From Burkholderia plantarii (lineage in GTDB: Bacteria; Pseudomonadota; Gammaproteobacteria; Burkholderiales; Burkholderiaceae), in the NCBI RefSeq assembly GCF_001411805.1, contig NZ_CP007213.1, positions 2,914,001 through 2,978,000 on the forward strand: a DNA stretch of 64,000 nt. The letters run 5' to 3'. A model generated the notes under the pieces. That model did not search any database. It worked only from the letters and a program-made list of their open reading frames with translations, and was not told the DNA's origin. The position numbers were made by a program, and so were the translations under genes. Positions within the stretch are counted from its first letter, which is position 1. The number at the start of each line of letters is the position of its first letter. Below, piece after piece: positions 1 to 64,000 of this stretch.

Positions 1-2673
1 CATCACGTGGTCGAGCCCGTCGAGCGTGTATCGGACGCTGCCGTTCGCGCCGTGTTCGGCGGTCAGCCGCCCGGCCTTGTCGTATTCGAACGTCAGCGTG
101 TCGGGCGCGATGCCGAGCGCCAGCCCGGCCGCGGTCGGCACGCTCGCGACTTCGAGCAGGCGGCCGCCGGTGTCGCGCGCGTAGCGCGTCACCTCGGTAG
201 GCGTGTGCTGCACGCACAGGTTGCCCATCCGGTCGCGTTCGAAGCGGATCGTGCGCACCGGGCGATCGTTTGGAGCGCGATCCTCGGCCGTACCGACGAT
301 CTCGAGCGCCACCAGATCGCCGGCCTCGCCGTATTCGAAGCGGCGCAGCACGCCGTCGGGCCGCGTTTCGCTGGTGAGCCGCCCGCCTGCGCTGTATGCG
401 AACGCGTAGCGCGCGTGCCCCTGTTGCAGCTCGCGCAGGCGCCCCTCGGCGTCATAGTGGTAGCGGGTTCGCCGCCCGGCCGGATCGACCGCCTCGACGA
501 GTTGCCCGCGCGCATTGCGCAGCAACGTCTGCGTCCGGCCGCCCAGCCCGATGTGCCGGATCATCAGCCCGGCGGCGTCGTATTCGTAGCTTTCGGAACT
601 GCCGTCGGGATAGGTGACCCGGCGCGCCTCGCCGGTCGGGCGCAGGTCGAACGACACGCGGTGCCCGAGCGCGTTCTCGCGCGCGAGCGGCAGGCCGAAT
701 GCATCGAAAAAATTGCGCGTGGTCTTGCCCGAGCAATCGGTGTAGGCCACCAGCTCGCCGAGCCGGTTCCACTCGAACGTCTTGCGCCCGCCCAGCGCAT
801 CGACATGCGCCACCGGCAGCGCGCTCAGTGCCTTCGGATATTCGTAGCGATTCTCCCGGTCGAGCGGATCACGGGTGGCCAGCAGCCGGCCCTGCCGGTC
901 GTATTCGGCGTGCCAGGCGCTGCCGTCGGGCAAGATGATTTCGACGGGCCGCATGCTGTTGCCGTCGTAGCGCGTTTTCGTGGTGCGACCGAGGGGATCG
1001 GTTTCGGCAACGATGCGGCCGGCGTCGTCGTACTCGAACATCACGGTTCGTTCGCCGGGCAGCGTCAGCATCACGGGCATGCCGGCATCGTTGTACTTGA
1101 GCCCGTAGCGACGGCCGTCGAAATCGAGGTACTCGACGATCTGGAATTGCGCGTCGTAGCGCCATTGCGCGTGGCGGCCGTCGGCATGCCGCACATGGGT
1201 GCGGCGGCCTTCGATGTCGTACTCGAACGCCCAGGCCTCGCCCTCGCTGGTGTGGGTGGCGACCACTCGCGGCGTGCCGTCGATGGCCTTCCACGTATAG
1301 CCCGACGTGAAACCGAGCGCGTTCGAATGGCTCGTCATGCGCCCGTCGGCATAGGTGAAGCGGCGCACTACCGCGCCGTTCGCGTCGGTCACGGAGGCCA
1401 TCTGGCCGTTTTCGTCATAGCCGTAGGCCACGACGAGGCGGCGCTGATCGCCGCTGACGAGCGACACCTCGGCGAGCCGCTCGTGCGCCGGCTCGTAATC
1501 GAGCACGGCCAGCAAGCCGCCGCAGGTCTGGATTTCACGCACGCGGCCACGGCTGTCGCGCTCGAACTGGCACCACTGGCCGGCCTGATCCTCGATCCGG
1601 CGCACCCAGCCGATGCGGCCCGAGCCCGGCTCGTAGCGGCCGAAGTCGTAATAGGTTTCGCCGACGTCGTGCAGGATGTAGCGGCCATCCGGCGTGCAGG
1701 TCAGATAGCGCTGATCGGCCTCGCTGAACGCGGCCTGACCCGGCTTCAGGATCGGGAAGCCGGCCTCGCGGCCCTGCGCGTCGGTGTACCAGAGCCGACC
1801 GTCACGCGCGTGCAGCCGCAGTTCCCACGGCAGCACCCAGCCGCGCCCAAGCGTGCCGACGTAATCGAGGTCGCTCGAATAGAAGCGCCGGATCGCCACC
1901 GGCATCGGGCTGGGCACGACGTAATCGGTTTCCGATTCGGCCGGGAGGATCTTGCGCCCAGTGGTGACGTCTACCGGGTTGCCGAACATCCCGCCGATCG
2001 CGCTGTTGATGGCCGGGCCGATCACGTAGCGGCTCGCCGCCTCGCCGAGCACGTAGCCGCCGATGAACTTCGCGGCGCACGGCATCACCGCGCGCGATAG
2101 CCCGCCCGCTTCCTTGAGCAGGCCCCCGAGCCCGCCCACCAGCCCCGCCAGCGCGAACGCCCAGTCGGTGGCGGTGCGCAGCCACGGCGGCACTTCATCG
2201 TCGATCGGCAGGCAGGTCTGGGTGCCGCCGTGGAAGTAGGTGTCGTGCGAGCCGTCCGAGATGGCCGCGCCGCAGGTGATCTTGTCGTCCTTGCGCGCGG
2301 CCGGCTTGCCGTTGATGAAGATGTTGGTGGAACCCTGCGCGACGAGCGGCGTCGGGTTGTGCTTGCTGCACGTCACGCTGCTGAGCGTGGCGTAGGCGGC
2401 CTGCTTGCCGTTCACGTAGACGTTCGGCGAGCCGAGCGTGATCGCGCCGGATTGCGAACTGAACATCTTCCCGATCGATTCCCCTAACGACAACAGCACC
2501 TGCGCGCCGATGCCGGCGGCCATGCCGGCCAGCAGCGCCACGCCGAAGCCGCAGGTGAAGGTGGCGAACGCCACGGCAGCGATCAGGGCGATGCCAAGGA
2601 CGGCGCCCACCAGGAAGCCGGCAAGCGCGCTGGTGTGCTCGATCGGATCGGTGACGCGGGCCGCTTCGTACAC
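1..2673 (-). CDS. PAAR-domain Rhs polymorphic toxin, T6SS effector (partial: C-terminus off the left edge)
   Basis: Reads 891 codons without a stop and runs off the window, so the C-terminal toxin tip is not visible. The GTG start at 2673 is preceded by a good AAGGAG site. In order: hydrophobic segments (about residues 18-62, '[17 protein letters not shown]'), a PAAR-like region (about 75-155, with '[12 protein letters not shown]' and '[14 protein letters not shown]'), another hydrophobic stretch near 170, a DUF6531-type entry ('[20 protein letters not shown]'), then many RHS/YD repeats ('[15 protein letters not shown]', '[16 protein letters not shown]'). In this family PAAR caps the VgrG spike, the RHS repeats form a shell round the toxin, and the N-terminal membrane segments need an EagR chaperone, which is encoded just upstream. 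The target cannot be stated without the tip. Confidence 0.93.
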
Positions 2674-2694
2674 GATACGTCTCCTTCGGCCCGG

Positions 2695-3153
2695 TCAGGC
2701 CTGGGCCGGCGCATCCGGCCGATAGCCGTCGAGCCAGTCGCGCCAGAACGCGTCGTAGGTGTCGCCGAAGCTCCTCCCGCTCGACGCCGTGAAGATCAGC
2801 ACGCGCCCCGGCGCGACGACGAACGCCGCTTGCCGCTGGAACACGGTTTTCGCGCCGTTGCGGTAGGCGGTGTCGATCCGTTCGCCGGCGATGCCGCCGT
2901 CTTCCGCGCCAAGCCGCTCGGCCGCGCGCGCGATCAGGCGATAGCCCTGCAGCCGCGATTTGAGCAACCCGCTCTGGCGATTGACGTAGGCGTCGAGCGC
3001 TTCGCCGTCCTTCAGCCAGTCACGCGCGACGCTGAGGTTCGGCTGCGCGGCCAGATCGGCCGGCACGAAGAGATTGGTGGTCCGATCCTCGAAACCGGCC
3101 GGCAGCGCGATGCTGCCTTCGTGGATGCGGATACGGTTGTCGGAATCCGTCAT
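2695..3153 (-). CDS. EagR-type (DUF1795/DcrB) T6SS chaperone
   Basis: A 152-residue protein starting 'MTDSDNRIRIHEGSIALP' with the DUF1795 pattern, including 'FEDRTTNLFVP' early and 'VFQRQAAFVVAPGRVLIF' near the middle. It has no signal peptide, so it acts in the cytoplasm. EagR proteins bind and shield the N-terminal membrane segments of PAAR-Rhs effectors before loading on VgrG. The gene lies 21 bases upstream of exactly such an effector and is co-transcribed with it. The ribosome site before ATG 3153 is weak; no better in-frame start is seen near the conserved N-terminus. Confidence 0.88.
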   Translation of the reverse strand: MTDSDNRIRIHEGSIALPAGFEDRTTNLFVPADLAAQPNLSVARDWLKDGEALDAYVNRQSGLLKSRLQGYRLIARAAERLGAEDGGIAGERIDTAYRNGAKTVFQRQAAFVVAPGRVLIFTASSGRSFGDTYDAFWRDWLDGYRPDAPAQA

Positions 3154-3204
3154 GCAAGCTGCCCATGTCAGAAAAATCGAATGCGTCAAAGGCCCGCGTG
3201 GCAC

Positions 3205-3639
3205 TCAACGCGTCGCGGCGGCGCTCCGGCGCAGGCGCAGGCTGCCCAGCAGCAACGCCGCCAGCGCCAGCAGCCACACGTAAAAACCGATCCCGAGGCC
3301 GGCGATCGGCGTCGCACTGGCCTCGTTGAAATACCAGTCCTTCGTGAAGAACGAACACAGCGCGCACGCCAGCGCGGCGCCGCCGAACGCCGCGGCTCGG
3401 CCGTCGCGGCGCCGCGCGAACTGCACGGCCGCGAACAGGTAGAGCGGGTTGGCCAGCCACGCCGGATTGAGCGTCAGCAGACCAAACCAGCCCTGCCCGA
3501 GCAGCGCCAGTCCGCTCAGCGCCGGCTCCTTGTCGAAATACATCGCCGGCAGCAGCAGCGACAGCAGATAGCCGACCACCGACGCGCCGAGCACCGCGCG
3601 CCGGCCAACGGCCGGCAGCGCCTCGATCGGATCGGCCAT
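3205..3639 (-). CDS. Small integral membrane protein in the T6SS effector operon
   Basis: A 144-residue, strongly hydrophobic protein with about four membrane segments ('VLGASVVGYLLSLLLPAMYF', 'WFGLLTLNPAWLANPLYLF', 'FGGAALACALCSFF', 'GIGFYVWLLALAALLLGSL'). The family is not recognised. Its ATG shares one base with the stop of the upstream ankyrin gene (TGATG), so translation is probably coupled. Lying between the VgrG-lipase/ankyrin pair and the Rhs genes, it could be a membrane-embedded immunity or accessory factor for the lipase. It is less likely to be the Rhs immunity gene, which normally follows rhs. Function is inferred from position only. Confidence 0.75.
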   Translation of the reverse strand: MADPIEALPAVGRRAVLGASVVGYLLSLLLPAMYFDKEPALSGLALLGQGWFGLLTLNPAWLANPLYLFAAVQFARRRDGRAAAFGGAALACALCSFFTKDWYFNEASATPIAGLGIGFYVWLLALAALLLGSLRLRRSAAATR

Positions 3640-4508
3640 CAGTCCGCCTGACCGGCCGGCGTCACGACCTTCTCGCCGCGCGCGCGCATGGCCGCGCGCT
3701 GGGCCTTCGGATCGAGCGGCGGCCACGGCGCGCCGGCCGCAACGATCTTGCGGCGGATCTGCTCGATGCGCGCGGCGGCCGGCGAATCCGGCGTGGCGTG
3801 ATTCTTCAGTTCGTTCTGCAATACCCAGCCGTACGACACACCCAGTTCGCTGGCGACTTTCGGATCGGCGCCGTGCGCAAGCAGGTAATCGACGGTGTCC
3901 CACTGCTGGATCATCGTCGCCTGGAACAGCGCCGTCTTGCCGAGCGAATCGCGCGCGTTGACGTTTGCCTTGTGTTCGATCAGCACCTTGAGTTGCGGCA
4001 GCAGCTTGTTCTCGGCCACCTCGAACAGCATCGGCGTGTCGCCGTTATAGAGCCAGTTCGGATCCAGGCCGCCGTCCAGCAGCAGGCGCAGCAGGTTCGG
4101 CGTATCGGCGCGCAGCGAGAGCTCGGCGACCGACCCGCCGTCGGGGCCGAGGCTCGCCTTCGGATCGGCGCCGTTCTTCAGCAGCACCGAGATGATCTGG
4201 TAGCGCGGGCTGGACGCGTCGTTCTTGACCGGCACGATTTCCTGCACGGCATACGACAGCAGCGTGGCGTGCTTCGCGCCGGGCGTGTTCAGATCCGTCT
4301 TCGGCGCGAGCTGCTGCACGCTGCCGAGGTTGCCGTCGTGAATGGCCTGGGCCAGCGTGAGCTGCTGCCCCGAAAAGAATTCTTCCGGCGCATAGCGTTT
4401 GAAGCCAGTCATGGTGATCCCTTGCGCTTGAGTGGGCCAGCCGAGCGGCAGCGCCGCGCCGATCAGCGCGGCGACGGTGCCGGCGGCGATTGCATTCTTG
4501 TATCGCAT
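3639..4508 (-). CDS. Exported ankyrin-repeat protein, probable immunity to the VgrG-borne lipase
   Basis: 289 residues. The N-terminus looks like a signal peptide with cleavage near residue 29 ('LGWPTQAQG'), so the protein should be periplasmic. At least four ankyrin-like repeats follow ('LLKNGADPKASLGPDGG', 'LLRLLLDGGLDPNWLYNGD', 'LKVLIEHKANVNARDSLGKT', 'VDYLLAHGADPKVASELG'). It starts on the last base of the vgrG stop codon (TGATG), a tight one-to-one arrangement typical of effector-immunity pairs. Lipase effectors act on membranes reached from the periplasm, and periplasmic immunity proteins for them are known. The immunity role is inferred from position, export signal and repeat type; no binding data can be read from sequence. 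Confidence 0.85.
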   Translation of the reverse strand: MRYKNAIAAGTVAALIGAALPLGWPTQAQGITMTGFKRYAPEEFFSGQQLTLAQAIHDGNLGSVQQLAPKTDLNTPGAKHATLLSYAVQEIVPVKNDASSPRYQIISVLLKNGADPKASLGPDGGSVAELSLRADTPNLLRLLLDGGLDPNWLYNGDTPMLFEVAENKLLPQLKVLIEHKANVNARDSLGKTALFQATMIQQWDTVDYLLAHGADPKVASELGVSYGWVLQNELKNHATPDSPAAARIEQIRRKIVAAGAPWPPLDPKAQRAAMRARGEKVVTPAGQAD

Positions 4509-7498
4509 CAGTTCGATGAGTTCAGATGGGAGGCGAGATTCAGTTCGTCCTTGGAAACCTGCTCACCCAGGCCGTTCGACACCTCGCCCATCAAATGGCG
4601 GCCGACGGTGGTCACGCTGGTCCCGTCGAGCGTCACCGGGGTGCCGACCGCCTTCGGCATCAGCGTGGCCGTGGCGTCGCTGATCGGGCCGAGGCGGCCT
4701 TCCTGCATGCCCGTCAGGATATCGCCGTCGACGCGGTAGGCGGTGATGTTGCTCGCCTGCGCGGCGCCGCCATATTGCGCGACCGTGCCCGGATCGAGCC
4801 CCGCCGCGTTGAACGTGATGGCAGACGAGCCGCTGGCTTCCGAGGCCGCCGAGGCCAGCCCGCCGCCGAGCGAGTGGCCCGTTAAATCGACGCCCGACGC
4901 TGCGCCCGAAGCCTGAAGGTCCTTGCCGATCGTGACGGCATTGCGGTAGTACGGCGAATCGTCGCCGAGGCCCTGCGCGAGGTTGTTGCTCATGTCCTCG
5001 CCGAACAATTGCTGCGTGCCCTTGAACGCGATGGCCGGCTTCATGGTGTCGCCGAACACGGCCGGATCGGGCGCGTACATCTGCGCGCCGAAGTTGCTGC
5101 CGGGCTTCTGCAGGTCGCTCGGCTTGAGGCCGTAGGCCTTGAGCGCCTCGGGATCGTTGCCGATCGCCTTCCAGCCGGTGGGCGGCGGATCGTTCGGGTG
5201 ATAGACGTGATCGGCCAGCTTGGCGAGCTGCTGCGCCTTGAGTGACTGGGCCAGCTTCGAGGCCGCCGCGCGCGTGGCCGGGTCCGAGCTGGCGAGGCCC
5301 TGAGCGATCATGGCCTGCGCGGCGGCCCACTGCAGCGCCAGCGCCTGCTCGGGCGTCTGCACGCTGCCCTGGTTCAGGTGGATGACCGGGCCGTCGAGAT
5401 AGATACCGTTCGCGTTGATCAGGATCGTCGACGGGCCGTGGCTCAGCTTGATGCTGTCGGGCGTCATCGTCACGACGCTTTCGCCCACGCGGTGCTCGAT
5501 GCCGTCACTGGCCTGGTGGCTCTGCATGCCGGGGCCGGCCTTGCTGGCGATCGCCTTGGTATTGATGACGTTCGCCGAGGTGTCGCGGGTCAGCGCGATC
5601 GTCTCGGTCATGCCGCCTTCGAGGATCCGCTTGGATTCGCTGCCCTTGAGCAGCGAGACGGTGCGCGGGCCGGCCTCGACGGTATGCGTCTCGGCGTCCT
5701 TGATGACCGTGTTCATGTCCTTCTGGGCGTGCAGGAACACTTCCTGGCTGCCGTTCACGTCGGAGAAGCGCAGTTCGTTCGAACCTTCGCCCTTGTGCGT
5801 CTGGCTCTTGATGCCCATCGTCTGGCCAGCCGCGCCGTGGTACGGGTTGCCCTGTTCGCCGTTGAACACGCGGCCGACGATCACCGGGTTGTCCGGGTCG
5901 CCCTGATTGAACGCCACCAGCACTTCCTGGCCGATCCGCGGAATCGCGGCCGCGCCCCAGCCAGCGCCGGCCCATGGCTGCGACACCCGGATCCACATCG
6001 AATCGGAGCCATCGAGCTTGCCGCGCCGGTCCCACAGGAAATGCAGCTTCACGCAACTGCCGTTGGTATGGATCTGCTCGCCCTTCGGGCCCACCACGAT
6101 GGCCGATTGCGTGCCCTGGATCAGCGGCTTGGGCGTGACGCGCCGCGCGCGGTAGGAGACTTTCTGCGGCAGCAGCACGAAGCTGTTGCGGTACGGCAGC
6201 TTGGCCGCGTGCGCGGTGTAGTCGTTGACCGCCTCGTGGCGCACCTGCAGGATCACGTAGGCCTGATTGTCGGCGGCCACCGGGTGGCCCGTCACGCTAA
6301 CGCTGCCGGCCGTGGTCATGCGCCATGCGTAGCCCTGGCCCGTGTAGCGCTGTCCCTCCGCCTCCTCGGCCTCGATGGCCTGGAGCGCATAGCGGTCGCC
6401 GTCCGCGGCGTGATCGTAGAGCGATTGATGTTCGAAACGCTCGGTCGTGGCGAGCCGCGCGTATTTGAGCGTCGATTCGACTTCCACCATCATCAGCGGC
6501 GACGACGGCGTCTGATGGTTGAAGTCGCGATAGACGATCTTGCCGACGCCGAAATGGCCGCCCTGGTTGAGCTGGTCGATGCCGTTGTATTCGCTCGACG
6601 CGCTGTCGGCGTAAGGCACGCTGACCAGCCCCTCGATCGGGCGGAACATGGCGTTGCCGTCGCCGATCACGAGGAGGTGCCTGTCCTTCTCGTAACGGTG
6701 CGTCCAGATCAGCCCTTCCTGCTCCATCAGCCGGGCGCAGAAGTTGTAATAGGACTCCTGGTACATCACCACATATTCGAGCGGCTTTTGCTCGGAATGG
6801 ATGTCGAACGCGAAATCGCTGAAGCCGTGATCGGCAAACACGGTCGACAGGATGGCTTGCGCCGTCTGCTCCTGGAAGATCCGGCAATCGGTCGAGCGCG
6901 TCAGGAACCAGAACCACGGCACCACCGACATGTGGTACTGGGTCACGCTGCCCGGATTGCCGACGCGGTCGAACGACGCCACGAAGCCGTCGAAATACCG
7001 CGTCTCGTCGCCGCTCACGGCGGTGGCGGCGGCCAGCAGCGATTGCCGGGATTGCGGGTCGAACCTGAGCCGGACCTGCTGGCCGATCAGGTCGGCCGGC
7101 TTCAGATCGTTGCGGTGCGAGAGCAGATCGAGGTGCATCTCGGGTAGCCGGTTGACGTGCTCGTCAACCACCGCCACGCTCACCAGCAGCACGTCCTCGC
7201 CGAGCGGCGTGTCGAGCGTGACGTAGCGGTTCATCTGCGTGAGCTTCGCCGTGCTGCCCACTGCCTGATTGATCGAATCGGCAATCGCGGCCGGGGGCCG
7301 CTGCAACAGCGAGAAGCCCGTCTGCGCCAATTGCGCAGCGCGCTGCACGGTATCGACGTGACCGGCAAGCGCGGCCACCGGGCCGACCTGGCTAGCGATA
7401 TGGGTGGCAAGCGAACCCGCCAGTCCGCCAAGTCCCGCCGGTGCTCCCTGCGGGCTCGCAAAGCTGGACAGGACGCCGCCTGGCGACGCCGTACTCAT
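4508..7498 (-). CDS. vgrG: VgrG spike with a C-terminal lipase effector domain
   Basis: 996 residues, much longer than a plain VgrG (about 600-700). The first two thirds are the gp27/gp5-like spike with OB fold ('WIRVSQPWAGAGWGAAAIPR', 'VLVAFNQGDPDNPVIVGRVF') and the DUF2345-like beta region ('GIEHRVGESVVTMTPDSIK'). From about residue 760 a new domain begins. It contains the serine-hydrolase elbow G-H-S-L-G-G with Ser about 876; plausible partners are Asp about 926 ('RVDGDILTG') and His about 968 ('VGRHLMGE'). This pattern fits class-3-like lipases, so the spike delivers its own phospholipase. The ATG at 7498 has an upstream AAGGA site. The next gene, an exported ankyrin protein, overlaps by one base. 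The precise Tle family was not assigned. Confidence 0.95.
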   Translation of the reverse strand: MSTASPGGVLSSFASPQGAPAGLGGLAGSLATHIASQVGPVAALAGHVDTVQRAAQLAQTGFSLLQRPPAAIADSINQAVGSTAKLTQMNRYVTLDTPLGEDVLLVSVAVVDEHVNRLPEMHLDLLSHRNDLKPADLIGQQVRLRFDPQSRQSLLAAATAVSGDETRYFDGFVASFDRVGNPGSVTQYHMSVVPWFWFLTRSTDCRIFQEQTAQAILSTVFADHGFSDFAFDIHSEQKPLEYVVMYQESYYNFCARLMEQEGLIWTHRYEKDRHLLVIGDGNAMFRPIEGLVSVPYADSASSEYNGIDQLNQGGHFGVGKIVYRDFNHQTPSSPLMMVEVESTLKYARLATTERFEHQSLYDHAADGDRYALQAIEAEEAEGQRYTGQGYAWRMTTAGSVSVTGHPVAADNQAYVILQVRHEAVNDYTAHAAKLPYRNSFVLLPQKVSYRARRVTPKPLIQGTQSAIVVGPKGEQIHTNGSCVKLHFLWDRRGKLDGSDSMWIRVSQPWAGAGWGAAAIPRIGQEVLVAFNQGDPDNPVIVGRVFNGEQGNPYHGAAGQTMGIKSQTHKGEGSNELRFSDVNGSQEVFLHAQKDMNTVIKDAETHTVEAGPRTVSLLKGSESKRILEGGMTETIALTRDTSANVINTKAIASKAGPGMQSHQASDGIEHRVGESVVTMTPDSIKLSHGPSTILINANGIYLDGPVIHLNQGSVQTPEQALALQWAAAQAMIAQGLASSDPATRAAASKLAQSLKAQQLAKLADHVYHPNDPPPTGWKAIGNDPEALKAYGLKPSDLQKPGSNFGAQMYAPDPAVFGDTMKPAIAFKGTQQLFGEDMSNNLAQGLGDDSPYYRNAVTIGKDLQASGAASGVDLTGHSLGGGLASAASEASGSSAITFNAAGLDPGTVAQYGGAAQASNITAYRVDGDILTGMQEGRLGPISDATATLMPKAVGTPVTLDGTSVTTVGRHLMGEVSNGLGEQVSKDELNLASHLNSSN

Positions 7499-8007
7499 GT
7501 CTTTCCTTCTTCTCAGGTTCTGCCCCGTAGGACCCTTCTCTGCATGGCACCGAAACTTTAGGGGAAAAACGAAAGAAACGGTAAACGTTGAATTGATGAT
7601 TCAATCGATTCGGCAATTTTGACTTGATGCCAATTGAGTGGCGGATTATCTCGGTACGATTTTCCGCGCAGCAGCCGATAAAATCCTCATGGTCTCAACG
7701 AGATTGATTTCGAGGCAGTCGATAATCTCCGCGCGATGACACGCTGCGACGCAACATCGGATTAATGGACTATCAGCACCATTAACAGCAATCGACGAAA
7801 GCCGCGTTGTCGGCGGCCTCTCCGTGCAGATTTTTCGCCGGCGCCACAATATCCGCCGCGCCCGAGCAGCTTCCTCGTATGACACCCGCCTTCTGCCAAA
7901 AACCGACGATGTTGAGTCTTCGTTAGGATCGACGCTTCTGCTGATCCACAGCATTCCCGAGGGCATTGTCAAATTGCAATGCGGAAACGCACCGCGCAGC
8001 CGGATCT
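7499..8007. other. Intergenic region upstream of the vgrG operon, with one inverted repeat
   Basis: No convincing gene in about 500 bases. The stretch is richer in A+T than the flanking genes and must hold the vgrG promoter on the minus strand. A perfect 6+6 inverted repeat with a 5-base spacer, TTGAAT-TGATG-ATTCAA, lies at 7588-7604, about 90 bases upstream of the vgrG start. It could be an operator; no matching regulator is known. Confidence 0.4.
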
Positions 8008-8883
8008 CTATATTGCCGCGACGACAGTCACACGCACGAGACCTCCCATTCGGTCGTCGTAGTGAGACGCAAGGACCGCTTCCGTGTCGCCGCGAGTCCG
8101 AGCATGGACCTGATAGAGGACCGACGCGACCTCCCCTAGCCTAAGCGTCTCCGCACCGCTGACGATCACCAAAATGCCTGAAGCCGTGCTCAACGACATT
8201 TCGCTGGTCGCCTCGATGGCGTCGCTTGTCGCTTGGAAAATGCGCTCCGGACCGGCAGCGAAGCCGGCGCCCAGGACGCCGCGGCGGCCGGCCTTGAACA
8301 CCCCCCTCACGTCCCAAAACTCGCTGCCGGCGGGCATGGCAACCTTGCGGCGCCCCGTTGGGTCGCCCCCAGTCGCGGTCCGGTAAATCTGAAGAAGGGA
8401 GTCGAGAACGCTAAGGTGAGGGAATTCGGGAGTGACGACGATGGCATCGACCACGGCTGCGAGACCGGCAGTCGCGCTCTGGACTGTCTCCCGGTCTGCG
8501 GCCGCTCCGTGCATCACGATCGCAACGGTGCGCAAGCCAATCGCCCGTCTGGCGGCGCCAACATTCTCCCCGAGTTGAAGCGCGCGGGGCTCGCCGGACG
8601 CGATGAGCAAGAACACAAGATCTCGCTGCGACTCCAGATCCGGCCCGGGCTGGGCTCGCCGAAGCGTTGCATTGGAGAGCGTGTCGGCATCGCGCTCGCC
8701 GTTCGACTGCGCGATGGCGCGCGAGCTCGCGTGCCTGGCCAGCGCCCGAGCGAACGCGGCGCCAATGCGGCCGACGCCCACCAGATCGCTCACCGGTCGA
8801 TATGAATCGGATCTGCCGTTCGGCTCCGCCGATACGGCGCCGTCCTGCACCGGCTTTCCCGCGTTCTCATCGCATGCTGACAT
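8008..8883 (-). CDS. Divergent FtsZ/tubulin-family paralogue with a degenerate GTP site
   Basis: 291 residues. The C-terminal half follows FtsZ closely: 'SEFWDVRGVFKAGRRGVLG' corresponds to the FtsZ segment beginning DFADVRTVM, 'GAGFAAGPERI' to GSGVASGEDR, 'GILVIVSGAETLRLGE' to the ILVNITAG..LRLDE stretch, and the end 'LVRVTVVAAI' to LRVTVVATG. The N-terminal half aligns only loosely. The tubulin signature GGGTGTG is absent: after 'DLVFLLIASGE' the sequence goes straight to an LGENVGAARRAIGLRTVAI-like helix-strand. The T1 loop is also poor ('GVGRIGAAFARAL'). It probably cannot bind GTP normally. The C-terminal FtsA/ZipA-binding tail is missing. ATG 8883 is preferred because GAGGA lies at good spacing; ATG 8889 is in frame but too close. 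It is divergent from an XRE regulator. It could interfere with or modulate division; that is inference. Confidence 0.8.
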   Translation of the reverse strand: MSACDENAGKPVQDGAVSAEPNGRSDSYRPVSDLVGVGRIGAAFARALARHASSRAIAQSNGERDADTLSNATLRRAQPGPDLESQRDLVFLLIASGEPRALQLGENVGAARRAIGLRTVAIVMHGAAADRETVQSATAGLAAVVDAIVVTPEFPHLSVLDSLLQIYRTATGGDPTGRRKVAMPAGSEFWDVRGVFKAGRRGVLGAGFAAGPERIFQATSDAIEATSEMSLSTASGILVIVSGAETLRLGEVASVLYQVHARTRGDTEAVLASHYDDRMGGLVRVTVVAAI

Positions 8884-8979
8884 CGTCATATCCTCGAAGC
8901 GCACCGGGTGCGCGCAATGCAAGGTTAAATTAACAAATAATGAATGGTTCATATTATGGATTTTGTACGGTTCGCAATG

Positions 8980-8995
8980 CATGCTCTCGAGCATG
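8980..8995. promoter_or_regulatory. Inverted repeat spanning the XRE gene start codon (candidate operator)
   Basis: Perfect 7-base arms CATGCTC and GAGCATG with a TC spacer. The right arm includes the ATG of the XRE gene at 8993. A repeat here fits autorepression by the small XRE protein. A second A+T-rich palindrome, GTTAA-A-TTAAC, lies at 8924-8934 in the same divergent intergenic region. Confidence 0.4.
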
Positions 8996-9316
8996 AACGC
9001 ATCTGCCAAAACCCCAACTTTCGAGCGCAACCCAATCACCCAGGCCGTCGGCCGGCGGTTGAAGGAAGTGCGCCTGCAGGCCGGCAAGAGCCAGGAGGAC
9101 CTGGCTCACGAGGCGTCCGTCTCCAGGGTTGCGATCAGCGCAGTCGAATCCGGCGCTGCCAACACAACGGTCTTGACGCTCGCCGCGTTGTGCCGGCCGC
9201 TTGGGATATCGCTTTCGGAACTATTCGCTCCCTTGACCATGCCGCTCGACGCCCAAGAACCGAGGCGAGTCAACGCTGCCAAGCCGCCTAAAATCGGACG
9301 GTCGCGCCTCCGTTAG
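8993..9316 (+). CDS. XRE-family helix-turn-helix regulator
   Basis: 107 residues with a single Cro/C1-type HTH at about residues 15-70: 'VGRRLKEVRLQAGKSQEDLA', 'ASVSRVAISAVESG' and 'LAALCRPLGISLSELF'. The C-terminus is basic ('KPPKIGRSRLR'). It is too short to carry a sensor domain. It is divergent from the FtsZ-like gene with about 110 bases between the starts, so it most likely controls itself and that gene. The start codon sits inside an inverted repeat. No toxin partner of the HipA, HigB or RelE type is seen next to it. Confidence 0.88.
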   Translation: MNASAKTPTFERNPITQAVGRRLKEVRLQAGKSQEDLAHEASVSRVAISAVESGAANTTVLTLAALCRPLGISLSELFAPLTMPLDAQEPRRVNAAKPPKIGRSRLR

Positions 9317-9702
9317 CAGCCCAGATCAGGGCAAACAGACGGCAGCGTGTGGCAGGGACGCTCCGTCCCGACGCTTCGCGCCCTCTCCTTGCGTGTTTGC
9401 GCGGCCGCGCGCCGACCACCGACTGCGCTTCGCAGCCGCGACAATATGCATTCCTAAAAATAAGAATCTCCGAGCACGTCGTGATGTCGCTTTCCGTGTT
9501 CCGAGCATTGAATAAAAAACGCGATCGGCGCGAGCGCAAACCGCGAGGCCGCCTGCAACGAGGCACGAGAAAAGTGCAGGCGGAGAAAAGCTGCGAGCCT
9601 TACGGAAGCTCGCGAATTGGGTGATTTTTCAAAACCGTCTGCCGACTGTATTGCCCTGAGGAAGGCGCAATACAGCCGCAGAAATCTCGCGATCCAGAAT
9701 GC
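9317..9702. other. Intergenic region with a 9-base-pair hairpin after the polyamine-type operon
   Basis: No convincing gene. A hairpin with arms CTGTATTGC (9646-9654) and GCAATACAG (9667-9675) lies just beyond the stop of the minus-strand binding-protein gene and could help end its transcript. There is no immediate U-tract, so it is not called a terminator. Confidence 0.4.
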
Positions 9703-10731
9703 CTAGTTAGACTTGAGCATTTCCCATACTTTGTTTCGCAACTTAATCGCTTGAACCGAGCACGCCTTATAAGGCTTCAACCGCGATTTCAGATTCTCTG
9801 GTGTCGCGAATGCCGGATTCGACAGAAGCGATTTATCAACAAAACGCTCGGACCCGACAATCTCGTTTCCATACATGTATGTGTTGGAAACAACCGCTAT
9901 GTTCTCCGGCCGCATCATCCAATTGACGAAGGTGTAGGCCGAGTCGAGATTCTTCGCCTTCGCCGGGATGAGCAAGCTGTCCATGAACAGCCGGACGCCT
10001 TCGCGCGGGTAGACGAACTTGACCGATGGCAGCGCCTTTTCGGCACGCACCGCGGCGCCGTTCCAGATCTGCTGGACGATGACCTGCTTCGATGCCATCC
10101 GATCGACCGGGCCGTCATTGCTATAGAGCTTGACCGCGGGCTTCTGCTGTTTGAGCACTGCGAGCACCCGCTTCGCGTCCTCTGGGCTCTCCGTACATTC
10201 GTCCTGCCCCAGGAACCAGCTCGCGGCCATGTAAAGCTCCTCCTGGACATCGAGGTCGGCCACCTCCCCTCGCAAGCTCGCGGGCGGGTTGAAGAACGGT
10301 CCCCAGGAATCGTCGAGGTGGCCGCCCGGGACACGTGCACTGTCATAGGCATAGCCGGTCAGTACGATCGTATAGGGCATGGCATAGTCGCGATTCTTGT
10401 CGAACGAAGGATGTTGATACTCCGGCCGGATGTTCGAGGCGTTCGGCAGCTTGGCCTTATCCAGCCGTGTCAGCAGCCCGTCCTTGGCCAGGATCGGAAC
10501 GTAGTAGTCGCCGGCGACCACTACGTCATAGGTTCCGCCACCGGCCTGCAGCTTCGTCAGCAGGCTTGCGTCGCTGTCGTAGGTGTCGAGGGTCGTCTTG
10601 ATCCCCGTTTCCTTCTGGAACTTTTGAAGCAACGCCGGGGGGAAATAGTCCGGCCAATTGCCAATGTGCAGCTCTGCGGCCTGCAGAGGGAGCGAGATCG
10701 CGATCAGCGTCGCCAGCAGTGTCGTTTTCAC
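9703..10731 (-). CDS. Polyamine-type ABC transporter substrate-binding protein (PotD/PotF family)
   Basis: 342 residues, the usual length. The GTG start at 10731 follows a strong AGGAGG and overlaps the permease stop by four bases (GTGA). A signal peptide ends near residue 19 ('ISLPLQAAELHIGNWPDYF'). Family signatures are 'LHIGNWPDYFPPALLQKF' at the mature N-terminus, 'TYDVVVAGDYYVPILAKDG' and 'TFVNWMMRPENIAVVSN'. The protein binds spermidine, putrescine or a related cation in the periplasm and delivers it to the permease encoded upstream. The exact ligand was not determined. The ATPase gene that normally completes the operon is not present. Confidence 0.88.
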   Translation of the reverse strand: MKTTLLATLIAISLPLQAAELHIGNWPDYFPPALLQKFQKETGIKTTLDTYDSDASLLTKLQAGGGTYDVVVAGDYYVPILAKDGLLTRLDKAKLPNASNIRPEYQHPSFDKNRDYAMPYTIVLTGYAYDSARVPGGHLDDSWGPFFNPPASLRGEVADLDVQEELYMAASWFLGQDECTESPEDAKRVLAVLKQQKPAVKLYSNDGPVDRMASKQVIVQQIWNGAAVRAEKALPSVKFVYPREGVRLFMDSLLIPAKAKNLDSAYTFVNWMMRPENIAVVSNTYMYGNEIVGSERFVDKSLLSNPAFATPENLKSRLKPYKACSVQAIKLRNKVWEMLKSN

Positions 10732-12440
10732 AGTCGGCCTCCTGCGAACGTTTCCCAGTTCGGACCGAATGTCTCCGCACGGCGAGTTGCTTCGCCTCCC
10801 GGGATCTTGACCTGCGCGAGCCAGTATCCGGCCGCGACGATACCGCATGTCGCGATCGCCAGAAGCGTGGACGCGGCGTTGATTTCCGTTGTCATCTCGA
10901 GCTTAAGCATGCTGTAAATGTAAGTAGGCAGCGTGGTTCCCCCCACGCCGGACAAAAAATACGACGTCACGAAGTCATCGAGCGAAGTGATGAAGGACAG
11001 CATTACCGCGGACGCGATGCCCGGTGCGACACACGGCACCACGATGCGAGCCAGCACCTGGAACGGCGAGGCACCTAGGCCCTTGGCGGCATCCAATACC
11101 GCGTCATCGATAGCATCCATACTGGCTCGAATCGGGATGAAGGCTACGGGTAGGCAGAAGACCACGTGCGCGAACAGGACCACGCCGAATCCAAGGTCGA
11201 TCGACAGCGCGGCGAAGCCAAGCAGTGTCGACACGGCCAGGACAATTTCCGGCGCCACCAGCGGAACGTGGATCAGCGCGCTCAATGCAGACGCTCTCGC
11301 TCCTTGGGTGGCTTTCGAGCGAATCGCCCACGCAGCCGACAATGCCAAGACAACCGTGATCAGCGAGGTGAGGACCGCGAGCTGAATCGAGTTCCACGTG
11401 GCGCTTTGCAGCGCCGAGTTCGACATCAAATCCCGATACGCGCGCAGCGAAAACCCCGTCCAGATCAGCGCCGACTTGCCGAGATTGAAGCTCATGACCA
11501 CCACCGCGACGATCGGCAGATAGAGAAACAGCAGCGCTGCCGCACCCACCAGCCCGGCGCCGCGAAACTTGGTCGGCACGCCCAGCTCACCCGATCCCGG
11601 GCCGCCTGGACGGCGAGAGCGCGCTGCCCAAGCAACCAGCAGCGAGAATGCCAGGACGACAATCGCGAGTGCAGCGCCCTTGGGCCAATCTCGGTTGGGG
11701 CCGAAGGCCAGCTGGATGAGGTTGCCGACCATCATCGATTTCGCACCGCCCAGCAAATCCGACACGACATACGACCCGAAGGCCGGGATAAAGGTTAGGC
11801 CGATGCCGGCTCGAATGCCCGGCATACTGGCGGGCACCACCAGTCGAGTCAGCACGGCCCACTTCGATGCGCCAAGACTGGTTCCGGCGTCTACCGTCTC
11901 CCAGTCCAGGCGCCGCAACACCGAGTAGATCGGGAAAATCATGAAGGGGATGAACACGTTGGTGAGGCCAAGTACCGTCGCCCAATCGGTATAGAGGATG
12001 CCTAATGCGCCCTCGACGCCGAGCCCGTTCAGGAGCCGATTCACGAGCCCGTGGTCCGCGATCAGCAGCATCCAGCCATAACACCGCACGACAAGGCTCA
12101 CCAGGAACGGCACGATCAGTAGCAACAGGCAAAGCCGTTGATATCGCGTCCGCAAACCCACGACCCAGAGTGCGGTCGGAAACGCGACGAGCAGGCAGGT
12201 CGCGGAGGTCAGCACCGCGAACCAGACCGACCGGGCGAATATCCGTGCATATCCCGCCTGCCAAACCCACTTGCCATCGAAATCCTGGTCGAACAGCAAG
12301 CGGGCGTAGGCCGACCACGAGTGCGCGTGCCAGTCGACCCCACCGAAATCGAGCGGCAGGCACGACGACACGAATCCAATGATCGCGATCGGGTATAGCA
12401 CGCCCGTACCGAGTACGAGCCACACTGCGGTCCTTCCCAT
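10728..12440 (-). CDS. Fused PotB-PotC-type ABC permease
   Basis: 570 residues, about twice a normal PotB or PotC. Two complete permease halves lie in one chain, each with its own EAA loop: 'DAGTSLGASKWAVLTRLV' followed by VPASMPGI, and 'DAAKGLGASPFQVLARIV' followed by VPCVAPGI. The junction is a polar Gly/Pro/Arg-rich linker near residue 280. About twelve membrane segments are expected. The fusion would form the whole transmembrane pore as a single subunit. The gene is first in a two-gene operon with the binding protein. No potA-like ATPase lies on either side, so the transporter must borrow an ATPase from elsewhere or be non-functional. Confidence 0.9.
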   Translation of the reverse strand: MGRTAVWLVLGTGVLYPIAIIGFVSSCLPLDFGGVDWHAHSWSAYARLLFDQDFDGKWVWQAGYARIFARSVWFAVLTSATCLLVAFPTALWVVGLRTRYQRLCLLLLIVPFLVSLVVRCYGWMLLIADHGLVNRLLNGLGVEGALGILYTDWATVLGLTNVFIPFMIFPIYSVLRRLDWETVDAGTSLGASKWAVLTRLVVPASMPGIRAGIGLTFIPAFGSYVVSDLLGGAKSMMVGNLIQLAFGPNRDWPKGAALAIVVLAFSLLVAWAARSRRPGGPGSGELGVPTKFRGAGLVGAAALLFLYLPIVAVVVMSFNLGKSALIWTGFSLRAYRDLMSNSALQSATWNSIQLAVLTSLITVVLALSAAWAIRSKATQGARASALSALIHVPLVAPEIVLAVSTLLGFAALSIDLGFGVVLFAHVVFCLPVAFIPIRASMDAIDDAVLDAAKGLGASPFQVLARIVVPCVAPGIASAVMLSFITSLDDFVTSYFLSGVGGTTLPTYIYSMLKLEMTTEINAASTLLAIATCGIVAAGYWLAQVKIPGGEATRRAETFGPNWETFAGGRL

Positions 12441-12966
12441 AGGAAATCGAATCTCTCCGTTCGATCAAAACCGAATGCCATTTCGGCAGTTCTTTTCGTT
12501 ATTGTGTCGACGACCCGAATACACGAATACACGAATACACGAATACACGAATACACGAAGGCATTCTTAGCGAACGGCCTTCACACTTCAACCATGCAGC
12601 CTAGACAAATTACGCCAAGGCTTCTGCTGTCTGCCGGCGGCCCGCCGTGCCAGTTGCAGCGTGCTCTTGACTGGACTATCTCCTACCGGGAAACAAAAGT
12701 CGGAAATATCAGACAATCAGTACGTATTCGGCGACTTTGTCCACCTATCAAAATAAACAATCTCGCCATTTATTTGCATTCGGCACACGATGACCGGCCC
12801 CGCGCCCGCGATTTTTCCACACTTCATTTTGATATCCGCTTGGGCGACTACACATTTCGCGCCAATTAAGATAATCTTATCTCGAACAGGCGCAAAAATA
12901 TCTCCTTAAATCATCACTGAAACTAAGGTGATATTGTCATTTTCCACAGGTAAACCTGACGCATTT
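12441..12966. other. A+T-rich intergenic region upstream of the permease operon
   Basis: About 525 bases with no supportable gene and lower GC than the surroundings. It contains the 8-base tandem repeat described separately. No ATPase gene or remnant of one is visible here. Confidence 0.5.
12516..12559. repeat. Perfect 8-base tandem repeat, five copies plus a half copy
   Basis: Unit CGAATACA repeated exactly five times (12516-12555) and followed by CGAA. It lies 76-120 bases upstream of the permease start, in its likely promoter or leader. Perfect short repeats of this kind change copy number by replication slippage, so expression of the transporter could vary between cells. Confidence 0.9.
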
Positions 12967-13443
12967 ATGGCAAATCTCGACACCGAAAACTTCTTGATCC
13001 GGCGAATCGTTCCAAGCGACATCGGCGACTACTACGACATTCGATTCTCGGTCACTGAAAACCGCATCCACCCTCACCAGATACACCTGCTGCAGCGCGA
13101 GGTCGTCTTGGAGAACATCAACACTTCAGGCGGGGCAATTTGCGTCGATCGACATTCAGGTGTTGCGGCAGGCGCAATGATGATTCTGATTACCTCGAAG
13201 CCGATGATATCAGCGCTCTTCGTTCGCCCGGTATACCAGGGTCTGGGGATCGGCAAGGCATTGCTGGACCGCGCGATCGAAATGAGCCGCGCAGCGGGAG
13301 TGGACGTCCTTACGCTCGTCACGGATCCGGGCTCCCGAGCCGACACGTTCTATCAACGGCAGGGATGGACGCGGGGCGGCCTGGACGAGTACGGCACCCA
13401 GGTCATCTTCACCAAACGCATCTTGGACGGGCGCGATGACTAG
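12967..13443 (+). CDS. GNAT-family N-acetyltransferase
   Basis: 158 residues with the GNAT fold: N-terminal 'FLIRRIVPSDIGDYYDIRFS', the acetyl-CoA loop 'VRPVYQGLGIGKALLDRAI' (the Q/RxxGxG/A motif) and a C-terminal 'ADTFYQRQGWTRGG' typical of motif B. It transfers an acetyl group from acetyl-CoA to an amine; the acceptor is unknown. ATG 12967 was chosen because the domain begins soon after; an in-frame GTG at 12928 is possible. It overlaps the next gene, an AraC regulator, by eight bases, so the two are co-translated. Confidence 0.85.
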   Translation: MANLDTENFLIRRIVPSDIGDYYDIRFSVTENRIHPHQIHLLQREVVLENINTSGGAICVDRHSGVAAGAMMILITSKPMISALFVRPVYQGLGIGKALLDRAIEMSRAAGVDVLTLVTDPGSRADTFYQRQGWTRGGLDEYGTQVIFTKRILDGRDD

Positions 13444-14470
13444 GCGGCCGACTCTCGGGGCCGACCTTGCTAGCGTGCGACCCGCGCCGCTTCACACGGC
13501 CATCATCGCGATCCGGCTCCTCCAAAAGCGCGGTGTCCCGGTCTCGGATCTCATTGCGGAGAGCGGCATCACGGAAAGCGACCTGAGCCGGCCGGACATG
13601 ATCATTTCGCACGAGCAAGAGATGATCGTCTTCGCGAATGCGCAGCGGCTCACCGGGACGGAAATCACCGGCGCGCTGATCGGCAAGGCAATACCGATCA
13701 CGGCGTACGGCGTGCGCGGCCACGCCATGCTCGTCGCCCCGACTCTCCGCGCGGCCATGAGCCTTGGTTTTTCGTACCCCCTGTTGGCAATCTCCTACTT
13801 CAAGATTTCGTTTCATGAGATTGGAAGCGATGCGGTCTTCCTGCTGGACGGCTATGCCTACCGTCAGGACCTCAGGGTATTTTCGTCCTTGATGTGCCTC
13901 GCCGCGGTGCAGCGGGAGATACTCGACTCCACCCGAGCTCCGGTGGAGTTCATCCGCGCTGAGTTCGACTTTCCACAACCGGACGATCACGAGGAATTGA
14001 CGCGGATTCTGGGCTGCCCGATCGTGTTCAATGCCCAGTCCACCTCGCTGTCGATTCCCAAGCATTACCTCGACACCGAGCTCCCCTTTCATCACGAGAT
14101 CGAATTCGAAATTGCCCGGGGGGAGTGTGCCAGGCAGGAACCGATGATGGCGACCTGGCAGCCGGAGCATATCGTTACCCGGGCGCTGCAAACGCTCCAT
14201 CGTCTCGATGGGCGACTCGACGCTCACGGACTCGCCGCGGAGCTGAACATGTCCCTGCGGTCAATGCAAAGAGAACTCGGCCACGCAGGCCTCAGCTTCC
14301 GAACGCTGCTCGACCAAGTGCGGCTCGCGCGCGCACTGGATCCGCTGTTTCAATCGGGGAAGTTTGGCCCGGAGGCTCACTCCAAGATGTTCGGCTACTC
14401 GACCAAGTTCGCGTTCGAGCGCGCCAAGGATCGGTGGACCGCGAAGAGCAAAAGCAAGATCAGTGGCTAG
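13436..14470 (+). CDS. AraC-family transcriptional regulator
   Basis: 344 residues. The N-terminal two thirds match the arabinose-binding-like domain of the OruR/ArgR-like AraC subgroup ('LLQKRGVPVSDLIAESGI', 'HAMLVAPTLRAAMSLGF'). The C-terminal HTH_18 region has 'LAAELNMSLRSMQRELGHAG' and 'FGYSTKFAFERAKDRW'. The second helix-turn-helix looks slightly worn: 'SKMFGYSTKFAFERA' replaces the usual GF.d.S.FsRAFKR. It overlaps the GNAT gene (ATGACTAG). It likely regulates the pair or the nearby transporter in response to a small ligand that is not known. Confidence 0.88.
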   Translation: MTRRPTLGADLASVRPAPLHTAIIAIRLLQKRGVPVSDLIAESGITESDLSRPDMIISHEQEMIVFANAQRLTGTEITGALIGKAIPITAYGVRGHAMLVAPTLRAAMSLGFSYPLLAISYFKISFHEIGSDAVFLLDGYAYRQDLRVFSSLMCLAAVQREILDSTRAPVEFIRAEFDFPQPDDHEELTRILGCPIVFNAQSTSLSIPKHYLDTELPFHHEIEFEIARGECARQEPMMATWQPEHIVTRALQTLHRLDGRLDAHGLAAELNMSLRSMQRELGHAGLSFRTLLDQVRLARALDPLFQSGKFGPEAHSKMFGYSTKFAFERAKDRWTAKSKSKISG

Positions 14471-14746
14471 CCGCCTTTCGATCAGTTGTCCTCCCGATTT
14501 TTTACCGAGATTTCCTGCTCGGGGCAGTCCTCTTTGGCCTGACCTAACGCGCGGCCTCGACGACATCGCGCACTTTGTCTTCGGCTCATCGCATCAGGCG
14601 TGCCCCCGCAGTCGCCACCCCAAGTCGACCCGCTCTCGGCCGGCGGCCATCCATTGTGGCTTGACGGGCTGCATGCTTCCCGATCCCGTTGAACCTGCTC
14701 GACGCATTCGGCCGCTGTGCGCTCGCTGACACGGTGCGAGCAGACG
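14471..14746. other. Intergenic region between the AraC gene and the small RNA
   Basis: No gene seen. A run of T (GATTTTTTACC) shortly after the AraC stop is not preceded by a clear stem. Confidence 0.4.
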
Positions 14747-14770
14747 AAAAAACCCTTCGCGAAGGAAGGG
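14747..14770 (-). terminator. Intrinsic terminator of the predicted small RNA
   Basis: On the minus strand: CCCTTC, a six-base loop, GAAGGG, then six T. No minus-strand protein gene ends here, which supports a separate RNA gene. Confidence 0.75.
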
Positions 14771-14897
14771 CCAAGCCCTGCTTACCGCCGCAGGGGCCTG
14801 CGGACGACGCGGTAGGCAGGTCACGACGCGGTCGTCGAACCGCGTCGCTCCGAGAAACGCAAGCGCACCGCGAGAGCGACGCGCAAATGTTACTACT
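14747..14897 (-). ncRNA. Predicted structured small RNA with its own promoter and terminator
   Basis: On the minus strand a sigma-70-like promoter is followed, about 150 bases later, by an intrinsic terminator, and no credible reading frame lies between them. The transcript can fold into several perfect stems: GACGCGGT/ACCGCGTC (14825-14846), CCGCAGG/CCTGCGG (14788-14803) enclosed by TACCGC/GCGGTA (14783-14814), and the terminator stem. It is divergent from an Arc-type repressor gene. Start and end are estimated from the promoter and U-tract. It may be a base-pairing regulator; its target is unknown, and no RNA family was recognised. Confidence 0.6.
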
Positions 14898-14903
14898 AGT
14901 GTC

Positions 14904-14933
14904 GCTATACGATTTCTGCGCTCGTAGTGTCAA
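14904..14933 (-). promoter_or_regulatory. Sigma-70 promoter of the predicted small RNA
   Basis: A perfect -35 TTGACA (14933-14928) and a -10 TATAGC (14909-14904) separated by 18 bases. Two direct copies of TAGTGTC (14897-14903 and 14925-14931) flank or overlap it and could be sites for the divergent Arc-type protein, which starts only ten bases beyond the -35 box. Confidence 0.7.
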
Positions 14934-14942
14934 ATCCGGCGG

Positions 14943-15266
14943 ATGGAAGACACACATCGCTCGCAATACCGGCTCCCCTGGTCCCTCTATGAACAGCTCA
15001 AGGCCTCGGCTGAAGCGCAACGTCGATCGATCAATGCGGAAATCGTCAGCCGCCTCACGATCAGCGTGGCGCAGAGCGAGCAATACGACCAACAAGTGAA
15101 GGCGGCCAAGCAGCGACGCAAGGACGGCGGGCGCCCGGTCGCTGAACCGGTACCGTCGGTCGAGCAGATCCTGGCGGTTTTACGCGTCGCTTTCGGGCCA
15201 AACGTGTTCACCGAAACCGAGTTGTTGTCCGCCGCCGCCCGCATTGAAGCGACGATGCAGAAGTAA
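14943..15266 (+). CDS. Arc-type ribbon-helix-helix DNA-binding protein
   Basis: 107 residues. The N-terminal half is an Arc/MetJ-like RHH: the strand 'SQYRLPWSLYEQLKASAEAQ' and the helix 'RSINAEIVSRLTISVAQ' match the phage Arc repressor pattern (F/YxLRxPxxLxxxLkxxAexxgrSlNaEIvxRL). A basic linker ('KAAKQRRKDGGRP') leads to a short C-terminal helical region with no known domain. Such proteins bind operators as pairs of dimers. It probably represses itself and the divergent small RNA, whose -35 box is ten bases from this start. No strong ribosome site is visible, so the mRNA may have a very short leader. A canonical terminator follows. Confidence 0.88.
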   Translation: MEDTHRSQYRLPWSLYEQLKASAEAQRRSINAEIVSRLTISVAQSEQYDQQVKAAKQRRKDGGRPVAEPVPSVEQILAVLRVAFGPNVFTETELLSAAARIEATMQK

Positions 15267-15285
15267 CCCCCTTGCTCTCAAAGAT

Positions 15286-15307
15286 AGCCCGCCGAAGCGG
15301 GCTTTTT
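15286..15307 (+). terminator. Intrinsic terminator of the Arc-type gene
   Basis: Stem AGCCCGC/GCGGGCT with a CGAA tetraloop, followed by TTTT. It lies 20 bases after the Arc-type stop codon. Confidence 0.92.
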
Positions 15308-15628
15308 CATTTCGCGTCGACCAGTTTCGTTCACTGCCAAGCCAGGTTCGCGGCACTTTAGGGCGCAATCGCGGGCGCGCTTAGCCTCCTCGAGCAGCGG
15401 CGCGCGCCACGCTATACCAAGCGGCCGGCATATGCTTGGGTCTGGCCATCGGTCCAGCTACGCGCCGCTGATTCCGCTGCCTACAGTAAGTCCGGCCCAA
15501 GCGGATATAAACACCTTGGGTTACACGCGCCAGCCCTCTCCGAATGCCCGCCTGCCCGCCGCAGTTCGAGTCGGCTCGGTCAGCGGACGGTCCGCTGGCT
15601 CAACCCAACCTATCGCATGGAGACCAGA
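15308..15628. other. Intergenic region after the Arc-type gene
   Basis: Nothing recognised in about 320 bases. Composition is mixed, and no repeat or attachment site was seen. Confidence 0.4.
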
Positions 15629-15940
15629 ATGCAGAAACCCGAAGACGCGCTTCGCCAGTCTCGCCCGTTGCGCAGCCCCGAGCAGATTGGCGCTGACACG
15701 ACGCCCTCGTATTTGCCGATGCCGGCTCTCCTTATTGCGCCCATTAAAGCGAAAATCCTCCTCGCCGCGGAGTGTTCGCGCAACGGAATCATCGACCGAC
15801 CTGTGGCCGACGACCGGAAATTCCGCGAGGTGCTTTGGCTGCTCCAGCGTTCCGATTATCAATTGGGATATTTCGACGTCCCATTGGCGTCGATTGTCGC
15901 GCTCCAGCACAAAAATATGGCGGACAACGCGTCCACCTAG
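15629..15940 (+). CDS. Small hypothetical protein
   Basis: 103 residues from ATG 15629, which has GGAG at good spacing; an in-frame ATG at 15617 has none. There is no signal peptide or membrane segment. The C-terminal half reads like a real folded protein ('RPVADDRKFREVLWLLQRSD', 'YQLGYFDVPLASIVALQHKN'). The family is not recognised. A longer open frame lies on the opposite strand (15521-16027), but its composition is less protein-like. A spurious frame cannot be excluded. Confidence 0.4.
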   Translation: MQKPEDALRQSRPLRSPEQIGADTTPSYLPMPALLIAPIKAKILLAAECSRNGIIDRPVADDRKFREVLWLLQRSDYQLGYFDVPLASIVALQHKNMADNAST

Positions 15941-16122
15941 CGCGAGTTGTTCGGTGGCCGGCTTGCACTTCGTCGTCTTTGTCTCCTTGATGCTCACTCG
16001 CGCGGCCCAGTATTTTTGAAAGTGCATAACACGCTCTTAACGACAGGCGCGCGGCGAGGCGTTTATGCTGTCGCTGTCGGACAGGCACCCGCCTTCATCC
16101 GTTTTCCGAATCGAGGATTCTC

Positions 16123-16527
16123 ATGCCGCTGATCCATGCCGCAGCCGGAATGGCTGCCGATGCGCCGAACTACGTCGTCGACATCCAGGCCGGCGCCCAC
16201 CGCTTCCAGGGCGACGAGGCCGAACGCGAGGGCGGCCAGGGCGTCGGCCCGGCGCCGTTCGAGCTGCTGCTCGCGAGCCTGTGCGCCTGCACCGCCGCGA
16301 CGCTGCGGATGTACATGCAGCGCAAGGAATGGCCGGCCGTGCCGCTGCACGTGCATGCCGAACTGCACGCGGACCGCGAGGGCGCGCAATACGTGCGCCG
16401 CACCATCACGATCGAGGGCGACACGCTCGACGAGGCGCAGCGCGCGCGGCTCGGCGAGATCGGCGAGAAGACGCCCGTCACGCTGTTCATCAAGCGCGGC
16501 ACGCGGATCGAGACGACGCTGCGCTGA
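16123..16527 (+). CDS. OsmC/Ohr-family protein
   Basis: 134 residues. Family features are 'GGQGVGPAPFELLLASLCAC', with the conserved cysteine after the ELL-ASL helix, and 'RRTITIEGDTLDEAQRARL'. OsmC/Ohr proteins reduce organic hydroperoxides with paired cysteines. Only the first cysteine position is clear here (Cys-Ala-Cys), and the N-terminal one is missing, so this is closer to the YhfA-like OsmC subgroup whose substrate is less certain. It is cytoplasmic. GAGGATTC precedes the ATG. It converges on a peroxidase gene, suggesting an oxidative-stress setting. Confidence 0.88.
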   Translation: MPLIHAAAGMAADAPNYVVDIQAGAHRFQGDEAEREGGQGVGPAPFELLLASLCACTAATLRMYMQRKEWPAVPLHVHAELHADREGAQYVRRTITIEGDTLDEAQRARLGEIGEKTPVTLFIKRGTRIETTLR

Positions 16528-16549
16528 GCGGCGGCGCCGCCGCGCGCCC

Positions 16550-16584
16550 GCGCATTCGACGCGACCGTGCCGCGTCGAATGCGC
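16550..16584. terminator. Perfect 14-base-pair hairpin between convergent genes
   Basis: Arms GCGCATTCGACGCG and CGCGTCGAATGCGC with a seven-base loop, centred between the osmC-like stop and the convergent peroxidase stop. No U-tract follows on either strand. It may work as a bidirectional transcription barrier or RNA-stabilising stem. Confidence 0.6.
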
Positions 16585-16614
16585 CACCGCCATGAAATGC
16601 GCCGCGCCGGCCGC

Positions 16615-17499
16615 TCAGATCCCGAGCGCGGACAGATCGAGCCGGCCGTCGGCCGCCACCGGCGGGCACCAGAAGAACGCGCCGGTGATCGGCTGCGTGA
16701 AGCGGAACAGCCCGTCGAGCACACCGTCGGTCGCGCCCACCATGCGCCGCATCTGCACCTCGAAGGCGCGGAACGTGTGGCCGAACGCGACGAAGTAGAG
16801 CCCCGCGCGGCGTTCGTCCGCCCACGGCGCCGAGCGCCGCAGCACCTTCGCCTCGGGGTTGAAGCTCTCCTGCTCGGTGCGCTTGACGTGCGAATAGGCC
16901 GGCGCGTCGTCGAGTTCCTCGTTGTCGGACTTGCGGCGCCCGACGATGCGATCCATCTCGTCGCCGTCGATCGCGCCCATCGCCGCGAAATCGTGGACCC
17001 ACTGCTGGACCGCCACGAAGCTCGCGCCGTCCAGGCCCGGCCCCTTGCCGGTCACGAACGCGGTCTCCACCGCCTCCTCGCCCTCCGGATTCTCAGTGCC
17101 GTCCTCGTAGCCGGACAGGTCGCGGTCGTCGGCGTAGCGGAACGCGTTGGCGGCGCTCTCCAGCGTGAACGCCGGCGCGAGCAGCGCCTCGATCGCGCGC
17201 GAGCGCAGCGTGATCTCGCCGTGATCCTCGCCGCGCAGCCAGACCCACAGCGCGACCTGCGTCGAGGGCACCGGCGCGCCGGGCCTCGAGAGGTCGGGGA
17301 ACGGCTTCAGGCCGTCGATCTCGCGGTCGAGGCCATGCACCAGCGACGGGCCGACGCCGACCACGGCATGCGTGCCGTCGGCCGCCTCGCGCAGCGCGGC
17401 GAGTGCGGCGGCGGCCTCCTCGGGCCGGGCGGTCTGGAACGACAGGTAACGGTTGGCCGACGGAAGCGGCGCGAGAATGCCTTGCTGGATGGTACGCAT
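16615..17499 (-). CDS. Dyp-type haem peroxidase
   Basis: 294 residues from ATG 17499. The family motif GxxDG is present as 'LSGYEDGTENPEG', with the distal Asp. The proximal haem ligand is probably the His in 'APAYSHVKRTEQES', and the distal Arg lies near 'GHTFRAFEVQMRRMVG'. The C-terminus 'TQPITGAFFWCPP' is typical. These enzymes use peroxide to oxidise dyes, phenolics or encapsulated substrates. There is no signal peptide, so it is cytoplasmic. No encapsulin gene lies beside it. The longer upstream reading frame was not used because conservation starts at 'MRTIQQGILAP'. Confidence 0.93.
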   Translation of the reverse strand: MRTIQQGILAPLPSANRYLSFQTARPEEAAAALAALREAADGTHAVVGVGPSLVHGLDREIDGLKPFPDLSRPGAPVPSTQVALWVWLRGEDHGEITLRSRAIEALLAPAFTLESAANAFRYADDRDLSGYEDGTENPEGEEAVETAFVTGKGPGLDGASFVAVQQWVHDFAAMGAIDGDEMDRIVGRRKSDNEELDDAPAYSHVKRTEQESFNPEAKVLRRSAPWADERRAGLYFVAFGHTFRAFEVQMRRMVGATDGVLDGLFRFTQPITGAFFWCPPVAADGRLDLSALGI

Positions 17500-17924
17500 C
17501 GTAGGGTTCGGGTTCGTCGAATCGGAGTTCGGTGATTGGCGGGGACAGCGCGAAATCGCGGGCGCGATTGTCCCATACGACGCGCGCCGGCCCAAGGCGC
17601 GGCGCGGTCGTGGCGCGGACGGCGCGCGCCGAGCGCTTCTTCCCGGCGTTTTCCCGGCCCTCGGCCCCTTTCCCGCCGTCCGGCAAGCCGATACCCAAGC
17701 CGTTCAGCTTCCTTTCCAATGCAATTCGACACGCGTTTCATCGAATGAAATTGCAAGGAAAAAGCTTTCAAAATCAATGCATCGGCCGATTTACCGGGGG
17801 TTTGCATTAATCCTTTGTATTGGTTTTGATACGTTATATCATTGCGCTCCCAACCCGTTCACAACCCGTTCCAAGCCCGCCACCGGCAGCGCGAACCCGA
17901 CGCCGCCACGGCCCGGCCTCCAAC
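17500..17924. promoter_or_regulatory. Divergent intergenic region with a candidate metalloregulator site
   Basis: About 425 bases between the peroxidase and TonB-receptor starts. An inverted repeat TGATA-CGTTA-TATCA at 17827-17841 contains GTTATA and loosely resembles a Zur box. It lies about 85 bases upstream of the receptor. The match is weak and only suggests metal control. Confidence 0.3.
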
Positions 17925-20288
17925 ATGACCACACTGACTCCGATCTCGCGCGCCGTGCTGCTGGCCGCGCTCGCCCTTGCCTCCCTCCCTGCCCGCGCGG
18001 CCGCTCCGGGCGTCGCGCTCGGCGGCACCGTCACCGATACCGCCGGCGCGCCCGTCGACGCGGCCGAGGTGGTGCTGACCGACGCGGCCGGCCATCAGGT
18101 CGCGCGCCTCGCCACCGACCCGGCCGGCCGCTTCACGGCCGCGCCGGTGGCGCCGGGCACCTATTCGCTGTCGGTGTCGTCGCCGGGCTTCGCGGCCGTC
18201 ACGCGCACCGTCAGCCCTGCCGCGGGCCATCCGGCCGAGATCGCGGTGACGCTGCCGGTGGACGTCACCGCGCAGAACGTGCCGACCATCAGCGTGACCG
18301 CGAGGCGCCTCGACGCGGCCCGCAACGGTCTGCTGCCCGAGACCGGCAGCAGCATCTACCGGATCACCAGCAAGGACATCGAGGCGATGCCGCAGGGCGC
18401 CGACACGCCGCTCAACCGCGTGCTGCTGCAGGCGCCCGGCGTGGCGAACGATTCGTATGGCCAGCTGCACGTGCGCGGCGATCACGCGGACCTGCAATAC
18501 CGGATCAACGGCATCCTGATCCCCGAGCCGATCAGCGGCTTCGGGCAGTCGCTCGACACGCGCATCATCGATCAGGTCAACCTGCTGACGGGCGCGCTGC
18601 CGGCCGAATACGGCTACCGCACGGCCGGCATCGTCGACATCCGCACCAAGTCCGGCGACGCGCTCGGCAACGGCGGCGCGATCGACGTCTACGGCGGCAG
18701 CCACCAGACGCTGAAAACCAGCGCCGACGTGTACGGCAACCAGGGCAACCTCAGCTACTTCTTCACCGGCTCGCTCGGCGTCAACAACCTCGGCATCGAG
18801 GCCCCCACCTCGTCGGCCGATCCGCTGCACGACCACACGCGCCAGGGCGACGCGTTCGGCTACCTGTCCTACGTGATCGACCCGCGCACGCGCGTGAGCC
18901 TGATGTTCGGCACCACCGCGAACCAGTTCGAGATCCCGAACACGCCGGGCCTGACGCCGAACTTCACGCTGGCGGGCACGCCGGCCTTCGATTCGGCGAA
19001 CCTCGACGAGACCCAGTCGGAGCTGAACAACTTCGCCGTGATCGCGTTGCAGGGCACCAACGGCGCGGCGCTCGACTACCAGGTGGCGTTCTTCACGCGC
19101 TACACGCGGACCCAGTTCAATCCCGACCCGATCGGCGACCTGATCTACAACGGCGTGGCCTCGCAGGACTTCCACAGCGACACCGCCTACGGCCTCCAGG
19201 CCGACACCACCTACCGGCTGGGCGATCACCACACGCTGCGCGCCGGCGTGTTCCTGCAGCAGGAACACGCGCAGTTCCGCGACAGCGTCTCCGTGTTTCC
19301 GACCGATGCCGACGGCAACCAGGCCTCGGACGTGCCGTTTCCGATCGCCAGCGCGAGCAGCAAGACCGGCTACCTCTACAGCGCGTACCTGCAGGACGAG
19401 TGGAAGCTCGATTCGCGGCTGACCGTCAACTACGGCGTGCGCTACGACGGCATGGACCAGTACGTGACGGCCAACCAGCTGAGCCCGCGCGTCGGCCTGG
19501 TGTTCAAGGCGACCGAGACCACCACGCTGCACGCCGGCTACTCGCGCTACTTCACGCCGCCCTCGTTCGAGCTGGTGTCGAACTCGACGATCGGCGCCTA
19601 CACGGGCACCACCAACCAGAGCGCCGTCACGCAGAATTCGGCGGTGCAGCCCGAGCGCGACGACTATTTCGATCTCGGCGTGATCCAGGAAGTGGGCGCC
19701 ATGACGTTCGGCCTCGACGCCTACTACAAGAAGGCCCACAACCTGCTCGATCTCGGCCAGTTCGGCAGCGCGCTGATCTACACGCCGTTCAACTATCAGT
19801 ACGGCCGCGTCTACGGCGTGGAATTCACCGCGAACTACAAGCACGAAAACGTCTCGGCCTACCTGAACGTCGCGTTCAGCCGCGCGATGGGCAAGAACGT
19901 GAACTCGGCGCAGTTCAACTTCGATCCCGACGAGCTCGCCTACATCTCGAACCACTGGGTCAACCTCGACCACGACCAGCGCGTGACGATCTCGTTCGGC
20001 GGCGCCTACAGCTGGCGGCGGACCACCTTCTCGTTCGACGGCATCGTCGGCAGCGGCCTGCGCGAGGGCTTCGCGAACACCGGCAAGCTGCCGGTGTACG
20101 AGCAGGTCGACCTGTCGGTGGTGCAGCATCTGGACCTGCCGTGGCTCGGCAAGGCGGACGGGCGGCTCGTGCTGGTGAACGCGTTCGGCAGCAACTACGC
20201 GCTGCGCGACGGCTCCGGGATCGGCGTGTTCGCGCCGCAGTACGGCCCGACCCGCGCGGTGTACGCGGGCGTCACGAAGTACTTCTGA
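17925..20288 (+). CDS. TonB-dependent outer-membrane receptor with an N-terminal carboxypeptidase-regulatory-like domain
   Basis: 787 residues from ATG 17925. A signal peptide ends near residue 26 ('LALASLPARAAAPG'). Next is a CarboxypepD_reg-like fold ('GGTVTDTAGAPVDAAEVVLT' through 'APGTYSLSVSSPGF'), then the plug ('TPLNRVLLQAPGVANDSYGQ', 'HVRGDHADLQYRINGI') and a 22-strand type barrel ending in 'AVYAGVTKYF' with the C-terminal aromatic needed for assembly. Such receptors import siderophores, vitamins, metals or sugars using TonB energy. The ligand is not identifiable from sequence, and no transporter or siderophore genes are adjacent. The gene converges on a LysR regulator. Confidence 0.93.
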   Translation: MTTLTPISRAVLLAALALASLPARAAAPGVALGGTVTDTAGAPVDAAEVVLTDAAGHQVARLATDPAGRFTAAPVAPGTYSLSVSSPGFAAVTRTVSPAAGHPAEIAVTLPVDVTAQNVPTISVTARRLDAARNGLLPETGSSIYRITSKDIEAMPQGADTPLNRVLLQAPGVANDSYGQLHVRGDHADLQYRINGILIPEPISGFGQSLDTRIIDQVNLLTGALPAEYGYRTAGIVDIRTKSGDALGNGGAIDVYGGSHQTLKTSADVYGNQGNLSYFFTGSLGVNNLGIEAPTSSADPLHDHTRQGDAFGYLSYVIDPRTRVSLMFGTTANQFEIPNTPGLTPNFTLAGTPAFDSANLDETQSELNNFAVIALQGTNGAALDYQVAFFTRYTRTQFNPDPIGDLIYNGVASQDFHSDTAYGLQADTTYRLGDHHTLRAGVFLQQEHAQFRDSVSVFPTDADGNQASDVPFPIASASSKTGYLYSAYLQDEWKLDSRLTVNYGVRYDGMDQYVTANQLSPRVGLVFKATETTTLHAGYSRYFTPPSFELVSNSTIGAYTGTTNQSAVTQNSAVQPERDDYFDLGVIQEVGAMTFGLDAYYKKAHNLLDLGQFGSALIYTPFNYQYGRVYGVEFTANYKHENVSAYLNVAFSRAMGKNVNSAQFNFDPDELAYISNHWVNLDHDQRVTISFGGAYSWRRTTFSFDGIVGSGLREGFANTGKLPVYEQVDLSVVQHLDLPWLGKADGRLVLVNAFGSNYALRDGSGIGVFAPQYGPTRAVYAGVTKYF

Positions 20289-20306
20289 GGTTCGCGCCAT
20301 GCGTGG

Positions 20307-20327
20307 GGCCGGCGCCGGAGGCCGGCC
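20307..20327. terminator. Hairpin between convergent TonB-receptor and LysR genes
   Basis: Arms GGCCGGC (20307-20313) and GCCGGCC (20321-20327) fill the 39-base gap between two convergent stop codons. It is probably a bidirectional stop; there is no U-tract. Confidence 0.5.
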
Positions 20328-21215
20328 TCAGAGCCGCAACAGATGCTCGGCCACGTAGTCGACGAACACGCGCAGCTTCGGCGCGAGCTGGCGGCTGGAC
20401 GGCCACATCACACGGAACGTGGTCACGTCGCTGTTGTAGTCGTCGAGCACGCTGACCAGCGATCCGCTGGCCAGTTGCTCGCGGATCGCGATGTCGGGAA
20501 TGCAGGTCACGCCGAGCCCCTGCTCGGCGAAGCAGACGAGGGGCGCCAGCGTGTTGGCCACCATGCTGACCGGCAGGTCGGCGCTGAGGAAGCGCGCGCT
20601 CTCGCCGAGCGGCCAGACATCCAGCTTGCCGGTACTCGGATAGCGGTAGAGCAGGCAGGCGTGCCGCACCAGATCCTCGGGCCGCTCCGGCTTGCCGGCG
20701 CGGGAAAAATAGTCTGGATTCCCGACGATCACGCGCCGGTAATTGCCGATGGTCCGCGTGATCAGCCGCGAGTCGGTCGGCTCGCCGGTACGGATCACCA
20801 CGTCGAACCCCTCTTCGATCATCTCGACGTACCGGTCGCCGTAGTCGATGTCGAGCTCGATCTCGGGATACATGGCCTTGAACGCGGCGATCTTCTCGAT
20901 GAACAGCATGCCGATCGACGGCAGGCTGATGCGCAGCTTGCCGCGCGGGCTGTTCTGCAGGTGCTGCAGCTCGCATTCCGCCGCCTCGACCTCGCCGAGG
21001 ATGCGCCGGCACCGCCCGAGGAACAGCGTGCCCTCGGGCGTCAACGCGACGGTGCGCGTCGAGCGGTGAAACAGCCGCACGCCGACGCGCGTCTCGAGCC
21101 GGACGATGGCCTTGCTGACGGCCGACGTGGAGAGGCCGAGCTGCTGCGCCGCCGCCGTGAAACTGCGCGCCTCCGCCGCCCGCACGAAGACGTCCAGCGA
21201 TCCGAGATGTTCCAT
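20328..21215 (-). CDS. LysR-family transcriptional regulator
   Basis: 295 residues, the typical length. The N-terminal winged HTH is clear ('FVRAAEARSFTAAAQQLGLS', 'SAVSKAIVRLETRVGVRLFH'). The C-terminal co-inducer domain follows the DsdC/CrgA-type pattern ('GKLRISLPSIGMLFIEKIAA', 'GFDVVIRTGEPTDSRLITRT'). It is a cytoplasmic activator or repressor. Its target is not evident: the receptor gene converges on it, and 440 bases separate it from the end of the biosynthetic operon, which runs in the same direction. Confidence 0.93.
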   Translation of the reverse strand: MEHLGSLDVFVRAAEARSFTAAAQQLGLSTSAVSKAIVRLETRVGVRLFHRSTRTVALTPEGTLFLGRCRRILGEVEAAECELQHLQNSPRGKLRISLPSIGMLFIEKIAAFKAMYPEIELDIDYGDRYVEMIEEGFDVVIRTGEPTDSRLITRTIGNYRRVIVGNPDYFSRAGKPERPEDLVRHACLLYRYPSTGKLDVWPLGESARFLSADLPVSMVANTLAPLVCFAEQGLGVTCIPDIAIREQLASGSLVSVLDDYNSDVTTFRVMWPSSRQLAPKLRVFVDYVAEHLLRL

Positions 21216-21658
21216 GAACTCGCCCGTGATTCATGACGGCACCGTCATGAGCGTTGTGAACTCCATCCCGTTGTTACCGGGGCCGTTTTCAGCCAGTCGG
21301 TGCCGTGCGGGCCGCCGCGGCGTCGGCGGCGCGCCGGACCGGAGCCGGCCTCCCGCGCCCGGGCGCCGGCCGAGGGGCAATCCGGTGCGAGCGTCGGGAT
21401 GAGCCGCTTGCATGAGCCGCCTGCATGAGGCGCCTGGATGCGCCGCATGACGGCGCGCGGCACTCGACGCGGGTGCCGGCCGCAGGCCGGCGACGCGATG
21501 GCGCGGCACCCACGCCGTCGCGGCGCGGCCGGCCGACCACGCGGCGCCGACACGGGCGCCGACCCGGGCGACGGCACGCCGCCGGCCATCCGGTCGGCGC
21601 CCCGGGGGCCGCGCCCCGGACGCGGCGCGCGCGGCAGCCGCCCGAAGCGCGCGCCGGC
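21216..21658. other. GC-rich intergenic region upstream of the LysR gene
   Basis: No gene seen. GC is extreme and there are several short imperfect GCATGAG-type repeats near 21400-21440, but no clear promoter or terminator. Confidence 0.4.
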
Positions 21659-22525
21659 TCAGGCCGCCAGCAATTGCGGCGTGAGCTTCAGCAGCACCAC
21701 GCCGACGATGATCGCGACGATCCCGGTCCACTGCGCCTGGCTGGGCCGCTCGTGGCGGATGAAGAAGCCGAGCAGCACGGTGACGCCGCTCGCGAGCGAA
21801 CTGAGCACGGTGACGATCGCGACGTGGCCGGTGGTGGCGCCGAACGCCAGCGAGAAGAAGCCGACCAGGCTGAACAGGCTGATCGACATCAGCAGCACCA
21901 CGATCGAGCCCGGCGGCGCGACCAGCTTGCGCTTGCCGACCAGCAGCAGGAACAGGATCACCACCGCGGTGAGGTAGTAGATCCACAGCGCGCCGAGCAC
22001 GCCGAGGCTCTTGACGGCGAACGCGCCCTGCAGCCAGAAGCCGAGCCCGAACGCGAGCGCCGAGAGCATCGCGAAGCCGATCGAGCCCGGCGATTCGGCC
22101 TTGCCGCCGCTCGATTTCGACATGCTCGCGAGGCTCGCGCCGACGATGCAGAGCGCGAGGCCCGCCACCGTCATGCCCGTCACCGACTGCCCGCCGAGCA
22201 CGGCCAGCAGCGTCGTGACCGCGCCGTACAGCGAGACGATCGGCGCCACCACCGAGGCCTTGCCGATCGACAGCGCCTTGAGCAGCGCGGCCATCGCCAC
22301 CAGGTTGCAGATCGCGGCGACGATCGCGATCAGCAGGCCCGTATCGATCGCCGCGATCCGCAGCGAGGCCGGCCGAAACGCCAGGACGGCGGTCAGCAGC
22401 AGGAAGCCGAACGACTGGCTGTAGAACAGCGAACGCGTCACGCCGACCTGCCGGGCGGCCTGCCCCGCCATGAAATCGGTACTGCCCCAGCACAACGCGG
22501 AAATCAAGCCCATCAGGATTGCCAT
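21659..22525 (-). CDS. DMT-superfamily (EamA-like) exporter of the biosynthetic operon
   Basis: 288 residues with ten predicted membrane segments in two five-helix EamA repeats. It starts 'MAILMGLISALCWGSTDFMA' and ends 'IVGVVLLKLTPQLLAA'. ATG 22525 has GAGG at five bases; an in-frame ATG at 22537 does not. DMT proteins export amino acids, nucleosides or small metabolites. As the last gene of the six-gene operon that starts at 28694 it is the natural exporter or self-resistance protein for the product. Confidence 0.9.
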   Translation of the reverse strand: MAILMGLISALCWGSTDFMAGQAARQVGVTRSLFYSQSFGFLLLTAVLAFRPASLRIAAIDTGLLIAIVAAICNLVAMAALLKALSIGKASVVAPIVSLYGAVTTLLAVLGGQSVTGMTVAGLALCIVGASLASMSKSSGGKAESPGSIGFAMLSALAFGLGFWLQGAFAVKSLGVLGALWIYYLTAVVILFLLLVGKRKLVAPPGSIVVLLMSISLFSLVGFFSLAFGATTGHVAIVTVLSSLASGVTVLLGFFIRHERPSQAQWTGIVAIIVGVVLLKLTPQLLAA

Positions 22526-22632
22526 GTCGCCTCTCATTTTGTTTTCGGATGCGGGCCGCCGAGGCCGGGATGGCCCCGCATCGGCCAGCACTGCGAAGAT
22601 AGTGCATTTGCGCCGGGAATGGGTACCACGCC

Positions 22633-23853
22633 TCATTCGACCTCGACGCGCACGCTGGCGGCGAGTGCCCGCGCGTGCCGCATCGCCTCGTCGCAACTGG
22701 CGCCGTGGGCGAGCACGTAACCGATCACGGAGCCGAAGTTGCGCGAGCCGGTGGTGGAGACGAACGGCAGCTTGCGGAATCCGCTCGCGATGTAGTGCGG
22801 ATCCGACGACGCGAACCGGATGTCGCGAATCGTGCCGGCCTCGGGACAGAACACGAACGCGTCGGCCACGTAGGCGTGGGCACGCTCGACGCGCGGCTCG
22901 ACCGGCGCCGCGCGGCCGAGGCAGAAGTCGATCAGCAGGCGCACCATGTCGACGCCCGAGGTCAACGCGATCTGCCGTACCGCGCGCGCGCCCGCGATGC
23001 GCAGGTTGATCTCGACCAGCATCGGCCCGCGCCCGGTCAGGATGAACTCGACGTTGAGCGCGCCGCCGCTCAGGCCCAGCGCGGCGATCCAGTCGAGTAT
23101 CACGGCCCCGAGCGCGTCGGCGTCGGCCGGCGACAAATCGGACGGATGCGAGATGCCCGTCATGCACAGGCCGTCCTCGGGCGCGACGAAGATCCGGTTG
23201 ATGCCGAGGATCCGCCAGGCGCCGGCGGCATGGATCAGTTCGGCGCCGTAGAAGCGGCCTTCGAGAAATTCCTCCGCGAGATAGGTGGCCTGCGGCCGCC
23301 CCAGCATCGAGCGCACGCCGCCGGCCCGGATCCGCTCCACCGCGGCCGCGTAATCGTGTTCGTCACGGCACAGGCTCACGTTGTAGGCGCCGGCGTCGCG
23401 CAGCGGCTTGATCACGCACGGAAAGCCGATGCCGGGCCGCGCCGGCAGCGCGTCGGCCCGCAGCAGCTCGTAGGCCGGCTGCGCGAAGCCATGACGGACC
23501 AGCACGTCGCGCACCTGCTTCTTGCTGAACGCGTTGCGCAGCCCGTCGAGCGACGGATGCGGCAAGCCCAGCGCCGCCGCGACCTCGGCCGCCGGAATCA
23601 CGAAATCGTCGAAGCAGCCGAGCACGCCCGCCACCTCGAGGCCGCGCCCGGCCACGAACGCCAGCATCGCGGCCACGTCGCGCGTGTCGACTTCATGCAC
23701 GGCATCGAACAACGACAGGTCGAGATCGTCGTAAAGCGTCTTGTTCATGCGGTTCAGCGAGGTCAGCAGCACCGGCGAGAGGCCCGCTTCGCGCAGGTAG
23801 GCGATGCCGGCGCATTCGATCGGCCGCGCCTCGATGAACAGGAATGTCTTCAT
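22633..23853 (-). CDS. ATP-grasp ligase
   Basis: 406 residues, organised like carbamoyl-phosphate-synthase/BL00235-type ATP-grasp ligases. It has an N-terminal Rossmann-like part ('MKTFLFIEARPIECAGIAYL'), the ATP-binding strand 'GIGFPCVIKPLRDAGAYNVS' with the conserved Lys, 'TYLAEEFLEGRFYGAEL', and the metal site 'GPMLVEINLRIAGARAV' (Glu and Asn of the ExN motif). Such enzymes activate a carboxylate as acyl phosphate and join it to an amine or thiol, often giving dipeptides. A clear AAGGAG precedes ATG 23853. In the operon it sits between a RidA gene and the exporter, so it probably performs a late ligation. Substrates are unknown. Confidence 0.9.
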   Translation of the reverse strand: MKTFLFIEARPIECAGIAYLREAGLSPVLLTSLNRMNKTLYDDLDLSLFDAVHEVDTRDVAAMLAFVAGRGLEVAGVLGCFDDFVIPAAEVAAALGLPHPSLDGLRNAFSKKQVRDVLVRHGFAQPAYELLRADALPARPGIGFPCVIKPLRDAGAYNVSLCRDEHDYAAAVERIRAGGVRSMLGRPQATYLAEEFLEGRFYGAELIHAAGAWRILGINRIFVAPEDGLCMTGISHPSDLSPADADALGAVILDWIAALGLSGGALNVEFILTGRGPMLVEINLRIAGARAVRQIALTSGVDMVRLLIDFCLGRAAPVEPRVERAHAYVADAFVFCPEAGTIRDIRFASSDPHYIASGFRKLPFVSTTGSRNFGSVIGYVLAHGASCDEAMRHARALAASVRVEVE

Positions 23854-23932
23854 GTCTGCCGCTCCTTCACGACGTGCGATGGGGGGGGAGATGCGCGCGG
23901 CGGCCGGGCCGCCCGCCGCGCGGGACGGCGCG

Positions 23933-24337
23933 TCAGTCGTCGACGATCGCGATCGCGGTGATCTCGACGACGTGCTCGGGCCTGACGAGCGACTTCACCG
24001 CCACCGTGGTGTTGACCGGGCGGATCTCGCTGAAGCGCTCGCTGAACGCGCGGCAATAGCCGTCGAAATGCTCGAAGCCGGTCAGGTGGGTCGTGGTGCT
24101 GACCACGTCGTCCAGCCGGGCGCCCAGCTGGTTCAGGTACTTCTCGATCTTGCCGATCACGAATACGGTCTGGTCGTAGGCGTTGTCGCCGATCACCTCG
24201 GCGTTGCCGTCCGATGCCACGCAGCCGGCGATGAAGACCTGGTTGCCGACGCGCTTGCCGCGCGCGTAGCCCATCTTGTCTTCCCAGAAGGACGGGCTGA
24301 ACACGGTGTTTCTCGTTGAATCGAGACTGGTGGACAT
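23933..24337 (-). CDS. RidA/YjgF/UK114-family protein
   Basis: 134 residues. Family features are 'NQVFIAGCVASDGN', 'QTVFVIGKIEKYLNQLGARL', 'VVSTTTHLTGFEHFDGYCRA' and the signature end 'PVNTTVAVKSLVRPEHVVEI'. The usual Arg that contacts the substrate carboxylate (R105 in RidA) aligns with the 'RPEHVVEI' stretch, where the motif normally reads RxxxxVxVxxLP. RidA proteins hydrolyse reactive enamines and imines; pathway-specific members tune biosynthetic steps. GAGGTGAAAC precedes the ATG. Its place inside a biosynthetic operon suggests an enamine or imine intermediate. Confidence 0.9.
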   Translation of the reverse strand: MSTSLDSTRNTVFSPSFWEDKMGYARGKRVGNQVFIAGCVASDGNAEVIGDNAYDQTVFVIGKIEKYLNQLGARLDDVVSTTTHLTGFEHFDGYCRAFSERFSEIRPVNTTVAVKSLVRPEHVVEITAIAIVDD

Positions 24338-24428
24338 GGCTGTTTCACCTCATGAAGGATGGAATGAAAGGATGGGTGCCGCGCCGCGCCGCGGCCGACG
24401 CGAGCCGGACGGCGCGCGCACGGCGGGC

Positions 24429-25964
24429 TCAGGACACGAAATGGAAGTACCCCGATTCGGAATAGTCCTTGCCGGCTTCCTTGAAGCGCCGGGTCGGGAA
24501 CGGATAGCCGCTGGACAGATACTTTTGCGCGAAGTACAGCGCCGGCCGGTCCGACAGGCCGATCTCGCGCAGCCGGTCCGCCACCACGATGTCGCCCGAG
24601 GCGGCCTCGCCGAGCCCCTCGATGTGATCGATGATGGTGTTCTTCACGCCGCTGCCGTCGGGCATGCGGATCTTCGGGCGATCGATGATGTAGTCGGGCA
24701 GCGCGTCGCGGAACGCCTCGCGCAGGATGTATTTCTCGACGCCGTCGCGCAGCTTGTACGAGAAGTCGAGGCCCAGCACGTAGTCGATCAGCGCCGCGTC
24801 CATGAACGGCACGCGCGCCTCCACGGTGTTGCGCATGCTGGCGCGATCGACGCGCTGCAGGTCGGTGCGGTGCAGGTTGTTGAGCCGGTACAGCGACAGC
24901 GCGTCCGGCGCGGCGTGGGTCTTGAACAGGTCGTAGCCGGCGAAGATCTCGTCGCTGCCCTCGCCGCACAGCGATACCTTGAAGCCGAGCCTGCTGGCCA
25001 CGTAGTAGCCGAAGTGCGCGATGGTGGAATCGATCGCGTCGATCTTCTCGAAGAACTCGCCGTAGTAGACCGCGTCGTCGATATTGGCGATCAGGTCCTG
25101 CTTCGTGAACGTGTAGGTGACGAGCCGGATGTCGTGCTCGGCGCAGTAGCGCTGCGCGACCTCGGTGTCCTTCGAGCCGGGCAGGCCGAACGTGATCGCC
25201 GTGACGTCGGGGTGGTACTGCTTGGCCAGATACAGCACGATCGCGCTGTCGATGCCGCCGCTGAACATCACCGCGACCGGCAGGTCGGTATCGACGCGCC
25301 GCCGCACCGACTCCTCGAGCAGGACGCGCACGCGCGCCCTCGCAACCTCGAAGCTGTCGCGGCTGGCCGGATGGTTCTCGTCGTAGCGCGCGTAGCGGTA
25401 CGGCGCGGCGCCGTCGAACAGCGTGCCCGGTTCGAGCGTCTGGATCTCCACGCCGAGCCCGGTCAGCGACTTGATCTCGGAGGCCACGTACCAGACCTGG
25501 TCGCGGCTCGCGTAGTAGAGCGGCTTGATGCCGACGTGATCGCGGCCGATCAGGAAGCTGCCGTTGCGATTGTCGTAGATCACGAAGCTGAACATGCCGT
25601 CGAGCCTGGTCGCGAAGTCGCGGCCGTACTCGATGTAGGCCCGCAGCAGCACCTCGGCGTCGCCGCCCTGGAAACGATGGCCGCGCGCCTTCAGCTCGTC
25701 GCGGATTTCCCGGTAGTTGTAGATCTGCCCGTTCAGCACGGCATGGATGTCCAGCTCGTGATCCGAGGCGGGTTGGCGGGCATGGTCGCGCTCGAGGATC
25801 GCGAGCCGGTTGGTCGACAGGCCGAAACGCGGCCGGATCAGGTTCTCGTTGAAGCGCGAAGCGTCGCCGCGATGCGCGATCTTGGTCATCAAGGCGGTCA
25901 GCGAAGGCTCGAGATCGTCGATCGACGAGCGCTGCGTCGTGAAAATGGCGCCGATTCCACACAT
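24429..25964 (-). CDS. Asparagine-synthetase (AsnB)-family glutamine amidotransferase
   Basis: 511 residues, a little shorter than AsnB (about 550). It starts Met-Cys-Gly-Ile-Gly, with Cys2 as the glutaminase nucleophile after Met removal. The glutaminase domain shows 'AHRGDASRF', 'NGQIYNYREIRDEL' and 'GDAEVLLRAYIEYG'. The synthetase domain has the PP-loop 'VMFSGGIDSAIVLYLA' and 'LCGEGSDEIFAGYDLF' as in AsnB. It amidates a carboxylate using ATP and glutamine; in secondary metabolism relatives form amides or beta-lactams. Because all glutaminase residues are present, an ammonia-transfer (amide) reaction is more likely than beta-lactam formation, where Cys2 is often lost. It is third in the operon. 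Confidence 0.92.
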   Translation of the reverse strand: MCGIGAIFTTQRSSIDDLEPSLTALMTKIAHRGDASRFNENLIRPRFGLSTNRLAILERDHARQPASDHELDIHAVLNGQIYNYREIRDELKARGHRFQGGDAEVLLRAYIEYGRDFATRLDGMFSFVIYDNRNGSFLIGRDHVGIKPLYYASRDQVWYVASEIKSLTGLGVEIQTLEPGTLFDGAAPYRYARYDENHPASRDSFEVARARVRVLLEESVRRRVDTDLPVAVMFSGGIDSAIVLYLAKQYHPDVTAITFGLPGSKDTEVAQRYCAEHDIRLVTYTFTKQDLIANIDDAVYYGEFFEKIDAIDSTIAHFGYYVASRLGFKVSLCGEGSDEIFAGYDLFKTHAAPDALSLYRLNNLHRTDLQRVDRASMRNTVEARVPFMDAALIDYVLGLDFSYKLRDGVEKYILREAFRDALPDYIIDRPKIRMPDGSGVKNTIIDHIEGLGEAASGDIVVADRLREIGLSDRPALYFAQKYLSSGYPFPTRRFKEAGKDYSESGYFHFVS

Positions 25965-26000
25965 GGCTTTCTCTCGGGAAGGTTGTCGGGGCGAGCGCGC

Positions 26001-27356
26001 TCAGGCGCGTTCGAGGGCGGCGGCGGGATAGGTCAGCTCGGCGACCTGCGCGCCCAGCGACGCGATGTCGGCGAAATACCCGGGATAGGTCTGGCCGACG
26101 TGGAACGGCTCCCTGATCAGCACCGGCTCCTTGCAGTGCAGGCCGATCGTGGTCAGGCCCATGATCAGCCCGTGATCGTAGTGGCCGTCCAGCACCACGC
26201 CGCCCGCGTAGCCGCGCGGATTGCCGTGGATGATCAGCTGGTCGAGCTTCTCGTCGGAATGCACGCCGAGCTTGTCGAGTTCGCGGCGGAAGTCGGAGAT
26301 CCGGTCGGACTCCTTGTAGCGGATGTGCTCGATGTTGTGGAACACGCTGGTGCCGTTCGCGAACGCGGCGCGCGCGGCCAGCGCCGGCACCGCGTCGGGC
26401 GCGAGCGAGCCGTCGAAGTCGCGGGCCCGGATCTGGGTGCCGCCCTCGACGCGGATGCGGTTGTCGTCGAGCGGCGTGATGCGCGTGCCGGTGTCGGTCA
26501 GGTACTGGATCACCGCGCCGTTGCCCAGCTCCTCCTCGAAGAAGCCGTTCAGCGTCACGTCGGCCGTCAGCGAGCCGCACAGCGCGAGGATCGCCGCGGT
26601 GCTGGCCGGGTCCGCGCCGACCGTGAAGCTGCTGGCGCCGAAGCGGCTCGCGCCCTTCACGAAGAAGCGGCGAAACGCGTCGTCGTACTCCACCGGCACG
26701 CCCGCGTGGCGCAGGTTGTTGATCGTCGTGTGGACCATCGACGGCGCCGTGATGTGGTCGGTCACCAGGATCTCGAGATCGCCGTCGCCGACCGCGCCGA
26801 GATACAGCAGGCCGCTCAGGAATTGCGAACTCTTGCGGCACGACACCTCGGTGTAGCCGCTCAGGCGCCGGTCCGAGCGGATCCGGATCGGCAGCCGCGC
26901 GTCATCGCCCACCGCCTCGCACTGCACGTTCAGGCGACGCAGCGCGCTGATCATCTCGGCCTGCGAGCGCACCCCGAGCGAGTGGCGATACTGCGTGACG
27001 AACTCGCTGTCGGGCAGGTAGCCGGCCACGCCCATCAGCAGGCGCAGCACCACGCCCGAATTGCCGGGATCGAAGCTGATCGGGCGCTCGACGTGGCGCA
27101 CGTCGATACCCTTGACCGTCGTGTGGCCGCCCTCGCTGCTGAACGACGCGCCGAGCCGCTCGCAGTTCTGCTTCATCGCCGTGGCGTTGAAGCCCGAGGC
27201 CAGGTTGCGGATCGAGCTGATGCCCGGCGTCAGCGACGCCGTCAGCAGCGCGCGCGTCGACGAACTCTTCGAGGCCGGCAGATCGAGGGTCCCGCCCAGC
27301 TTCGCGGTTTGACTGATTTCGAAGAAACTCGGCGACTGATTGCTTCGTGTTGTCAT
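26001..27356 (-). CDS. EPSP-synthase (AroA)-family protein, second copy in the operon, altered PEP site
   Basis: 451 residues with the full two-domain enolpyruvyl-transferase fold. Conserved, compared by eye with E. coli AroA: 'LPASKSSSTRALL' (Lys22, Ser23, Arg27), 'GNSGVVLR' (Asn94, Gly96, Arg100), 'KSSQFLSGLL' (Ser169-Gln171), 'LAPDAVPALA' (catalytic Asp313) and 'YKESDRIS' (Glu341, Arg344). Changed: the DHR motif reads 'YDHGLIMG', losing Arg386, and the K-T-F-P motif reads 'GQTYPGYF', losing Lys411. Both lost residues bind PEP phosphate or carboxylate. The protein therefore probably binds a shikimate-phosphate-like ring but may not use PEP normally. It is not the housekeeping aroA; context is a biosynthetic operon with a second, differently altered paralogue 36 bases upstream. 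Confidence 0.9.
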   Translation of the reverse strand: MTTRSNQSPSFFEISQTAKLGGTLDLPASKSSSTRALLTASLTPGISSIRNLASGFNATAMKQNCERLGASFSSEGGHTTVKGIDVRHVERPISFDPGNSGVVLRLLMGVAGYLPDSEFVTQYRHSLGVRSQAEMISALRRLNVQCEAVGDDARLPIRIRSDRRLSGYTEVSCRKSSQFLSGLLYLGAVGDGDLEILVTDHITAPSMVHTTINNLRHAGVPVEYDDAFRRFFVKGASRFGASSFTVGADPASTAAILALCGSLTADVTLNGFFEEELGNGAVIQYLTDTGTRITPLDDNRIRVEGGTQIRARDFDGSLAPDAVPALAARAAFANGTSVFHNIEHIRYKESDRISDFRRELDKLGVHSDEKLDQLIIHGNPRGYAGGVVLDGHYDHGLIMGLTTIGLHCKEPVLIREPFHVGQTYPGYFADIASLGAQVAELTYPAAALERA

Positions 27357-27392
27357 GGCTGTTCCATTGGCAGGGAGGGGAAGGACGCGCGC

Positions 27393-28694
27393 TCAGGCGA
27401 TCTCGGCGCCCAGGGCGCGCAGCGTCTCGATGAAGCGGGGGAAGCCGTCGTCCAGCTTGTCGGCGTCGTGGACCACCGTTTTCTGCTTCGCGCCCAGCGC
27501 GGCGATGATGTTCGCCGCGCAGATCCGGTGATCGCGGTAGCTCGGCAGCTCGGTGCCGCCGGCCAGCGGCCCGCGCCCCTCGATCTGGATCCGGTCGAAC
27601 ATGCCGATGCTGTTGAACAGCAGCGAACTGCGACCGCCCATGGCGCGGATGTTCTCGCTGATCACGAAGGCGCGTTGGCACTTGTGGTTGTTGATGCCGC
27701 TCACGCCGGCGAAGCGGATCCGCTCGCCGAGATTCGAGGTGGCGGCGATCAGGTTCGCCGCCACCGAAGGCAGCTCGCTCAGCGAGATTTCCTCGCTCGC
27801 CCCGCGCGGCGGCGCCTCGCGCGAGACGCGCAGCGCGCGGCCTGCCGCGTCGTAGTCGAGCGCGAGCCCGAACTGCCGGTAGAGGCCGAACAGCCGGCCT
27901 TCGTTCAGCGTGTGGCCGGGGTAGTAGCCGCCGATCGTCACGCCGCCGGGCCGGCCGATGCTGAGCACCGACGAGGCGAGATAGCTGAGCGAGGTGAAAT
28001 CGGACGGGATGTCGATCGTGATGTCGCCGGGCCGATAGGCGCTCGCGCTCATGCGGCCGGGCTCGTGCGTGACGGTGCTGCCGAGCAGCGCCATGGTCCG
28101 GACCGTCATGTCGATGTAGCCGGCCTGCCCCGCGTAGGGCTCGACGAGGATCTCGGGCCGCTCGCCGAACGGCGCGACGAACAGCGCGAACGAGGCGAAC
28201 TGCGTGCTCTTGCGCGTGGTCATCGGGATGCGCGCCGGATACGGCTTGCGCGTGATCTCGACGAGATTGCCGTCGCGGCGGCGCGCCTGCACGCCGAGGT
28301 GGGAGAAGAACGCCTCGTCGAACACGCTGTCGCGACTGAACAGCGAATCGTTGCAGCGAATCCGCACCGTACCGCCCGCCAGCGAGGCCAGCGCCACGCT
28401 CATCCGGAACAGCATGCCGGAGCCTTCCGCCTCGATCGGCGCGCCGGCCTCGAGCCGGCGCCCCACTCCGCGCAATCGCAGCGCATGCGCTTCCCGGGTC
28501 AGGATCTTCAGACCGAAATGCTGCAGGGCAGCCAATAATTTTTCGGTTTCGGTACACCAGGAGACGTTATTGATACACGTTGTTTCGGAATTGAGCAGAG
28601 CCAGCAGCAACGCTCTCTGCATATGCGGCTTCGAGGCCGGAATCGCGACCCTGCCCGCGAGTTCAGCTCCCGGATAAACAGTCACTTTGCTCAC
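27393..28694 (-). CDS. EPSP-synthase (AroA)-family protein, first gene of the operon, highly divergent
   Basis: 433 residues from GTG 28694, which has GGGAG seven bases upstream (an in-frame GTG at 28700 is too close). The AroA fold is clear: 'IPASKPHMQRALLLALL' (Lys22 and Arg27 kept, Ser23 replaced by Pro), 'EGSGMLFRMSVALASL' (Asn94 lost, Arg100 kept), 'KSTQFASFALF', 'AGYIDMTVRTMALLG' and 'PSYRDHRICAANI' (Arg386 kept). The catalytic acids are gone: the Asp313 region reads 'SELPSVAANL', the KExDR motif reads 'NNHKCQRAF' (Glu341 lost), and the Lys411 region reads 'LDDGFPRFIE'. Normal EPSP chemistry seems impossible. It may do elimination or isomerisation on a related ring, or be a binding partner of the next gene product. 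Alignment is by eye. Confidence 0.87.
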   Translation of the reverse strand: MSKVTVYPGAELAGRVAIPASKPHMQRALLLALLNSETTCINNVSWCTETEKLLAALQHFGLKILTREAHALRLRGVGRRLEAGAPIEAEGSGMLFRMSVALASLAGGTVRIRCNDSLFSRDSVFDEAFFSHLGVQARRRDGNLVEITRKPYPARIPMTTRKSTQFASFALFVAPFGERPEILVEPYAGQAGYIDMTVRTMALLGSTVTHEPGRMSASAYRPGDITIDIPSDFTSLSYLASSVLSIGRPGGVTIGGYYPGHTLNEGRLFGLYRQFGLALDYDAAGRALRVSREAPPRGASEEISLSELPSVAANLIAATSNLGERIRFAGVSGINNHKCQRAFVISENIRAMGGRSSLLFNSIGMFDRIQIEGRGPLAGGTELPSYRDHRICAANIIAALGAKQKTVVHDADKLDDGFPRFIETLRALGAEIA

Positions 28695-29586
28695 AATCAC
28701 ACTCCCGCACGAAGCTTGAATGTTCGTGAAAATGGCACTCCACCAGTTTGCCGATCGAATCCCGTGATTCCGGAGGTGTCACGAATGACACCATCGCGAC
28801 TATTTGACGGCGACTACGGATGCGGCACCGCCACCGCCCGGCGGGATGCCGCCCCAGCGCCATCCGTGAAATCAAGGCATGCCTTGGGAAACCGGCGGAT
28901 GCCGGCCGGGCACCCGCACCCGTTTTCAGGATGGACGCGAGCCGGTTCCCGGCGATTCATTCATGAATGATTGGCACGAATCAATCACTCGAATATTCAA
29001 AAATAAAACACCTCCGTACATAACCGGCGCCATTGTTTCGACATCACCGGAAATTCGCAAAATCAACCGATCCCGTGATTTGAAATCGCAATATTAACCG
29101 CAATCAAAAACCGATTCGAATTTCAGAAATCCGCGACCAGAGACGATGCGAGCGTCAGTATCACTTCACATACTTTCAGGCCGCAAGCAATTTTTGATGA
29201 AAATCCGTCACAAGTTTGATTCCGGCCTGGAATCCATTATTCGGGATATTGATTTGACAATTCGAGATTAATTAATAATCACGTAAAACCATATGGGCGG
29301 CTTCGATAAATGCATTGCGGCCCCGCTGATCCGGCATCGCGAATGTCGATTCCCCGAGACACATCGGCTGCGTCATGTCGCGCTTCGAGGCCGCCGTGCG
29401 CGGCGAACCGGCGAGCCGCCGCGCCGTCTCGCTTCGGCAACACCACCCGCGCCGCGATGCTTGGCAACGCCGCTCGGCTGCGCTTAGAATCACCGGACGG
29501 GCGACAATTCGCCCGGTCACGCGGCGGGCGCCGGCCCGTTTCGTGTTCGTCAACGCTCCATCCATTCGCGTTCAAGGGAGGTCGAG
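28695..29586. other. A+T-rich divergent intergenic region
   Basis: About 890 bases between the biosynthetic operon (minus) and the leader peptide/ABC exporter (plus). The 28980-29290 part is much richer in A+T than anything around it and should hold control sites for both directions. No supportable gene was found; short open frames at 29272-29575 on the minus strand lack protein-like composition and ribosome sites. Confidence 0.5.
29254..29281 (+). promoter_or_regulatory. Candidate sigma-70 promoter for the leader peptide/ABC exporter unit
   Basis: Perfect TTGACA at 29254-29259, then 16 bases, then TAATCA at 29276-29281, in a very A+T-rich stretch. It points toward the 19-codon frame at 29587 and the exporter. 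It would give a leader of about 300 bases. Confidence 0.45.
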
Positions 29587-29646
29587 ATGCTCAAGCTGCC
29601 ATCGCGTAGTGCCTTCCTGAACGGCGTGCGGCACGGCACCGTCTAG
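29587..29646 (+). CDS. Candidate 19-residue leader peptide upstream of the ABC exporter
   Basis: Twenty codons: ATG ... TAG encoding MLKLPSRSAFLNGVRHGTV. It is called because of an exceptionally strong ribosome site, AAGGGAGG, five bases before the ATG (29574-29581), the best in this part of the window. It ends 217 bases before the exporter start. GC-rich self-complementary sequence follows (GGCTCC/GGAGCC near 29660-29675), so it could be an attenuation or regulatory upstream frame. It could also be a short peptide exported by the ABC protein. Neither is shown by the sequence. Confidence 0.4.
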   Translation: MLKLPSRSAFLNGVRHGTV

Positions 29647-29863
29647 GTCCGCTGCCGGCGGCCGGCTCCCGGAGCCTTCCGCCTGTTTTTCCCGATCGCC
29701 CCTGGTTCCTGTTCCGCGCCTTGCGCCGGACGCGAGCGTGTCCTTGCGGTTTCGCTCGCCGTCCGGATCCGTCGTCATGGCGGCGCGGCACGCGGAGCCG
29801 GCGATCCATCCGTCACCGACATCGAAACCGTCCGGCGCTCACGAGGCGACCGGGCCACGACAC

Positions 29864-31765
29864 ATGACCCAATCTACCGATCGTCAAGGCAGCCGGCCGT
29901 TCAGCGACGTGCTCGGCTTCACGTTCCGCCGCTGGCGCGACCAGCCGCTGCGCTTCACCGGCGTCACGCTGTTCGCGCTGCTCGCCGCGCTCTGCGACGT
30001 GCTTACCCCGATGTTCGCGGGCCGCCTGGTCGACGCGATCTCGCTCGGCCTGACCGACCGCGCCGCCGCCCTGGCCGCCGCGCTGCACGCGTTCGCCGCG
30101 CTGGTCTCGCTCGGCGTGGCGGGCGCGCTGCTGCACCAGGTGATGTTCATGAACCTGATCCAGCTGACGCTGCGCATGATGAGCGAGGTGGCGGCGGGCG
30201 CGTTCCATCGCGTGCAGCGCTTCTCCACGGACTGGCACGCCAACAGCTTCGCCGGCTCCACGGTCCGCAAGATCACGCGCGGCATGTGGGCGCTCGACCT
30301 GCTCAACGACACGCTGCTGATCGCGCTGCTGCCGTCGGTGGTGATGCTGGCCGGCGCGACGCTGCTGCTCGGCCTGCACTGGCCGGTGATGGGGCTGGTG
30401 GTGGGGGTGGGCTCGCTGCTGTTCATCGCGGTCACCGTGTCGCTCTCGCTCGGCCTGATCGCGCCGGCCGCGCGGCTCGGCAACGCGTGGGACACGCGGC
30501 TGGGCGGCGCGCTCGCCGATTCGGTCAGCTGCAACGCGGTGGTCAAGGCGTTCGGCGCCGAGACGCGCGAGGAAGCGCGGATCGGCCGCGTGATCGGCAA
30601 GTGGCGGCTGCGCACGCGGCGCACCTGGCTGCGCGGCACGCTGAGCGGCTGCGCGCAGGCCACCCTGCTGGTGCTGATGCAGGCGGCCATGCTCGGCAGC
30701 GCGCTGTGGCTCTGGACGCACGATCGCGCGAGCGTGGGCGACATCGCGTTCGCGCTGACGATGTTCTTCATGCTGCAGGGCTACCTGCGCGACATCGGCA
30801 TGCACATCCGCAACCTGCAGCGCTCGGTCAACGACATGGAGGAACTGGTCGCGCTCGACAGCCAGCCGCTCGGCATCGACGACGCACCCGGCGCGCCGCC
30901 GATCACGATCACGCGCGGCGAGATTCGTTTCGAGCACGTCACGTTTCGCTACGGCTCGCGCGGCGCCCCGCTCTATTCGGACTTCTCGCTGCGCATCGCG
31001 CCGGGCGAGCGGCTCGGACTGGTCGGCCACTCGGGCTCGGGCAAGACCTCGTTCATCAAGCTGATCCAGCGGCTCTACGACGTGGACGGCGGGCGCATCA
31101 CGATCGACGGGCAGGACATCGCGCAGGTCACGCAGGCCTCGCTGCGCAGCCGCATCGCGATCGTGCAGCAGGAGCCGGTGCTGTTCCACCGCTCGCTCGC
31201 CGACAACATCGCCTACGCGCGCCCCGGCGCCACGCGCGAGGAAATCGTGCATGCAGCCACGCTGGCGAGCGCGCACGGCTTCATCGCGGCGCTGCCGGAC
31301 GGCTACGACACGCTGGTGGGCGAGCGCGGCGTGAAGCTGTCGGGCGGCGAGCGCCAGCGCGTGGCGATCGCGCGCGCGTTCCTGGCCGACGCGCCGGTGC
31401 TGATCCTCGACGAGGCCACCTCGAGCCTCGACAGCGAGAGCGAGCTGCTGATCCAGCACGCGATGGAACGGCTGATGGAGGGGCGCACCACGATCGTCAT
31501 CGCGCACCGGCTGTCGACCGTGCGCTCGCTCGATCGCCTGCTCGTGCTCGATCGCGGCCGCGTGATCGAGGAAGGCAGGCACGACGCGCTGATCCGCATC
31601 GAGGGCGGCGTCTATCGGCGCCTGTTCGAGCAGCAGGCGCTCGAACTCGCGAAGGGGCTGATCGAGCAGACGGGCGGCTACGGCATCGACGGGCTGCGCA
31701 CGCCGACGCCGGGCGCGGACGGCCGTGGCAACGGCGCGCGCGATCCGGCGCTCGGGGCGTCGTAG
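29864..31765 (+). CDS. ABC exporter, permease and ATPase fused (half-transporter)
   Basis: 633 residues from ATG 29864; an in-frame ATG at 29777 would add 29 residues of low-complexity sequence. The transmembrane domain has six helices ('RFTGVTLFALLAALCDVL', 'LLIALLPSVVMLAGATLLLG'). The ATPase domain has Walker A 'GHSGSGKT', signature 'LSGGERQRVAIARAF', Walker B 'VLILDEATSSLD' and H-loop 'IAHRLSTV', all intact. It lacks the C39 peptidase domain of bacteriocin exporters. It resembles MsbA/multidrug or cyclic-peptide half-exporters that work as homodimers; the substrate is unknown. A terminator hairpin follows. Confidence 0.92.
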   Translation: MTQSTDRQGSRPFSDVLGFTFRRWRDQPLRFTGVTLFALLAALCDVLTPMFAGRLVDAISLGLTDRAAALAAALHAFAALVSLGVAGALLHQVMFMNLIQLTLRMMSEVAAGAFHRVQRFSTDWHANSFAGSTVRKITRGMWALDLLNDTLLIALLPSVVMLAGATLLLGLHWPVMGLVVGVGSLLFIAVTVSLSLGLIAPAARLGNAWDTRLGGALADSVSCNAVVKAFGAETREEARIGRVIGKWRLRTRRTWLRGTLSGCAQATLLVLMQAAMLGSALWLWTHDRASVGDIAFALTMFFMLQGYLRDIGMHIRNLQRSVNDMEELVALDSQPLGIDDAPGAPPITITRGEIRFEHVTFRYGSRGAPLYSDFSLRIAPGERLGLVGHSGSGKTSFIKLIQRLYDVDGGRITIDGQDIAQVTQASLRSRIAIVQQEPVLFHRSLADNIAYARPGATREEIVHAATLASAHGFIAALPDGYDTLVGERGVKLSGGERQRVAIARAFLADAPVLILDEATSSLDSESELLIQHAMERLMEGRTTIVIAHRLSTVRSLDRLLVLDRGRVIEEGRHDALIRIEGGVYRRLFEQQALELAKGLIEQTGGYGIDGLRTPTPGADGRGNGARDPALGAS

Positions 31766-31806
31766 CGGCGCGGCCGGGACACGCTTCTGGCGGCGTCGCA
31801 TCGCGC

Positions 31807-31868
31807 GGCTTCGGCGGCTTCGGAGGCTTCGGAGGCTTCGGCTGCCTCGGCTGCTTCGGCTGCTTCGC
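31807..31868. repeat. Degenerate 9-base tandem repeat after the ABC gene
   Basis: About seven imperfect copies of GGCTTCGGN / TGCTTCGGC in a row, between the exporter stop (31765) and its terminator. The unit keeps reading frame in all six frames (three codons), as in coding repeats, but no gene covers it. It may be an untranslated relic or a simple expansion. Confidence 0.7.
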
Positions 31869-31918
31869 ACCCGCGCGCCGCCTGCCTCGGCGAAGCGGCA
31901 TCCGGCGCGACGCATGGC

Positions 31919-31953
31919 GTGGCGGCAGGCATCGCTTGCCGCCACGTTTTCTT
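31919..31953 (+). terminator. Intrinsic terminator after the ABC exporter
   Basis: Stem GTGGCGGCA/TGCCGCCAC (one mismatch allows two more pairs inside), followed by GTTTTCTTT. From here to 32323 no gene was found; the GC-rich frames present lack ribosome sites. Confidence 0.8.
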
Positions 31954-32323
31954 TCGTCCCGCGCAGCCAACCTTTCAGCAACCCGTCATCGCCGCCTCGC
32001 GCACGCGCGGTGCGGGAAGCCGCGCGCCGGCATCGGCCCGTGCATGCCGCGCGTTCCGTGTCGTTTCGTTCACACCGCACGGCCCGCGAGGCATACGCGC
32101 AGGGTCCGCGCAACGCGCCGTCCGATGCGGCCCGGCGCGCGCCGGGCGCAACGTGCCGCACGCGGAACGATTCCACGCGCGCCGATGCGGCTATACCATT
32201 CGGCGCCGATGCTCCACATAATCACGAAGGTTTGCCGAAGCGCGTCGAACGGTCTTCAACCGGCCTGCGACGCGCCCGGTCATCCGTTGGCTCGCGCATG
32301 ACAAAAAAACGAGGACCTACCCG

Positions 32324-33295
32324 GTGAAAGACGTCTCCCGCACCGACCGATCCCGCGTCGCCCCGCCCTTCCGCTTCCGCGATCTGTGGTTCGGCGCGGC
32401 CGGGCTGCGCAGCGGCTGGGCGGCCCTGCTCTACGCGGCGATCGTGGCCGCGCTGATGGCGCTCGCCGATCTCGCCGCCGCGCGTTTCGATCTGCCGTTC
32501 CGGCTGCAGGGCGAGCTCACGGCGGCCCATCAGTTCGTGTTCGAACTCGCGATGTGCGGCGCGGTGCTGGTCGCCACGCGCGTGATGAGCCGCGTCGACC
32601 GGCGCTCGTGGCTCGACTTCGGCCTGCGCGCGTCCGGCCGCGTCCGGCACCTGCTGCTCGGCAGCCTGTGCGGGCTCGTCGCCGTCTCGACGATCATGGC
32701 GCTGCTGGTCGCCACGGGCGGCACCACGCTCACCTATTCGGGCGGCAGCCTGACGGCCGCGCTCGAGGCGGGCCTGACCTGGGCGCTCGCGTTCGCGCTG
32801 GTGGCCGCCGCCGAGGAACTCGCGTTCCACGGCTACGTGTTCTTCCGGCTCGCGCGCGGCACGCATCCGGCCGCGGCCGCGGTGCTGACCTCGCTCGCGT
32901 TCGGCCTCTCTCACATGTCGAACCACGGCGAGAACCTCGGCGGCATCGTGCCCGTGGTGATCTACGGCTTCGTCGCCTGTCTCGCGATCTGGCGCACCGG
33001 CTCGCTCTGGTGGGTGTTCGGCATGCACGCCACCTGGGACTGGGCCGAGTCGTTCCTGTTCGGCGCGCCCACCAGCGGCCTGATGCCGGCCCGGAGCCTG
33101 CTCGAAAGCCACGCGATGGGGCCGGTCTGGCTCAGCGGCGGCACGGTCGGCCCCGAGGGCAGCGTGCTGGTGTTCCCGGCGCTTGGCGCGCTCGCGTGGT
33201 TCGTCTGGCGCGCGCTGCCGGCGCGTACCGGCACCGCGCGCGACGCGGCCGCGCCGCATCCGTCCGTCCACGGCGGCACCGGCCACGCGGGCTGA
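32324..33295 (+). CDS. CPBP-family intramembrane protein (Rce1/Abi-like) with altered motifs
   Basis: 323 residues. The GTG start has GAGGAC at good spacing. About eight hydrophobic segments. The Abi/CPBP motifs are recognisable: motif 1 'AAEELAFHGYVFF', motif 2 'FGLSHMSNHG' and motif 3 'GMHATWDWAE'. In motif 1 the usual EExxxR has His in place of Arg, and motif 3 has Asp in place of Asn. The catalytic glutamates and both motif histidines remain, so protease activity is possible. CPBP proteins often process or give self-protection against small peptides. It is encoded on the same strand 558 bases after the ABC exporter, with a terminator between, so it is a separate unit. Confidence 0.85.
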   Translation: MKDVSRTDRSRVAPPFRFRDLWFGAAGLRSGWAALLYAAIVAALMALADLAAARFDLPFRLQGELTAAHQFVFELAMCGAVLVATRVMSRVDRRSWLDFGLRASGRVRHLLLGSLCGLVAVSTIMALLVATGGTTLTYSGGSLTAALEAGLTWALAFALVAAAEELAFHGYVFFRLARGTHPAAAAVLTSLAFGLSHMSNHGENLGGIVPVVIYGFVACLAIWRTGSLWWVFGMHATWDWAESFLFGAPTSGLMPARSLLESHAMGPVWLSGGTVGPEGSVLVFPALGALAWFVWRALPARTGTARDAAAPHPSVHGGTGHAG

Positions 33296-33609
33296 GGTCC
33301 GCCGCGCGCCGGCCGGCGCGAATGCGTCGCGCAAGCCCGCTTCGTGGGTGGACTCAACCGGTCGACTCAACCGGCCCACCCAGCGGGTCGCCACCACGAA
33401 TCGACGCCACCCGCCCGGCTTCACGGGTCGCCGCGGCGCCCCGGTCATGCGGACCGGCCAGGTGACCCAGCCGCCGCGCCCGCCGCGAAGATGGCCGGCC
33501 GGCACCGACCACCCGCGTGAATCGCCAGCCATCACCCGTCGCGCGCGCCATCCGTCCACGGCACGGCGCCAGCCGCAACCCGCGCCGGCCTGCCGATGCG
33601 CGTTCGCGC
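33296..33609. other. Short intergenic region between convergent genes
   Basis: No gene. A tandem ACTCAACCGG (33352-33374 region, two copies three bases apart) lies inside a possible GGGTGG/CCCACC hairpin, which could slow transcription from both sides. Confidence 0.4.
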
Positions 33610-34914
33610 TCAACCCGCCACATCACGCTCGCGCTTCATCGCCACGCGCCGCGCCGCCACGTCGGCGAGCCGCCCGCCCGCGTCGAGCCACGGATGCTTC
33701 GCATGGCCGATGCGCTGCGCGTGGTAGATGCCGGTATGCCCCGAGAACAGGTAGGCCACCACGCAGGCGAGCGCCGCGAACACGCCGATCGGCGCGCCGA
33801 ACAGCTCGATGGCCATGATCGTCGAGGCGATCGGCGTGTTCGCGGCGCCGGCGAACACGGCCACGAAGCCGAGCCCGGCCAGCACCGGCAGCGGCAGCGC
33901 GAGCAGGTGCGAGAGCGCGTTGCCGAGCGTCGCGCCGATGTAGAACAGCGGCGTGACCTCGCCGCCCTTGAAGCCCGAGGCGAGCGTGACCACCGTGAAC
34001 GCGAACTTGCCGGCGAAGTCGCCGGCCGGCAGCGGCCCGCGAAACGCGGCCTCGATGGTGGGAATGCCGAGCCCGAGGTACTGCGGCACCGCGAGCGCGG
34101 CGCCCGCCACCGCCACCAGCGCGCCGCCCGCCACCGGCCGCAGCGGCCCATACGGAATCCAGCGCTTGAAGCGCGCGCCGAGCGCGTGCGTGGCGTCGGC
34201 GAACAGCATGCCCACCACCCCGAACGCGATGCCCGCGACGATCGCCGAGGCCGCCGTGGCCGCGCTCACCGCCGGCACGAACGGCACCGGATAGACCGGG
34301 TGATGGATGCCCCACCGGCGGCACACCACGTCGGCGACGATCGCGGCGGCCACGCACGGCAGCAGCGCGTCGTAGCGCAGGCGCCCGATCGCCAGCACCT
34401 CCAGGCCGAACACGGCGCCCGCCAGCGGCGTGCCGAACACCGACGAGAACCCGGCGGCGATGCCGGCCATCAGCAGGATCCGGCGCGTCTCGGCATCCAC
34501 GCCCAGCAGCCGCGCGATGCGGTCGGCGAGCGCGCCGCCCATCTGCACGGCGGTGCCCTCGCGGCCCGCCGAGCCGCCGAACAGGTGCGTGACGACGGTG
34601 GCGATCATCACCAGCGGCGCCATCCGCGTCGGCACCGCGCGCGCGGGATCGTGGATCTCGTCGATCAGCAGGTTGTTGCCGCCCTCCACCGCGCTGCCGA
34701 AGCGCAGGTAGAGCCAGCCGGTGGCGAAGCCGGCCGCGGGCAGCAGCCACAGCAGCCACGGATGCGCGAGCCGCGTGCCGGTGGCCAGGTCGAGCAGGTA
34801 GAGGAACAGCGCGGACGCGGAGCCCGCCAGCGCGCCGACCACGGACGACAGCGCGAGCCAGCGGCCGAGCGCGCGCAGCATCGCGAACTGCTCGACGGTT
34901 TCGAAAGCTTTCAT
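33610..34914 (-). CDS. CLC-F-type fluoride/proton antiporter
   Basis: 434 residues with the CLC fold. Filter loops differ from chloride CLCs: 'EGGNNLLIDEIHD' in place of the GSGIP loop, 'GSAGREGTAVQMG' with gating Glu followed by Thr instead of Pro, and 'GFKGGEVTPLFYIG'. These variants mark the fluoride-selective CLC-F clade as I recall it. The decisive support is the fluoride riboswitch directly upstream in the leader. The protein exports fluoride from the cytoplasm in exchange for protons. It is a monocistronic unit. Confidence 0.92.
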   Translation of the reverse strand: MKAFETVEQFAMLRALGRWLALSSVVGALAGSASALFLYLLDLATGTRLAHPWLLWLLPAAGFATGWLYLRFGSAVEGGNNLLIDEIHDPARAVPTRMAPLVMIATVVTHLFGGSAGREGTAVQMGGALADRIARLLGVDAETRRILLMAGIAAGFSSVFGTPLAGAVFGLEVLAIGRLRYDALLPCVAAAIVADVVCRRWGIHHPVYPVPFVPAVSAATAASAIVAGIAFGVVGMLFADATHALGARFKRWIPYGPLRPVAGGALVAVAGAALAVPQYLGLGIPTIEAAFRGPLPAGDFAGKFAFTVVTLASGFKGGEVTPLFYIGATLGNALSHLLALPLPVLAGLGFVAVFAGAANTPIASTIMAIELFGAPIGVFAALACVVAYLFSGHTGIYHAQRIGHAKHPWLDAGGRLADVAARRVAMKRERDVAG

Positions 34915-35012
34915 GGTTTTCAGGTTCGACAGGACATCAAACCCGGGCGGCAGGGATGCCGCTTGCGATCGGCTTGCGATCGGGACGGCCTACGACCTCC
35001 TGCACCCAGGAT

Positions 35013-35069
35013 CCGTAGGCATCATCAGCCGGCTGACCGGCGGTTGGGGGCGGAGGCATGCCATCTCCG
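35013..35069 (-). promoter_or_regulatory. Fluoride riboswitch (crcB motif)
   Basis: The leader RNA of the CLC gene contains the whole conserved core in order: GGAGATGGCATGCCTCC, then AACCGCC, then a GC stem, then GGCTGATGATGCCTACG. This is the crcB/fluoride aptamer consensus. It lies about 100 bases before the CLC start, leaving room for an expression platform. It should turn on the antiporter when fluoride is bound. Confidence 0.93.
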
Positions 35070-35077
35070 AAGCGCGG

Positions 35078-35107
35078 ATTGTACGTGAGCCACCACGCAC
35101 GCGGCAA
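35078..35107 (-). promoter_or_regulatory. Sigma-70 promoter of the fluoride-riboswitch transcript
   Basis: -35 TTGCCG (35107-35102), 18-base spacer, -10 TACAAT (35083-35078). Predicted transcription starts near 35071, immediately before the aptamer. Confidence 0.75.
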
Positions 35108-35250
35108 CCGGCCGCCGTCTTCCGAACCCTGTCCTCCACGCCTCGCCCGACATGAAAACGTCCCGCCGCGCGACGCGGCGCGGCGGGACGTGAGCGGTGC
35201 GGTCCGGCCCGCCGCCCGCTACCAGGGCGGCCGGCGGGCCGGCAGTGGCG

Positions 35251-35436
35251 TCAGTGCAGGTTCGAGTGCTTGCGGATCGCGTCGGCGGTCTGGCCGGCCT
35301 TCTCCTGCAGCTTGCCCTGGGTCTTCTCGGCCACGCCTTCGGCCTCGGTCTTGCGATCGCCCGTCACCTTGCCGAGCGCTTCCTTCACCGAGCCCTTCAC
35401 CTGCTTGAGCTTGCCGTCGATTCGGTTCTTGTCCAT
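35251..35436 (-). CDS. CsbD-family stress protein
   Basis: 61 residues covering the whole CsbD domain: 'MDKNRIDGKLKQVKGSVKEA' followed by 'KTEAEGVAEKTQGKLQEKAG'. It is small, hydrophilic, charged and probably partly disordered. It is induced by general stress in many bacteria; its molecular role is unknown. It stands alone; no operon partner. Confidence 0.93.
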   Translation of the reverse strand: MDKNRIDGKLKQVKGSVKEALGKVTGDRKTEAEGVAEKTQGKLQEKAGQTADAIRKHSNLH

Positions 35437-35623
35437 GGTCGACTCCTTCGAGAGATTCGTCGGGGGAACCGGCCACGCTGGCCGTGGGCCGCGAGCCGGG
35501 AGTCACCATGATCGCGCCGCCGCGCCCGCCGCGGCAGGTGCAGATGGGCCAGCACCGCTAGTGCATTCGCACCGGAGCCCCGTGTATTTTTTTCAACTCC
35601 GCCGCCTTTCATTCAATCGCCTT

Positions 35624-37213
35624 TCAGCGTCGTGCCGGCCGGCGCGGCGTGCGCCCGGACTTCGACGCGGATCTCGGCACGGCGTCGTCGGCGCTGCCCG
35701 CGGCCGGATCGGCGCCGACGATGCCGCGCTCGCGCGCCCAGACGATCGCCTCGCCGCGGCTATGCACGTCGAGCTTGGTGTAGATCGTGGCGACGTGGTT
35801 GCGCACCGTGTTCGGCGCGAGCCCGAGCCGGTTCGCGATCTCCTTGTCGGGCAGCCCGTGGCAGAGCAGGTCGAACACGTCGCGCTCGCGCGCGGTCAGG
35901 TCGGCGAGCTGCCCGCCGGCGTCGGGCGCCTTGGCGTGGCGCACGTTGGCGAGCTTCTCGATCAGCGTGCGGCTGAACCACGAGGCGTCCTGCATCGCCG
36001 TCTCGATCGCCTGGACCAGTTCCATCTCGGTGCGCTTGCGTTCGCTGATGTCGAGCAGCGCGATCAGGATGCAGTCCTGGCCGTGGATCGCCACCGCGTC
36101 GGCCGACACCACGCAGTCGCGCAGGTCGCCGTCGCGCGTCGTCACCTGCACGTCGCGCATGCGCACCACGGCCTCGCCCTCCAGCGCCGCCGCGATCTCG
36201 CGCAGCGCGCCGGGATCGGCCCACAGCCCGATCTCGTCGGCCGCGCGGCCGAGCAGCTCGCCCTGCTCGTGGCCCGTCATCGCGACGAACGCGTCGTTCA
36301 GGTCGAGGATCTCGAAGCGCCCGGCGGTCAGCATCGCCATCGCCACGGGCGCCATGCGGAACGCCTTGGCGAAGCGCTCCTCGCTCTGCCGCAGCGCGGT
36401 CTCGGCCTGCCGGCGCGGCTGCAGGTCGGTGAACGTGAACAGCATGCAGGCGTCGTCGCCCATGTCGATCGGCTGGCCGGCCACGATCACGGCGTGGTCG
36501 CCGCCGTCGGCGGTGCGCAGCAGCGCCTCCATCGGCGGGATCGTCATGCCGTCGCCGAGCCGCTCGATGGCCAGCTCGCGACGCTCGGCGCGATCGAACA
36601 CGTCGAGCTCGTAGACCGAGCGGCCGATCACGTCGTCGAGCGCGTGGCGCGTCATGTCGAGAAAGCCCTGGTTCACCTTCACGTAGCGGAAATCGCTGAG
36701 CCGGCAGATCGCGGCCGGCGCCGGGTTCGCGTTGAAGGTGCGCTCGAAGCGCTGCTCGGCGCTGGCCCATTCGGTGGCGTCGTGCAGCACCAGCGCGAGA
36801 CAGTCGGGCTCGCCGGCCGCGTTGGTCAGCACCAGGCTGCGAATCCGGTGGACCCAGCGCTGCGATTCGTCGGCGGCCGATTCCACCTCCACCGTCACGT
36901 CGCTGAACTGCTCGCCGCTGATCACGCGGTCGATCGGATACTGGCCCTGCCGCACCGGATCGTGGTTGGTGTCGCGCAGCCGGAAGCGCTCGCGGTATTC
37001 GGTCACGTCGGCGCCGAGCTCGGCGAGCGTGGCCACGCCGTGCATCGCGAGCGCGGCCTCGTTGGCCCAGACGATGCGCTGGTCCGGCTCCACCAGGATC
37101 ACGCCCTCGGTCAGCCCGGCGATGATCTGGTGCAGCTGGCGCCGGTCGGTGTGGGTCTTCAGCGCCTGCTCGTCGGCCGGGGCGGGTTGGTACTCGTTGG
37201 CGGGTTGGGTCAT
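35624..37213 (-). CDS. Multi-PAS sensor with LuxR-type HTH output
   Basis: 529 residues from ATG 37213; in-frame starts at 37225 and 37273 are possible, and no ribosome site decides. Three PAS-like regions occur in order: 'IIAGLTEGVILVEPDQRIVW', 'ERTFNANPAPAAICRLSDFR' and 'KAFRMAPVAMAMLTAGRFEI'. The C-terminal HTH is of LuxR type: 'LTARERDVFDLLCHGLPDKE' and 'NRLGLAPNTVRNHVATIYTK'. It is cytoplasmic, has no transmembrane part and no kinase. It lies downstream of wspF on the same strand, 190 bases away, so it may or may not share that transcript. It could respond to redox or a small ligand. Confidence 0.9.
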   Translation of the reverse strand: MTQPANEYQPAPADEQALKTHTDRRQLHQIIAGLTEGVILVEPDQRIVWANEAALAMHGVATLAELGADVTEYRERFRLRDTNHDPVRQGQYPIDRVISGEQFSDVTVEVESAADESQRWVHRIRSLVLTNAAGEPDCLALVLHDATEWASAEQRFERTFNANPAPAAICRLSDFRYVKVNQGFLDMTRHALDDVIGRSVYELDVFDRAERRELAIERLGDGMTIPPMEALLRTADGGDHAVIVAGQPIDMGDDACMLFTFTDLQPRRQAETALRQSEERFAKAFRMAPVAMAMLTAGRFEILDLNDAFVAMTGHEQGELLGRAADEIGLWADPGALREIAAALEGEAVVRMRDVQVTTRDGDLRDCVVSADAVAIHGQDCILIALLDISERKRTEMELVQAIETAMQDASWFSRTLIEKLANVRHAKAPDAGGQLADLTARERDVFDLLCHGLPDKEIANRLGLAPNTVRNHVATIYTKLDVHSRGEAIVWARERGIVGADPAAGSADDAVPRSASKSGRTPRRPARR

Positions 37214-37403
37214 CGACAGGTGCATTCGGTTGGAACGCCGGGCCAGGCCGGAAACGAGGGGGATGCGCGACATGAAGAGCACCGAGCGTGGAAAACCTCC
37301 ACGGGGAGCACGCCGCGTGCCCGCCCCGCGGCCGCCGCCCACGCTTGCCCGCCTTGGCCCGCCGGGCGAGCCCCTGGCGGCCCCGCAAGCGGCGTGCCGC
37401 GGA

Positions 37404-38429
37404 TCAGCGCGGGCGCGGCACGCGCTGTAATTGCGACATCAGGCGTTCCGAAATACGCTCGAGCGGCAGGATCGCCGAGGCCGCGTCGATCGCCGCGGCG
37501 GCCTTTGGCATGCCGTAGACGGCGCTCGTCGCGGCGTCCTGCGCGATGGTGTAGAAACCCTTGGTGCGCATCGCCTTCAGGCCGAGCGCGCCGTCGCGGC
37601 CCATGCCGGTCAGCAGCACGCCGAGCGCCTCGCCGCGCCAGGACTCGGCCACGCTGTGGAAGAACACGTCCACCGACGGCCGGTACGGCGTCTCTTCCGG
37701 ATAGCGCGTGTAGCCGAGCTGGCCGCGCGCGTTCAGGTGCAGGTGATCGTTGGTGGCGGCCAGCAGCACCTCGCCGCGCTGCGGCACGCCGCCAGCCCTG
37801 GCGATGCGCACCGGCAGCCGCGTGAAGCCGTCGAGCCACTCGGCCATGCCGATCGCGAACGCCTGATCGACGTGCTGCACGATCACGATCGCGGCCGGGA
37901 AATCCTCGGGCAGCGGCTTGAGCAGCGCCGCGAGCGCGGTCGGCCCGCCCGCCGACGCGCCGATCGCCACCAGCGGCGGCTGCGCGAGCGCAGCCGGGCC
38001 GGCCGGCTGCGACGACGGCGTCAGCGGCCCGCGCGTAGCGAGCAGCCGGCCGATCTGGTCGATCTTCGCGAGCAGCGGCTGCGATTCGTTGGCGATCATG
38101 CCCTGCGCGAGCGTGGGCGTGTCCACCGCGTCGAGCGCGCCGGCGCCCATCGCCTCGTAGATGGTGGCCTTGTTGGCGTCCACGCTGGCGGTGACGATCA
38201 GGATCGCGCACGGCGAGCGCTCCATGATGCGCCGCGTGGCGGCCACGCCGTCCACCTTCGGCATGACGAGGTCCATCAGCACCAGATCGGGCGGGTTCGC
38301 CTGGCAGAAATCCACCGCCTGCTCGCCGTCGGCGGCCACCCACAGCACGCGGTGGTCGGGCCGGTGCGCGATGGCCCGGCGCAGCGCGGCGACCGCGAGC
38401 GGCAAGTCGTTGACGATGCCGATGTTCAT
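37404..38429 (-). CDS. wspF: WspF, CheB-type methylesterase response regulator
   Basis: 341 residues. An N-terminal receiver ('DLVLMDLVMPKVDGVAATRR', phospho-Asp about 52-54) is linked to the CheB esterase domain with 'LVAIGASAGGPTALAALL' (catalytic Ser), 'IVIVQHVDQAF' (His) and 'GVLLTGMGRDGALGL' (Asp). It removes methyl groups from WspA and resets the system; loss of WspF in other bacteria gives constitutive signalling. It overlaps wspE by four bases. It is the last gene of the Wsp unit. Confidence 0.94.
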   Translation of the reverse strand: MNIGIVNDLPLAVAALRRAIAHRPDHRVLWVAADGEQAVDFCQANPPDLVLMDLVMPKVDGVAATRRIMERSPCAILIVTASVDANKATIYEAMGAGALDAVDTPTLAQGMIANESQPLLAKIDQIGRLLATRGPLTPSSQPAGPAALAQPPLVAIGASAGGPTALAALLKPLPEDFPAAIVIVQHVDQAFAIGMAEWLDGFTRLPVRIARAGGVPQRGEVLLAATNDHLHLNARGQLGYTRYPEETPYRPSVDVFFHSVAESWRGEALGVLLTGMGRDGALGLKAMRTKGFYTIAQDAATSAVYGMPKAAAAIDAASAILPLERISERLMSQLQRVPRPR

Positions 38430-40993
38430 GACGCCGCCTCCCCGATCAGGTCGTGGACGGCGTCGAGCAGCGCCTCGTCGTGGAAGCTGCCCTTCGCCAG
38501 GTAGTAGTCGGCGCCGGCGTCGAGCCCGCGCCGGCGGTCCTCGTCGCGATCCTTGTACGACACGATCATGACCGGCACGCCCTTGAGCAGCGGGTCGCGC
38601 TTGATCAGCGTGACGAGCTCGATGCCGTCCATGCGCGGCATGTCGATGTCGGTCACGACCAGGTCGAAGGTGTCGCTGCGGATCGCGTTCCAGCCGTCCA
38701 TGCCGTCGACGGCGATCGTCACCGCGTAGCCGCGCCGCTCCAGGAGCTTGCGTTCCAGCTCGCGCACCGTCAGCGAATCGTCCACCACCAGCACCTGCTT
38801 GCGGCGCCGCGCGAGCGCTTGGTCGGCGCCGCTGCGCAGCTTGGTGAGCTGGCCGCCGCGAATCAGCTTGTCGATCGAGCGCACCAGATCCTCGACGTCG
38901 ACGATCAGCACCGGATCGCCGTTCTCGAGCAGCGCGCCGGCCGCGATGTTGCGGATCTTCTGCAGCCGCGCGTCGAGCGGCTGCACCACCAGCATGCGCT
39001 CGCCGAGGAAGCGGTCCACCGCCACGCCGTAGGTCTCGGGCTCGGTGCCGACCACCACCACCGCCGTGCTGGCGCGAGCGCCGTCGGGCTCGCCCGCGTC
39101 GAACAGCTGGTGCGCGGTGACCAGCCCGACGCGGCGCTCGTCGAGCGAGAAATGCTGCTGGCCCTCGAGCACGTCGATCGAGGCGCGTTCGAGTTCGAGC
39201 GCGCGCCGCACGTGGACCAGCGGGAACGCGTAGGGCTCGCCGCCCACCTCCACCAGCAGGCTGCGGATCACCGACAGCGTGAGCGGCAGCTGCAGCACGA
39301 AGCGCATGCCTTGACCCGGCTCGTTGAAGATCCGCACCGCGCCGCGCACGCGCTTGACCATCTCGTGTACCGCGTCGAGGCCGACGCCGCGCCCCGACAC
39401 GTCGGTCACCTGCTCGCGCATCGAGAAACCGGGCAGCAGCAGGAATTCGAGCACCTCGGCGTCGGTCAGCCGCGCGGCGGTCTCGGCGTCGGTGAGCCGC
39501 TGGCGCACGATCGCGGCGCGCACCTCGGCGAGATCGGCGCCGGGGCCGTCGTCGGCCACGCTGACGAGCAGCGAGCCGGCGCTGTGGCGCGCCTCGAGCG
39601 TGATGGTGGCCTCAGCCGGCTTGCCGCGCGCGAGCCGCGTCTCGGGCGGCTCGACGCCGTGGTCGAGCGCGTTGCGCAGCAGGTGGCCGAGCGGCGCGTC
39701 GAGCAGGTCGAGCAGGTCGCGGTCGACCTGGGTGGTCTCGCCGACGATCGCGAAGCGCACGCGCTTGCCGAGCGAGCGCGCCAGATCGCGGACCACGCGC
39801 GGATAGGCGCGCGTGGCGTCGCCGAACGGGCGCATCCGGCACTGCAGCGCCTCGTCGTAGAGCTGCTCGGCGAGGTGGGTGCTGCGCCGCTCGAAGCGGT
39901 CCAGGTCGTCCATGCGGGCCGCGAACGTGCGCTGCAGGTCGTTGAGCATCTGCCGGACCTCGCTCATCGCGGCCTCGCGGGCCGAGTCGAGATCGTCGGC
40001 GAGCGCTTCGTACAGCGAATCGAGCGCGCGGCCCGCGTCGCGCTGGGCGCGCCGCATGCGCTGCATCGATTCGGCGAACGGCTTGAGCCAGCGCGATTCC
40101 ACCAGCGATTCGCCCGACAGGCTCAGCAGCCGGTTCAGGCTGTCGGCGCGCACGCGGCGCATCTGGCCGGCGTCGCCGCCCGGCTCGGCCGGCGGCGGCG
40201 CCTCGGACGGCGGCGCCGCCAGGCCCGCGGCCGGCGGCGGCGCGTCCGCATCGGGCGCGCCGGCCGGCGTGAGCGCGGCGTCGGCGGCGAGCCGCAGCTG
40301 CGCGGCGAGATCGGCCGGCACCGCCGCCCCGGCGTCGCGCGGCCCGGCACCGCCGCTGGACGGTGCGTCGGGCACGCCGAACGCCCCGGACGCATCGGCG
40401 GCCGGCGCGTCCAGCCGCAGCTGCGCGGAGAGCTCGGACAGATCGGGGAAATCCGTGGCGTCGGCGGCCGACGCCGATGCCGCGGCCCCGAGCGAGCCCG
40501 GCGTGTCGAACGACACCGCCGAGGCGGCCCCCGACGCGAAACCCGGCGGCAGCGGCGCGGTCTCGTCCGGCGCCGCGCGTCCGGCGTCGCCGGCGCCGGC
40601 GCCGTCGGCGTTGGCGAGCGCGACTTCGAACGCATCGATCTGGATCGGCGTGACCGACGCGGCGCTGCGCGGATCGCCGACCCGCACCAGCAGGTCCACG
40701 CCCATCAGCAGCGCGTCGATGTGGCTCGCGCCGAGCACGCGCTCGCCGCGCTGCGCGCCGACGAAGCAATCCTCCATGCGGCCGGCGATCTCCACGCCCT
40801 GCGGCACGCCGACGATGCGCGCGGCCCCTTTCAGCGAATGCGCCGCGCGCATGCAGGCCTCGAACGCGGCCGCGTCCTGCGCGCCGTGTTCGAGCGCGAG
40901 CAGCTGCCGCGACAGCGCCTCGGTCTGGGTCTGGGTCTCCTCCTGGTACAGCTCGAGCAGCGACTGGCGGCTCAGGTCGTCGTCTTGGCTCAT
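38426..40993 (-). CDS. wspE: WspE, hybrid CheA-type histidine kinase
   Basis: 855 residues from ATG 40993, which overlaps the wspD stop. Domains in order: Hpt ('CMRAAHSLKGAARIVG', phospho-His about 52), a long Ala/Pro/Asp-rich linker (about 120-290), dimerisation and HATPase_c ('LRNALDHGVEPPETRLARGK', 'VGLDAVHEMVKRVRGAVRIF'), CheW-like ('GEPYAFPLVHVRRALELERA') and a C-terminal receiver ('DLVVTDIDMPRMDG'). It autophosphorylates and passes phosphate to WspF and to the output regulator. The hybrid receiver is the WspE arrangement, unlike plain CheA. Confidence 0.95.
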   Translation of the reverse strand: MSQDDDLSRQSLLELYQEETQTQTEALSRQLLALEHGAQDAAAFEACMRAAHSLKGAARIVGVPQGVEIAGRMEDCFVGAQRGERVLGASHIDALLMGVDLLVRVGDPRSAASVTPIQIDAFEVALANADGAGAGDAGRAAPDETAPLPPGFASGAASAVSFDTPGSLGAAASASAADATDFPDLSELSAQLRLDAPAADASGAFGVPDAPSSGGAGPRDAGAAVPADLAAQLRLAADAALTPAGAPDADAPPPAAGLAAPPSEAPPPAEPGGDAGQMRRVRADSLNRLLSLSGESLVESRWLKPFAESMQRMRRAQRDAGRALDSLYEALADDLDSAREAAMSEVRQMLNDLQRTFAARMDDLDRFERRSTHLAEQLYDEALQCRMRPFGDATRAYPRVVRDLARSLGKRVRFAIVGETTQVDRDLLDLLDAPLGHLLRNALDHGVEPPETRLARGKPAEATITLEARHSAGSLLVSVADDGPGADLAEVRAAIVRQRLTDAETAARLTDAEVLEFLLLPGFSMREQVTDVSGRGVGLDAVHEMVKRVRGAVRIFNEPGQGMRFVLQLPLTLSVIRSLLVEVGGEPYAFPLVHVRRALELERASIDVLEGQQHFSLDERRVGLVTAHQLFDAGEPDGARASTAVVVVGTEPETYGVAVDRFLGERMLVVQPLDARLQKIRNIAAGALLENGDPVLIVDVEDLVRSIDKLIRGGQLTKLRSGADQALARRRKQVLVVDDSLTVRELERKLLERRGYAVTIAVDGMDGWNAIRSDTFDLVVTDIDMPRMDGIELVTLIKRDPLLKGVPVMIVSYKDRDEDRRRGLDAGADYYLAKGSFHDEALLDAVHDLIGEAAS

Positions 40994-41739
40994 CGCAGGC
41001 TCCGCAACAGCGATTCGAACAGCCGGTCCTCGTCGAGCAGCCCGACGATCCGGTCGAGCCAGACGAACACGCCGCGCGTGTGCGCGCTGCCGGCGCGCGC
41101 CACGGTGGCCGGGGTCGCCGCGCGGTCGGCCGCGCCGAAGCGCAGCACGCCCTCGACGTCGTCGACCGGGAACACCACCGGCTCGCCGCGATGCCCGACC
41201 ACCAGCATGCGCCGGAAGCCGGCGCGCGCGCCGCCGGCCGCGCGCGGCGTGCCGGCCTCGAGGCCGAGCAGCTCGGCGAGCGACACCGCGATGCGCAGCG
41301 TGCCGCGCACGTTGACGATGCCGAGCACGGCGCGGCTGCGGCGGTCCGGCAGCGAGTGGATCGGCAGATCGTCGACGATCTGGCGGACCACCTCGGTGGG
41401 TAGCGCGAGCCATTCGTCGGCCACGCGGAACGCCAGCACCGCCTGGCGCGCGCCCGCCTCCGCGCCGCCGTGCCCGACGCCCGGCGCGACCGGCTCCGAG
41501 ACGCGCCGCGCGGCCTGCGCGAGATCGTCGGCGGACAGCGGGCGGTCGAGCAGCAGCGCCGCGTTGCGCGCGAACACGGGGCAGTTCAGGCAGCGCGAAA
41601 CCTCGGTCAGGCGCTCGCACGACTTGTCGCCGCGCACGCCGATGCGGTTCCAGCAATCGTCGATCGCGCCCGGCGTCAGGTCCGCAAGCCGGTCCCGGTT
41701 CGTGTCCGGGCCGCGCCCGATTTCAGCGGCGTCGTGCAT
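40990..41739 (-). CDS. wspD: WspD, CheW-type coupling protein
   Basis: 249 residues. An N-terminal extension with three Cys ('ADLTPGAIDDCWNRIGVRGD', 'RCLNCPVF') precedes the CheW fold ('VLAFRVADEWLALPTEVVRQ', 'VLGIVNVRGTLRIAVSLAEL'). The Cys-rich start ('CWNRIGVxGDxSCxxL') is characteristic of WspD. It couples WspA to WspE. It overlaps wspC by 17 bases and wspE by four. Confidence 0.93.
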   Translation of the reverse strand: MHDAAEIGRGPDTNRDRLADLTPGAIDDCWNRIGVRGDKSCERLTEVSRCLNCPVFARNAALLLDRPLSADDLAQAARRVSEPVAPGVGHGGAEAGARQAVLAFRVADEWLALPTEVVRQIVDDLPIHSLPDRRSRAVLGIVNVRGTLRIAVSLAELLGLEAGTPRAAGGARAGFRRMLVVGHRGEPVVFPVDDVEGVLRFGAADRAATPATVARAGSAHTRGVFVWLDRIVGLLDEDRLFESLLRSLR

Positions 41740-43405
41740 GGCCGCGTCCTCCCGGTTCGCCGTGCTTGCCGGCCTGCGCGTCGGCGCGGCGCGCGCGCTC
41801 CTTCAGCCAGCGCGCGCCTTCGTGGTCGCCGGCGATGTCGAGCAGCGTCGCCAGATGCGTGAGCGCCTCGCGATGGGTCGGCGCCAGATACAGCGCCTTG
41901 CGGTAATACGTGACGGCGGCCGGCCGCCCCTGCGCGTCGGCGATCAGGCCGAGCAGGTAGTAGGCGTCGGCGCTCGGGCCGGCCCCGTCCATCGCGGCGT
42001 GGACCGCGCGCTCGGCCGCGTCGAACTCGCCGGCGTCGGCCAGCGCGCGGGCCGCGTCGAGCGCGCCGGCGCCGTCCGGCGCGTCGAGCGGGCCGGGCAG
42101 GCGCGCCGGCGCGGCCGCGGTCGAGATCGAGGCCATCGACGAACGCATCGAGGCCATCGCGGCGGGCGCGCGCGTCGCGAGCGTGCCGCCGCCGCGCAGG
42201 GCGCCCGCGCGGGCGGCCGGACCGGTCCCTTCGGCTGCGAAATCGGCACCGGCAACGGCGCCGGCCCCCGCGCGAGGCACGCGGGCCGGCGCGCCGGCCC
42301 GGCCCGCCACCGCGCCCGCGAAACCGGCGCCGCCGTGAGCCGCGCCGTGAGCCGCGCCGGCCGGCCGCGCGGCCGAGCCGGGCAGCGGCCACGGCATGTC
42401 GCCGAACCATTCGCGCGCGGCCGGCTCGGGTGCCGCGACGAGCGTCGGCAGCGCGCCGACCGGCGGCAGCGGCGCGGTGCCCATGCCGGCGCGGCTCGCG
42501 GCCACCGGCGCGGGCGGCGCGGGCGGCATCGCGCCGGCGCCGCTGCCGCCCTCCGTCCCGCGGCGAAAGCCGAACGCGAGCGGAATCCTCACCGAACTCA
42601 TCCCGTGGCGCATCACGACGCCGGTCTCGGCGGGGCCGACGAACAGCAGGCCGTCGTCGGCGAGCAGCGCGTCGAGCGTGCGCAGCACGCGCTCCTGCGC
42701 GCCGCGATCGAAATAGATCAGCACGTTGCGGCAGAAGATGAAGTCGTAGCGCAGCTCGCCGCCGGTGCCGAGTTCGAGCAGGTTGGCATGGCGGAACTGC
42801 ACGCAGTCGAGAATCCGCTCGTGCAGGCGCCAGCCGCTGGCGGTCGAATCGAAGTGGCGGCCGCGAAACTCGAGCGCGTGGCCGCGAAACGAGTTGCGGC
42901 CGTATTCGCCGCGCCGCGCGTGATCGATCGCGCGCGCGCTGATGTCGAGCGCGTCGATCCGCAGCTGGGTCGCGTCGAGGCCGGCATCGACCAGCGCCAT
43001 CGCCGCCGTATAGGGCTCCTCGCCCGTCGAGCATGGCGCGCTGAGCACCCGCACCGGCTGCGAGGGCCGCGTGCGCAGCCGCTCGACGGCCAGCGCGGCG
43101 AGCGCGGCGAACGCCTCGCGCTCGCGGAAGAACCAGGTCTCCGGCACCACGAACAGCTCGATCAGCGCGCGCCGCTCGGCGTCCGACGCGTTCAGCAGCT
43201 GCCAGTAGGCGTCGATCTCGGCCGGCGACGGCTGCCTGGCGCGCGCCACCGCCGCCGGCTCGCGCGCGGCGTCGCCGCCGAACGCCGCGCCGATCCGCTC
43301 GGCCAGCGCGCGCGCGACGAAATCGGCGCCGAGCGAGGCCGGATCGATGCCGGTCTCGCGCGACAGCCATGCATGGAAACGTGCCTCGAAATCGCTTGCC
43401 GTCAT
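41723..43405 (-). CDS. wspC: WspC, CheR-type methyltransferase with TPR tail
   Basis: 560 residues. The CheR domain is N-terminal: 'VPETWFFREREAFAALA', SAM site 'VRVLSAPCSTGEEPYTAAMA' and 'YDFIFCRNVLIYFD'. A long Ala/Gly/Pro-rich linker (about 280-440) leads to TPR-like repeats ('ADAYYLLGLIADAQGRPAAV', 'RKALYLAPTHREALTHLATL'). It methylates the WspA cytoplasmic domain. The linker is longer than in Pseudomonas WspC. It overlaps wspB by four bases (ATGA). Confidence 0.94.
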   Translation of the reverse strand: MTASDFEARFHAWLSRETGIDPASLGADFVARALAERIGAAFGGDAAREPAAVARARQPSPAEIDAYWQLLNASDAERRALIELFVVPETWFFREREAFAALAALAVERLRTRPSQPVRVLSAPCSTGEEPYTAAMALVDAGLDATQLRIDALDISARAIDHARRGEYGRNSFRGHALEFRGRHFDSTASGWRLHERILDCVQFRHANLLELGTGGELRYDFIFCRNVLIYFDRGAQERVLRTLDALLADDGLLFVGPAETGVVMRHGMSSVRIPLAFGFRRGTEGGSGAGAMPPAPPAPVAASRAGMGTAPLPPVGALPTLVAAPEPAAREWFGDMPWPLPGSAARPAGAAHGAAHGGAGFAGAVAGRAGAPARVPRAGAGAVAGADFAAEGTGPAARAGALRGGGTLATRAPAAMASMRSSMASISTAAAPARLPGPLDAPDGAGALDAARALADAGEFDAAERAVHAAMDGAGPSADAYYLLGLIADAQGRPAAVTYYRKALYLAPTHREALTHLATLLDIAGDHEGARWLKERARRADAQAGKHGEPGGRGHARRR

Positions 43406-43917
43406 GCCTCGCCTCCCGCCGGTGCCTGCCGCGCCTCGTGCGCGGTCATGAACAGCAGCGCGCGCGCCTCGGGGCCGAGCAGATGGCGCACCGTCACCCG
43501 TTGCACCACGCCATGCGCGTCGTGCGCCACCGGCCCGAGCCAGCGCGCATGCGGAGTATCGACGCCGCCGTCGCGGAACGCGGCGCGCTCGAAGCGCGCC
43601 GTCTGCGTGCCGTGCTCGACGATCAGCCCGAGCCGGCGCTCGCCGTCGGCCGGCGCGGGCTCCGCGTCGCCGGCCAGCGGCACGCGCACCCGCACGATCA
43701 CGAGCCGCGTCGAGCGGATCCGCGCCGAGGGCCGGCCGAGCGCGAGCCGCGTCACGTCGATCACCGGCACCGGCTCGCCGCGATGAATCAGGATCCCGGC
43801 CACCCAGTCGGGCGCGCCCGGGACCGGCTTGGTCTCGGCGAGCGGCAGCACTTCGGCGACGTCGGCGACGTCGAGCGCGTAGCGCGCGCCGTCGAGTTCG
43901 AACAGCAGGAACAGCAT
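43402..43917 (-). CDS. wspB: WspB, CheW-type coupling protein
   Basis: 171 residues with a single CheW domain: 'MLFLLFELDGARYALDVADV', 'PDWVAGILIHRGEPVPVIDV'. ATG 43917 is preferred by similarity; an in-frame GTG at 43941 overlapping the wspA stop (GTGA) is a possible alternative. A cytoplasmic scaffold between WspA and WspE. Confidence 0.92.
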   Translation of the reverse strand: MLFLLFELDGARYALDVADVAEVLPLAETKPVPGAPDWVAGILIHRGEPVPVIDVTRLALGRPSARIRSTRLVIVRVRVPLAGDAEPAPADGERRLGLIVEHGTQTARFERAAFRDGGVDTPHARWLGPVAHDAHGVVQRVTVRHLLGPEARALLFMTAHEARQAPAGGEA

Positions 43918-43937
43918 GGCGTGGCGGGCCTCGGCGC

Positions 43938-45617
43938 TCACGCCTCGACCTTGAAGCGCGACACGCTGGTGCGCAGCGCGTTGGCCACCAGCGTCAGGTC
44001 GTCGATCGCCTGCGACGACTGGCGCAGCGATTCGGCCGTCTGCTGGGCCGCCTCGGACAGCTGCGAGAGCGCCTGGGTGATCTGCTCGGCGCCGCTCGCC
44101 TGGGTCTGCATGCCTTCGTTGACGAGCTGGAAGCGCGGCGCGAGCGTCTGCACCTCGTGGATGATCTGCGAGAGCTGCGAGCCCACCTGCTGCACGTCGA
44201 GCATGCCGCGCCGCACTTCCTCGGAGAACTTGTCCATGCCCATCACGCCGGCCGACACCGCCGACTGGATCTCCTTGACGGTCTGCTCGATGTCGTAGGT
44301 GGCCACCGCGGTCTGGTCGGCCAGGCGGCGGATCTCGGTGGCGACCACCGCGAAGCCGCGGCCGTATTCGCCGGCCTTCTCGGCCTCGATCGCCGCGTTC
44401 AGCGACAGCAGGTTGGTCTGGTCGGCGACCTTGGTGATGGTGGCCACCACCTGGTTGATGTTGAGCGCCTTCTCGTTGAGGATCGCGAGCTTCGCGTTGA
44501 CCGAGCCGGCCGCGTCCATCACGCTGCGCATGGTCTCGCCCATCTGCGTGAGGCCGCTCTGGCTCAGGCCCGCGAGCGAGGCCGACTGCTCGGCCACCGA
44601 CGACACCTCGTTCATGGTGCGCAGCAGGTCGCGCGAGGTCGCGAAGATCTCGCGCGAGGTCGCGCCGATCTCGGTGGTGGTGGCGGCCGTCTCGTTGGCG
44701 GTAGCCTGCTGCTCGCGCGAGGTGGCGGCGATCTCGGCCACCGAGGTGGTGACCTGCAGCGACGACTGCTGGGCCTGCGCGACCAGCGTGGTCAGCTCGT
44801 CGGCCATCCGGTTGAAGCCGGTCTCGAGCATGCTGAACTCGTCGCGGCGGCGCAGGTCGAGCCGCCTGGTCAGGTCGCCCGTGCGCATCACGTCGTGGAC
44901 CTCGACCAGCTCGGTCATCGGCCGCATCACGGCGCGGTACAGGAACCAGCCGAGCAGGGCCGCGCACACCAGCACGACGACGAGCACCGTGGCGAGCGTC
45001 GCCTCGGTGCGGAACACCGACTCGCGGATCTGCTGCGCGGACTGGTCGGCAAACGTGCGGTTCTCGGTGACGAGGATGTTGGCGTTGCGGATCACGTCCT
45101 CCCAGACCGGCGTGACGCGCCCGTAGGCGATCACCGCGTCGGCGTGCGAGCCGTTGCGCGCCTTTTGCATGGCATCGTTCAGCAGCGGCAGGTAGCGATC
45201 GTAGACGCCGCGGAAGGTCGCGAAGCGCGCGCGGTCGTCTTCGCGGAACGTCGCGTTCTGGTATTGCAGCGACAGCTTCTCGAAGGCCTCGAGCGAGGCC
45301 GGGAGCTTGTCGATGTCGCGACGCACCGACTCGGCGTCGGGATCGACGAAGATCGCGCGCTGCATCTCCGAGTACGACTCGGCGGCGGACGCGCGCAACG
45401 AGGTGGCCAGATAGACGCCCGGCAGCGAATCGCGCTGGATGCTGTTGGTCTCCTCGTCGATCACGCGCAACTGCTTGTAGGAGATGCCGGCCATCACCAC
45501 CATCAGCACGAACAGCACGCCAAAGCTCAGCAGGATGCGGTTGCCGAGCGTGATCCGCGCACCGGCGGCGGACGGGGAGGAGCTTTCGGTGCTTGCGCGA
45601 GGCGACACGTTGACCAT
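43938..45617 (-). CDS. wspA: WspA, membrane methyl-accepting receptor
   Basis: 559 residues from ATG 45617. An N-terminal membrane helix ('[20 protein letters not shown]'), a roughly 160-residue periplasmic four-helix bundle, a second helix ('[20 protein letters not shown]'), HAMP ('[20 protein letters not shown]') and the MCP signalling tip ('[20 protein letters not shown]', '[20 protein letters not shown]'). WspA senses surface contact or envelope stress and forms lateral clusters. It is first in the six-gene unit. Confidence 0.95.
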
Positions 45618-45897
45618 GTTTCGATGTGGGTAGTCTGCTGATGCGTTCAGGAGCCGCCGGCGCACGCATGGCCGGAGCGGCGGCCCGGTGCCGGACGCCG
45701 TACCGCTGCGGCCGCCGCGCCGGCGGGCGCGAGCCAGCAGAGTGTACTTTCTTTATGGCCGCCGAGACAGCCCGGGCCAGCCCGGCGTGGCGGCCAGGCC
45801 GCATTCCGGCACTGGCCGGTCAGGGCGTGCCGGCCGCCGCTACGTCGCCCGCCGCGCGCCATCACGCCGGCAGGCGGCCCCGCCGCCCGGCGCCGGC

Positions 45898-46995
45898 TCA
45901 GCGCGCCGCGCGCGCCTTCGGCAGCCCGAGCCCGGCCATGAACCCGCGCGGCGTGTAGCGCATCATCAGCGCGCCGCCGTGCTTCGCGGCGGTGGCGCGC
46001 ACGAACGCGAGGCCGAGCCCGAAGCCGCCCGTCTGCGAGTCCGGGCCGTGCGTGAGCCGCACGAACGATTCGGTCGCGCTCGCGCGCTGCGCCGGCGCGA
46101 TCCCCTCGCCCTCGTCCTCCACGCCGATCAGCCAGCGCTCGCCGTCGTCGGCGATCAGGCCGCGCACCTCGGAGGCGGGCGGCGCGTACTTCAGCGCGTT
46201 GTCGATCAGGTTCGCCAGCGCGCGCGTGAGCATCATCCGGTCCCCGACGCAGAGGCACTCGGTCTCGGGCAATTCCACCTTCACGCGGCTGCCGGCGGCG
46301 GCGGCCTTCTCCCACAGCTGGTCGGCCGCGTCGAGCAGCACCTCGTTGAGGCACACCAGCTCGCTCGGCCGCTTCTCCGACTGCGCGCGCGTGAGCTGGA
46401 TGAAGCCGTCGGCCAGCGCGAGCGCGCGCCGCGCATGCATCTCGATCCGTTCGAGCAGCATCGGCATCGCGCCGTGCGCCGCGCGGTAGGCCTCCAGCAG
46501 CGAGAGGATCGAGGCCTGCGGCGCGCGCATGTCGTGCGAGAGGAAGTCGAGCACCTCGTCGCGCTGGCGCAGCATGTGGTACGAGTTCGAGTGATAGCGG
46601 ATCCGCGCGATCATCTCGATCGGGTCCGGCAGCTTCACGAGGTAGTCGTTCGCGCCGGCGAAGAACGCCTCGCGCTTGGCGAGCGGATCGTCGTTGATCG
46701 ACAGCACGATGATCGGCACCTGCGCGGTGGCCGCCTCGGCGCGCCACGCGCGCACCAGATCCAGGCCGTCGACGTCGGGCATCACGAGGTCCTGCAGGAT
46801 CACGGTGGGGCGCAGCGTGCGGCCCAGTTCGAGCGCGCTGCCCGCATCGACGCAGACATGCAGCGCGATGTCGGTCTCGGCGGCCAGCAGGCGGCGGATC
46901 ACCTCGCCGACGAAGGCCTGATCGTCGACGAGCAGCACGGAAATGCCGGATTCGTATGAATCCGATGCGTAGTTCGTGTGAGTCATTCCATTCAT
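45898..46995 (-). CDS. WspR-like receiver fused to a histidine kinase (WspHRR type)
   Basis: 365 residues. The receiver is remarkably close to that of WspR: 'ISVLLVDDQAFVGEVIRRLL', 'TVILQDLVMPDVDGLDLVRA', 'GANDYLVKLPDPIEMIARIR' and 'YHSNSYHMLRQRDE'. In WspR a GGDEF domain follows; here there is instead a HisKA ('FLSHDMRAPQASILSLLEAY') and HATPase_c ('ALANLIDNALKYAPPASEV', 'GGFGLGLAFVRATAAKHGGA'). So output is phosphorylation and not c-di-GMP. I recall this as the Burkholderia wspHRR gene. It lies 280 bases upstream of wspA on the same strand. Confidence 0.93.
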   Translation of the reverse strand: MNGMTHTNYASDSYESGISVLLVDDQAFVGEVIRRLLAAETDIALHVCVDAGSALELGRTLRPTVILQDLVMPDVDGLDLVRAWRAEAATAQVPIIVLSINDDPLAKREAFFAGANDYLVKLPDPIEMIARIRYHSNSYHMLRQRDEVLDFLSHDMRAPQASILSLLEAYRAAHGAMPMLLERIEMHARRALALADGFIQLTRAQSEKRPSELVCLNEVLLDAADQLWEKAAAAGSRVKVELPETECLCVGDRMMLTRALANLIDNALKYAPPASEVRGLIADDGERWLIGVEDEGEGIAPAQRASATESFVRLTHGPDSQTGGFGLGLAFVRATAAKHGGALMMRYTPRGFMAGLGLPKARAAR

Positions 46996-47477
46996 CGCAT
47001 CGCGAGTGCCATCGCCTTGCGGCCGCGGCGGACGGCGGGTTCGTCGGGAGCGGGCACACGCACCGCCGACGTCCTTGCTGGCGCATTCCCGGTTACGAAT
47101 CGCCGGATTTGCACGATATTGATTCTTTTAAGTAAATATAAGCCGATGATTTTAAATGATTTTCCTTCCATCCATACAACAACGACGGAATCGGGCCGCA
47201 AACGGTCGGATTACCGCGACATGGCGTGGGGTGCCGCGCGCGCGACTTGACGGGCGCGGGAAAGGCGGCGGGCGCGGTGCAAACCGCGGGAAAAACGCGG
47301 CGGCGCGGACCGCCCGAAATGTCCGGGAAGCGCCCGGGAAGCGCCCGGGAACTGCCCCGGCGGCGCCCGGGCGGCACCCCGGGCCACGCCGGCGAACCGG
47401 ACCGCCCCCCGGGACATGGCGGTCCGCATCGGGAGCCCCGGGCACGGCCATCCCGGTGCGAACCGCCCGCGCGATGC
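46996..47477. other. Intergenic region upstream of the Wsp unit
   Basis: No gene. An A+T-rich part (47096-47200) probably holds the minus-strand promoter for the receiver-kinase and wsp genes. The remainder is extremely GC-rich with several CCCGGG-containing direct repeats (GAAGCGCCCGG twice near 47336-47360). Confidence 0.45.
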
Positions 47478-48911
47478 TCAGGACGGCTGGCGGATCACCA
47501 TCAGGCGCGGCTCGGTCATGTCCTCCATCGCGTAGCGCACGCCCTCGCGGCCGAGGCCCGAATCCTTGACGCCGCCGTAGGGCATGTTGTCGACGCGGAA
47601 CGACGGCACGTCGTTGATCACCACGCCGCCCACCTCGAGTTCGTCCCAGGCGCGGTGCGCGTGCGCGAGCGAATCGGTGAACACGCCGGCCTGCAGGCCG
47701 AAGTCGCTGTCGTTGACGCGCGCGAGCGCCTCGTCGAAGCGCTCGAACGGCTCCAGCAGCGCGACCGGCCCGAACGCCTCCTTGCGGTATAGATCCTGCT
47801 CGCGGCCGACGTTCTCGAGCAACGTGGCCTCGAACATCACGCCGTCCACCTTGCCGCCCGCCACGATCCTCGCGCCCGCGCCGACCGCCGCCTCCATCCA
47901 GCCAGCCAGCCGCTTCGACTCGGACTCGGAGATCATCGGCCCGACGAAGGTCTGCGGGTCCTTCGGGTTGCCCATCTTCAGCGCGCGCGTCTTCGCGACC
48001 AGCTTCTCGCGCAGCGCGTCGTAGAGGCTCGCGTGGGCCAGGATCCGCTGCACGCCGATGCAGCTCTGGCCGGACTGGTAGAACGCGCCGAAGATCAGCC
48101 GGTCCACCACGTAGTCGAGCCGCTCGCGCTGGTCCGCGTCGACGATCGCGGCCGCGTTGCCGCCCAGTTCGAGCACCACCTTCTTCTTGCCGGCCTTCTG
48201 CTTCAGGTCCCAGCCCACCGCCGGCGAGCCGGTGAACGACAGCAGCTTGAAGCGCTCGTCGGTGGTGAACAGGTCCGCGCCGTCGCGCCGCGCGGGCAGC
48301 ACCGAGAACGCGCCCTTCGGCAGATCGGTCTCGGCCAGCACCTCGCCGATGATCAGCGCGCCGATCGGCGTGCGGCTGGCCGGCTTCAGCACGAACGGGC
48401 AGCCCACCGCGAGCGCCGGCGCGACCTTGTGGGCCGTGAGGTTCAGCGGGAAATTGAACGGCGAGATGAACGAGCACGGCCCGATCGGCACGCGCTTCGT
48501 GTAGCCCGAATAGCCCTGCGCGCGCGGCGAGATCTCCAGGTTCACCAGTTCGCCGCCGATCCGCACCGATTCCTCGGCGGCCACGCGGAACGTGTCGATC
48601 AGGCGCGTGACCTCGCCCTTCGAATCGTTGATCGGCTTGCCGGCCTCGATGCAGAGCGCGTCGGCGAGTTCGTCGAAGCGCTCGCGAAAGCGCGCGACGC
48701 AATGGTCGAGCACGGCCTGGCGGCGGAACGCGGGCCATTCGCGCAGCGGCTTCCGGGCCTCGACGGCCGCCGCGATCGCGGCGTCGATCGCCTTCGCGTC
48801 GGCCAGCGCGACGCGCGTGGCCACCTTGCCGCTGAACTTGTCGGTGACTTCGAGATCGGTGTTGGCGTACACGGCCTCGTTGGCGAGGTAATACGGATAG
48901 GATTCCTTCAT
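47478..48911 (-). CDS. NAD(P)-dependent aldehyde dehydrogenase
   Basis: 477 residues, typical ALDH. Catalytic residues: general-base Glu in 'KVVLELGGNAAAIVDA', nucleophilic Cys in 'YQSGQSCIGVQRILAH'; Asn in 'SFISPFNFPLNLTAHK'; C-terminal 'KEAFGPVALLEPFERFDEAL'. It oxidises an aldehyde to an acid. It resembles lactaldehyde/glyceraldehyde-3-phosphate-type ALDHs but was not assigned. It lies 55 bases after an acetolactate-synthase-family gene on the same strand, so the two are probably one operon acting on 2- or 3-carbon units. Confidence 0.93.
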   Translation of the reverse strand: MKESYPYYLANEAVYANTDLEVTDKFSGKVATRVALADAKAIDAAIAAAVEARKPLREWPAFRRQAVLDHCVARFRERFDELADALCIEAGKPINDSKGEVTRLIDTFRVAAEESVRIGGELVNLEISPRAQGYSGYTKRVPIGPCSFISPFNFPLNLTAHKVAPALAVGCPFVLKPASRTPIGALIIGEVLAETDLPKGAFSVLPARRDGADLFTTDERFKLLSFTGSPAVGWDLKQKAGKKKVVLELGGNAAAIVDADQRERLDYVVDRLIFGAFYQSGQSCIGVQRILAHASLYDALREKLVAKTRALKMGNPKDPQTFVGPMISESESKRLAGWMEAAVGAGARIVAGGKVDGVMFEATLLENVGREQDLYRKEAFGPVALLEPFERFDEALARVNDSDFGLQAGVFTDSLAHAHRAWDELEVGGVVINDVPSFRVDNMPYGGVKDSGLGREGVRYAMEDMTEPRLMVIRQPS

Positions 48912-48966
48912 GGGGGATGCCTCCGTGCGGTAAGGACAGCAGGAAAGAAAACGGCGTGGCGGCCGC

Positions 48967-50607
<1,641 letters not shown>

Positions 50608-51005
50608 GGGGACGCTCTCGGTGGATGCCGCGTGCCGGTTTCCGGCGCACGGCGTGGCGGACACCTGCGTCGGCCTACGACGCGGGCGGCTCGTTACCTG
50701 CAGATTGACCAATGCAAAAGCATGCCGTCGCGCGCGGCGGGAAGCGGGGGAGCAAGGCGGGAAGCGCACGGCCACCGACGTGAAACCCGGCGCGCGGTGC
50801 GGCGAGCGATGGGTTCGATTGTAGAAGATCGGCGCGCGGGCTGCTGGCGGGCGCAACGAGTAAGGCAATCGTCAGCGCGCGCGGAACCGGAGCGGAGCGG
50901 GAATCCGGAAGCGGGGTTGAAGGGGGATTTGAAGGCGGATCGGACGACCGACTCGATGCACGGCGATGGCGGGCATGTCGAGCCCCGCCCCGCCGTGCCG
51001 GGCGC
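50608..51005. other. Intergenic region upstream of the ThDP-enzyme operon
   Basis: Nothing clear in about 400 bases. The short plus-strand frames that cross it have no ribosome site. Confidence 0.4.
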
Positions 51006-51206
51006 TCACCACTTGCCGCTGCCGTAGCGCACGTAGCCGCCCGACCAGTCCGGACCGGAATCGTCGAAGGCGCGGAATTCGAAGTGGATCGCCGCGGCGG
51101 CGGAGCGCAAGCAGCGCGTCCGCGGCTCGATCCCGGCGTGCGCGGTGCCGGCGAAGAGGCCGGCCAGCAGGCCGGTGGCGATGGTGGCGATGGCGGACCG
51201 TTTCGT
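51006..51206 (-). CDS. Small exported protein with ACG at the expected start codon
   Basis: 66 codons ending in TGA. The deduced start segment is T(M)KRSAIATIATGLLAG followed by LFAGTAHA, a textbook signal peptide with Ala-x-Ala cleavage. The mature part is 42 residues and ends 'DWSGGYVRYGSGKW', with two Tyr, two Trp and one Cys. There is no ATG, GTG or TTG in frame between the upstream stop and the signal peptide; the codon where Met is expected is ACG (51206-51204), with a GGGG stretch eight bases before it. Either ACG is used as a rare start or a single T-to-C change inactivated the gene. It lies 60 bases after the antiporter gene. Family not recognised. Confidence 0.55.
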   Translation of the reverse strand, partial: TKRSAIATIATGLLAGLFAGTAHAGIEPRTRCLRSAAAAIHFEFRAFDDSGPDWSGGYVRYGSGKW

Positions 51207-51266
51207 CGGTGACGCCCCGGGTTCGTGGTGGAGGTTCGCAACAGCTCCAGGCCCGGCTCGCGCCGT

Positions 51267-52850
51267 TCATTCCATGGCGTGGCGCGCCGTGACTTCCTGC
51301 AGGTCGAGATCGCGTTCGAGCACGTGCAGGATCTCGTCGTGGATCAAGCCGCCGCGATGCATCTTCAGCATCTCGGCGCGCCCGGCCGAGACCGCCGCGA
51401 GCACCACGTCGTAGTGCGCGTGGACGTCCTGCGCCGGGAACGCGGTCTCGTGCTGGAAGCGCTCGGCCATCGCCGCGCGATAGGTGTATTGCTCGAGCAG
51501 GCGAGGATGCACGACGTTGCCGGCGGCGTCGCGCACCAGCGGCTCGATCGCCCCGAGCTGCGCGCGCGCGAGCCGGCTCCAGGCCTGCGGCTCGCTCAGG
51601 TGGCGCGCATCGGGCGCATGCGCGTCGCGCGGCGCGACCAGCCGGATCAGCGGGCCGATGGTGGTGCCCTGCAGCAGCACCGTGACGAGGATCACCGCGA
51701 ACGCGGCCACCAGGATCATGTCGCGGCCCGGCATCGCCTCGGGCAGCGACAGCGCGATCGCGAGCGTCACCACCCCGCGCATGCCGGCCCAGCTCATCAC
51801 GGTGGCCGCGCGCCAGTCCGCGCGCGGTTCCGCATGGCCGAGCCAGCGGCGCGGCAGCTTCAGCGTCTCGACCGCGAACACCCAGACGAAGCGCGAGCCG
51901 ATCACGGCCGCCAGCACCGCGAGCACGGCCGGCGTCATGGTGGCGAACACCTCGCCGAAGCCGCCCAGGCGCAGCATCACGCCGCGCAGCGACAGCCCGA
52001 TCAGCACGAACACCAGCGCCTCCAGCAGGAACACCATGATCTGCCAGAACGCCGTGGAGCGGACCCGCACCGTGGCGCTGAAGATCTCGTGCTGGTGCCA
52101 GCCGAGCATCATGCCCATCGTGACGGCCGAGATCACGCCCGACACCTCCAGCGTCTCGCCGGCGATGTAGCTGACCCACCCGCCGAGCACGGCGGTCGTG
52201 ACGATCAGGTATTCGTCGGACAACAATCGAATGAAGCGGATCAGCAGCCAGCCGATGATGAAGCCCACCGCCACGCCGCCCAGCCCGAGTTCCGCGAAGC
52301 GCACCACCGCGCCCTCGAAGCTGAACGCGCCGGTCAGCGCGGCGGCCACCGCGAAGCGGAACAGCACCAGGCCGGCCGCGTCGTTGAGCAGGCTCTCGCC
52401 CTCGAGCAGCACCATCAGCCGGCGCGGCAGCGCGACCCGTTCGAGCACGGCCTTGGCGGCCACCGCGTCGGGCGGCGAGACGATCGCCCCAAGCGTGAAG
52501 CAGGCGGCCCACGGCAGCGCCGGCACGACCCAATGCACGGCCGCGCCGACCGCGAGCGTGGTGAACACCACCGCGCCGATCGCCAGCAGCATGATGCCGC
52601 CCAGGTTGCGCTTGAACTCCTCCCAGACCGAGAAATACGCGCCGTCCACCAACAGCGGCGGCAGGAACACGATCAGCACCAGATCGGGATCGAGGTTGAC
52701 GGGCGGCAGGCCCGGCACGAACGCGATGCCCGCGCCGCCCACCAGCAGCGCGGCGGCCGGCGGCAGCCGCAGCTTCTTGGCGACGAGCTCGAGCACGACG
52801 ATCGCGGCGAACGACAGCAGGACGAGTTTGAAGACGGACACGGGAGACAC
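51267..52850 (-). CDS. CPA1-family cation/proton antiporter
   Basis: 527 residues from GTG 52850, which has AAGGAG five bases before it; the GTG six bases upstream overlaps that site. About twelve membrane helices, with the CPA1 signatures 'LGAIVSPPDAVAAKAVLERV', 'GESLLNDAAGLVLFRFAVAA' and 'WAGMRGVVTLAIALSL'. It exchanges Na+ (or K+) for protons at the inner membrane. An extra C-terminal cytoplasmic region of about 120 residues has His-rich helices ('MLKMHRGGLIHDEILHVLER'). Confidence 0.93.
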   Translation of the reverse strand: MSPVSVFKLVLLSFAAIVVLELVAKKLRLPPAAALLVGGAGIAFVPGLPPVNLDPDLVLIVFLPPLLVDGAYFSVWEEFKRNLGGIMLLAIGAVVFTTLAVGAAVHWVVPALPWAACFTLGAIVSPPDAVAAKAVLERVALPRRLMVLLEGESLLNDAAGLVLFRFAVAAALTGAFSFEGAVVRFAELGLGGVAVGFIIGWLLIRFIRLLSDEYLIVTTAVLGGWVSYIAGETLEVSGVISAVTMGMMLGWHQHEIFSATVRVRSTAFWQIMVFLLEALVFVLIGLSLRGVMLRLGGFGEVFATMTPAVLAVLAAVIGSRFVWVFAVETLKLPRRWLGHAEPRADWRAATVMSWAGMRGVVTLAIALSLPEAMPGRDMILVAAFAVILVTVLLQGTTIGPLIRLVAPRDAHAPDARHLSEPQAWSRLARAQLGAIEPLVRDAAGNVVHPRLLEQYTYRAAMAERFQHETAFPAQDVHAHYDVVLAAVSAGRAEMLKMHRGGLIHDEILHVLERDLDLQEVTARHAME

Positions 52851-53223
52851 GGGCACTCCTTCACGCGGATGAATGGCAGCTTACGGCCGCGCGATTACAC
52901 CACAACGCCGCGCGCGACGGTGATAAGCGTCGGCGAGGGGGGCGCAGGGGCGGGAAACGGCACGAAAACAGCCTCGCTGCGGCGCGGCGCGGCCCCGGCG
53001 GCAGCGGGCTGGCAGCCTGGAAGCGGCGCGGCGATGGCCTGCTGGCGATGGCCCGGCGGCAGCCCGCGCGCGGCCGGTCGATGCCCGGCAAGCAGCCGTC
53101 CGGCCCGTCTCGGCGGCGCCTGATGCTGGCGGGAGGCCAATGCGGCATCGGCCGCCGCTCCCATCACATCGGCATCCTCATCGTGCCGCATCGAACCACC
53201 GGCGGCGCCGGCCCGCGCCGCGC
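52851..53223. other. Intergenic region upstream of the antiporter
   Basis: No gene or clear signal seen; GC-rich throughout. Confidence 0.4.
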
Positions 53224-54513
53224 TCAGTGCGGCGGCACCCAGGCGCCGGCCCAGCGCGCCGCGCAGGTCACGAGATACAGCGCGAGCCCGATCAGCCCGC
53301 CCACCACCGTGCCGTTGACGCGGATGCTCTGCAGGTCGCGGCCGATGTTGAGCTCGACCTGACGCGACATCTCCGCCGTATCCCAGTTGCGGACCGTGTC
53401 GCTGATGTGGCGCGTGAGGAACACCGCGAACTCGGGCGCCATCTCGGCGGCGGCCTTCTCGACGTGCTCGTTCATCGAGGCGCGCAGCGCCGGGCTCGCC
53501 GCGAGCCGCTCGCCGAGCCAGCCGCCGAGCGCGGCGGCCTGCCGGTGCAGCACCGAATCCTCGCGCGCGAGATCGGCCTTGAGCCAGTCGCGCAGTTGGG
53601 TCCAGAGCTCGGCCACGTAGCCGTTGAACGCCTCGCCGTCGCGCAGGTAGCGCTTCAGTTCCTCGCCCTTTTCAAGGAACCGCGGGTCGGTCTTGAGCCG
53701 CTCGACCAGCCGTTCGGCGGTGGCGTCGAAGCTGCGCCGCAACTGGTGGTCCGGATCCTCGCCGATCTGCCCCAGCATGCGCGTGACCGTGTTGGCGATC
53801 AGCTCGGCGCCGCTCTCGCTGATCCAGGCGGTCGGCATCACGCGCTCCATCTTCGGATAGCGGCCCTTCAGCCATTCGACGATGTAGGCGGCGATCGCGG
53901 CGCGGTTGTCGGGCTCGCGCAGCAGCGCGACGAGCTGCGCGATGCCGTCGTCGAGCAGTTGCTGGTGGCGCCCGTCGTGCGTCAGCGTCTCGAGGATCGC
54001 GCCGGCCGAGCGCGACAGGTCGATCCGGTCCAGCGCGGCGCGCAATGCGTCGCGAATGAAGCCGCGCACGCGCGCGTCGTCGACCATGTCGAGCGCGAGG
54101 CTCGCGAGCCTCGCCACGTAGCCGCCGAGCAGCGCCTTGTTGGCCGGCTCGACGAGCCACTGCGCGAAGCGTTCGGCCGGATCGTGGCGCCGGATCAGCG
54201 CGACGATCGAGGCCGGATCGAGAAAGCGGTCATGCACGAACTGCGCGAGATTGTCGGCGATGCGTGCCTGATTGCGCGGCACGATCTCGGTATGGCGCGA
54301 CACGATCGGGATCGGCACACGCCGGAACAGCGCCGCCACCGCGAACCAGTCGGCCAGCGCGCCCACCATCGCGGCCTCGGCCACGGCCTTCACGCCGTCC
54401 ACCCAGACGCCGCCCGGGAAACCCAGCGTGACGATGAACACGGCCGTCACGCCGATCAGCAATCCGAGCGCGCGCCGCTTGCTCGCCTTCAGTTCCGCCG
54501 CCTTGTCCCGCAT
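53224..54513 (-). CDS. DUF445 membrane protein
   Basis: 429 residues. Two N-terminal hydrophobic stretches ('LGLLIGVTAVFIVTLGFP', 'VKAVAEAAMVGALADWFAVA') are followed by the DUF445 hallmark 'ALFRRVPIPIVSRHTEIVPR', a long amphipathic helical middle, and a C-terminal membrane helix ('GTVVGGLIGLALYLVTCAAR'). This family is anchored in the inner membrane, probably with the middle in the cytoplasm or periplasm. Function unknown. Confidence 0.92.
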   Translation of the reverse strand: MRDKAAELKASKRRALGLLIGVTAVFIVTLGFPGGVWVDGVKAVAEAAMVGALADWFAVAALFRRVPIPIVSRHTEIVPRNQARIADNLAQFVHDRFLDPASIVALIRRHDPAERFAQWLVEPANKALLGGYVARLASLALDMVDDARVRGFIRDALRAALDRIDLSRSAGAILETLTHDGRHQQLLDDGIAQLVALLREPDNRAAIAAYIVEWLKGRYPKMERVMPTAWISESGAELIANTVTRMLGQIGEDPDHQLRRSFDATAERLVERLKTDPRFLEKGEELKRYLRDGEAFNGYVAELWTQLRDWLKADLAREDSVLHRQAAALGGWLGERLAASPALRASMNEHVEKAAAEMAPEFAVFLTRHISDTVRNWDTAEMSRQVELNIGRDLQSIRVNGTVVGGLIGLALYLVTCAARWAGAWVPPH

Positions 54514-54931
54514 CGGGTCCCGTCCTGGATCGTCCGCATCACGCCGCCCGCGCCGGCGGGCGGCCCCTGGTTGTCGCGCGTTCGCGTGCCGTGGCTGCGC
54601 GTGGCATCGCGGCCGCCACGCTGCGATGGCGGCCGCCGTCCGATGGTACACCGAGGCCGCGGCATGCCCGCCGGCGCCTGCCGCAGCAGTTCCCCGCAGC
54701 GCGCGCCGCCGCTCGCGCGCAAACGGCGTTCCCGCGCCGGCAGCCGGCAACGGGACGCGGGCTCGCGCGACCGCGAGCGGCACGGGCCGCCCTCCATGTG
54801 GCGCGGGTCGCGCCGGATCGCCCGCCGGTTGCCGCCGGCGGGGCTCGCCCGTAGAATCGTTGCGCACACCGCGCCCGGCGTTCCCGCCCGCCGGCGCCCC
54901 ACTCGCCTCGCATCCCCAAGGAGTCCGCAGC
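54514..54931. other. Divergent intergenic region, GC-rich
   Basis: Holds the promoters for the DUF445 and PLD genes, but neither could be located in the GC-rich sequence. Confidence 0.4.
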
Positions 54932-56563
54932 GTGCCGGCCACCCCCGTCCGTCGCGAGCCGTGCGTCCGCCACCCGGCGCACGCGGCTCGCCGCTTCGCC
55001 GTAGCCGCCCTGGCCGCGCTGTGGCTAGCCGGCTGCGCCACGCATCCGCCCGCCACCACGCTGTCGCGCCCCGTCTCGCACGCGCTGCCGCCGGATACGC
55101 CCACGCCGCTGCGCGACGCGCTCGCGGCGCCGGAGCGCGCGCATCCGGGGCAATCGGGCTTTCGCGTGCTGTCGGTCGGCACCGACGCGCTGCAGATGCG
55201 CATCGCGCTCGCGCGCGCGGCCACCAAAACGCTCGACATGCAGTACTACATCGCCACCGAGGACACCACCGGCAAGCTGCTGCTGGCCGCGGCGCTCTAC
55301 GCGGCCGATCGCGGCGTGCGGGTGCGGATGCTGGTGGACGACCTGAACTTCAAGGACATCGGGCAGGTGATGGCGTCGCTGAACGCGCATCCGAACATCG
55401 AGATCCGCGTGTTCAACCCGTTCGGGGCGACCGGGCGCGGCGTGTTCGCGCGCACCGCCGATTTCGTCTCGAAGATCGACCGCTTCACGCGGCGCATGCA
55501 CAACAAGGCGATGATCGCCGACAACCAGCTCGCGATCGTCGGCGGCCGCAACCTCGGCGACGAGTATTTCAGCGCGAGCCCGACGCTGCAGTTCCGCGAT
55601 CTCGACGTGCTCGCGGCCGGCCCCGTCACGGCCGACATTTCGCGCAGCTTCGACACCTACTGGGCGAGCGCGAGCGCCTACCCGCTGCGCGTGCTCGATC
55701 ACCAGCATTTCGATCCGCAGGATCTCGATCGCACGCGCGACGCGCTGCGCGAGCACTGGCGCGAGAACGCCACCCCCTACGACGCGAAGCCGCTGAACGC
55801 CACGCCGCTCGCCGACCAGATCGCACGCGAGCAACTCGGGCTGGTGTGGGCCAATGCGACGTTCGCGGTCGATTCGCCGGAAAAGATCGCGATGGCGGCC
55901 GGCACCTACCAGAGCCCGCCGATGCAGCAGCTGGCGATGCTGACCAAGGAGGCGCGCCGCGAATTCCTGCTGATCTCGCCATACTTCGTGCCGCACGACG
56001 CCGGCGTCGAGGCGCTCGGCCAGCTCGTCGCGCGCGGCGTGCGGGTGGCCGTGCTGACCAATTCGCTCGCGGCCACCGACGCGGTGGCCGTGCAGGCCGG
56101 CTACGCGCCCTACCGCGTGCCGCTGCTCGAACGCGGCGTGGAGCTCTACGAATTCCGTGCCGAGCAGCCGCAAGGCTCGACCATGCGGATGTTCGGCTCG
56201 CAGTCGCGCGCGAGCCTGCATGCGAAGGCCTACGTGGTGGACCGCAGCACGCTGGTGATCGGCTCGCTCAATCTCGATCCGCGCTCGGCCTACCTCAACA
56301 CCGAACTCGCGCTGGTGATCCGCAGCCCGCAGCTGGCCGGCGAAGTCGCCACGCTGTTCGACCACGTCACGGCGCCGACCGAGAGCTACCGCGTGACGCT
56401 GGCCGATCCGTCGCCGTCGCCGAACGGCTGGCATTCGCCGCTGGTCTGGACCGACGTGGAGGATGGCCAGCAGCGCACCTACAGCGTCGATCCGCACGCG
56501 GGGCTGCTGCGCAACGCGCTGACGGGGCTGTTCCGGATGCTGCCGGTGGACGGCCAGCTGTGA
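54932..56563 (+). CDS. Phospholipase D-family lipoprotein (cardiolipin-synthase-like)
   Basis: 543 residues from GTG 54932, eight bases after AAGGAG. A signal peptide with lipobox 'LAALWLAGCAT' indicates a lipoprotein. Both HKD motifs are present: 'HNKAMIADNQLAIVGGRNLG' and 'HAKAYVVDRSTLVIGSLNLD'. It belongs to the YmdC/ClsC-like PLD branch that acts on phospholipids at the envelope. No partner gene (YmdB-like) is adjacent. Confidence 0.93.
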   Translation: MPATPVRREPCVRHPAHAARRFAVAALAALWLAGCATHPPATTLSRPVSHALPPDTPTPLRDALAAPERAHPGQSGFRVLSVGTDALQMRIALARAATKTLDMQYYIATEDTTGKLLLAAALYAADRGVRVRMLVDDLNFKDIGQVMASLNAHPNIEIRVFNPFGATGRGVFARTADFVSKIDRFTRRMHNKAMIADNQLAIVGGRNLGDEYFSASPTLQFRDLDVLAAGPVTADISRSFDTYWASASAYPLRVLDHQHFDPQDLDRTRDALREHWRENATPYDAKPLNATPLADQIAREQLGLVWANATFAVDSPEKIAMAAGTYQSPPMQQLAMLTKEARREFLLISPYFVPHDAGVEALGQLVARGVRVAVLTNSLAATDAVAVQAGYAPYRVPLLERGVELYEFRAEQPQGSTMRMFGSQSRASLHAKAYVVDRSTLVIGSLNLDPRSAYLNTELALVIRSPQLAGEVATLFDHVTAPTESYRVTLADPSPSPNGWHSPLVWTDVEDGQQRTYSVDPHAGLLRNALTGLFRMLPVDGQL

Positions 56564-56703
56564 GGTGGCGGATGGGGTGCCGACGCGAGCCGCGCCGCCA
56601 CGGCGAACGGCCGCGCGAGGCCGCCTGACGGCGAACCGGACGCGGCCGGCGGGTGGGTGACGAGAACGTGACGGGACGGCGTGGCCGGCCCCGCCGCCCT
56701 CCC

Positions 56704-57123
56704 TTACTTCAGCGCCGCGCGAATCCGCTCGGCCATGGCCGTCAGTTCGGCGGGATCGGCCACCTCGCGCGAGTGCGCGCCGAGCGGCTGGGTGGCCCAG
56801 CGCGGGATCAGGTGGAAGTGGACGTGCGGCACCGTCTGCCCGGCCGCCTCGCCGTTGAACTGGCCGACGAACAGGCCGTCCGGCTGCAGCGCCTCGCGGA
56901 TCGCGAGCGCGACGCGCTTGCTCATGCGAATGCACTCGGCCGCCGCTTCATCGGACAGCTCGTAGAGCATCACCGCCGCTTCCTTCGGCACGATCAGCAC
57001 GTGCGCCGGCGACTGGGGCATGATGTCCATGAACGCGATCGTCGTATCGGTCTCGCAGACCTTCGTGCAGGGCAGCTCGCCGCGCAGGATCTTCGCGAAG
57101 ATGTTGTTGTCGTCGTAAGCCAT
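56704..57123 (-). CDS. HIT-family hydrolase
   Basis: 139 residues. The histidine triad is 'GQTVPHVHFHLIPRW'. The N-terminus is 'NIFAKILRGELPCTKVCETD' and 'FMDIMPQSPAHVLIVPKEAA', as in Hint-type nucleoside phosphoramidate hydrolases. Cytoplasmic. It lies downstream of the two-component genes on the same strand with a 155-base gap. Confidence 0.93.
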   Translation of the reverse strand: MAYDDNNIFAKILRGELPCTKVCETDTTIAFMDIMPQSPAHVLIVPKEAAVMLYELSDEAAAECIRMSKRVALAIREALQPDGLFVGQFNGEAAGQTVPHVHFHLIPRWATQPLGAHSREVADPAELTAMAERIRAALK

Positions 57124-57278
57124 GAGGTCGCTCGTCGTCTGGGTTCGGTTGAACGGGAACGACGATTCTCGGGGCTCGCGCGCGAACGCGCAAGCACGAC
57201 CGGCAAGCTGGCCGCGCATCGCTGTCGGGCCTTCCAGCGCAATGGCGGAGCGGTGCCGCCGGCCGCCCGCTCGTCGCG

Positions 57279-58532
57279 TCACGCCGCCGGAAACGTCATG
57301 GTGACCACGAAGCCACCGTCGTCGGCGTTCGAGGCGACGAAGCTGCCGCGCCGCTGGCGCACCAGCCGCTTGACGATCGCGAGCCCGAGCCCGCAATGCG
57401 CGTCGCCGCCGCGCGCCGCGTCGAGCCGCACGAACGGCCGCTGCGCGCGCTCGAGTTCGGCCTCGGGAATGCCCGGTCCGTGATCGCGCACCACCAGCCG
57501 GTAACCCTGGGCGAGCGCCACCGTGGAGATCTCCACCGGCGGCTCGCCGTAGGTCATCGCGTTCTCGATCAGGTTCGACAGAATCCGGTCGAGATCGACG
57601 AGCGGCAACCGGAAACCCTCGCCGGCGCGCAGGTCGACGCTGACCAGCGCGTCGTCGAGTTCGCCGCCGTAATGCTGGCGGCAATGCGCGTCGACGCTCG
57701 CGGTTGGCGACGGCTCCGCGCCCTCGCCCGCGAAATCGAGGAACTGCGTGACGATCCGCGAGAGCGCCTCGGCATCGCGCAGGAAGCCGTTGCGCGTGGC
57801 CTGGTCGGGCAGCAGGTCGGCACGCACCTGCATGCGCGTGATCGGCGCGCGCAGGTCGTGCGCGAGGCCCGCCAGCATCACCGCGCGCTCCTGCTCGCCC
57901 TGCGCCAGCTCGCTCACCATCTCGTTGAAGTTCGCGATCACGTCCTTGACCTCGCGCGGGCCGCCGACCGGCACCGCCGGCTGCCGGTTGCCGAGCCGGA
58001 AATCGCGCACCGCCTGCGCCAGCCGCCGCAGCGGGCGCTGGATGCGCCACGCGCCGAAGATCGCGAGGCCGATGCCGATCAGCATCGTCAGCGACGAGGC
58101 GCCGATGAAGCGCGTGACCGACGGCATCGTCGAGGGCAGCGTGATCCAGTAGCGCGCGCCCGGATAACGTGCCCAGATGGTGCGCGAGCTGCCGTCGCCG
58201 ACCACGTGCGTGCCGGGCGGCATCGCCTCGCGCAGATGGCGCTCGAACGGCCCGTAGGTGTCGACGCAGGGCTTCGGGCAGCCGAACGCCACGGCGTCCT
58301 TCACGTCGACGAACGAGGTGCCGAGCATCGCGCTGACCGCCAGCCCGAGCGCGCTGCCGCTCGCCTGCGCCTGCGTGGACAGCGCGATCACGCGGCGCGT
58401 CTGCTCCACTTCCAGGCGCAGCCGCTCGCGGTCGAGCAGCATCAGGCCGATCGCGTGGACCACCAGCACGAGGCCGATCGCCATCAACGCGAGCCGGACG
58501 AACAGCGTGTCAAACCGGCGCTTCATCACCAT
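57279..58532 (-). CDS. EnvZ-type sensor histidine kinase
   Basis: 417 residues. Two membrane helices flank a periplasmic domain of about 110 residues that contains a Cys-x-x-x-Cys pair ('AFGCPKPCVDTYG'). HAMP follows, then H-box 'MLAGLAHDLRAPITRMQVRA', N-box 'ILSNLIENAMTYGEPP', and G-boxes 'HGPGIPEAE' and 'HCGLGLAIVKRL'. The two cysteines could form a disulfide or bind a metal. It overlaps the response-regulator gene by 23 bases (start 58532; an ATG at 58526 is also possible). Confidence 0.93.
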   Translation of the reverse strand: MVMKRRFDTLFVRLALMAIGLVLVVHAIGLMLLDRERLRLEVEQTRRVIALSTQAQASGSALGLAVSAMLGTSFVDVKDAVAFGCPKPCVDTYGPFERHLREAMPPGTHVVGDGSSRTIWARYPGARYWITLPSTMPSVTRFIGASSLTMLIGIGLAIFGAWRIQRPLRRLAQAVRDFRLGNRQPAVPVGGPREVKDVIANFNEMVSELAQGEQERAVMLAGLAHDLRAPITRMQVRADLLPDQATRNGFLRDAEALSRIVTQFLDFAGEGAEPSPTASVDAHCRQHYGGELDDALVSVDLRAGEGFRLPLVDLDRILSNLIENAMTYGEPPVEISTVALAQGYRLVVRDHGPGIPEAELERAQRPFVRLDAARGGDAHCGLGLAIVKRLVRQRRGSFVASNADDGGFVVTMTFPAA

Positions 58533-59247
58533 CGCCGCCGGGCACGAACATGTAGCCGACGCCGCGCATCGTCTGCACGTAGCGCGGCTGGGCCGGGTCG
58601 TCTTCCAGCAGGCGGCGCAGGCGCCAGACCGGCACGTCGATGCCGCGCTCGGTCAGGTTCGAATACGGCCCGTGCAGCATGTCGAGCAGCCGCGCGCGAG
58701 AGAGCGTCTCCATCGGATGCATCGCGAACACTTCGAGCAGCGCGTATTCGCCGCCCGTGAGCTTGAGCGCCTCGGTGTCGCGATACAGCGTGCGGGTCGT
58801 GAAGTCGAGCCGGAACGGGCCGAAGCGCAGCGCCTCGCGCCGTTCGGCGGCGGGCCGCGCGAGGCCGGCCGGCGCGTGGCGGCGCAGCACCGCGTGGATC
58901 CGCGCGAGCAGTTCCTGCGGCATGAACGGCTTGCCGAGATAGTCGTCGGCGCCGAGTTCGAGGCCGATCACGCGATCGACGCCGTCGGCGCGCGCCGTCA
59001 GCATGATCACCGGGATCGTGTCGCCGCTCGCGCGCAGCTGCTTGAGCACGGTCAGCCCGTCGATGCCGGGCATCATCAGGTCGAGCACGATCACCGACGG
59101 CCGCTCGCGCTCGAGGCGCCGCTCCAGCGTGGTGGCGTCGTGCAGCACCGACACCTCGATGCCACGTTGCTGGAAAAAGGTGCGGAGCAGATCGCGCAGC
59201 GCGGCATCGTCGTCGACCAGCAGGACCTGGATGGGCGTATCGGACAT
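58510..59247 (-). CDS. OmpR-type response regulator
   Basis: 245 residues. Receiver: 'VLLVDDDAALRDLLRTFFQQ', 'VIVLDLMMPGIDGLTVLKQL' (phospho-Asp) and 'YLGKPFMPQELLARIHAVLR' (Lys). Winged HTH: 'LTGGEYALLEVFAMHPMETL', 'RGIDVPVWRLRRLLEDD', 'VQTMRGVGYMFVPGG'. It pairs with the kinase downstream. Three direct repeats in its own promoter region suggest autoregulation. Confidence 0.94.
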   Translation of the reverse strand: MSDTPIQVLLVDDDAALRDLLRTFFQQRGIEVSVLHDATTLERRLERERPSVIVLDLMMPGIDGLTVLKQLRASGDTIPVIMLTARADGVDRVIGLELGADDYLGKPFMPQELLARIHAVLRRHAPAGLARPAAERREALRFGPFRLDFTTRTLYRDTEALKLTGGEYALLEVFAMHPMETLSRARLLDMLHGPYSNLTERGIDVPVWRLRRLLEDDPAQPRYVQTMRGVGYMFVPGGDGDEAPV

Positions 59248-59670
59248 GTGCTCGGGATAAACGGAAAGAAACGGAAACGAACGGCGAAACGCGGCAACGG
59301 CCCGCCGCGCCGGCATGCAATCCGGTGACTATAAGCGAAGCCGGTGCGCTCATGCTTGCTTCGCCTTAAGACGGCTTACGGAGTCTTACGTGCGCGCGGG
59401 GGCCGCCGCCGGCGGGGCGCGTCGTTTGCCCGATAGCGGAATCGCTGTTTCCTTCGCATTTCCCGTCGTTTCACTCGATCGCCCCGATTCCTTGCCGGCG
59501 ATACTGGATTCCGTGAACCACGAGTCTCGCATCGCGTGGCGTGAAGCCCACCACATGCGCCACCTCCCGTTCACGGCCGTTGTCTCCAGGGACAAACCTC
59601 GCGATTGGCGTGCATGCCGGGCATGGCCGGCCAGGCAATCACGCGTTCAACCCAGACCAAGGAATCGATC
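59248..59670. other. Divergent intergenic region
   Basis: Contains the response-regulator promoter described separately and the upstream region of the small hypothetical gene. No further gene seen. Confidence 0.4.
59328..59390 (-). promoter_or_regulatory. Probable autoregulated promoter with OmpR-type direct repeats
   Basis: Upstream of the response-regulator gene lie three direct repeats with exactly 10-base period: CTTAAG (59365), CTTACG (59375) and CTTACG (59385), on the plus strand. On the minus strand a good -10 TATAGT (59333-59328) lies about 32 bases below the repeats with no -35 box, as expected for an activator-dependent promoter. OmpR/PhoB-family proteins bind direct repeats of 10-11 base period. 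Confidence 0.6.
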
Positions 59671-60042
59671 ATGCCGGACGAGATCATGTCGTACCCGAAG
59701 AACGTGTTCACCAATGACGGGCAATCCGACGTCGATGGCTTTGCCCCGAAGCTGGGAGCGGTGGCCGCGCAGATCAAGGCCGCCGGGAAAATCACCGTCT
59801 ACTATGGTTTCCATGGTGACGACAACGGCAGGCTTTTGGTCGTGTTCTCGGCCGACGAATTGGAGAAATCGCGGGACATGGCAGCCGGATTTCCGGATGC
59901 CACCCTGGTGCAGGTCAACGGCCCGAATGACCCCAAGATCGATTACGCCAAGCACAACAAGGACGGGCAGGCGCTGTTCACCTGGTGCGACAGCGACACG
60001 TACATCAAGGCCAACAAGCTGCTGCCGGACATCATCCCGTGA
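59671..60042 (+). CDS. Small hypothetical cytoplasmic protein
   Basis: 123 residues from ATG 59671, eight bases after AAGGA. No signal peptide or membrane helix. Sequence is protein-like and mixed ('GKITVYYGFHGDDNGRLLVV', 'FTWCDSDTYIKANKLLPDI'). The family is not recognised with confidence; the GFHGD segment recalls small alpha/beta domains of polymorphic-toxin systems, but that is weak. Ends at a shared terminator with the cyo operon. Confidence 0.8.
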   Translation: MPDEIMSYPKNVFTNDGQSDVDGFAPKLGAVAAQIKAAGKITVYYGFHGDDNGRLLVVFSADELEKSRDMAAGFPDATLVQVNGPNDPKIDYAKHNKDGQALFTWCDSDTYIKANKLLPDIIP

Positions 60043-60110
60043 GCGGCACGGCAGCCGGCTACGGCTGCCGGCCGCGAGCCCGCGCGGCACCGTTTCCGCC
60101 GCGCAAACAA

Positions 60111-60136
60111 AAAAGCCGCCCCGAAGGGCGGCTTTT
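60111..60136. terminator. Bidirectional intrinsic terminator
   Basis: AAAA-GCCGCCC-CGAA-GGGCGGC-TTTT, between the convergent small hypothetical gene and cyoD. The minus-strand reading has the longer U-tract (TTTTTTGTTT), so it ends the cyo transcript well. Confidence 0.92.
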
Positions 60137-60184
60137 CTTCGACCGCCTCACCCGTCAATCCAGGCGAGGCAGGCCGGCGCTCGA

Positions 60185-60526
60185 TCAGCGCGACATCATG
60201 TTGATGCTGACGTTGTGCATGATCCACAGCGAACCGACGATCAGGATCACCACCGTCAACACCGTGTAGGCGAAGGCGGTCACGTTCCAGCGCTGGCTCG
60301 ACGAGCCGTTCATGTGCAGGAAGAAGATCAGGTGAACCACGATCTGCACGGCGGCCAGCGCGGCCAGCACGAGGATCTTGACTTCGTTGGTCGAGAACCA
60401 GCCGCCGAGCACCACGCCGAACGACGCGGCCGTCAGGATCACCGACAGCACGAATCCGACCAGGTAGCTGCTGACGGTGCCGTGCGAGGCGTCGTCGTGC
60501 GACGCATGCGTATGCGAATGGGCCAT
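60185..60526 (-). CDS. cyoD: Cytochrome bo3 quinol oxidase subunit IV
   Basis: 113 residues, three membrane helices ('YLVGFVLSVILTAASFGVVL', 'KILVLAALAAVQIVVHLIFF', 'TVLTVVILIVGSLWIMHNV'), matching CyoD. A His-rich N-terminus. ATG follows the cyoC TAA directly. It assists assembly and stability of the oxidase. Confidence 0.95.
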   Translation of the reverse strand: MAHSHTHASHDDASHGTVSSYLVGFVLSVILTAASFGVVLGGWFSTNEVKILVLAALAAVQIVVHLIFFLHMNGSSSQRWNVTAFAYTVLTVVILIVGSLWIMHNVSINMMSR

Positions 60527-61138
60527 TTAGATCACACTCACGAGGTAGACGAACGTAAACACGCAAATCCAGACGATGTCCAGAAAGTGCCAGAACAGGC
60601 TCAGGCACGTCAGGCGACGCACGTCCTGCTCCGACAGCTCCGGGTTGCGAGCGATCTGGACCACCAGCACGACCATCCAGATCAGGCCCATCGTCACGTG
60701 CAGACCGTGAGTGGCCACCAGCGTGAAGAACGACGACAGGAAGCCGCTGCGGTCCGGACCCGCGCCGTCGGCGATCAGGTGCGTGAACTCGCGGATTTCC
60801 ATGAACAGGAACGACGCGCCGAGCAGGAACGTCACGGCCAGCCAGCCGAACACGGCACCGCGGTTGTTGCGGTGCGCGCCGATCATGGCGAAGCCGTAGG
60901 TGATCGAGCTCAGCAGCAGCGCCGCCGTTTCGAGCGCGACGCCCGGGATGTCGAACAGATCCTTGGCCGTGGGGCCGCCGGCGAACTCGTGCTGCATCAC
61001 CGCGAACACGGCGAACAGCGTGCCGAACAGGATACAGTCGGTCATCAGGTACAGCCAGAAGCCGAACACCGAGTGCGACGGCGGATGGTGATGCTCTGCC
61101 GCGTGATGGTGATCGGCAGTCAGGGTGCTTTGTGCCAT
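60527..61138 (-). CDS. cyoC: Cytochrome bo3 quinol oxidase subunit III
   Basis: 203 residues, five membrane helices, with '[20 protein letters not shown]' and '[20 protein letters not shown]' typical of CyoC. The His-rich N-terminal tail ('[10 protein letters not shown]') is common in this group. It overlaps cyoB by one base (TGATG). Confidence 0.96.
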
Positions 61139-63153
61139 CAGTTGGCCTCCAGTTCCACTTCAGCAGGACGCGGTACCGCGACGCGCGCGCCGCCACGCTG
61201 CTCTTCGATCTTCCGCACCGTGTCGGCCGGAATGTAGTAGCCCTCGTTCTTCTGCGAGCTGTAGATGATCGCGGTCGCAACGATGCCGACGAAGCCGAGG
61301 ATGGCCAGCCACCAGATGTGCCAGACGCCGGCAAAGCCGAGCACCAGCGAGAACATGCCGATGAAGAAGCCCGCGCTCGTGTTCGAGGGCATGTGGATGT
61401 CCTCGTACTGCTGGCCCTTCTCGAGACCGAAGCCGAGGCCGCGTTCCTTGCGATACGACACTTCGTCGAGCTCGTGGATCGTCGGGATGATCGCGAAGTT
61501 GTACGAAGCCGGCGGCGAGGACGTCGCCCACTCGAGCGTGTGGCCGTTCCACGGATCGCCCGTCAGGTCACGGTTGCCCGGCAGGTTGCGGTCGCGGATC
61601 GACACGTACAGCTGCAGCAGCTGGTGGACGATGCCGATCAGCACCAGCACCGCGCCGAACAGCGCGATCTGCATCCACGGATGCCATGCGGGGTTGTCGT
61701 AGTGGTTCAGACGACGCGTCACGCCCATGAAGCCGAGCACGTACAGCGGCGTGAAGGCGAAGATGAAGCCGAACTGCCAGAACCAGAACGCGCGCTTGCC
61801 GAGCTTCTCGTTGAGCTTGAAGCCGAACACCTTCGGGAACCAGTAGTTGAAGCCAGCCAGGTAGCCGAACAGCACGCCGCCGATGATCACGTTGTGGAAG
61901 TGGGCGATCAGGAACAGGCTGTTGTGCAGCACGAAGTCCGCGCCCGGGATCGCCATCATCACGCCGGTCATGCCGCCCACCGTGAACGTGACCATGAAGC
62001 CCAGCGTCCAGAGGATCGGCGCGCTGAATTCCAGGCGGCCACGGTAGATCGTGAACAGCCAGTTGAAGATCTTCACGCCGGTCGGGATCGCGATGATCAT
62101 CGTGGCGATGCCGAAGAACGCGTTGACGTCGGCGCCCGAGCCCATCGTGAAGAAGTGGTGCAGCCACACGAGGAACGACAGGACCATGATCGCGCAGGTT
62201 GCGTAGACCATCGTCTTGTAGCCGAACAGCGGCTTCTTCGCGTAGGTCGCCACGACTTCCGAGAACACGCCGAACGCCGGCAGGATCAGGATGTACACCT
62301 CGGGGTGACCCCAGGCCCAGATCAGGTTCAGGTACATCATGACGTTGCCGCCGCCGTCATTCGTGAAGAAGTGCATCCCCAGATAACGGTCGAGGCCGAG
62401 CAGCGCGAGCGTGACGGTCAGGATCGGGAACGCCGCCATGATCAGCACGTTGGTGCAGAGCGCCGTCCACGTGAACACCGGCATCTTCATCAGCGTCATG
62501 CCGGGCGCGCGCATCTTGATGATCGTCACGAAGAAGTTCACGCCGGTCAGCAGCGTGCCCACCCCGGAGATCTGCAGCGCCCAGATGTAGTAGTCGACCC
62601 CCACCCCTGGACTGTATGCAAGCTCCGAGAGCGGCGGATACGCGAGCCAGCCGGTCTGCGCGAATTCACCGATGAACAGCGAGATCATCAGCAGCACCGC
62701 GCCCACCGCCGTCATCCAGAACGACAGCGAGTTCAGGAACGGGAACGCCACGTCGCGCGCGCCGATCTGCAGCGGCACCACCAGGTTCATCAGGCCCACC
62801 ATGAACGCCATCGCCATGAAGAAGATCATGATGACGCCGTGCGCGGTGAAGATCTGGTCGTAGTGGTGCGGCGGCAGGTAGCCCGGCGCGTCATACGCGA
62901 ACGCGAGCTGGGTACGCATCATGATCGCGTCGGCGAAGCCGCGCAGCAGCATGACGAGGGCAACGGCGATGTACATCACGCCAAGACGCTTGTGGTCGAC
63001 GCTCGTCAGCCACTCGGTCCAGAGATATTTCCACTTACCGAAGTAAGTGACGAGGCCCAGCACGAGCGCCCCGACGATGCCGACGCCGAGCGCCGTGATC
63101 ACGAGGATTGGCTCGTGATACGGGATCGAGTCGAGTGTAAGTTTTCCGAACAT
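61138..63153 (-). CDS. cyoB: Cytochrome bo3 quinol oxidase subunit I
   Basis: 671 residues from ATG 63153, six bases after AAGGGG. The haem-copper core is intact: '[19 protein letters not shown]' (low-spin haem ligand), '[20 protein letters not shown]' (CuB His and the cross-linked Tyr), '[16 protein letters not shown]' (two CuB His) and '[20 protein letters not shown]' (two haem ligands). It reduces oxygen with ubiquinol electrons and pumps protons. Confidence 0.97.
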
Positions 63154-63155
63154 GC

Positions 63156-64000
63156 TTACCCCTTCGTCGTACTGCACGACGCGTCATTGAATTCCATGAC
63201 GTGGCCGTTGTTGTACTTGCCAACGATGTTATTGAACAGGCGCGGATCGACGGTCGAGAAGAAACGCACCGGATCCTTTTCGCTTGGCTTCGCGACGCTC
63301 GCGTACTCGTTCATGTCGAGGCGCTGCGACGAGGCGCGGACCTTCTGCACCCATGCATCGAAGTCACCCTGCGACGTGGCGAGCGTACGGAACTTCATGT
63401 CCGAGAAGCCGCGGCCGCTGTAGTTCGCGGACAGGCCGGCGAAATCGCCCGCTTCGTCGGCGATCAGGTGCAGACGCGTCTGCATGCCGGCCATCGCGTA
63501 CACCTGCGTGCCGAGCTGCGGGATGAAGAACGAATTCATCACCGAATCGGACGTGATGCGGAAATTCACCGGCGTGCCGACCGGAATCGCGAGCTGGTTC
63601 ACCGATGCGATACCCAGATCCGGGTAGATGAACAGCCATTTCCAGTCGAGCGCAACGACTTCGACGTTGATCGGCTTCACGTTCGAGGCAAGCGGCTTGT
63701 ACGGGTCAAGCTCGTGCGTCGATTTCCAGGTGAGGATGCCAAGGTACAGGATGATCAGCGTCGGAATCGTCCAGACGACGACCTCGACTGCGTTCGAATG
63801 CGACCATTTCGGCGCATACGTCGCGTTGCGGTTGGACTCGCGATAGCGCCACGCGAACAGCAGCGTCAGCACGATCACGGGGATGACCACGATCAGCATC
63901 ACCCACGTCGAAGTCCAGATCAGTCCTTTCTCGGCCACACCGACGCTGCCCTTCGGATCCAGCAGGTCGTAGCTGCAACCGGATAGACAGACAAGCAACC
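63156..64000 (-). CDS. cyoA: Cytochrome bo3 quinol oxidase subunit II (partial: N-terminus off the right edge)
   Basis: The 3' 845 bases of cyoA. It begins inside the signal peptide at the lipobox ('[13 protein letters not shown]'), so the start codon and about 20 residues are beyond the window. Two membrane helices ('[20 protein letters not shown]', '[18 protein letters not shown]') and the cupredoxin domain ('[20 protein letters not shown]', '[20 protein letters not shown]'). The CuA cysteines are absent, as in quinol oxidases. It ends two bases before the cyoB start region. Confidence 0.96.

What the first reader, a model, noticed from the sequence alone, without database searches (positions are those of the whole stretch)
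21659..28694. Unassigned six-gene biosynthetic operon with two EPSP-synthase homologues
Six minus-strand genes with gaps of 36-107 bases: AroA-like 1, AroA-like 2, AsnB-like, RidA-like, ATP-grasp, DMT exporter. Neither AroA-like protein keeps the full EPSP-synthase active site. The mixture of an enolpyruvyl-transferase fold pair with amide-forming and ligating enzymes and an exporter looks like a compact route to a small modified amino acid, amide or dipeptide. EPSP-synthase homologues are known to be used in ansatrienin-type cyclohexane carboxylate formation, but I do not recall this gene combination from any described pathway.
Basis: partly seen in the sequence, partly recalled or inferred. 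Interest (0 to 1): 0.9.

Follow-up and report, generated by a model that had tools for sequence, protein, structure and literature searches.

The report
Twin rewired EPSP-synthase biosynthesis operon
A rare six-gene bacterial operon pairs two separately derived relatives of the enzyme that glyphosate hits, each rebuilt at its active site, with amide-forming, peptide-linking and export genes, and it most likely makes a small glutamine-like compound that is not yet described.

Summary
The six genes exist as described (21659-28694, minus strand, gaps 36-107). They stay together: the same six are in 12 genomes of Burkholderia, Rahnella and Photorhabdus, and the core AroA1-AroA2-AsnB also in Xenorhabdus, Phyllobacterium, Roseobacter and a Streptomyces plasmid. 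The set is rare (4 of 65 Burkholderia genomes).

Neither AroA-like protein is an ordinary EPSP synthase. R386 (E. coli numbering) is Gly/Ala in 79 of 79 AroA2 rows. In 35 of 35 AroA1 rows D313 is Ser/Thr, K340 His and E341 Lys. Ordinary homologues keep D313, E341 and R386 in 112 of 112. The two come from separate EPSP-synthase lineages, and the genome has another, ordinary aroA.

New clue: partner genes beside the core elsewhere point to a glutamine-like substrate: indigoidine-type A-T-TE synthetases with a Gln-type code and a missing or altered oxidase, and an ectoine synthase. Best reading: AroA1/AroA2 build a glutamate analogue, AsnB amidates it, the BacD-like ligase makes a dipeptide, the EamA protein exports it. 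The AroA1/AroA2 reactions and the product are inferred. None of the ten paper-search listings showed this gene combination, but the library is open-access only.

The parts
27393..28694 (-). AroA1: EPSP-synthase-fold protein with K-P at 22/23 and H-K at 340/341 (E. coli numbering), D-H-R kept
   Evidence: start at 28694 (GTG) fits the homologues' starts
26001..27356 (-). AroA2: EPSP-synthase-fold protein, acceptor-side residues kept, R386 replaced by Gly
   Evidence: 285.2 bits against the NCBIfam aroA cut-off of 287.25
24429..25964 (-). AsnB-like glutamine-dependent amide synthetase
   Evidence: N-terminal Cys, SGGIDS and GEGSDE kept, TTxRAS stretch of 1ct9 and human ASNS replaced
23933..24337 (-). 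RidA-family protein without the usual arginine (Asn in its place)
22633..23853 (-). ATP-grasp ligase of the L-amino-acid ligase type, nearest solved relatives BacD and BL00235
21659..22525 (-). EamA (DMT) exporter
   Evidence: 288 residues from the ATG at 22525
20328..21215 (-). LysR-type regulator, possible regulator of the operon
   Evidence: 65% identical to the LysR beside the cluster in Rahnella (L009) and 60% to that in Xenorhabdus (L018); membership not shown

Best explanation
A compact specialised-metabolite operon that makes a glutamine analogue and exports it as a dipeptide. AroA1 and AroA2, two EPSP-synthase descendants with rebuilt active sites, build a glutamate-like amino acid, probably by moving a three-carbon enolpyruvyl-type unit that brings a new carboxylate (inferred). 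AsnB turns that carboxylate into a primary amide (family function by homology; acceptor inferred). RidA deals with an imine or enamine intermediate or by-product (inferred). The BacD-like ligase joins the amino acid to an ordinary one, and EamA exports the product (inferred from families). In relatives the same core stands beside enzymes that ring-close glutamine: an indigoidine-type A-T-TE without an intact oxidase domain, or an ectoine synthase. Shown: genes, conservation, co-occurrence, fixed residue changes, Gln-type A-domain code, missing or altered oxidase. Inferred: substrates, order, product, any antimetabolite role.
For: Core AroA1-AroA2 adjacent in 15 of 15 loci of the genome scan and AsnB after them in 14 of 15, and in S. 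microflavus. Fixed changes: 35 of 35 and 79 of 79 rows against 112 of 112 kept in ordinary homologues. A-T-TE in L008, L009, L018 and L049 with codes DAWQ(L/A)G(M/L/V)(I/C)N against the published Gln signature DAWQFGLINK (PMC3992020 passage). Oxidase absent in three; in L049 Arg539 is Gln, and R539A in IdgS stops the route at (S)-3-aminopiperidine-2,6-dione (PMC10989907 passages). Ectoine synthase beside the core in L021; EctC can ring-close L-glutamine (PMC5924519 passage). Ligase nearest to BacD. AsnB keeps GEGSDE, whose acidic residues in human ASNS are modelled to bind the aspartate amino group (PMC6748925 passages).
Against: No A-T-TE or ectoine synthase lies in the window's own cluster: the glutamine clue comes from relatives. 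The A domain may activate plain L-Gln as a second building block. AroA2 keeps the shikimate-phosphate side of the site (S23, R27, S169, S170, D313, K340), which fits a shikimate-type substrate better than an amino acid. The two other AsnB-family proteins of the genome that were aligned also lack TTxRAS, so its loss is not special to this cluster. EctC is slow on glutamine. Only one actinomycete neighbourhood was read. No structure was obtained.
Confidence: 0.45

Rival explanations
1. The AroA pair acts on shikimate 3-phosphate itself without PEP (for example loss of phosphate or water) and gives a cyclohexene or cyclohexadiene carboxylate whose ring carboxylate AsnB amidates; an amino acid is joined to it later. 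This is nearer to the first reader's ansatrienin parallel.
For: AroA2 keeps in 79 of 79 rows the residues recalled to hold shikimate 3-phosphate and has lost R386 of the PEP site.
Against: Does not explain the Gln-type A-T-TE or the ectoine synthase beside the core in relatives; the L-amino-acid ligase wants an amino acid. None of the six genes is a reductase or CoA ligase, the partners recalled for that pathway.
Confidence: 0.22
2. AroA1 and AroA2 form one split enzyme (heteromer) with one working site, or one of them only helps the other.
For: Always adjacent (15 of 15) and complementary in which site residues they keep.
Against: The complementary losses (D313, E341 in AroA1; R386 in AroA2) lie in the same domain, so swapping domains would not restore a full site (domain limits from recall and PMC8983318 passages). 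Each keeps its own fixed pattern.
Confidence: 0.12
3. AroA2 works as a resistance or supply EPSP synthase and the rest of the cluster makes an inhibitor of the shikimate pathway.
For: AroA2 has Val or Ile at T97, and T97I is a known glyphosate-tolerance change (PMC8983318 passage). The S. microflavus cluster carries a third, nearly complete EPSP synthase.
Against: AroA2 has lost R386 in 79 of 79 rows while 112 of 112 ordinary homologues keep it. AroA1 remains unexplained.
Confidence: 0.08
4. Both are ordinary EPSP synthases in a chance neighbourhood.
For: Public records call both 3-phosphoshikimate 1-carboxyvinyltransferase; AroA2 misses the NCBIfam aroA cut-off by only 2 bits.
Against: Fixed loss of otherwise invariant residues, another aroA in the genome, a conserved six-gene set.
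Confidence: 0.03

Closest known systems
Bisenarsan cluster of Streptomyces lividans (BsnM)
   Same: An EPSP-synthase homologue recruited into specialised metabolism; the authors propose transfer of the pyruvate group of EPSP to arsenate (PMC12159101 passages).
   Different: One EPSP-synthase homologue with phosphoglycerate mutase, phosphonopyruvate decarboxylase and a polyketide synthase; no second AroA, AsnB or ATP-grasp mentioned in the passages seen.
Indigoidine and minimycin synthetases (IdgS, BpsA/IndC, MinA)
   Same: The A-T-TE of L008, L009, L018 and L049 has the same kind of A-domain code and the TE serine; L008's is 52% identical to the S. clavuligerus protein.
   Different: Oxidase missing (three) or altered at Arg539 (L049); the AroA1-AroA2-AsnB core is no part of indigoidine clusters as described in the passages seen. 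The window itself has no A-T-TE.
Bacilysin (BacD alanine-anticapsin ligase)
   Same: Ligase of the same family; a dipeptide of a glutamine antagonist (recalled) as a model for the product.
   Different: Low similarity (47.5 bits, E 1.4e-11); none of the six genes was recognised as a prephenate-branch bac enzyme by Pfam or NCBIfam.
Dapdiamide pathway (DdaF and an amidating enzyme)
   Same: ATP-grasp ligase related to DdaF (40 bits); amide formation plus ligation in one small pathway (recalled).
   Different: No EPSP-synthase homologue (recalled); DdaF model cut-off of 840 bits far from met.
Sister AroA1-like clusters of Burkholderia (L042, L047)
   Same: An AroA1-like protein with K-P and H-K at the same places (L003, L004, P0024; clade) near two ATP-grasp genes.
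   Different: DUF1611 in both, malic enzyme in L042, aminotransferase and PhyH in L047; no separate AroA2 and no AsnB match in those stretches.

Membership tests
EPSP synthase (AroA), for AroA1 | Catalytic D313 and E341 and K340 | tested here: not met
   Ser/Thr, Lys and His in 35 of 35 rows (34 distinct); D313 and E341 kept in 112 of 112 ordinary homologues, K340 in 111
EPSP synthase (AroA), for AroA1 | NCBIfam aroA cut-off (287.25 bits) | tested here: not met
   133.6 bits
EPSP synthase (AroA), for AroA2 | R386 of the PEP site | tested here: not met
   Gly 50, Ala 29 of 79 rows; Arg in 112 of 112 ordinary homologues
EPSP synthase (AroA), for AroA2 | Shikimate-3-phosphate side and acid/base residues (S23, R27, S169, S170, D313, K340, E341) | tested here: met
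   79 of 79 rows
EPSP synthase (AroA), for AroA2 | EPSP formation from S3P and PEP | not testable with these tools
   needs an enzyme assay
Asparagine synthetase B | Glutaminase Cys, PP loop, GEGSDE | tested here: met
   12 of 12 cluster members keep the N-terminal Cys and GEGSDE; PP loop SGG/SAGxDS
Asparagine synthetase B | TTxRAS stretch seen in 1ct9 and human ASNS | tested here: not met
   absent in 12 of 12 cluster members; also absent in the two other AsnB-family proteins of the genome aligned
RidA enamine/imine deaminase | Conserved arginine (R105 of E. coli RidA, recalled) | tested here: not met
   Asn in 8 of 8 cluster members aligned (alignment to solved relatives)
L-amino-acid ligase (BacD type) | ATP-grasp core with LAL C-terminal domain | tested here: met
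   ATP-grasp_4 45.9 bits and LAL_C2 29.5 bits, the latter just over its cut-off; best solved matches are BacD and other L-amino-acid ligases
Indigoidine synthetase, for the A-T-TE of relatives | Gln-type A-domain code and TE serine | tested here: met
   4 of 4 proteins, nine positions; 1-2 differences in conservative places from the three reference-type proteins, more for L049 at position 299
Indigoidine synthetase, for the A-T-TE of relatives | Oxidase domain with Arg539 | tested here: not met
   Domain absent in 3 of 4, Gln at 539 and Pro at 603 in L049
Ansatrienin-type cyclohexane carboxylate pathway | EPSP-synthase homologue with reductases and a CoA ligase (recalled) | tested here: inconclusive
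   No reference sequence compared; the six genes include neither a reductase nor a CoA ligase

The most novel reading that the evidence does not exclude
A relay of two re-engineered EPSP-synthase enzymes moves an enolpyruvyl unit (from PEP, or from EPSP with shikimate 3-phosphate as reusable carrier) onto an amino-acid acceptor and gives a carboxyvinyl-type glutamate analogue, which AsnB turns into a glutamine mimic: a new route to glutamine antimetabolites, spread across Proteobacteria and actinomycetes and finished by a dipeptide ligase, a Gln-cyclising synthetase or an ectoine synthase.
Probability: 0.25. Interest if true: 0.88.

Novelty: new variant of a known kind. Interest (0 to 1): 0.72.

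Why it matters
If true, it adds new chemistry to a textbook enzyme fold (the glyphosate target), gives two sharp residue signatures for finding clusters that hide behind the plain annotation aroA, and predicts a small exportable glutamine mimic in plant-, soil- and insect-associated bacteria. The rebuilt sites are natural experiments that can be assayed directly.

Tried and rejected
Rejected: ordinary EPSP synthases; decay or chance; recent duplication of one AroA; the divergent ABC transporter at 29738-31765 as a member (no counterpart in the other loci compared); AsnB as a plain asparagine supply (would not explain the AroA pair; inference).

Led nowhere: DNA-level plasmid search (no match); a Pfam name for the insert in the Streptomyces synthetase (none; recognised by alignment to full-length relatives); the paper searches aimed at the gene set (one search gave 0 papers, and the titles and abstract starts listed in the others describe no such cluster; one search listed 20 of 23, and of its papers I opened passages of two); PMC2922099 on ATP-grasp and AsnB operons (passages: no EPSP-synthase homologue mentioned); promoter and terminator scan (1 and 5 found, 0.9 and 5.0 expected). 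Structure prediction of AroA1 never ran. In some searches together 37 AroA1-type clusters are listed; for 12 of them the longest contig has the same length as that of an AroA2-type cluster, read by eye as the same contig.

Rows left out: three AroA1-type proteins (P0016, P0020, P0021) and one AroA2-type (P0060) under 400 residues; P0001, a near copy of the window's AroA1; P0119-P0129, which are in neither the AroA2 count nor the control. Among these P0127 has Ser at R386 and Gln at K411, and P0120 looks ordinary. The control took 109 of 129 listed proteins by length, plus the genome's own aroA, the third S. microflavus AroA and a Paenibacillus one; I chose it as the set outside the two families. 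K411 is Lys in only 55 of 112 there, in a badly aligned column, so I do not use it.
Full report
WHAT IS THERE. The six reported genes lie on the minus strand at 21659-28694 with gaps of 36, 36, 91, 79 and 107 bases. Pfam and NCBIfam place them as two EPSP_synthase-fold proteins, an AsnB-like amidotransferase, a RidA-family protein, an ATP-grasp ligase with an LAL_C2 domain and an EamA permease. The window is part of G000 (8.08 Mb, 3 contigs). The nearest named AroA2 record is from Burkholderia perseverans, 98% identical. G000 has seven EPSP_synthase-domain genes: two on contig 1 (L001, ordinary aroA by its residues; L002, taken as murA, not tested further) and five on contig 2, among them the two here and two of a sister AroA1-like type (L003, L004).

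CONSERVATION AND SPREAD. The scan of genome contigs with the AroA1 alignment, which needs one of two short peptide patterns, gave 15 loci. AroA1 and AroA2 are adjacent in 15 of 15. AsnB follows in 14 of 15; in Hafnia (L019) it is missing and AroA1 is short. RidA, ATP-grasp and EamA are all present in 10 of 15. Of the other five, L016 is a 4.7 kb contig, L018 begins 1.1 kb before AroA1 (its 10 kb downstream hold none of the three), L019 lacks AsnB too, and L021 and L022 are alphaproteobacterial variants with their own EamA gene. In Rahnella and Photorhabdus ATP-grasp and EamA are on the opposite strand, yet the set stays together. Among 65 Burkholderia genomes 4 carry the close AroA1 type (over 660 bits); nine more have matches of 333-414 bits, three of which I placed in the sister clade. 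AroA2 was found in 2 of 149 genomes of the Photorhabdus family, 1 of 398 of the phylum (G000 itself) and 1 of 390 of the Roseobacter order (the query's own), at the E-value limits set. dN/dS is 0.17-0.24 against B. catarinensis and 0.26-0.47 against L043. Pairwise distances of the six genes over 8 loci correlate at 0.83-0.98, and of the core three over 12 loci at 0.98-0.99; shared vertical descent would also give this.

TWO REWIRED ENZYMES. Numbers are those of E. coli EPSP synthase, recalled. In 35 of 35 AroA1 rows (34 distinct) K22, R27, R100, R124, Q171, Y200, R344, D384, H385 and R386 are kept, while S23 is Pro, N94 Gly, D313 Ser/Thr, K340 His and E341 Lys. In 79 of 79 AroA2 rows K22, S23, R27, N94, R100, R124, S169, S170, Q171, D313, K340, E341, R344 and D384 are kept, while N336 is His, Y200 Met or Pro and R386 Gly or Ala; S197 is Ala in 74; K411 is Gln in 77, with one Lys and one gap. 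In 112 ordinary homologues D313, E341, R344, H385 and R386 are kept in 112. K411 is kept in only 55 there and is not used as evidence. So AroA1 keeps most residues recalled to hold PEP and has lost acid/base and hydroxyl-binding ones; AroA2 keeps the latter and has lost R386. PMC8983318 (passages) says which domain binds which part of the ligands, not the single residues. In a tree of 45 rows AroA1 groups with the sister type (100/99) and AroA2 with Paenibacillus- and Deinococcus-type enzymes (95/95), so they are not duplicates of each other. Several rows have long branches, the Streptomyces AroA1 among them.

THE PARTNER GENES POINT TO GLUTAMINE. This could not be seen from the window. L008 (B. 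catarinensis), L009 (Rahnella) and L018 (Xenorhabdus bovienii) carry an A-T-TE synthetase next to the cluster (Pfam for L008 and L018; L009 by alignment). A Streptomyces microflavus plasmid (L049) carries AroA1, AroA2, AsnB, a 77-residue ORF, an A-T-TE with an insert of about 400 residues, and a third EPSP-synthase homologue with most site residues kept (N94 is Ser, K340 is His). The L049 synthetase matches proteins of S. lavendulae, S. clavuligerus and Leisingera over 93-97% of its length at 37-39% identity. I take these as indigoidine synthetases from recall and from the S. lavendulae neighbours (pseudouridine-5'-phosphate glycosidase, tautomerase), which fit the cluster described in PMC3992020; the records do not name the pigment. 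Nine specificity positions read DAWQLGMIN (L008), DAWQLGLCN (L009), DAWQLGVCN (L018) and DAWQAGVIN (L049), against DAWQFGVIN, DAWQFGLIN and DAWQLGLIN in the three relatives. PMC3992020 gives DAWQFGLINK for L-glutamine (passage). The oxidase domain is absent in three of the four; in L049 it has Gln at Arg539 and Pro at Ser603. In IdgS, R539A loses FMN and pigment and leaves the TE to release (S)-3-aminopiperidine-2,6-dione, while S603A had no clear effect on pigment (PMC10989907, abstract and passages). All four should therefore stop at a ring-closed glutamine imide (inferred). In Phyllobacterium (L021) an ectoine synthase follows AsnB, with a 58% identical ORF in Roseobacter L022. EctC can ring-close L-glutamine, slowly (PMC5924519 passage). 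The window's ligase is nearest to BacD and other L-amino-acid ligases among solved structures. A glutamine-like amino acid is the one substrate type that all these partners could use.

HOW IT MOST LIKELY WORKS. AroA1 and AroA2 build a glutamate analogue. An enolpyruvyl unit would bring a fresh carboxylate, which would explain why AsnB belongs to the core. AsnB keeps its N-terminal Cys and GEGSDE, whose acidic residues in human ASNS are modelled to bind the aspartate amino group (PMC6748925 passages), but not the TTxRAS stretch (12 of 12). Two other AsnB-family proteins of the genome lack that stretch as well, so the point is weak. RidA has Asn for the usual arginine in 8 of 8 aligned members. 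The ligase would add an ordinary amino acid as in bacilysin (recalled) and EamA would export the dipeptide. The donor may be EPSP rather than PEP: for bisenarsan the authors propose that BsnM moves the pyruvate group of EPSP to arsenate (PMC12159101 passages), and the third AroA of L049 could supply EPSP. Reactions, order and product are inference.

COMPARISON AND NOVELTY. Of ten paper searches six aimed at the gene set; their listings show no such cluster, but the library is open-access and most listed papers were not opened. EPSP-synthase homologues are known as enzymes recruited to specialised metabolism (PMC9231227 passage). The kind is known; two separately derived, separately rewired EPSP synthases as the core is a variant I cannot match.

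LIMITS. The glutamine reading rests on relatives, not on the window's own genes. One actinomycete neighbourhood was read. Structure prediction never ran. Confidence is 0.45 for the glutamine-analogue reading and 0.25 for the enolpyruvyl relay.

Noticed in passing
L003 and L004 (G000 contig 2, near 2084462 and 2351769); L042 and L047 in other Burkholderia genomes: A sister family of AroA1-like proteins (K-P, H-K and D-H-R kept) forms its own clade; in L042 and L047 it sits near two ATP-grasp genes and DUF1611, with malic enzyme in L042 and aminotransferase and PhyH in L047. A second, unexplained cluster type.
   Followed up: partly
L018 8281-9990 and L008 20020-21299: Beside the A-T-TE of Xenorhabdus and B. 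catarinensis lies a protein with an N-terminal formyltransferase domain and a C-terminal part without a Pfam name (569 residues in L018, cut by the locus end in L008).
   Followed up: no
L049 22927-24249: A third EPSP-synthase homologue closes the S. microflavus cluster; it passes the NCBIfam aroA cut-off (366 bits) but has Ser at N94 and His at K340. Supply, resistance or pathway enzyme is open.
   Followed up: partly
L019 10004-12674: Hafnia alvei keeps AroA2 and a shortened AroA1 reading frame (353 residues) without AsnB: apparently a decaying cluster.
   Followed up: no
window 8008-9087, minus strand: An ORF of 359 residues matches only the C-terminal domain of FtsZ (residues 271-358, E 1e-10).
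   Followed up: no
window 4508-7498, minus strand: VgrG-like protein (Phage_GPD, Gp5_trimer_C, Phage_base_V), a type VI secretion or phage-tail spike protein.
   Followed up: no
window 6001-16000: GC content falls to 0.57-0.62 against 0.65-0.77 over most of the rest of the window; possibly a younger insertion.
   Followed up: no
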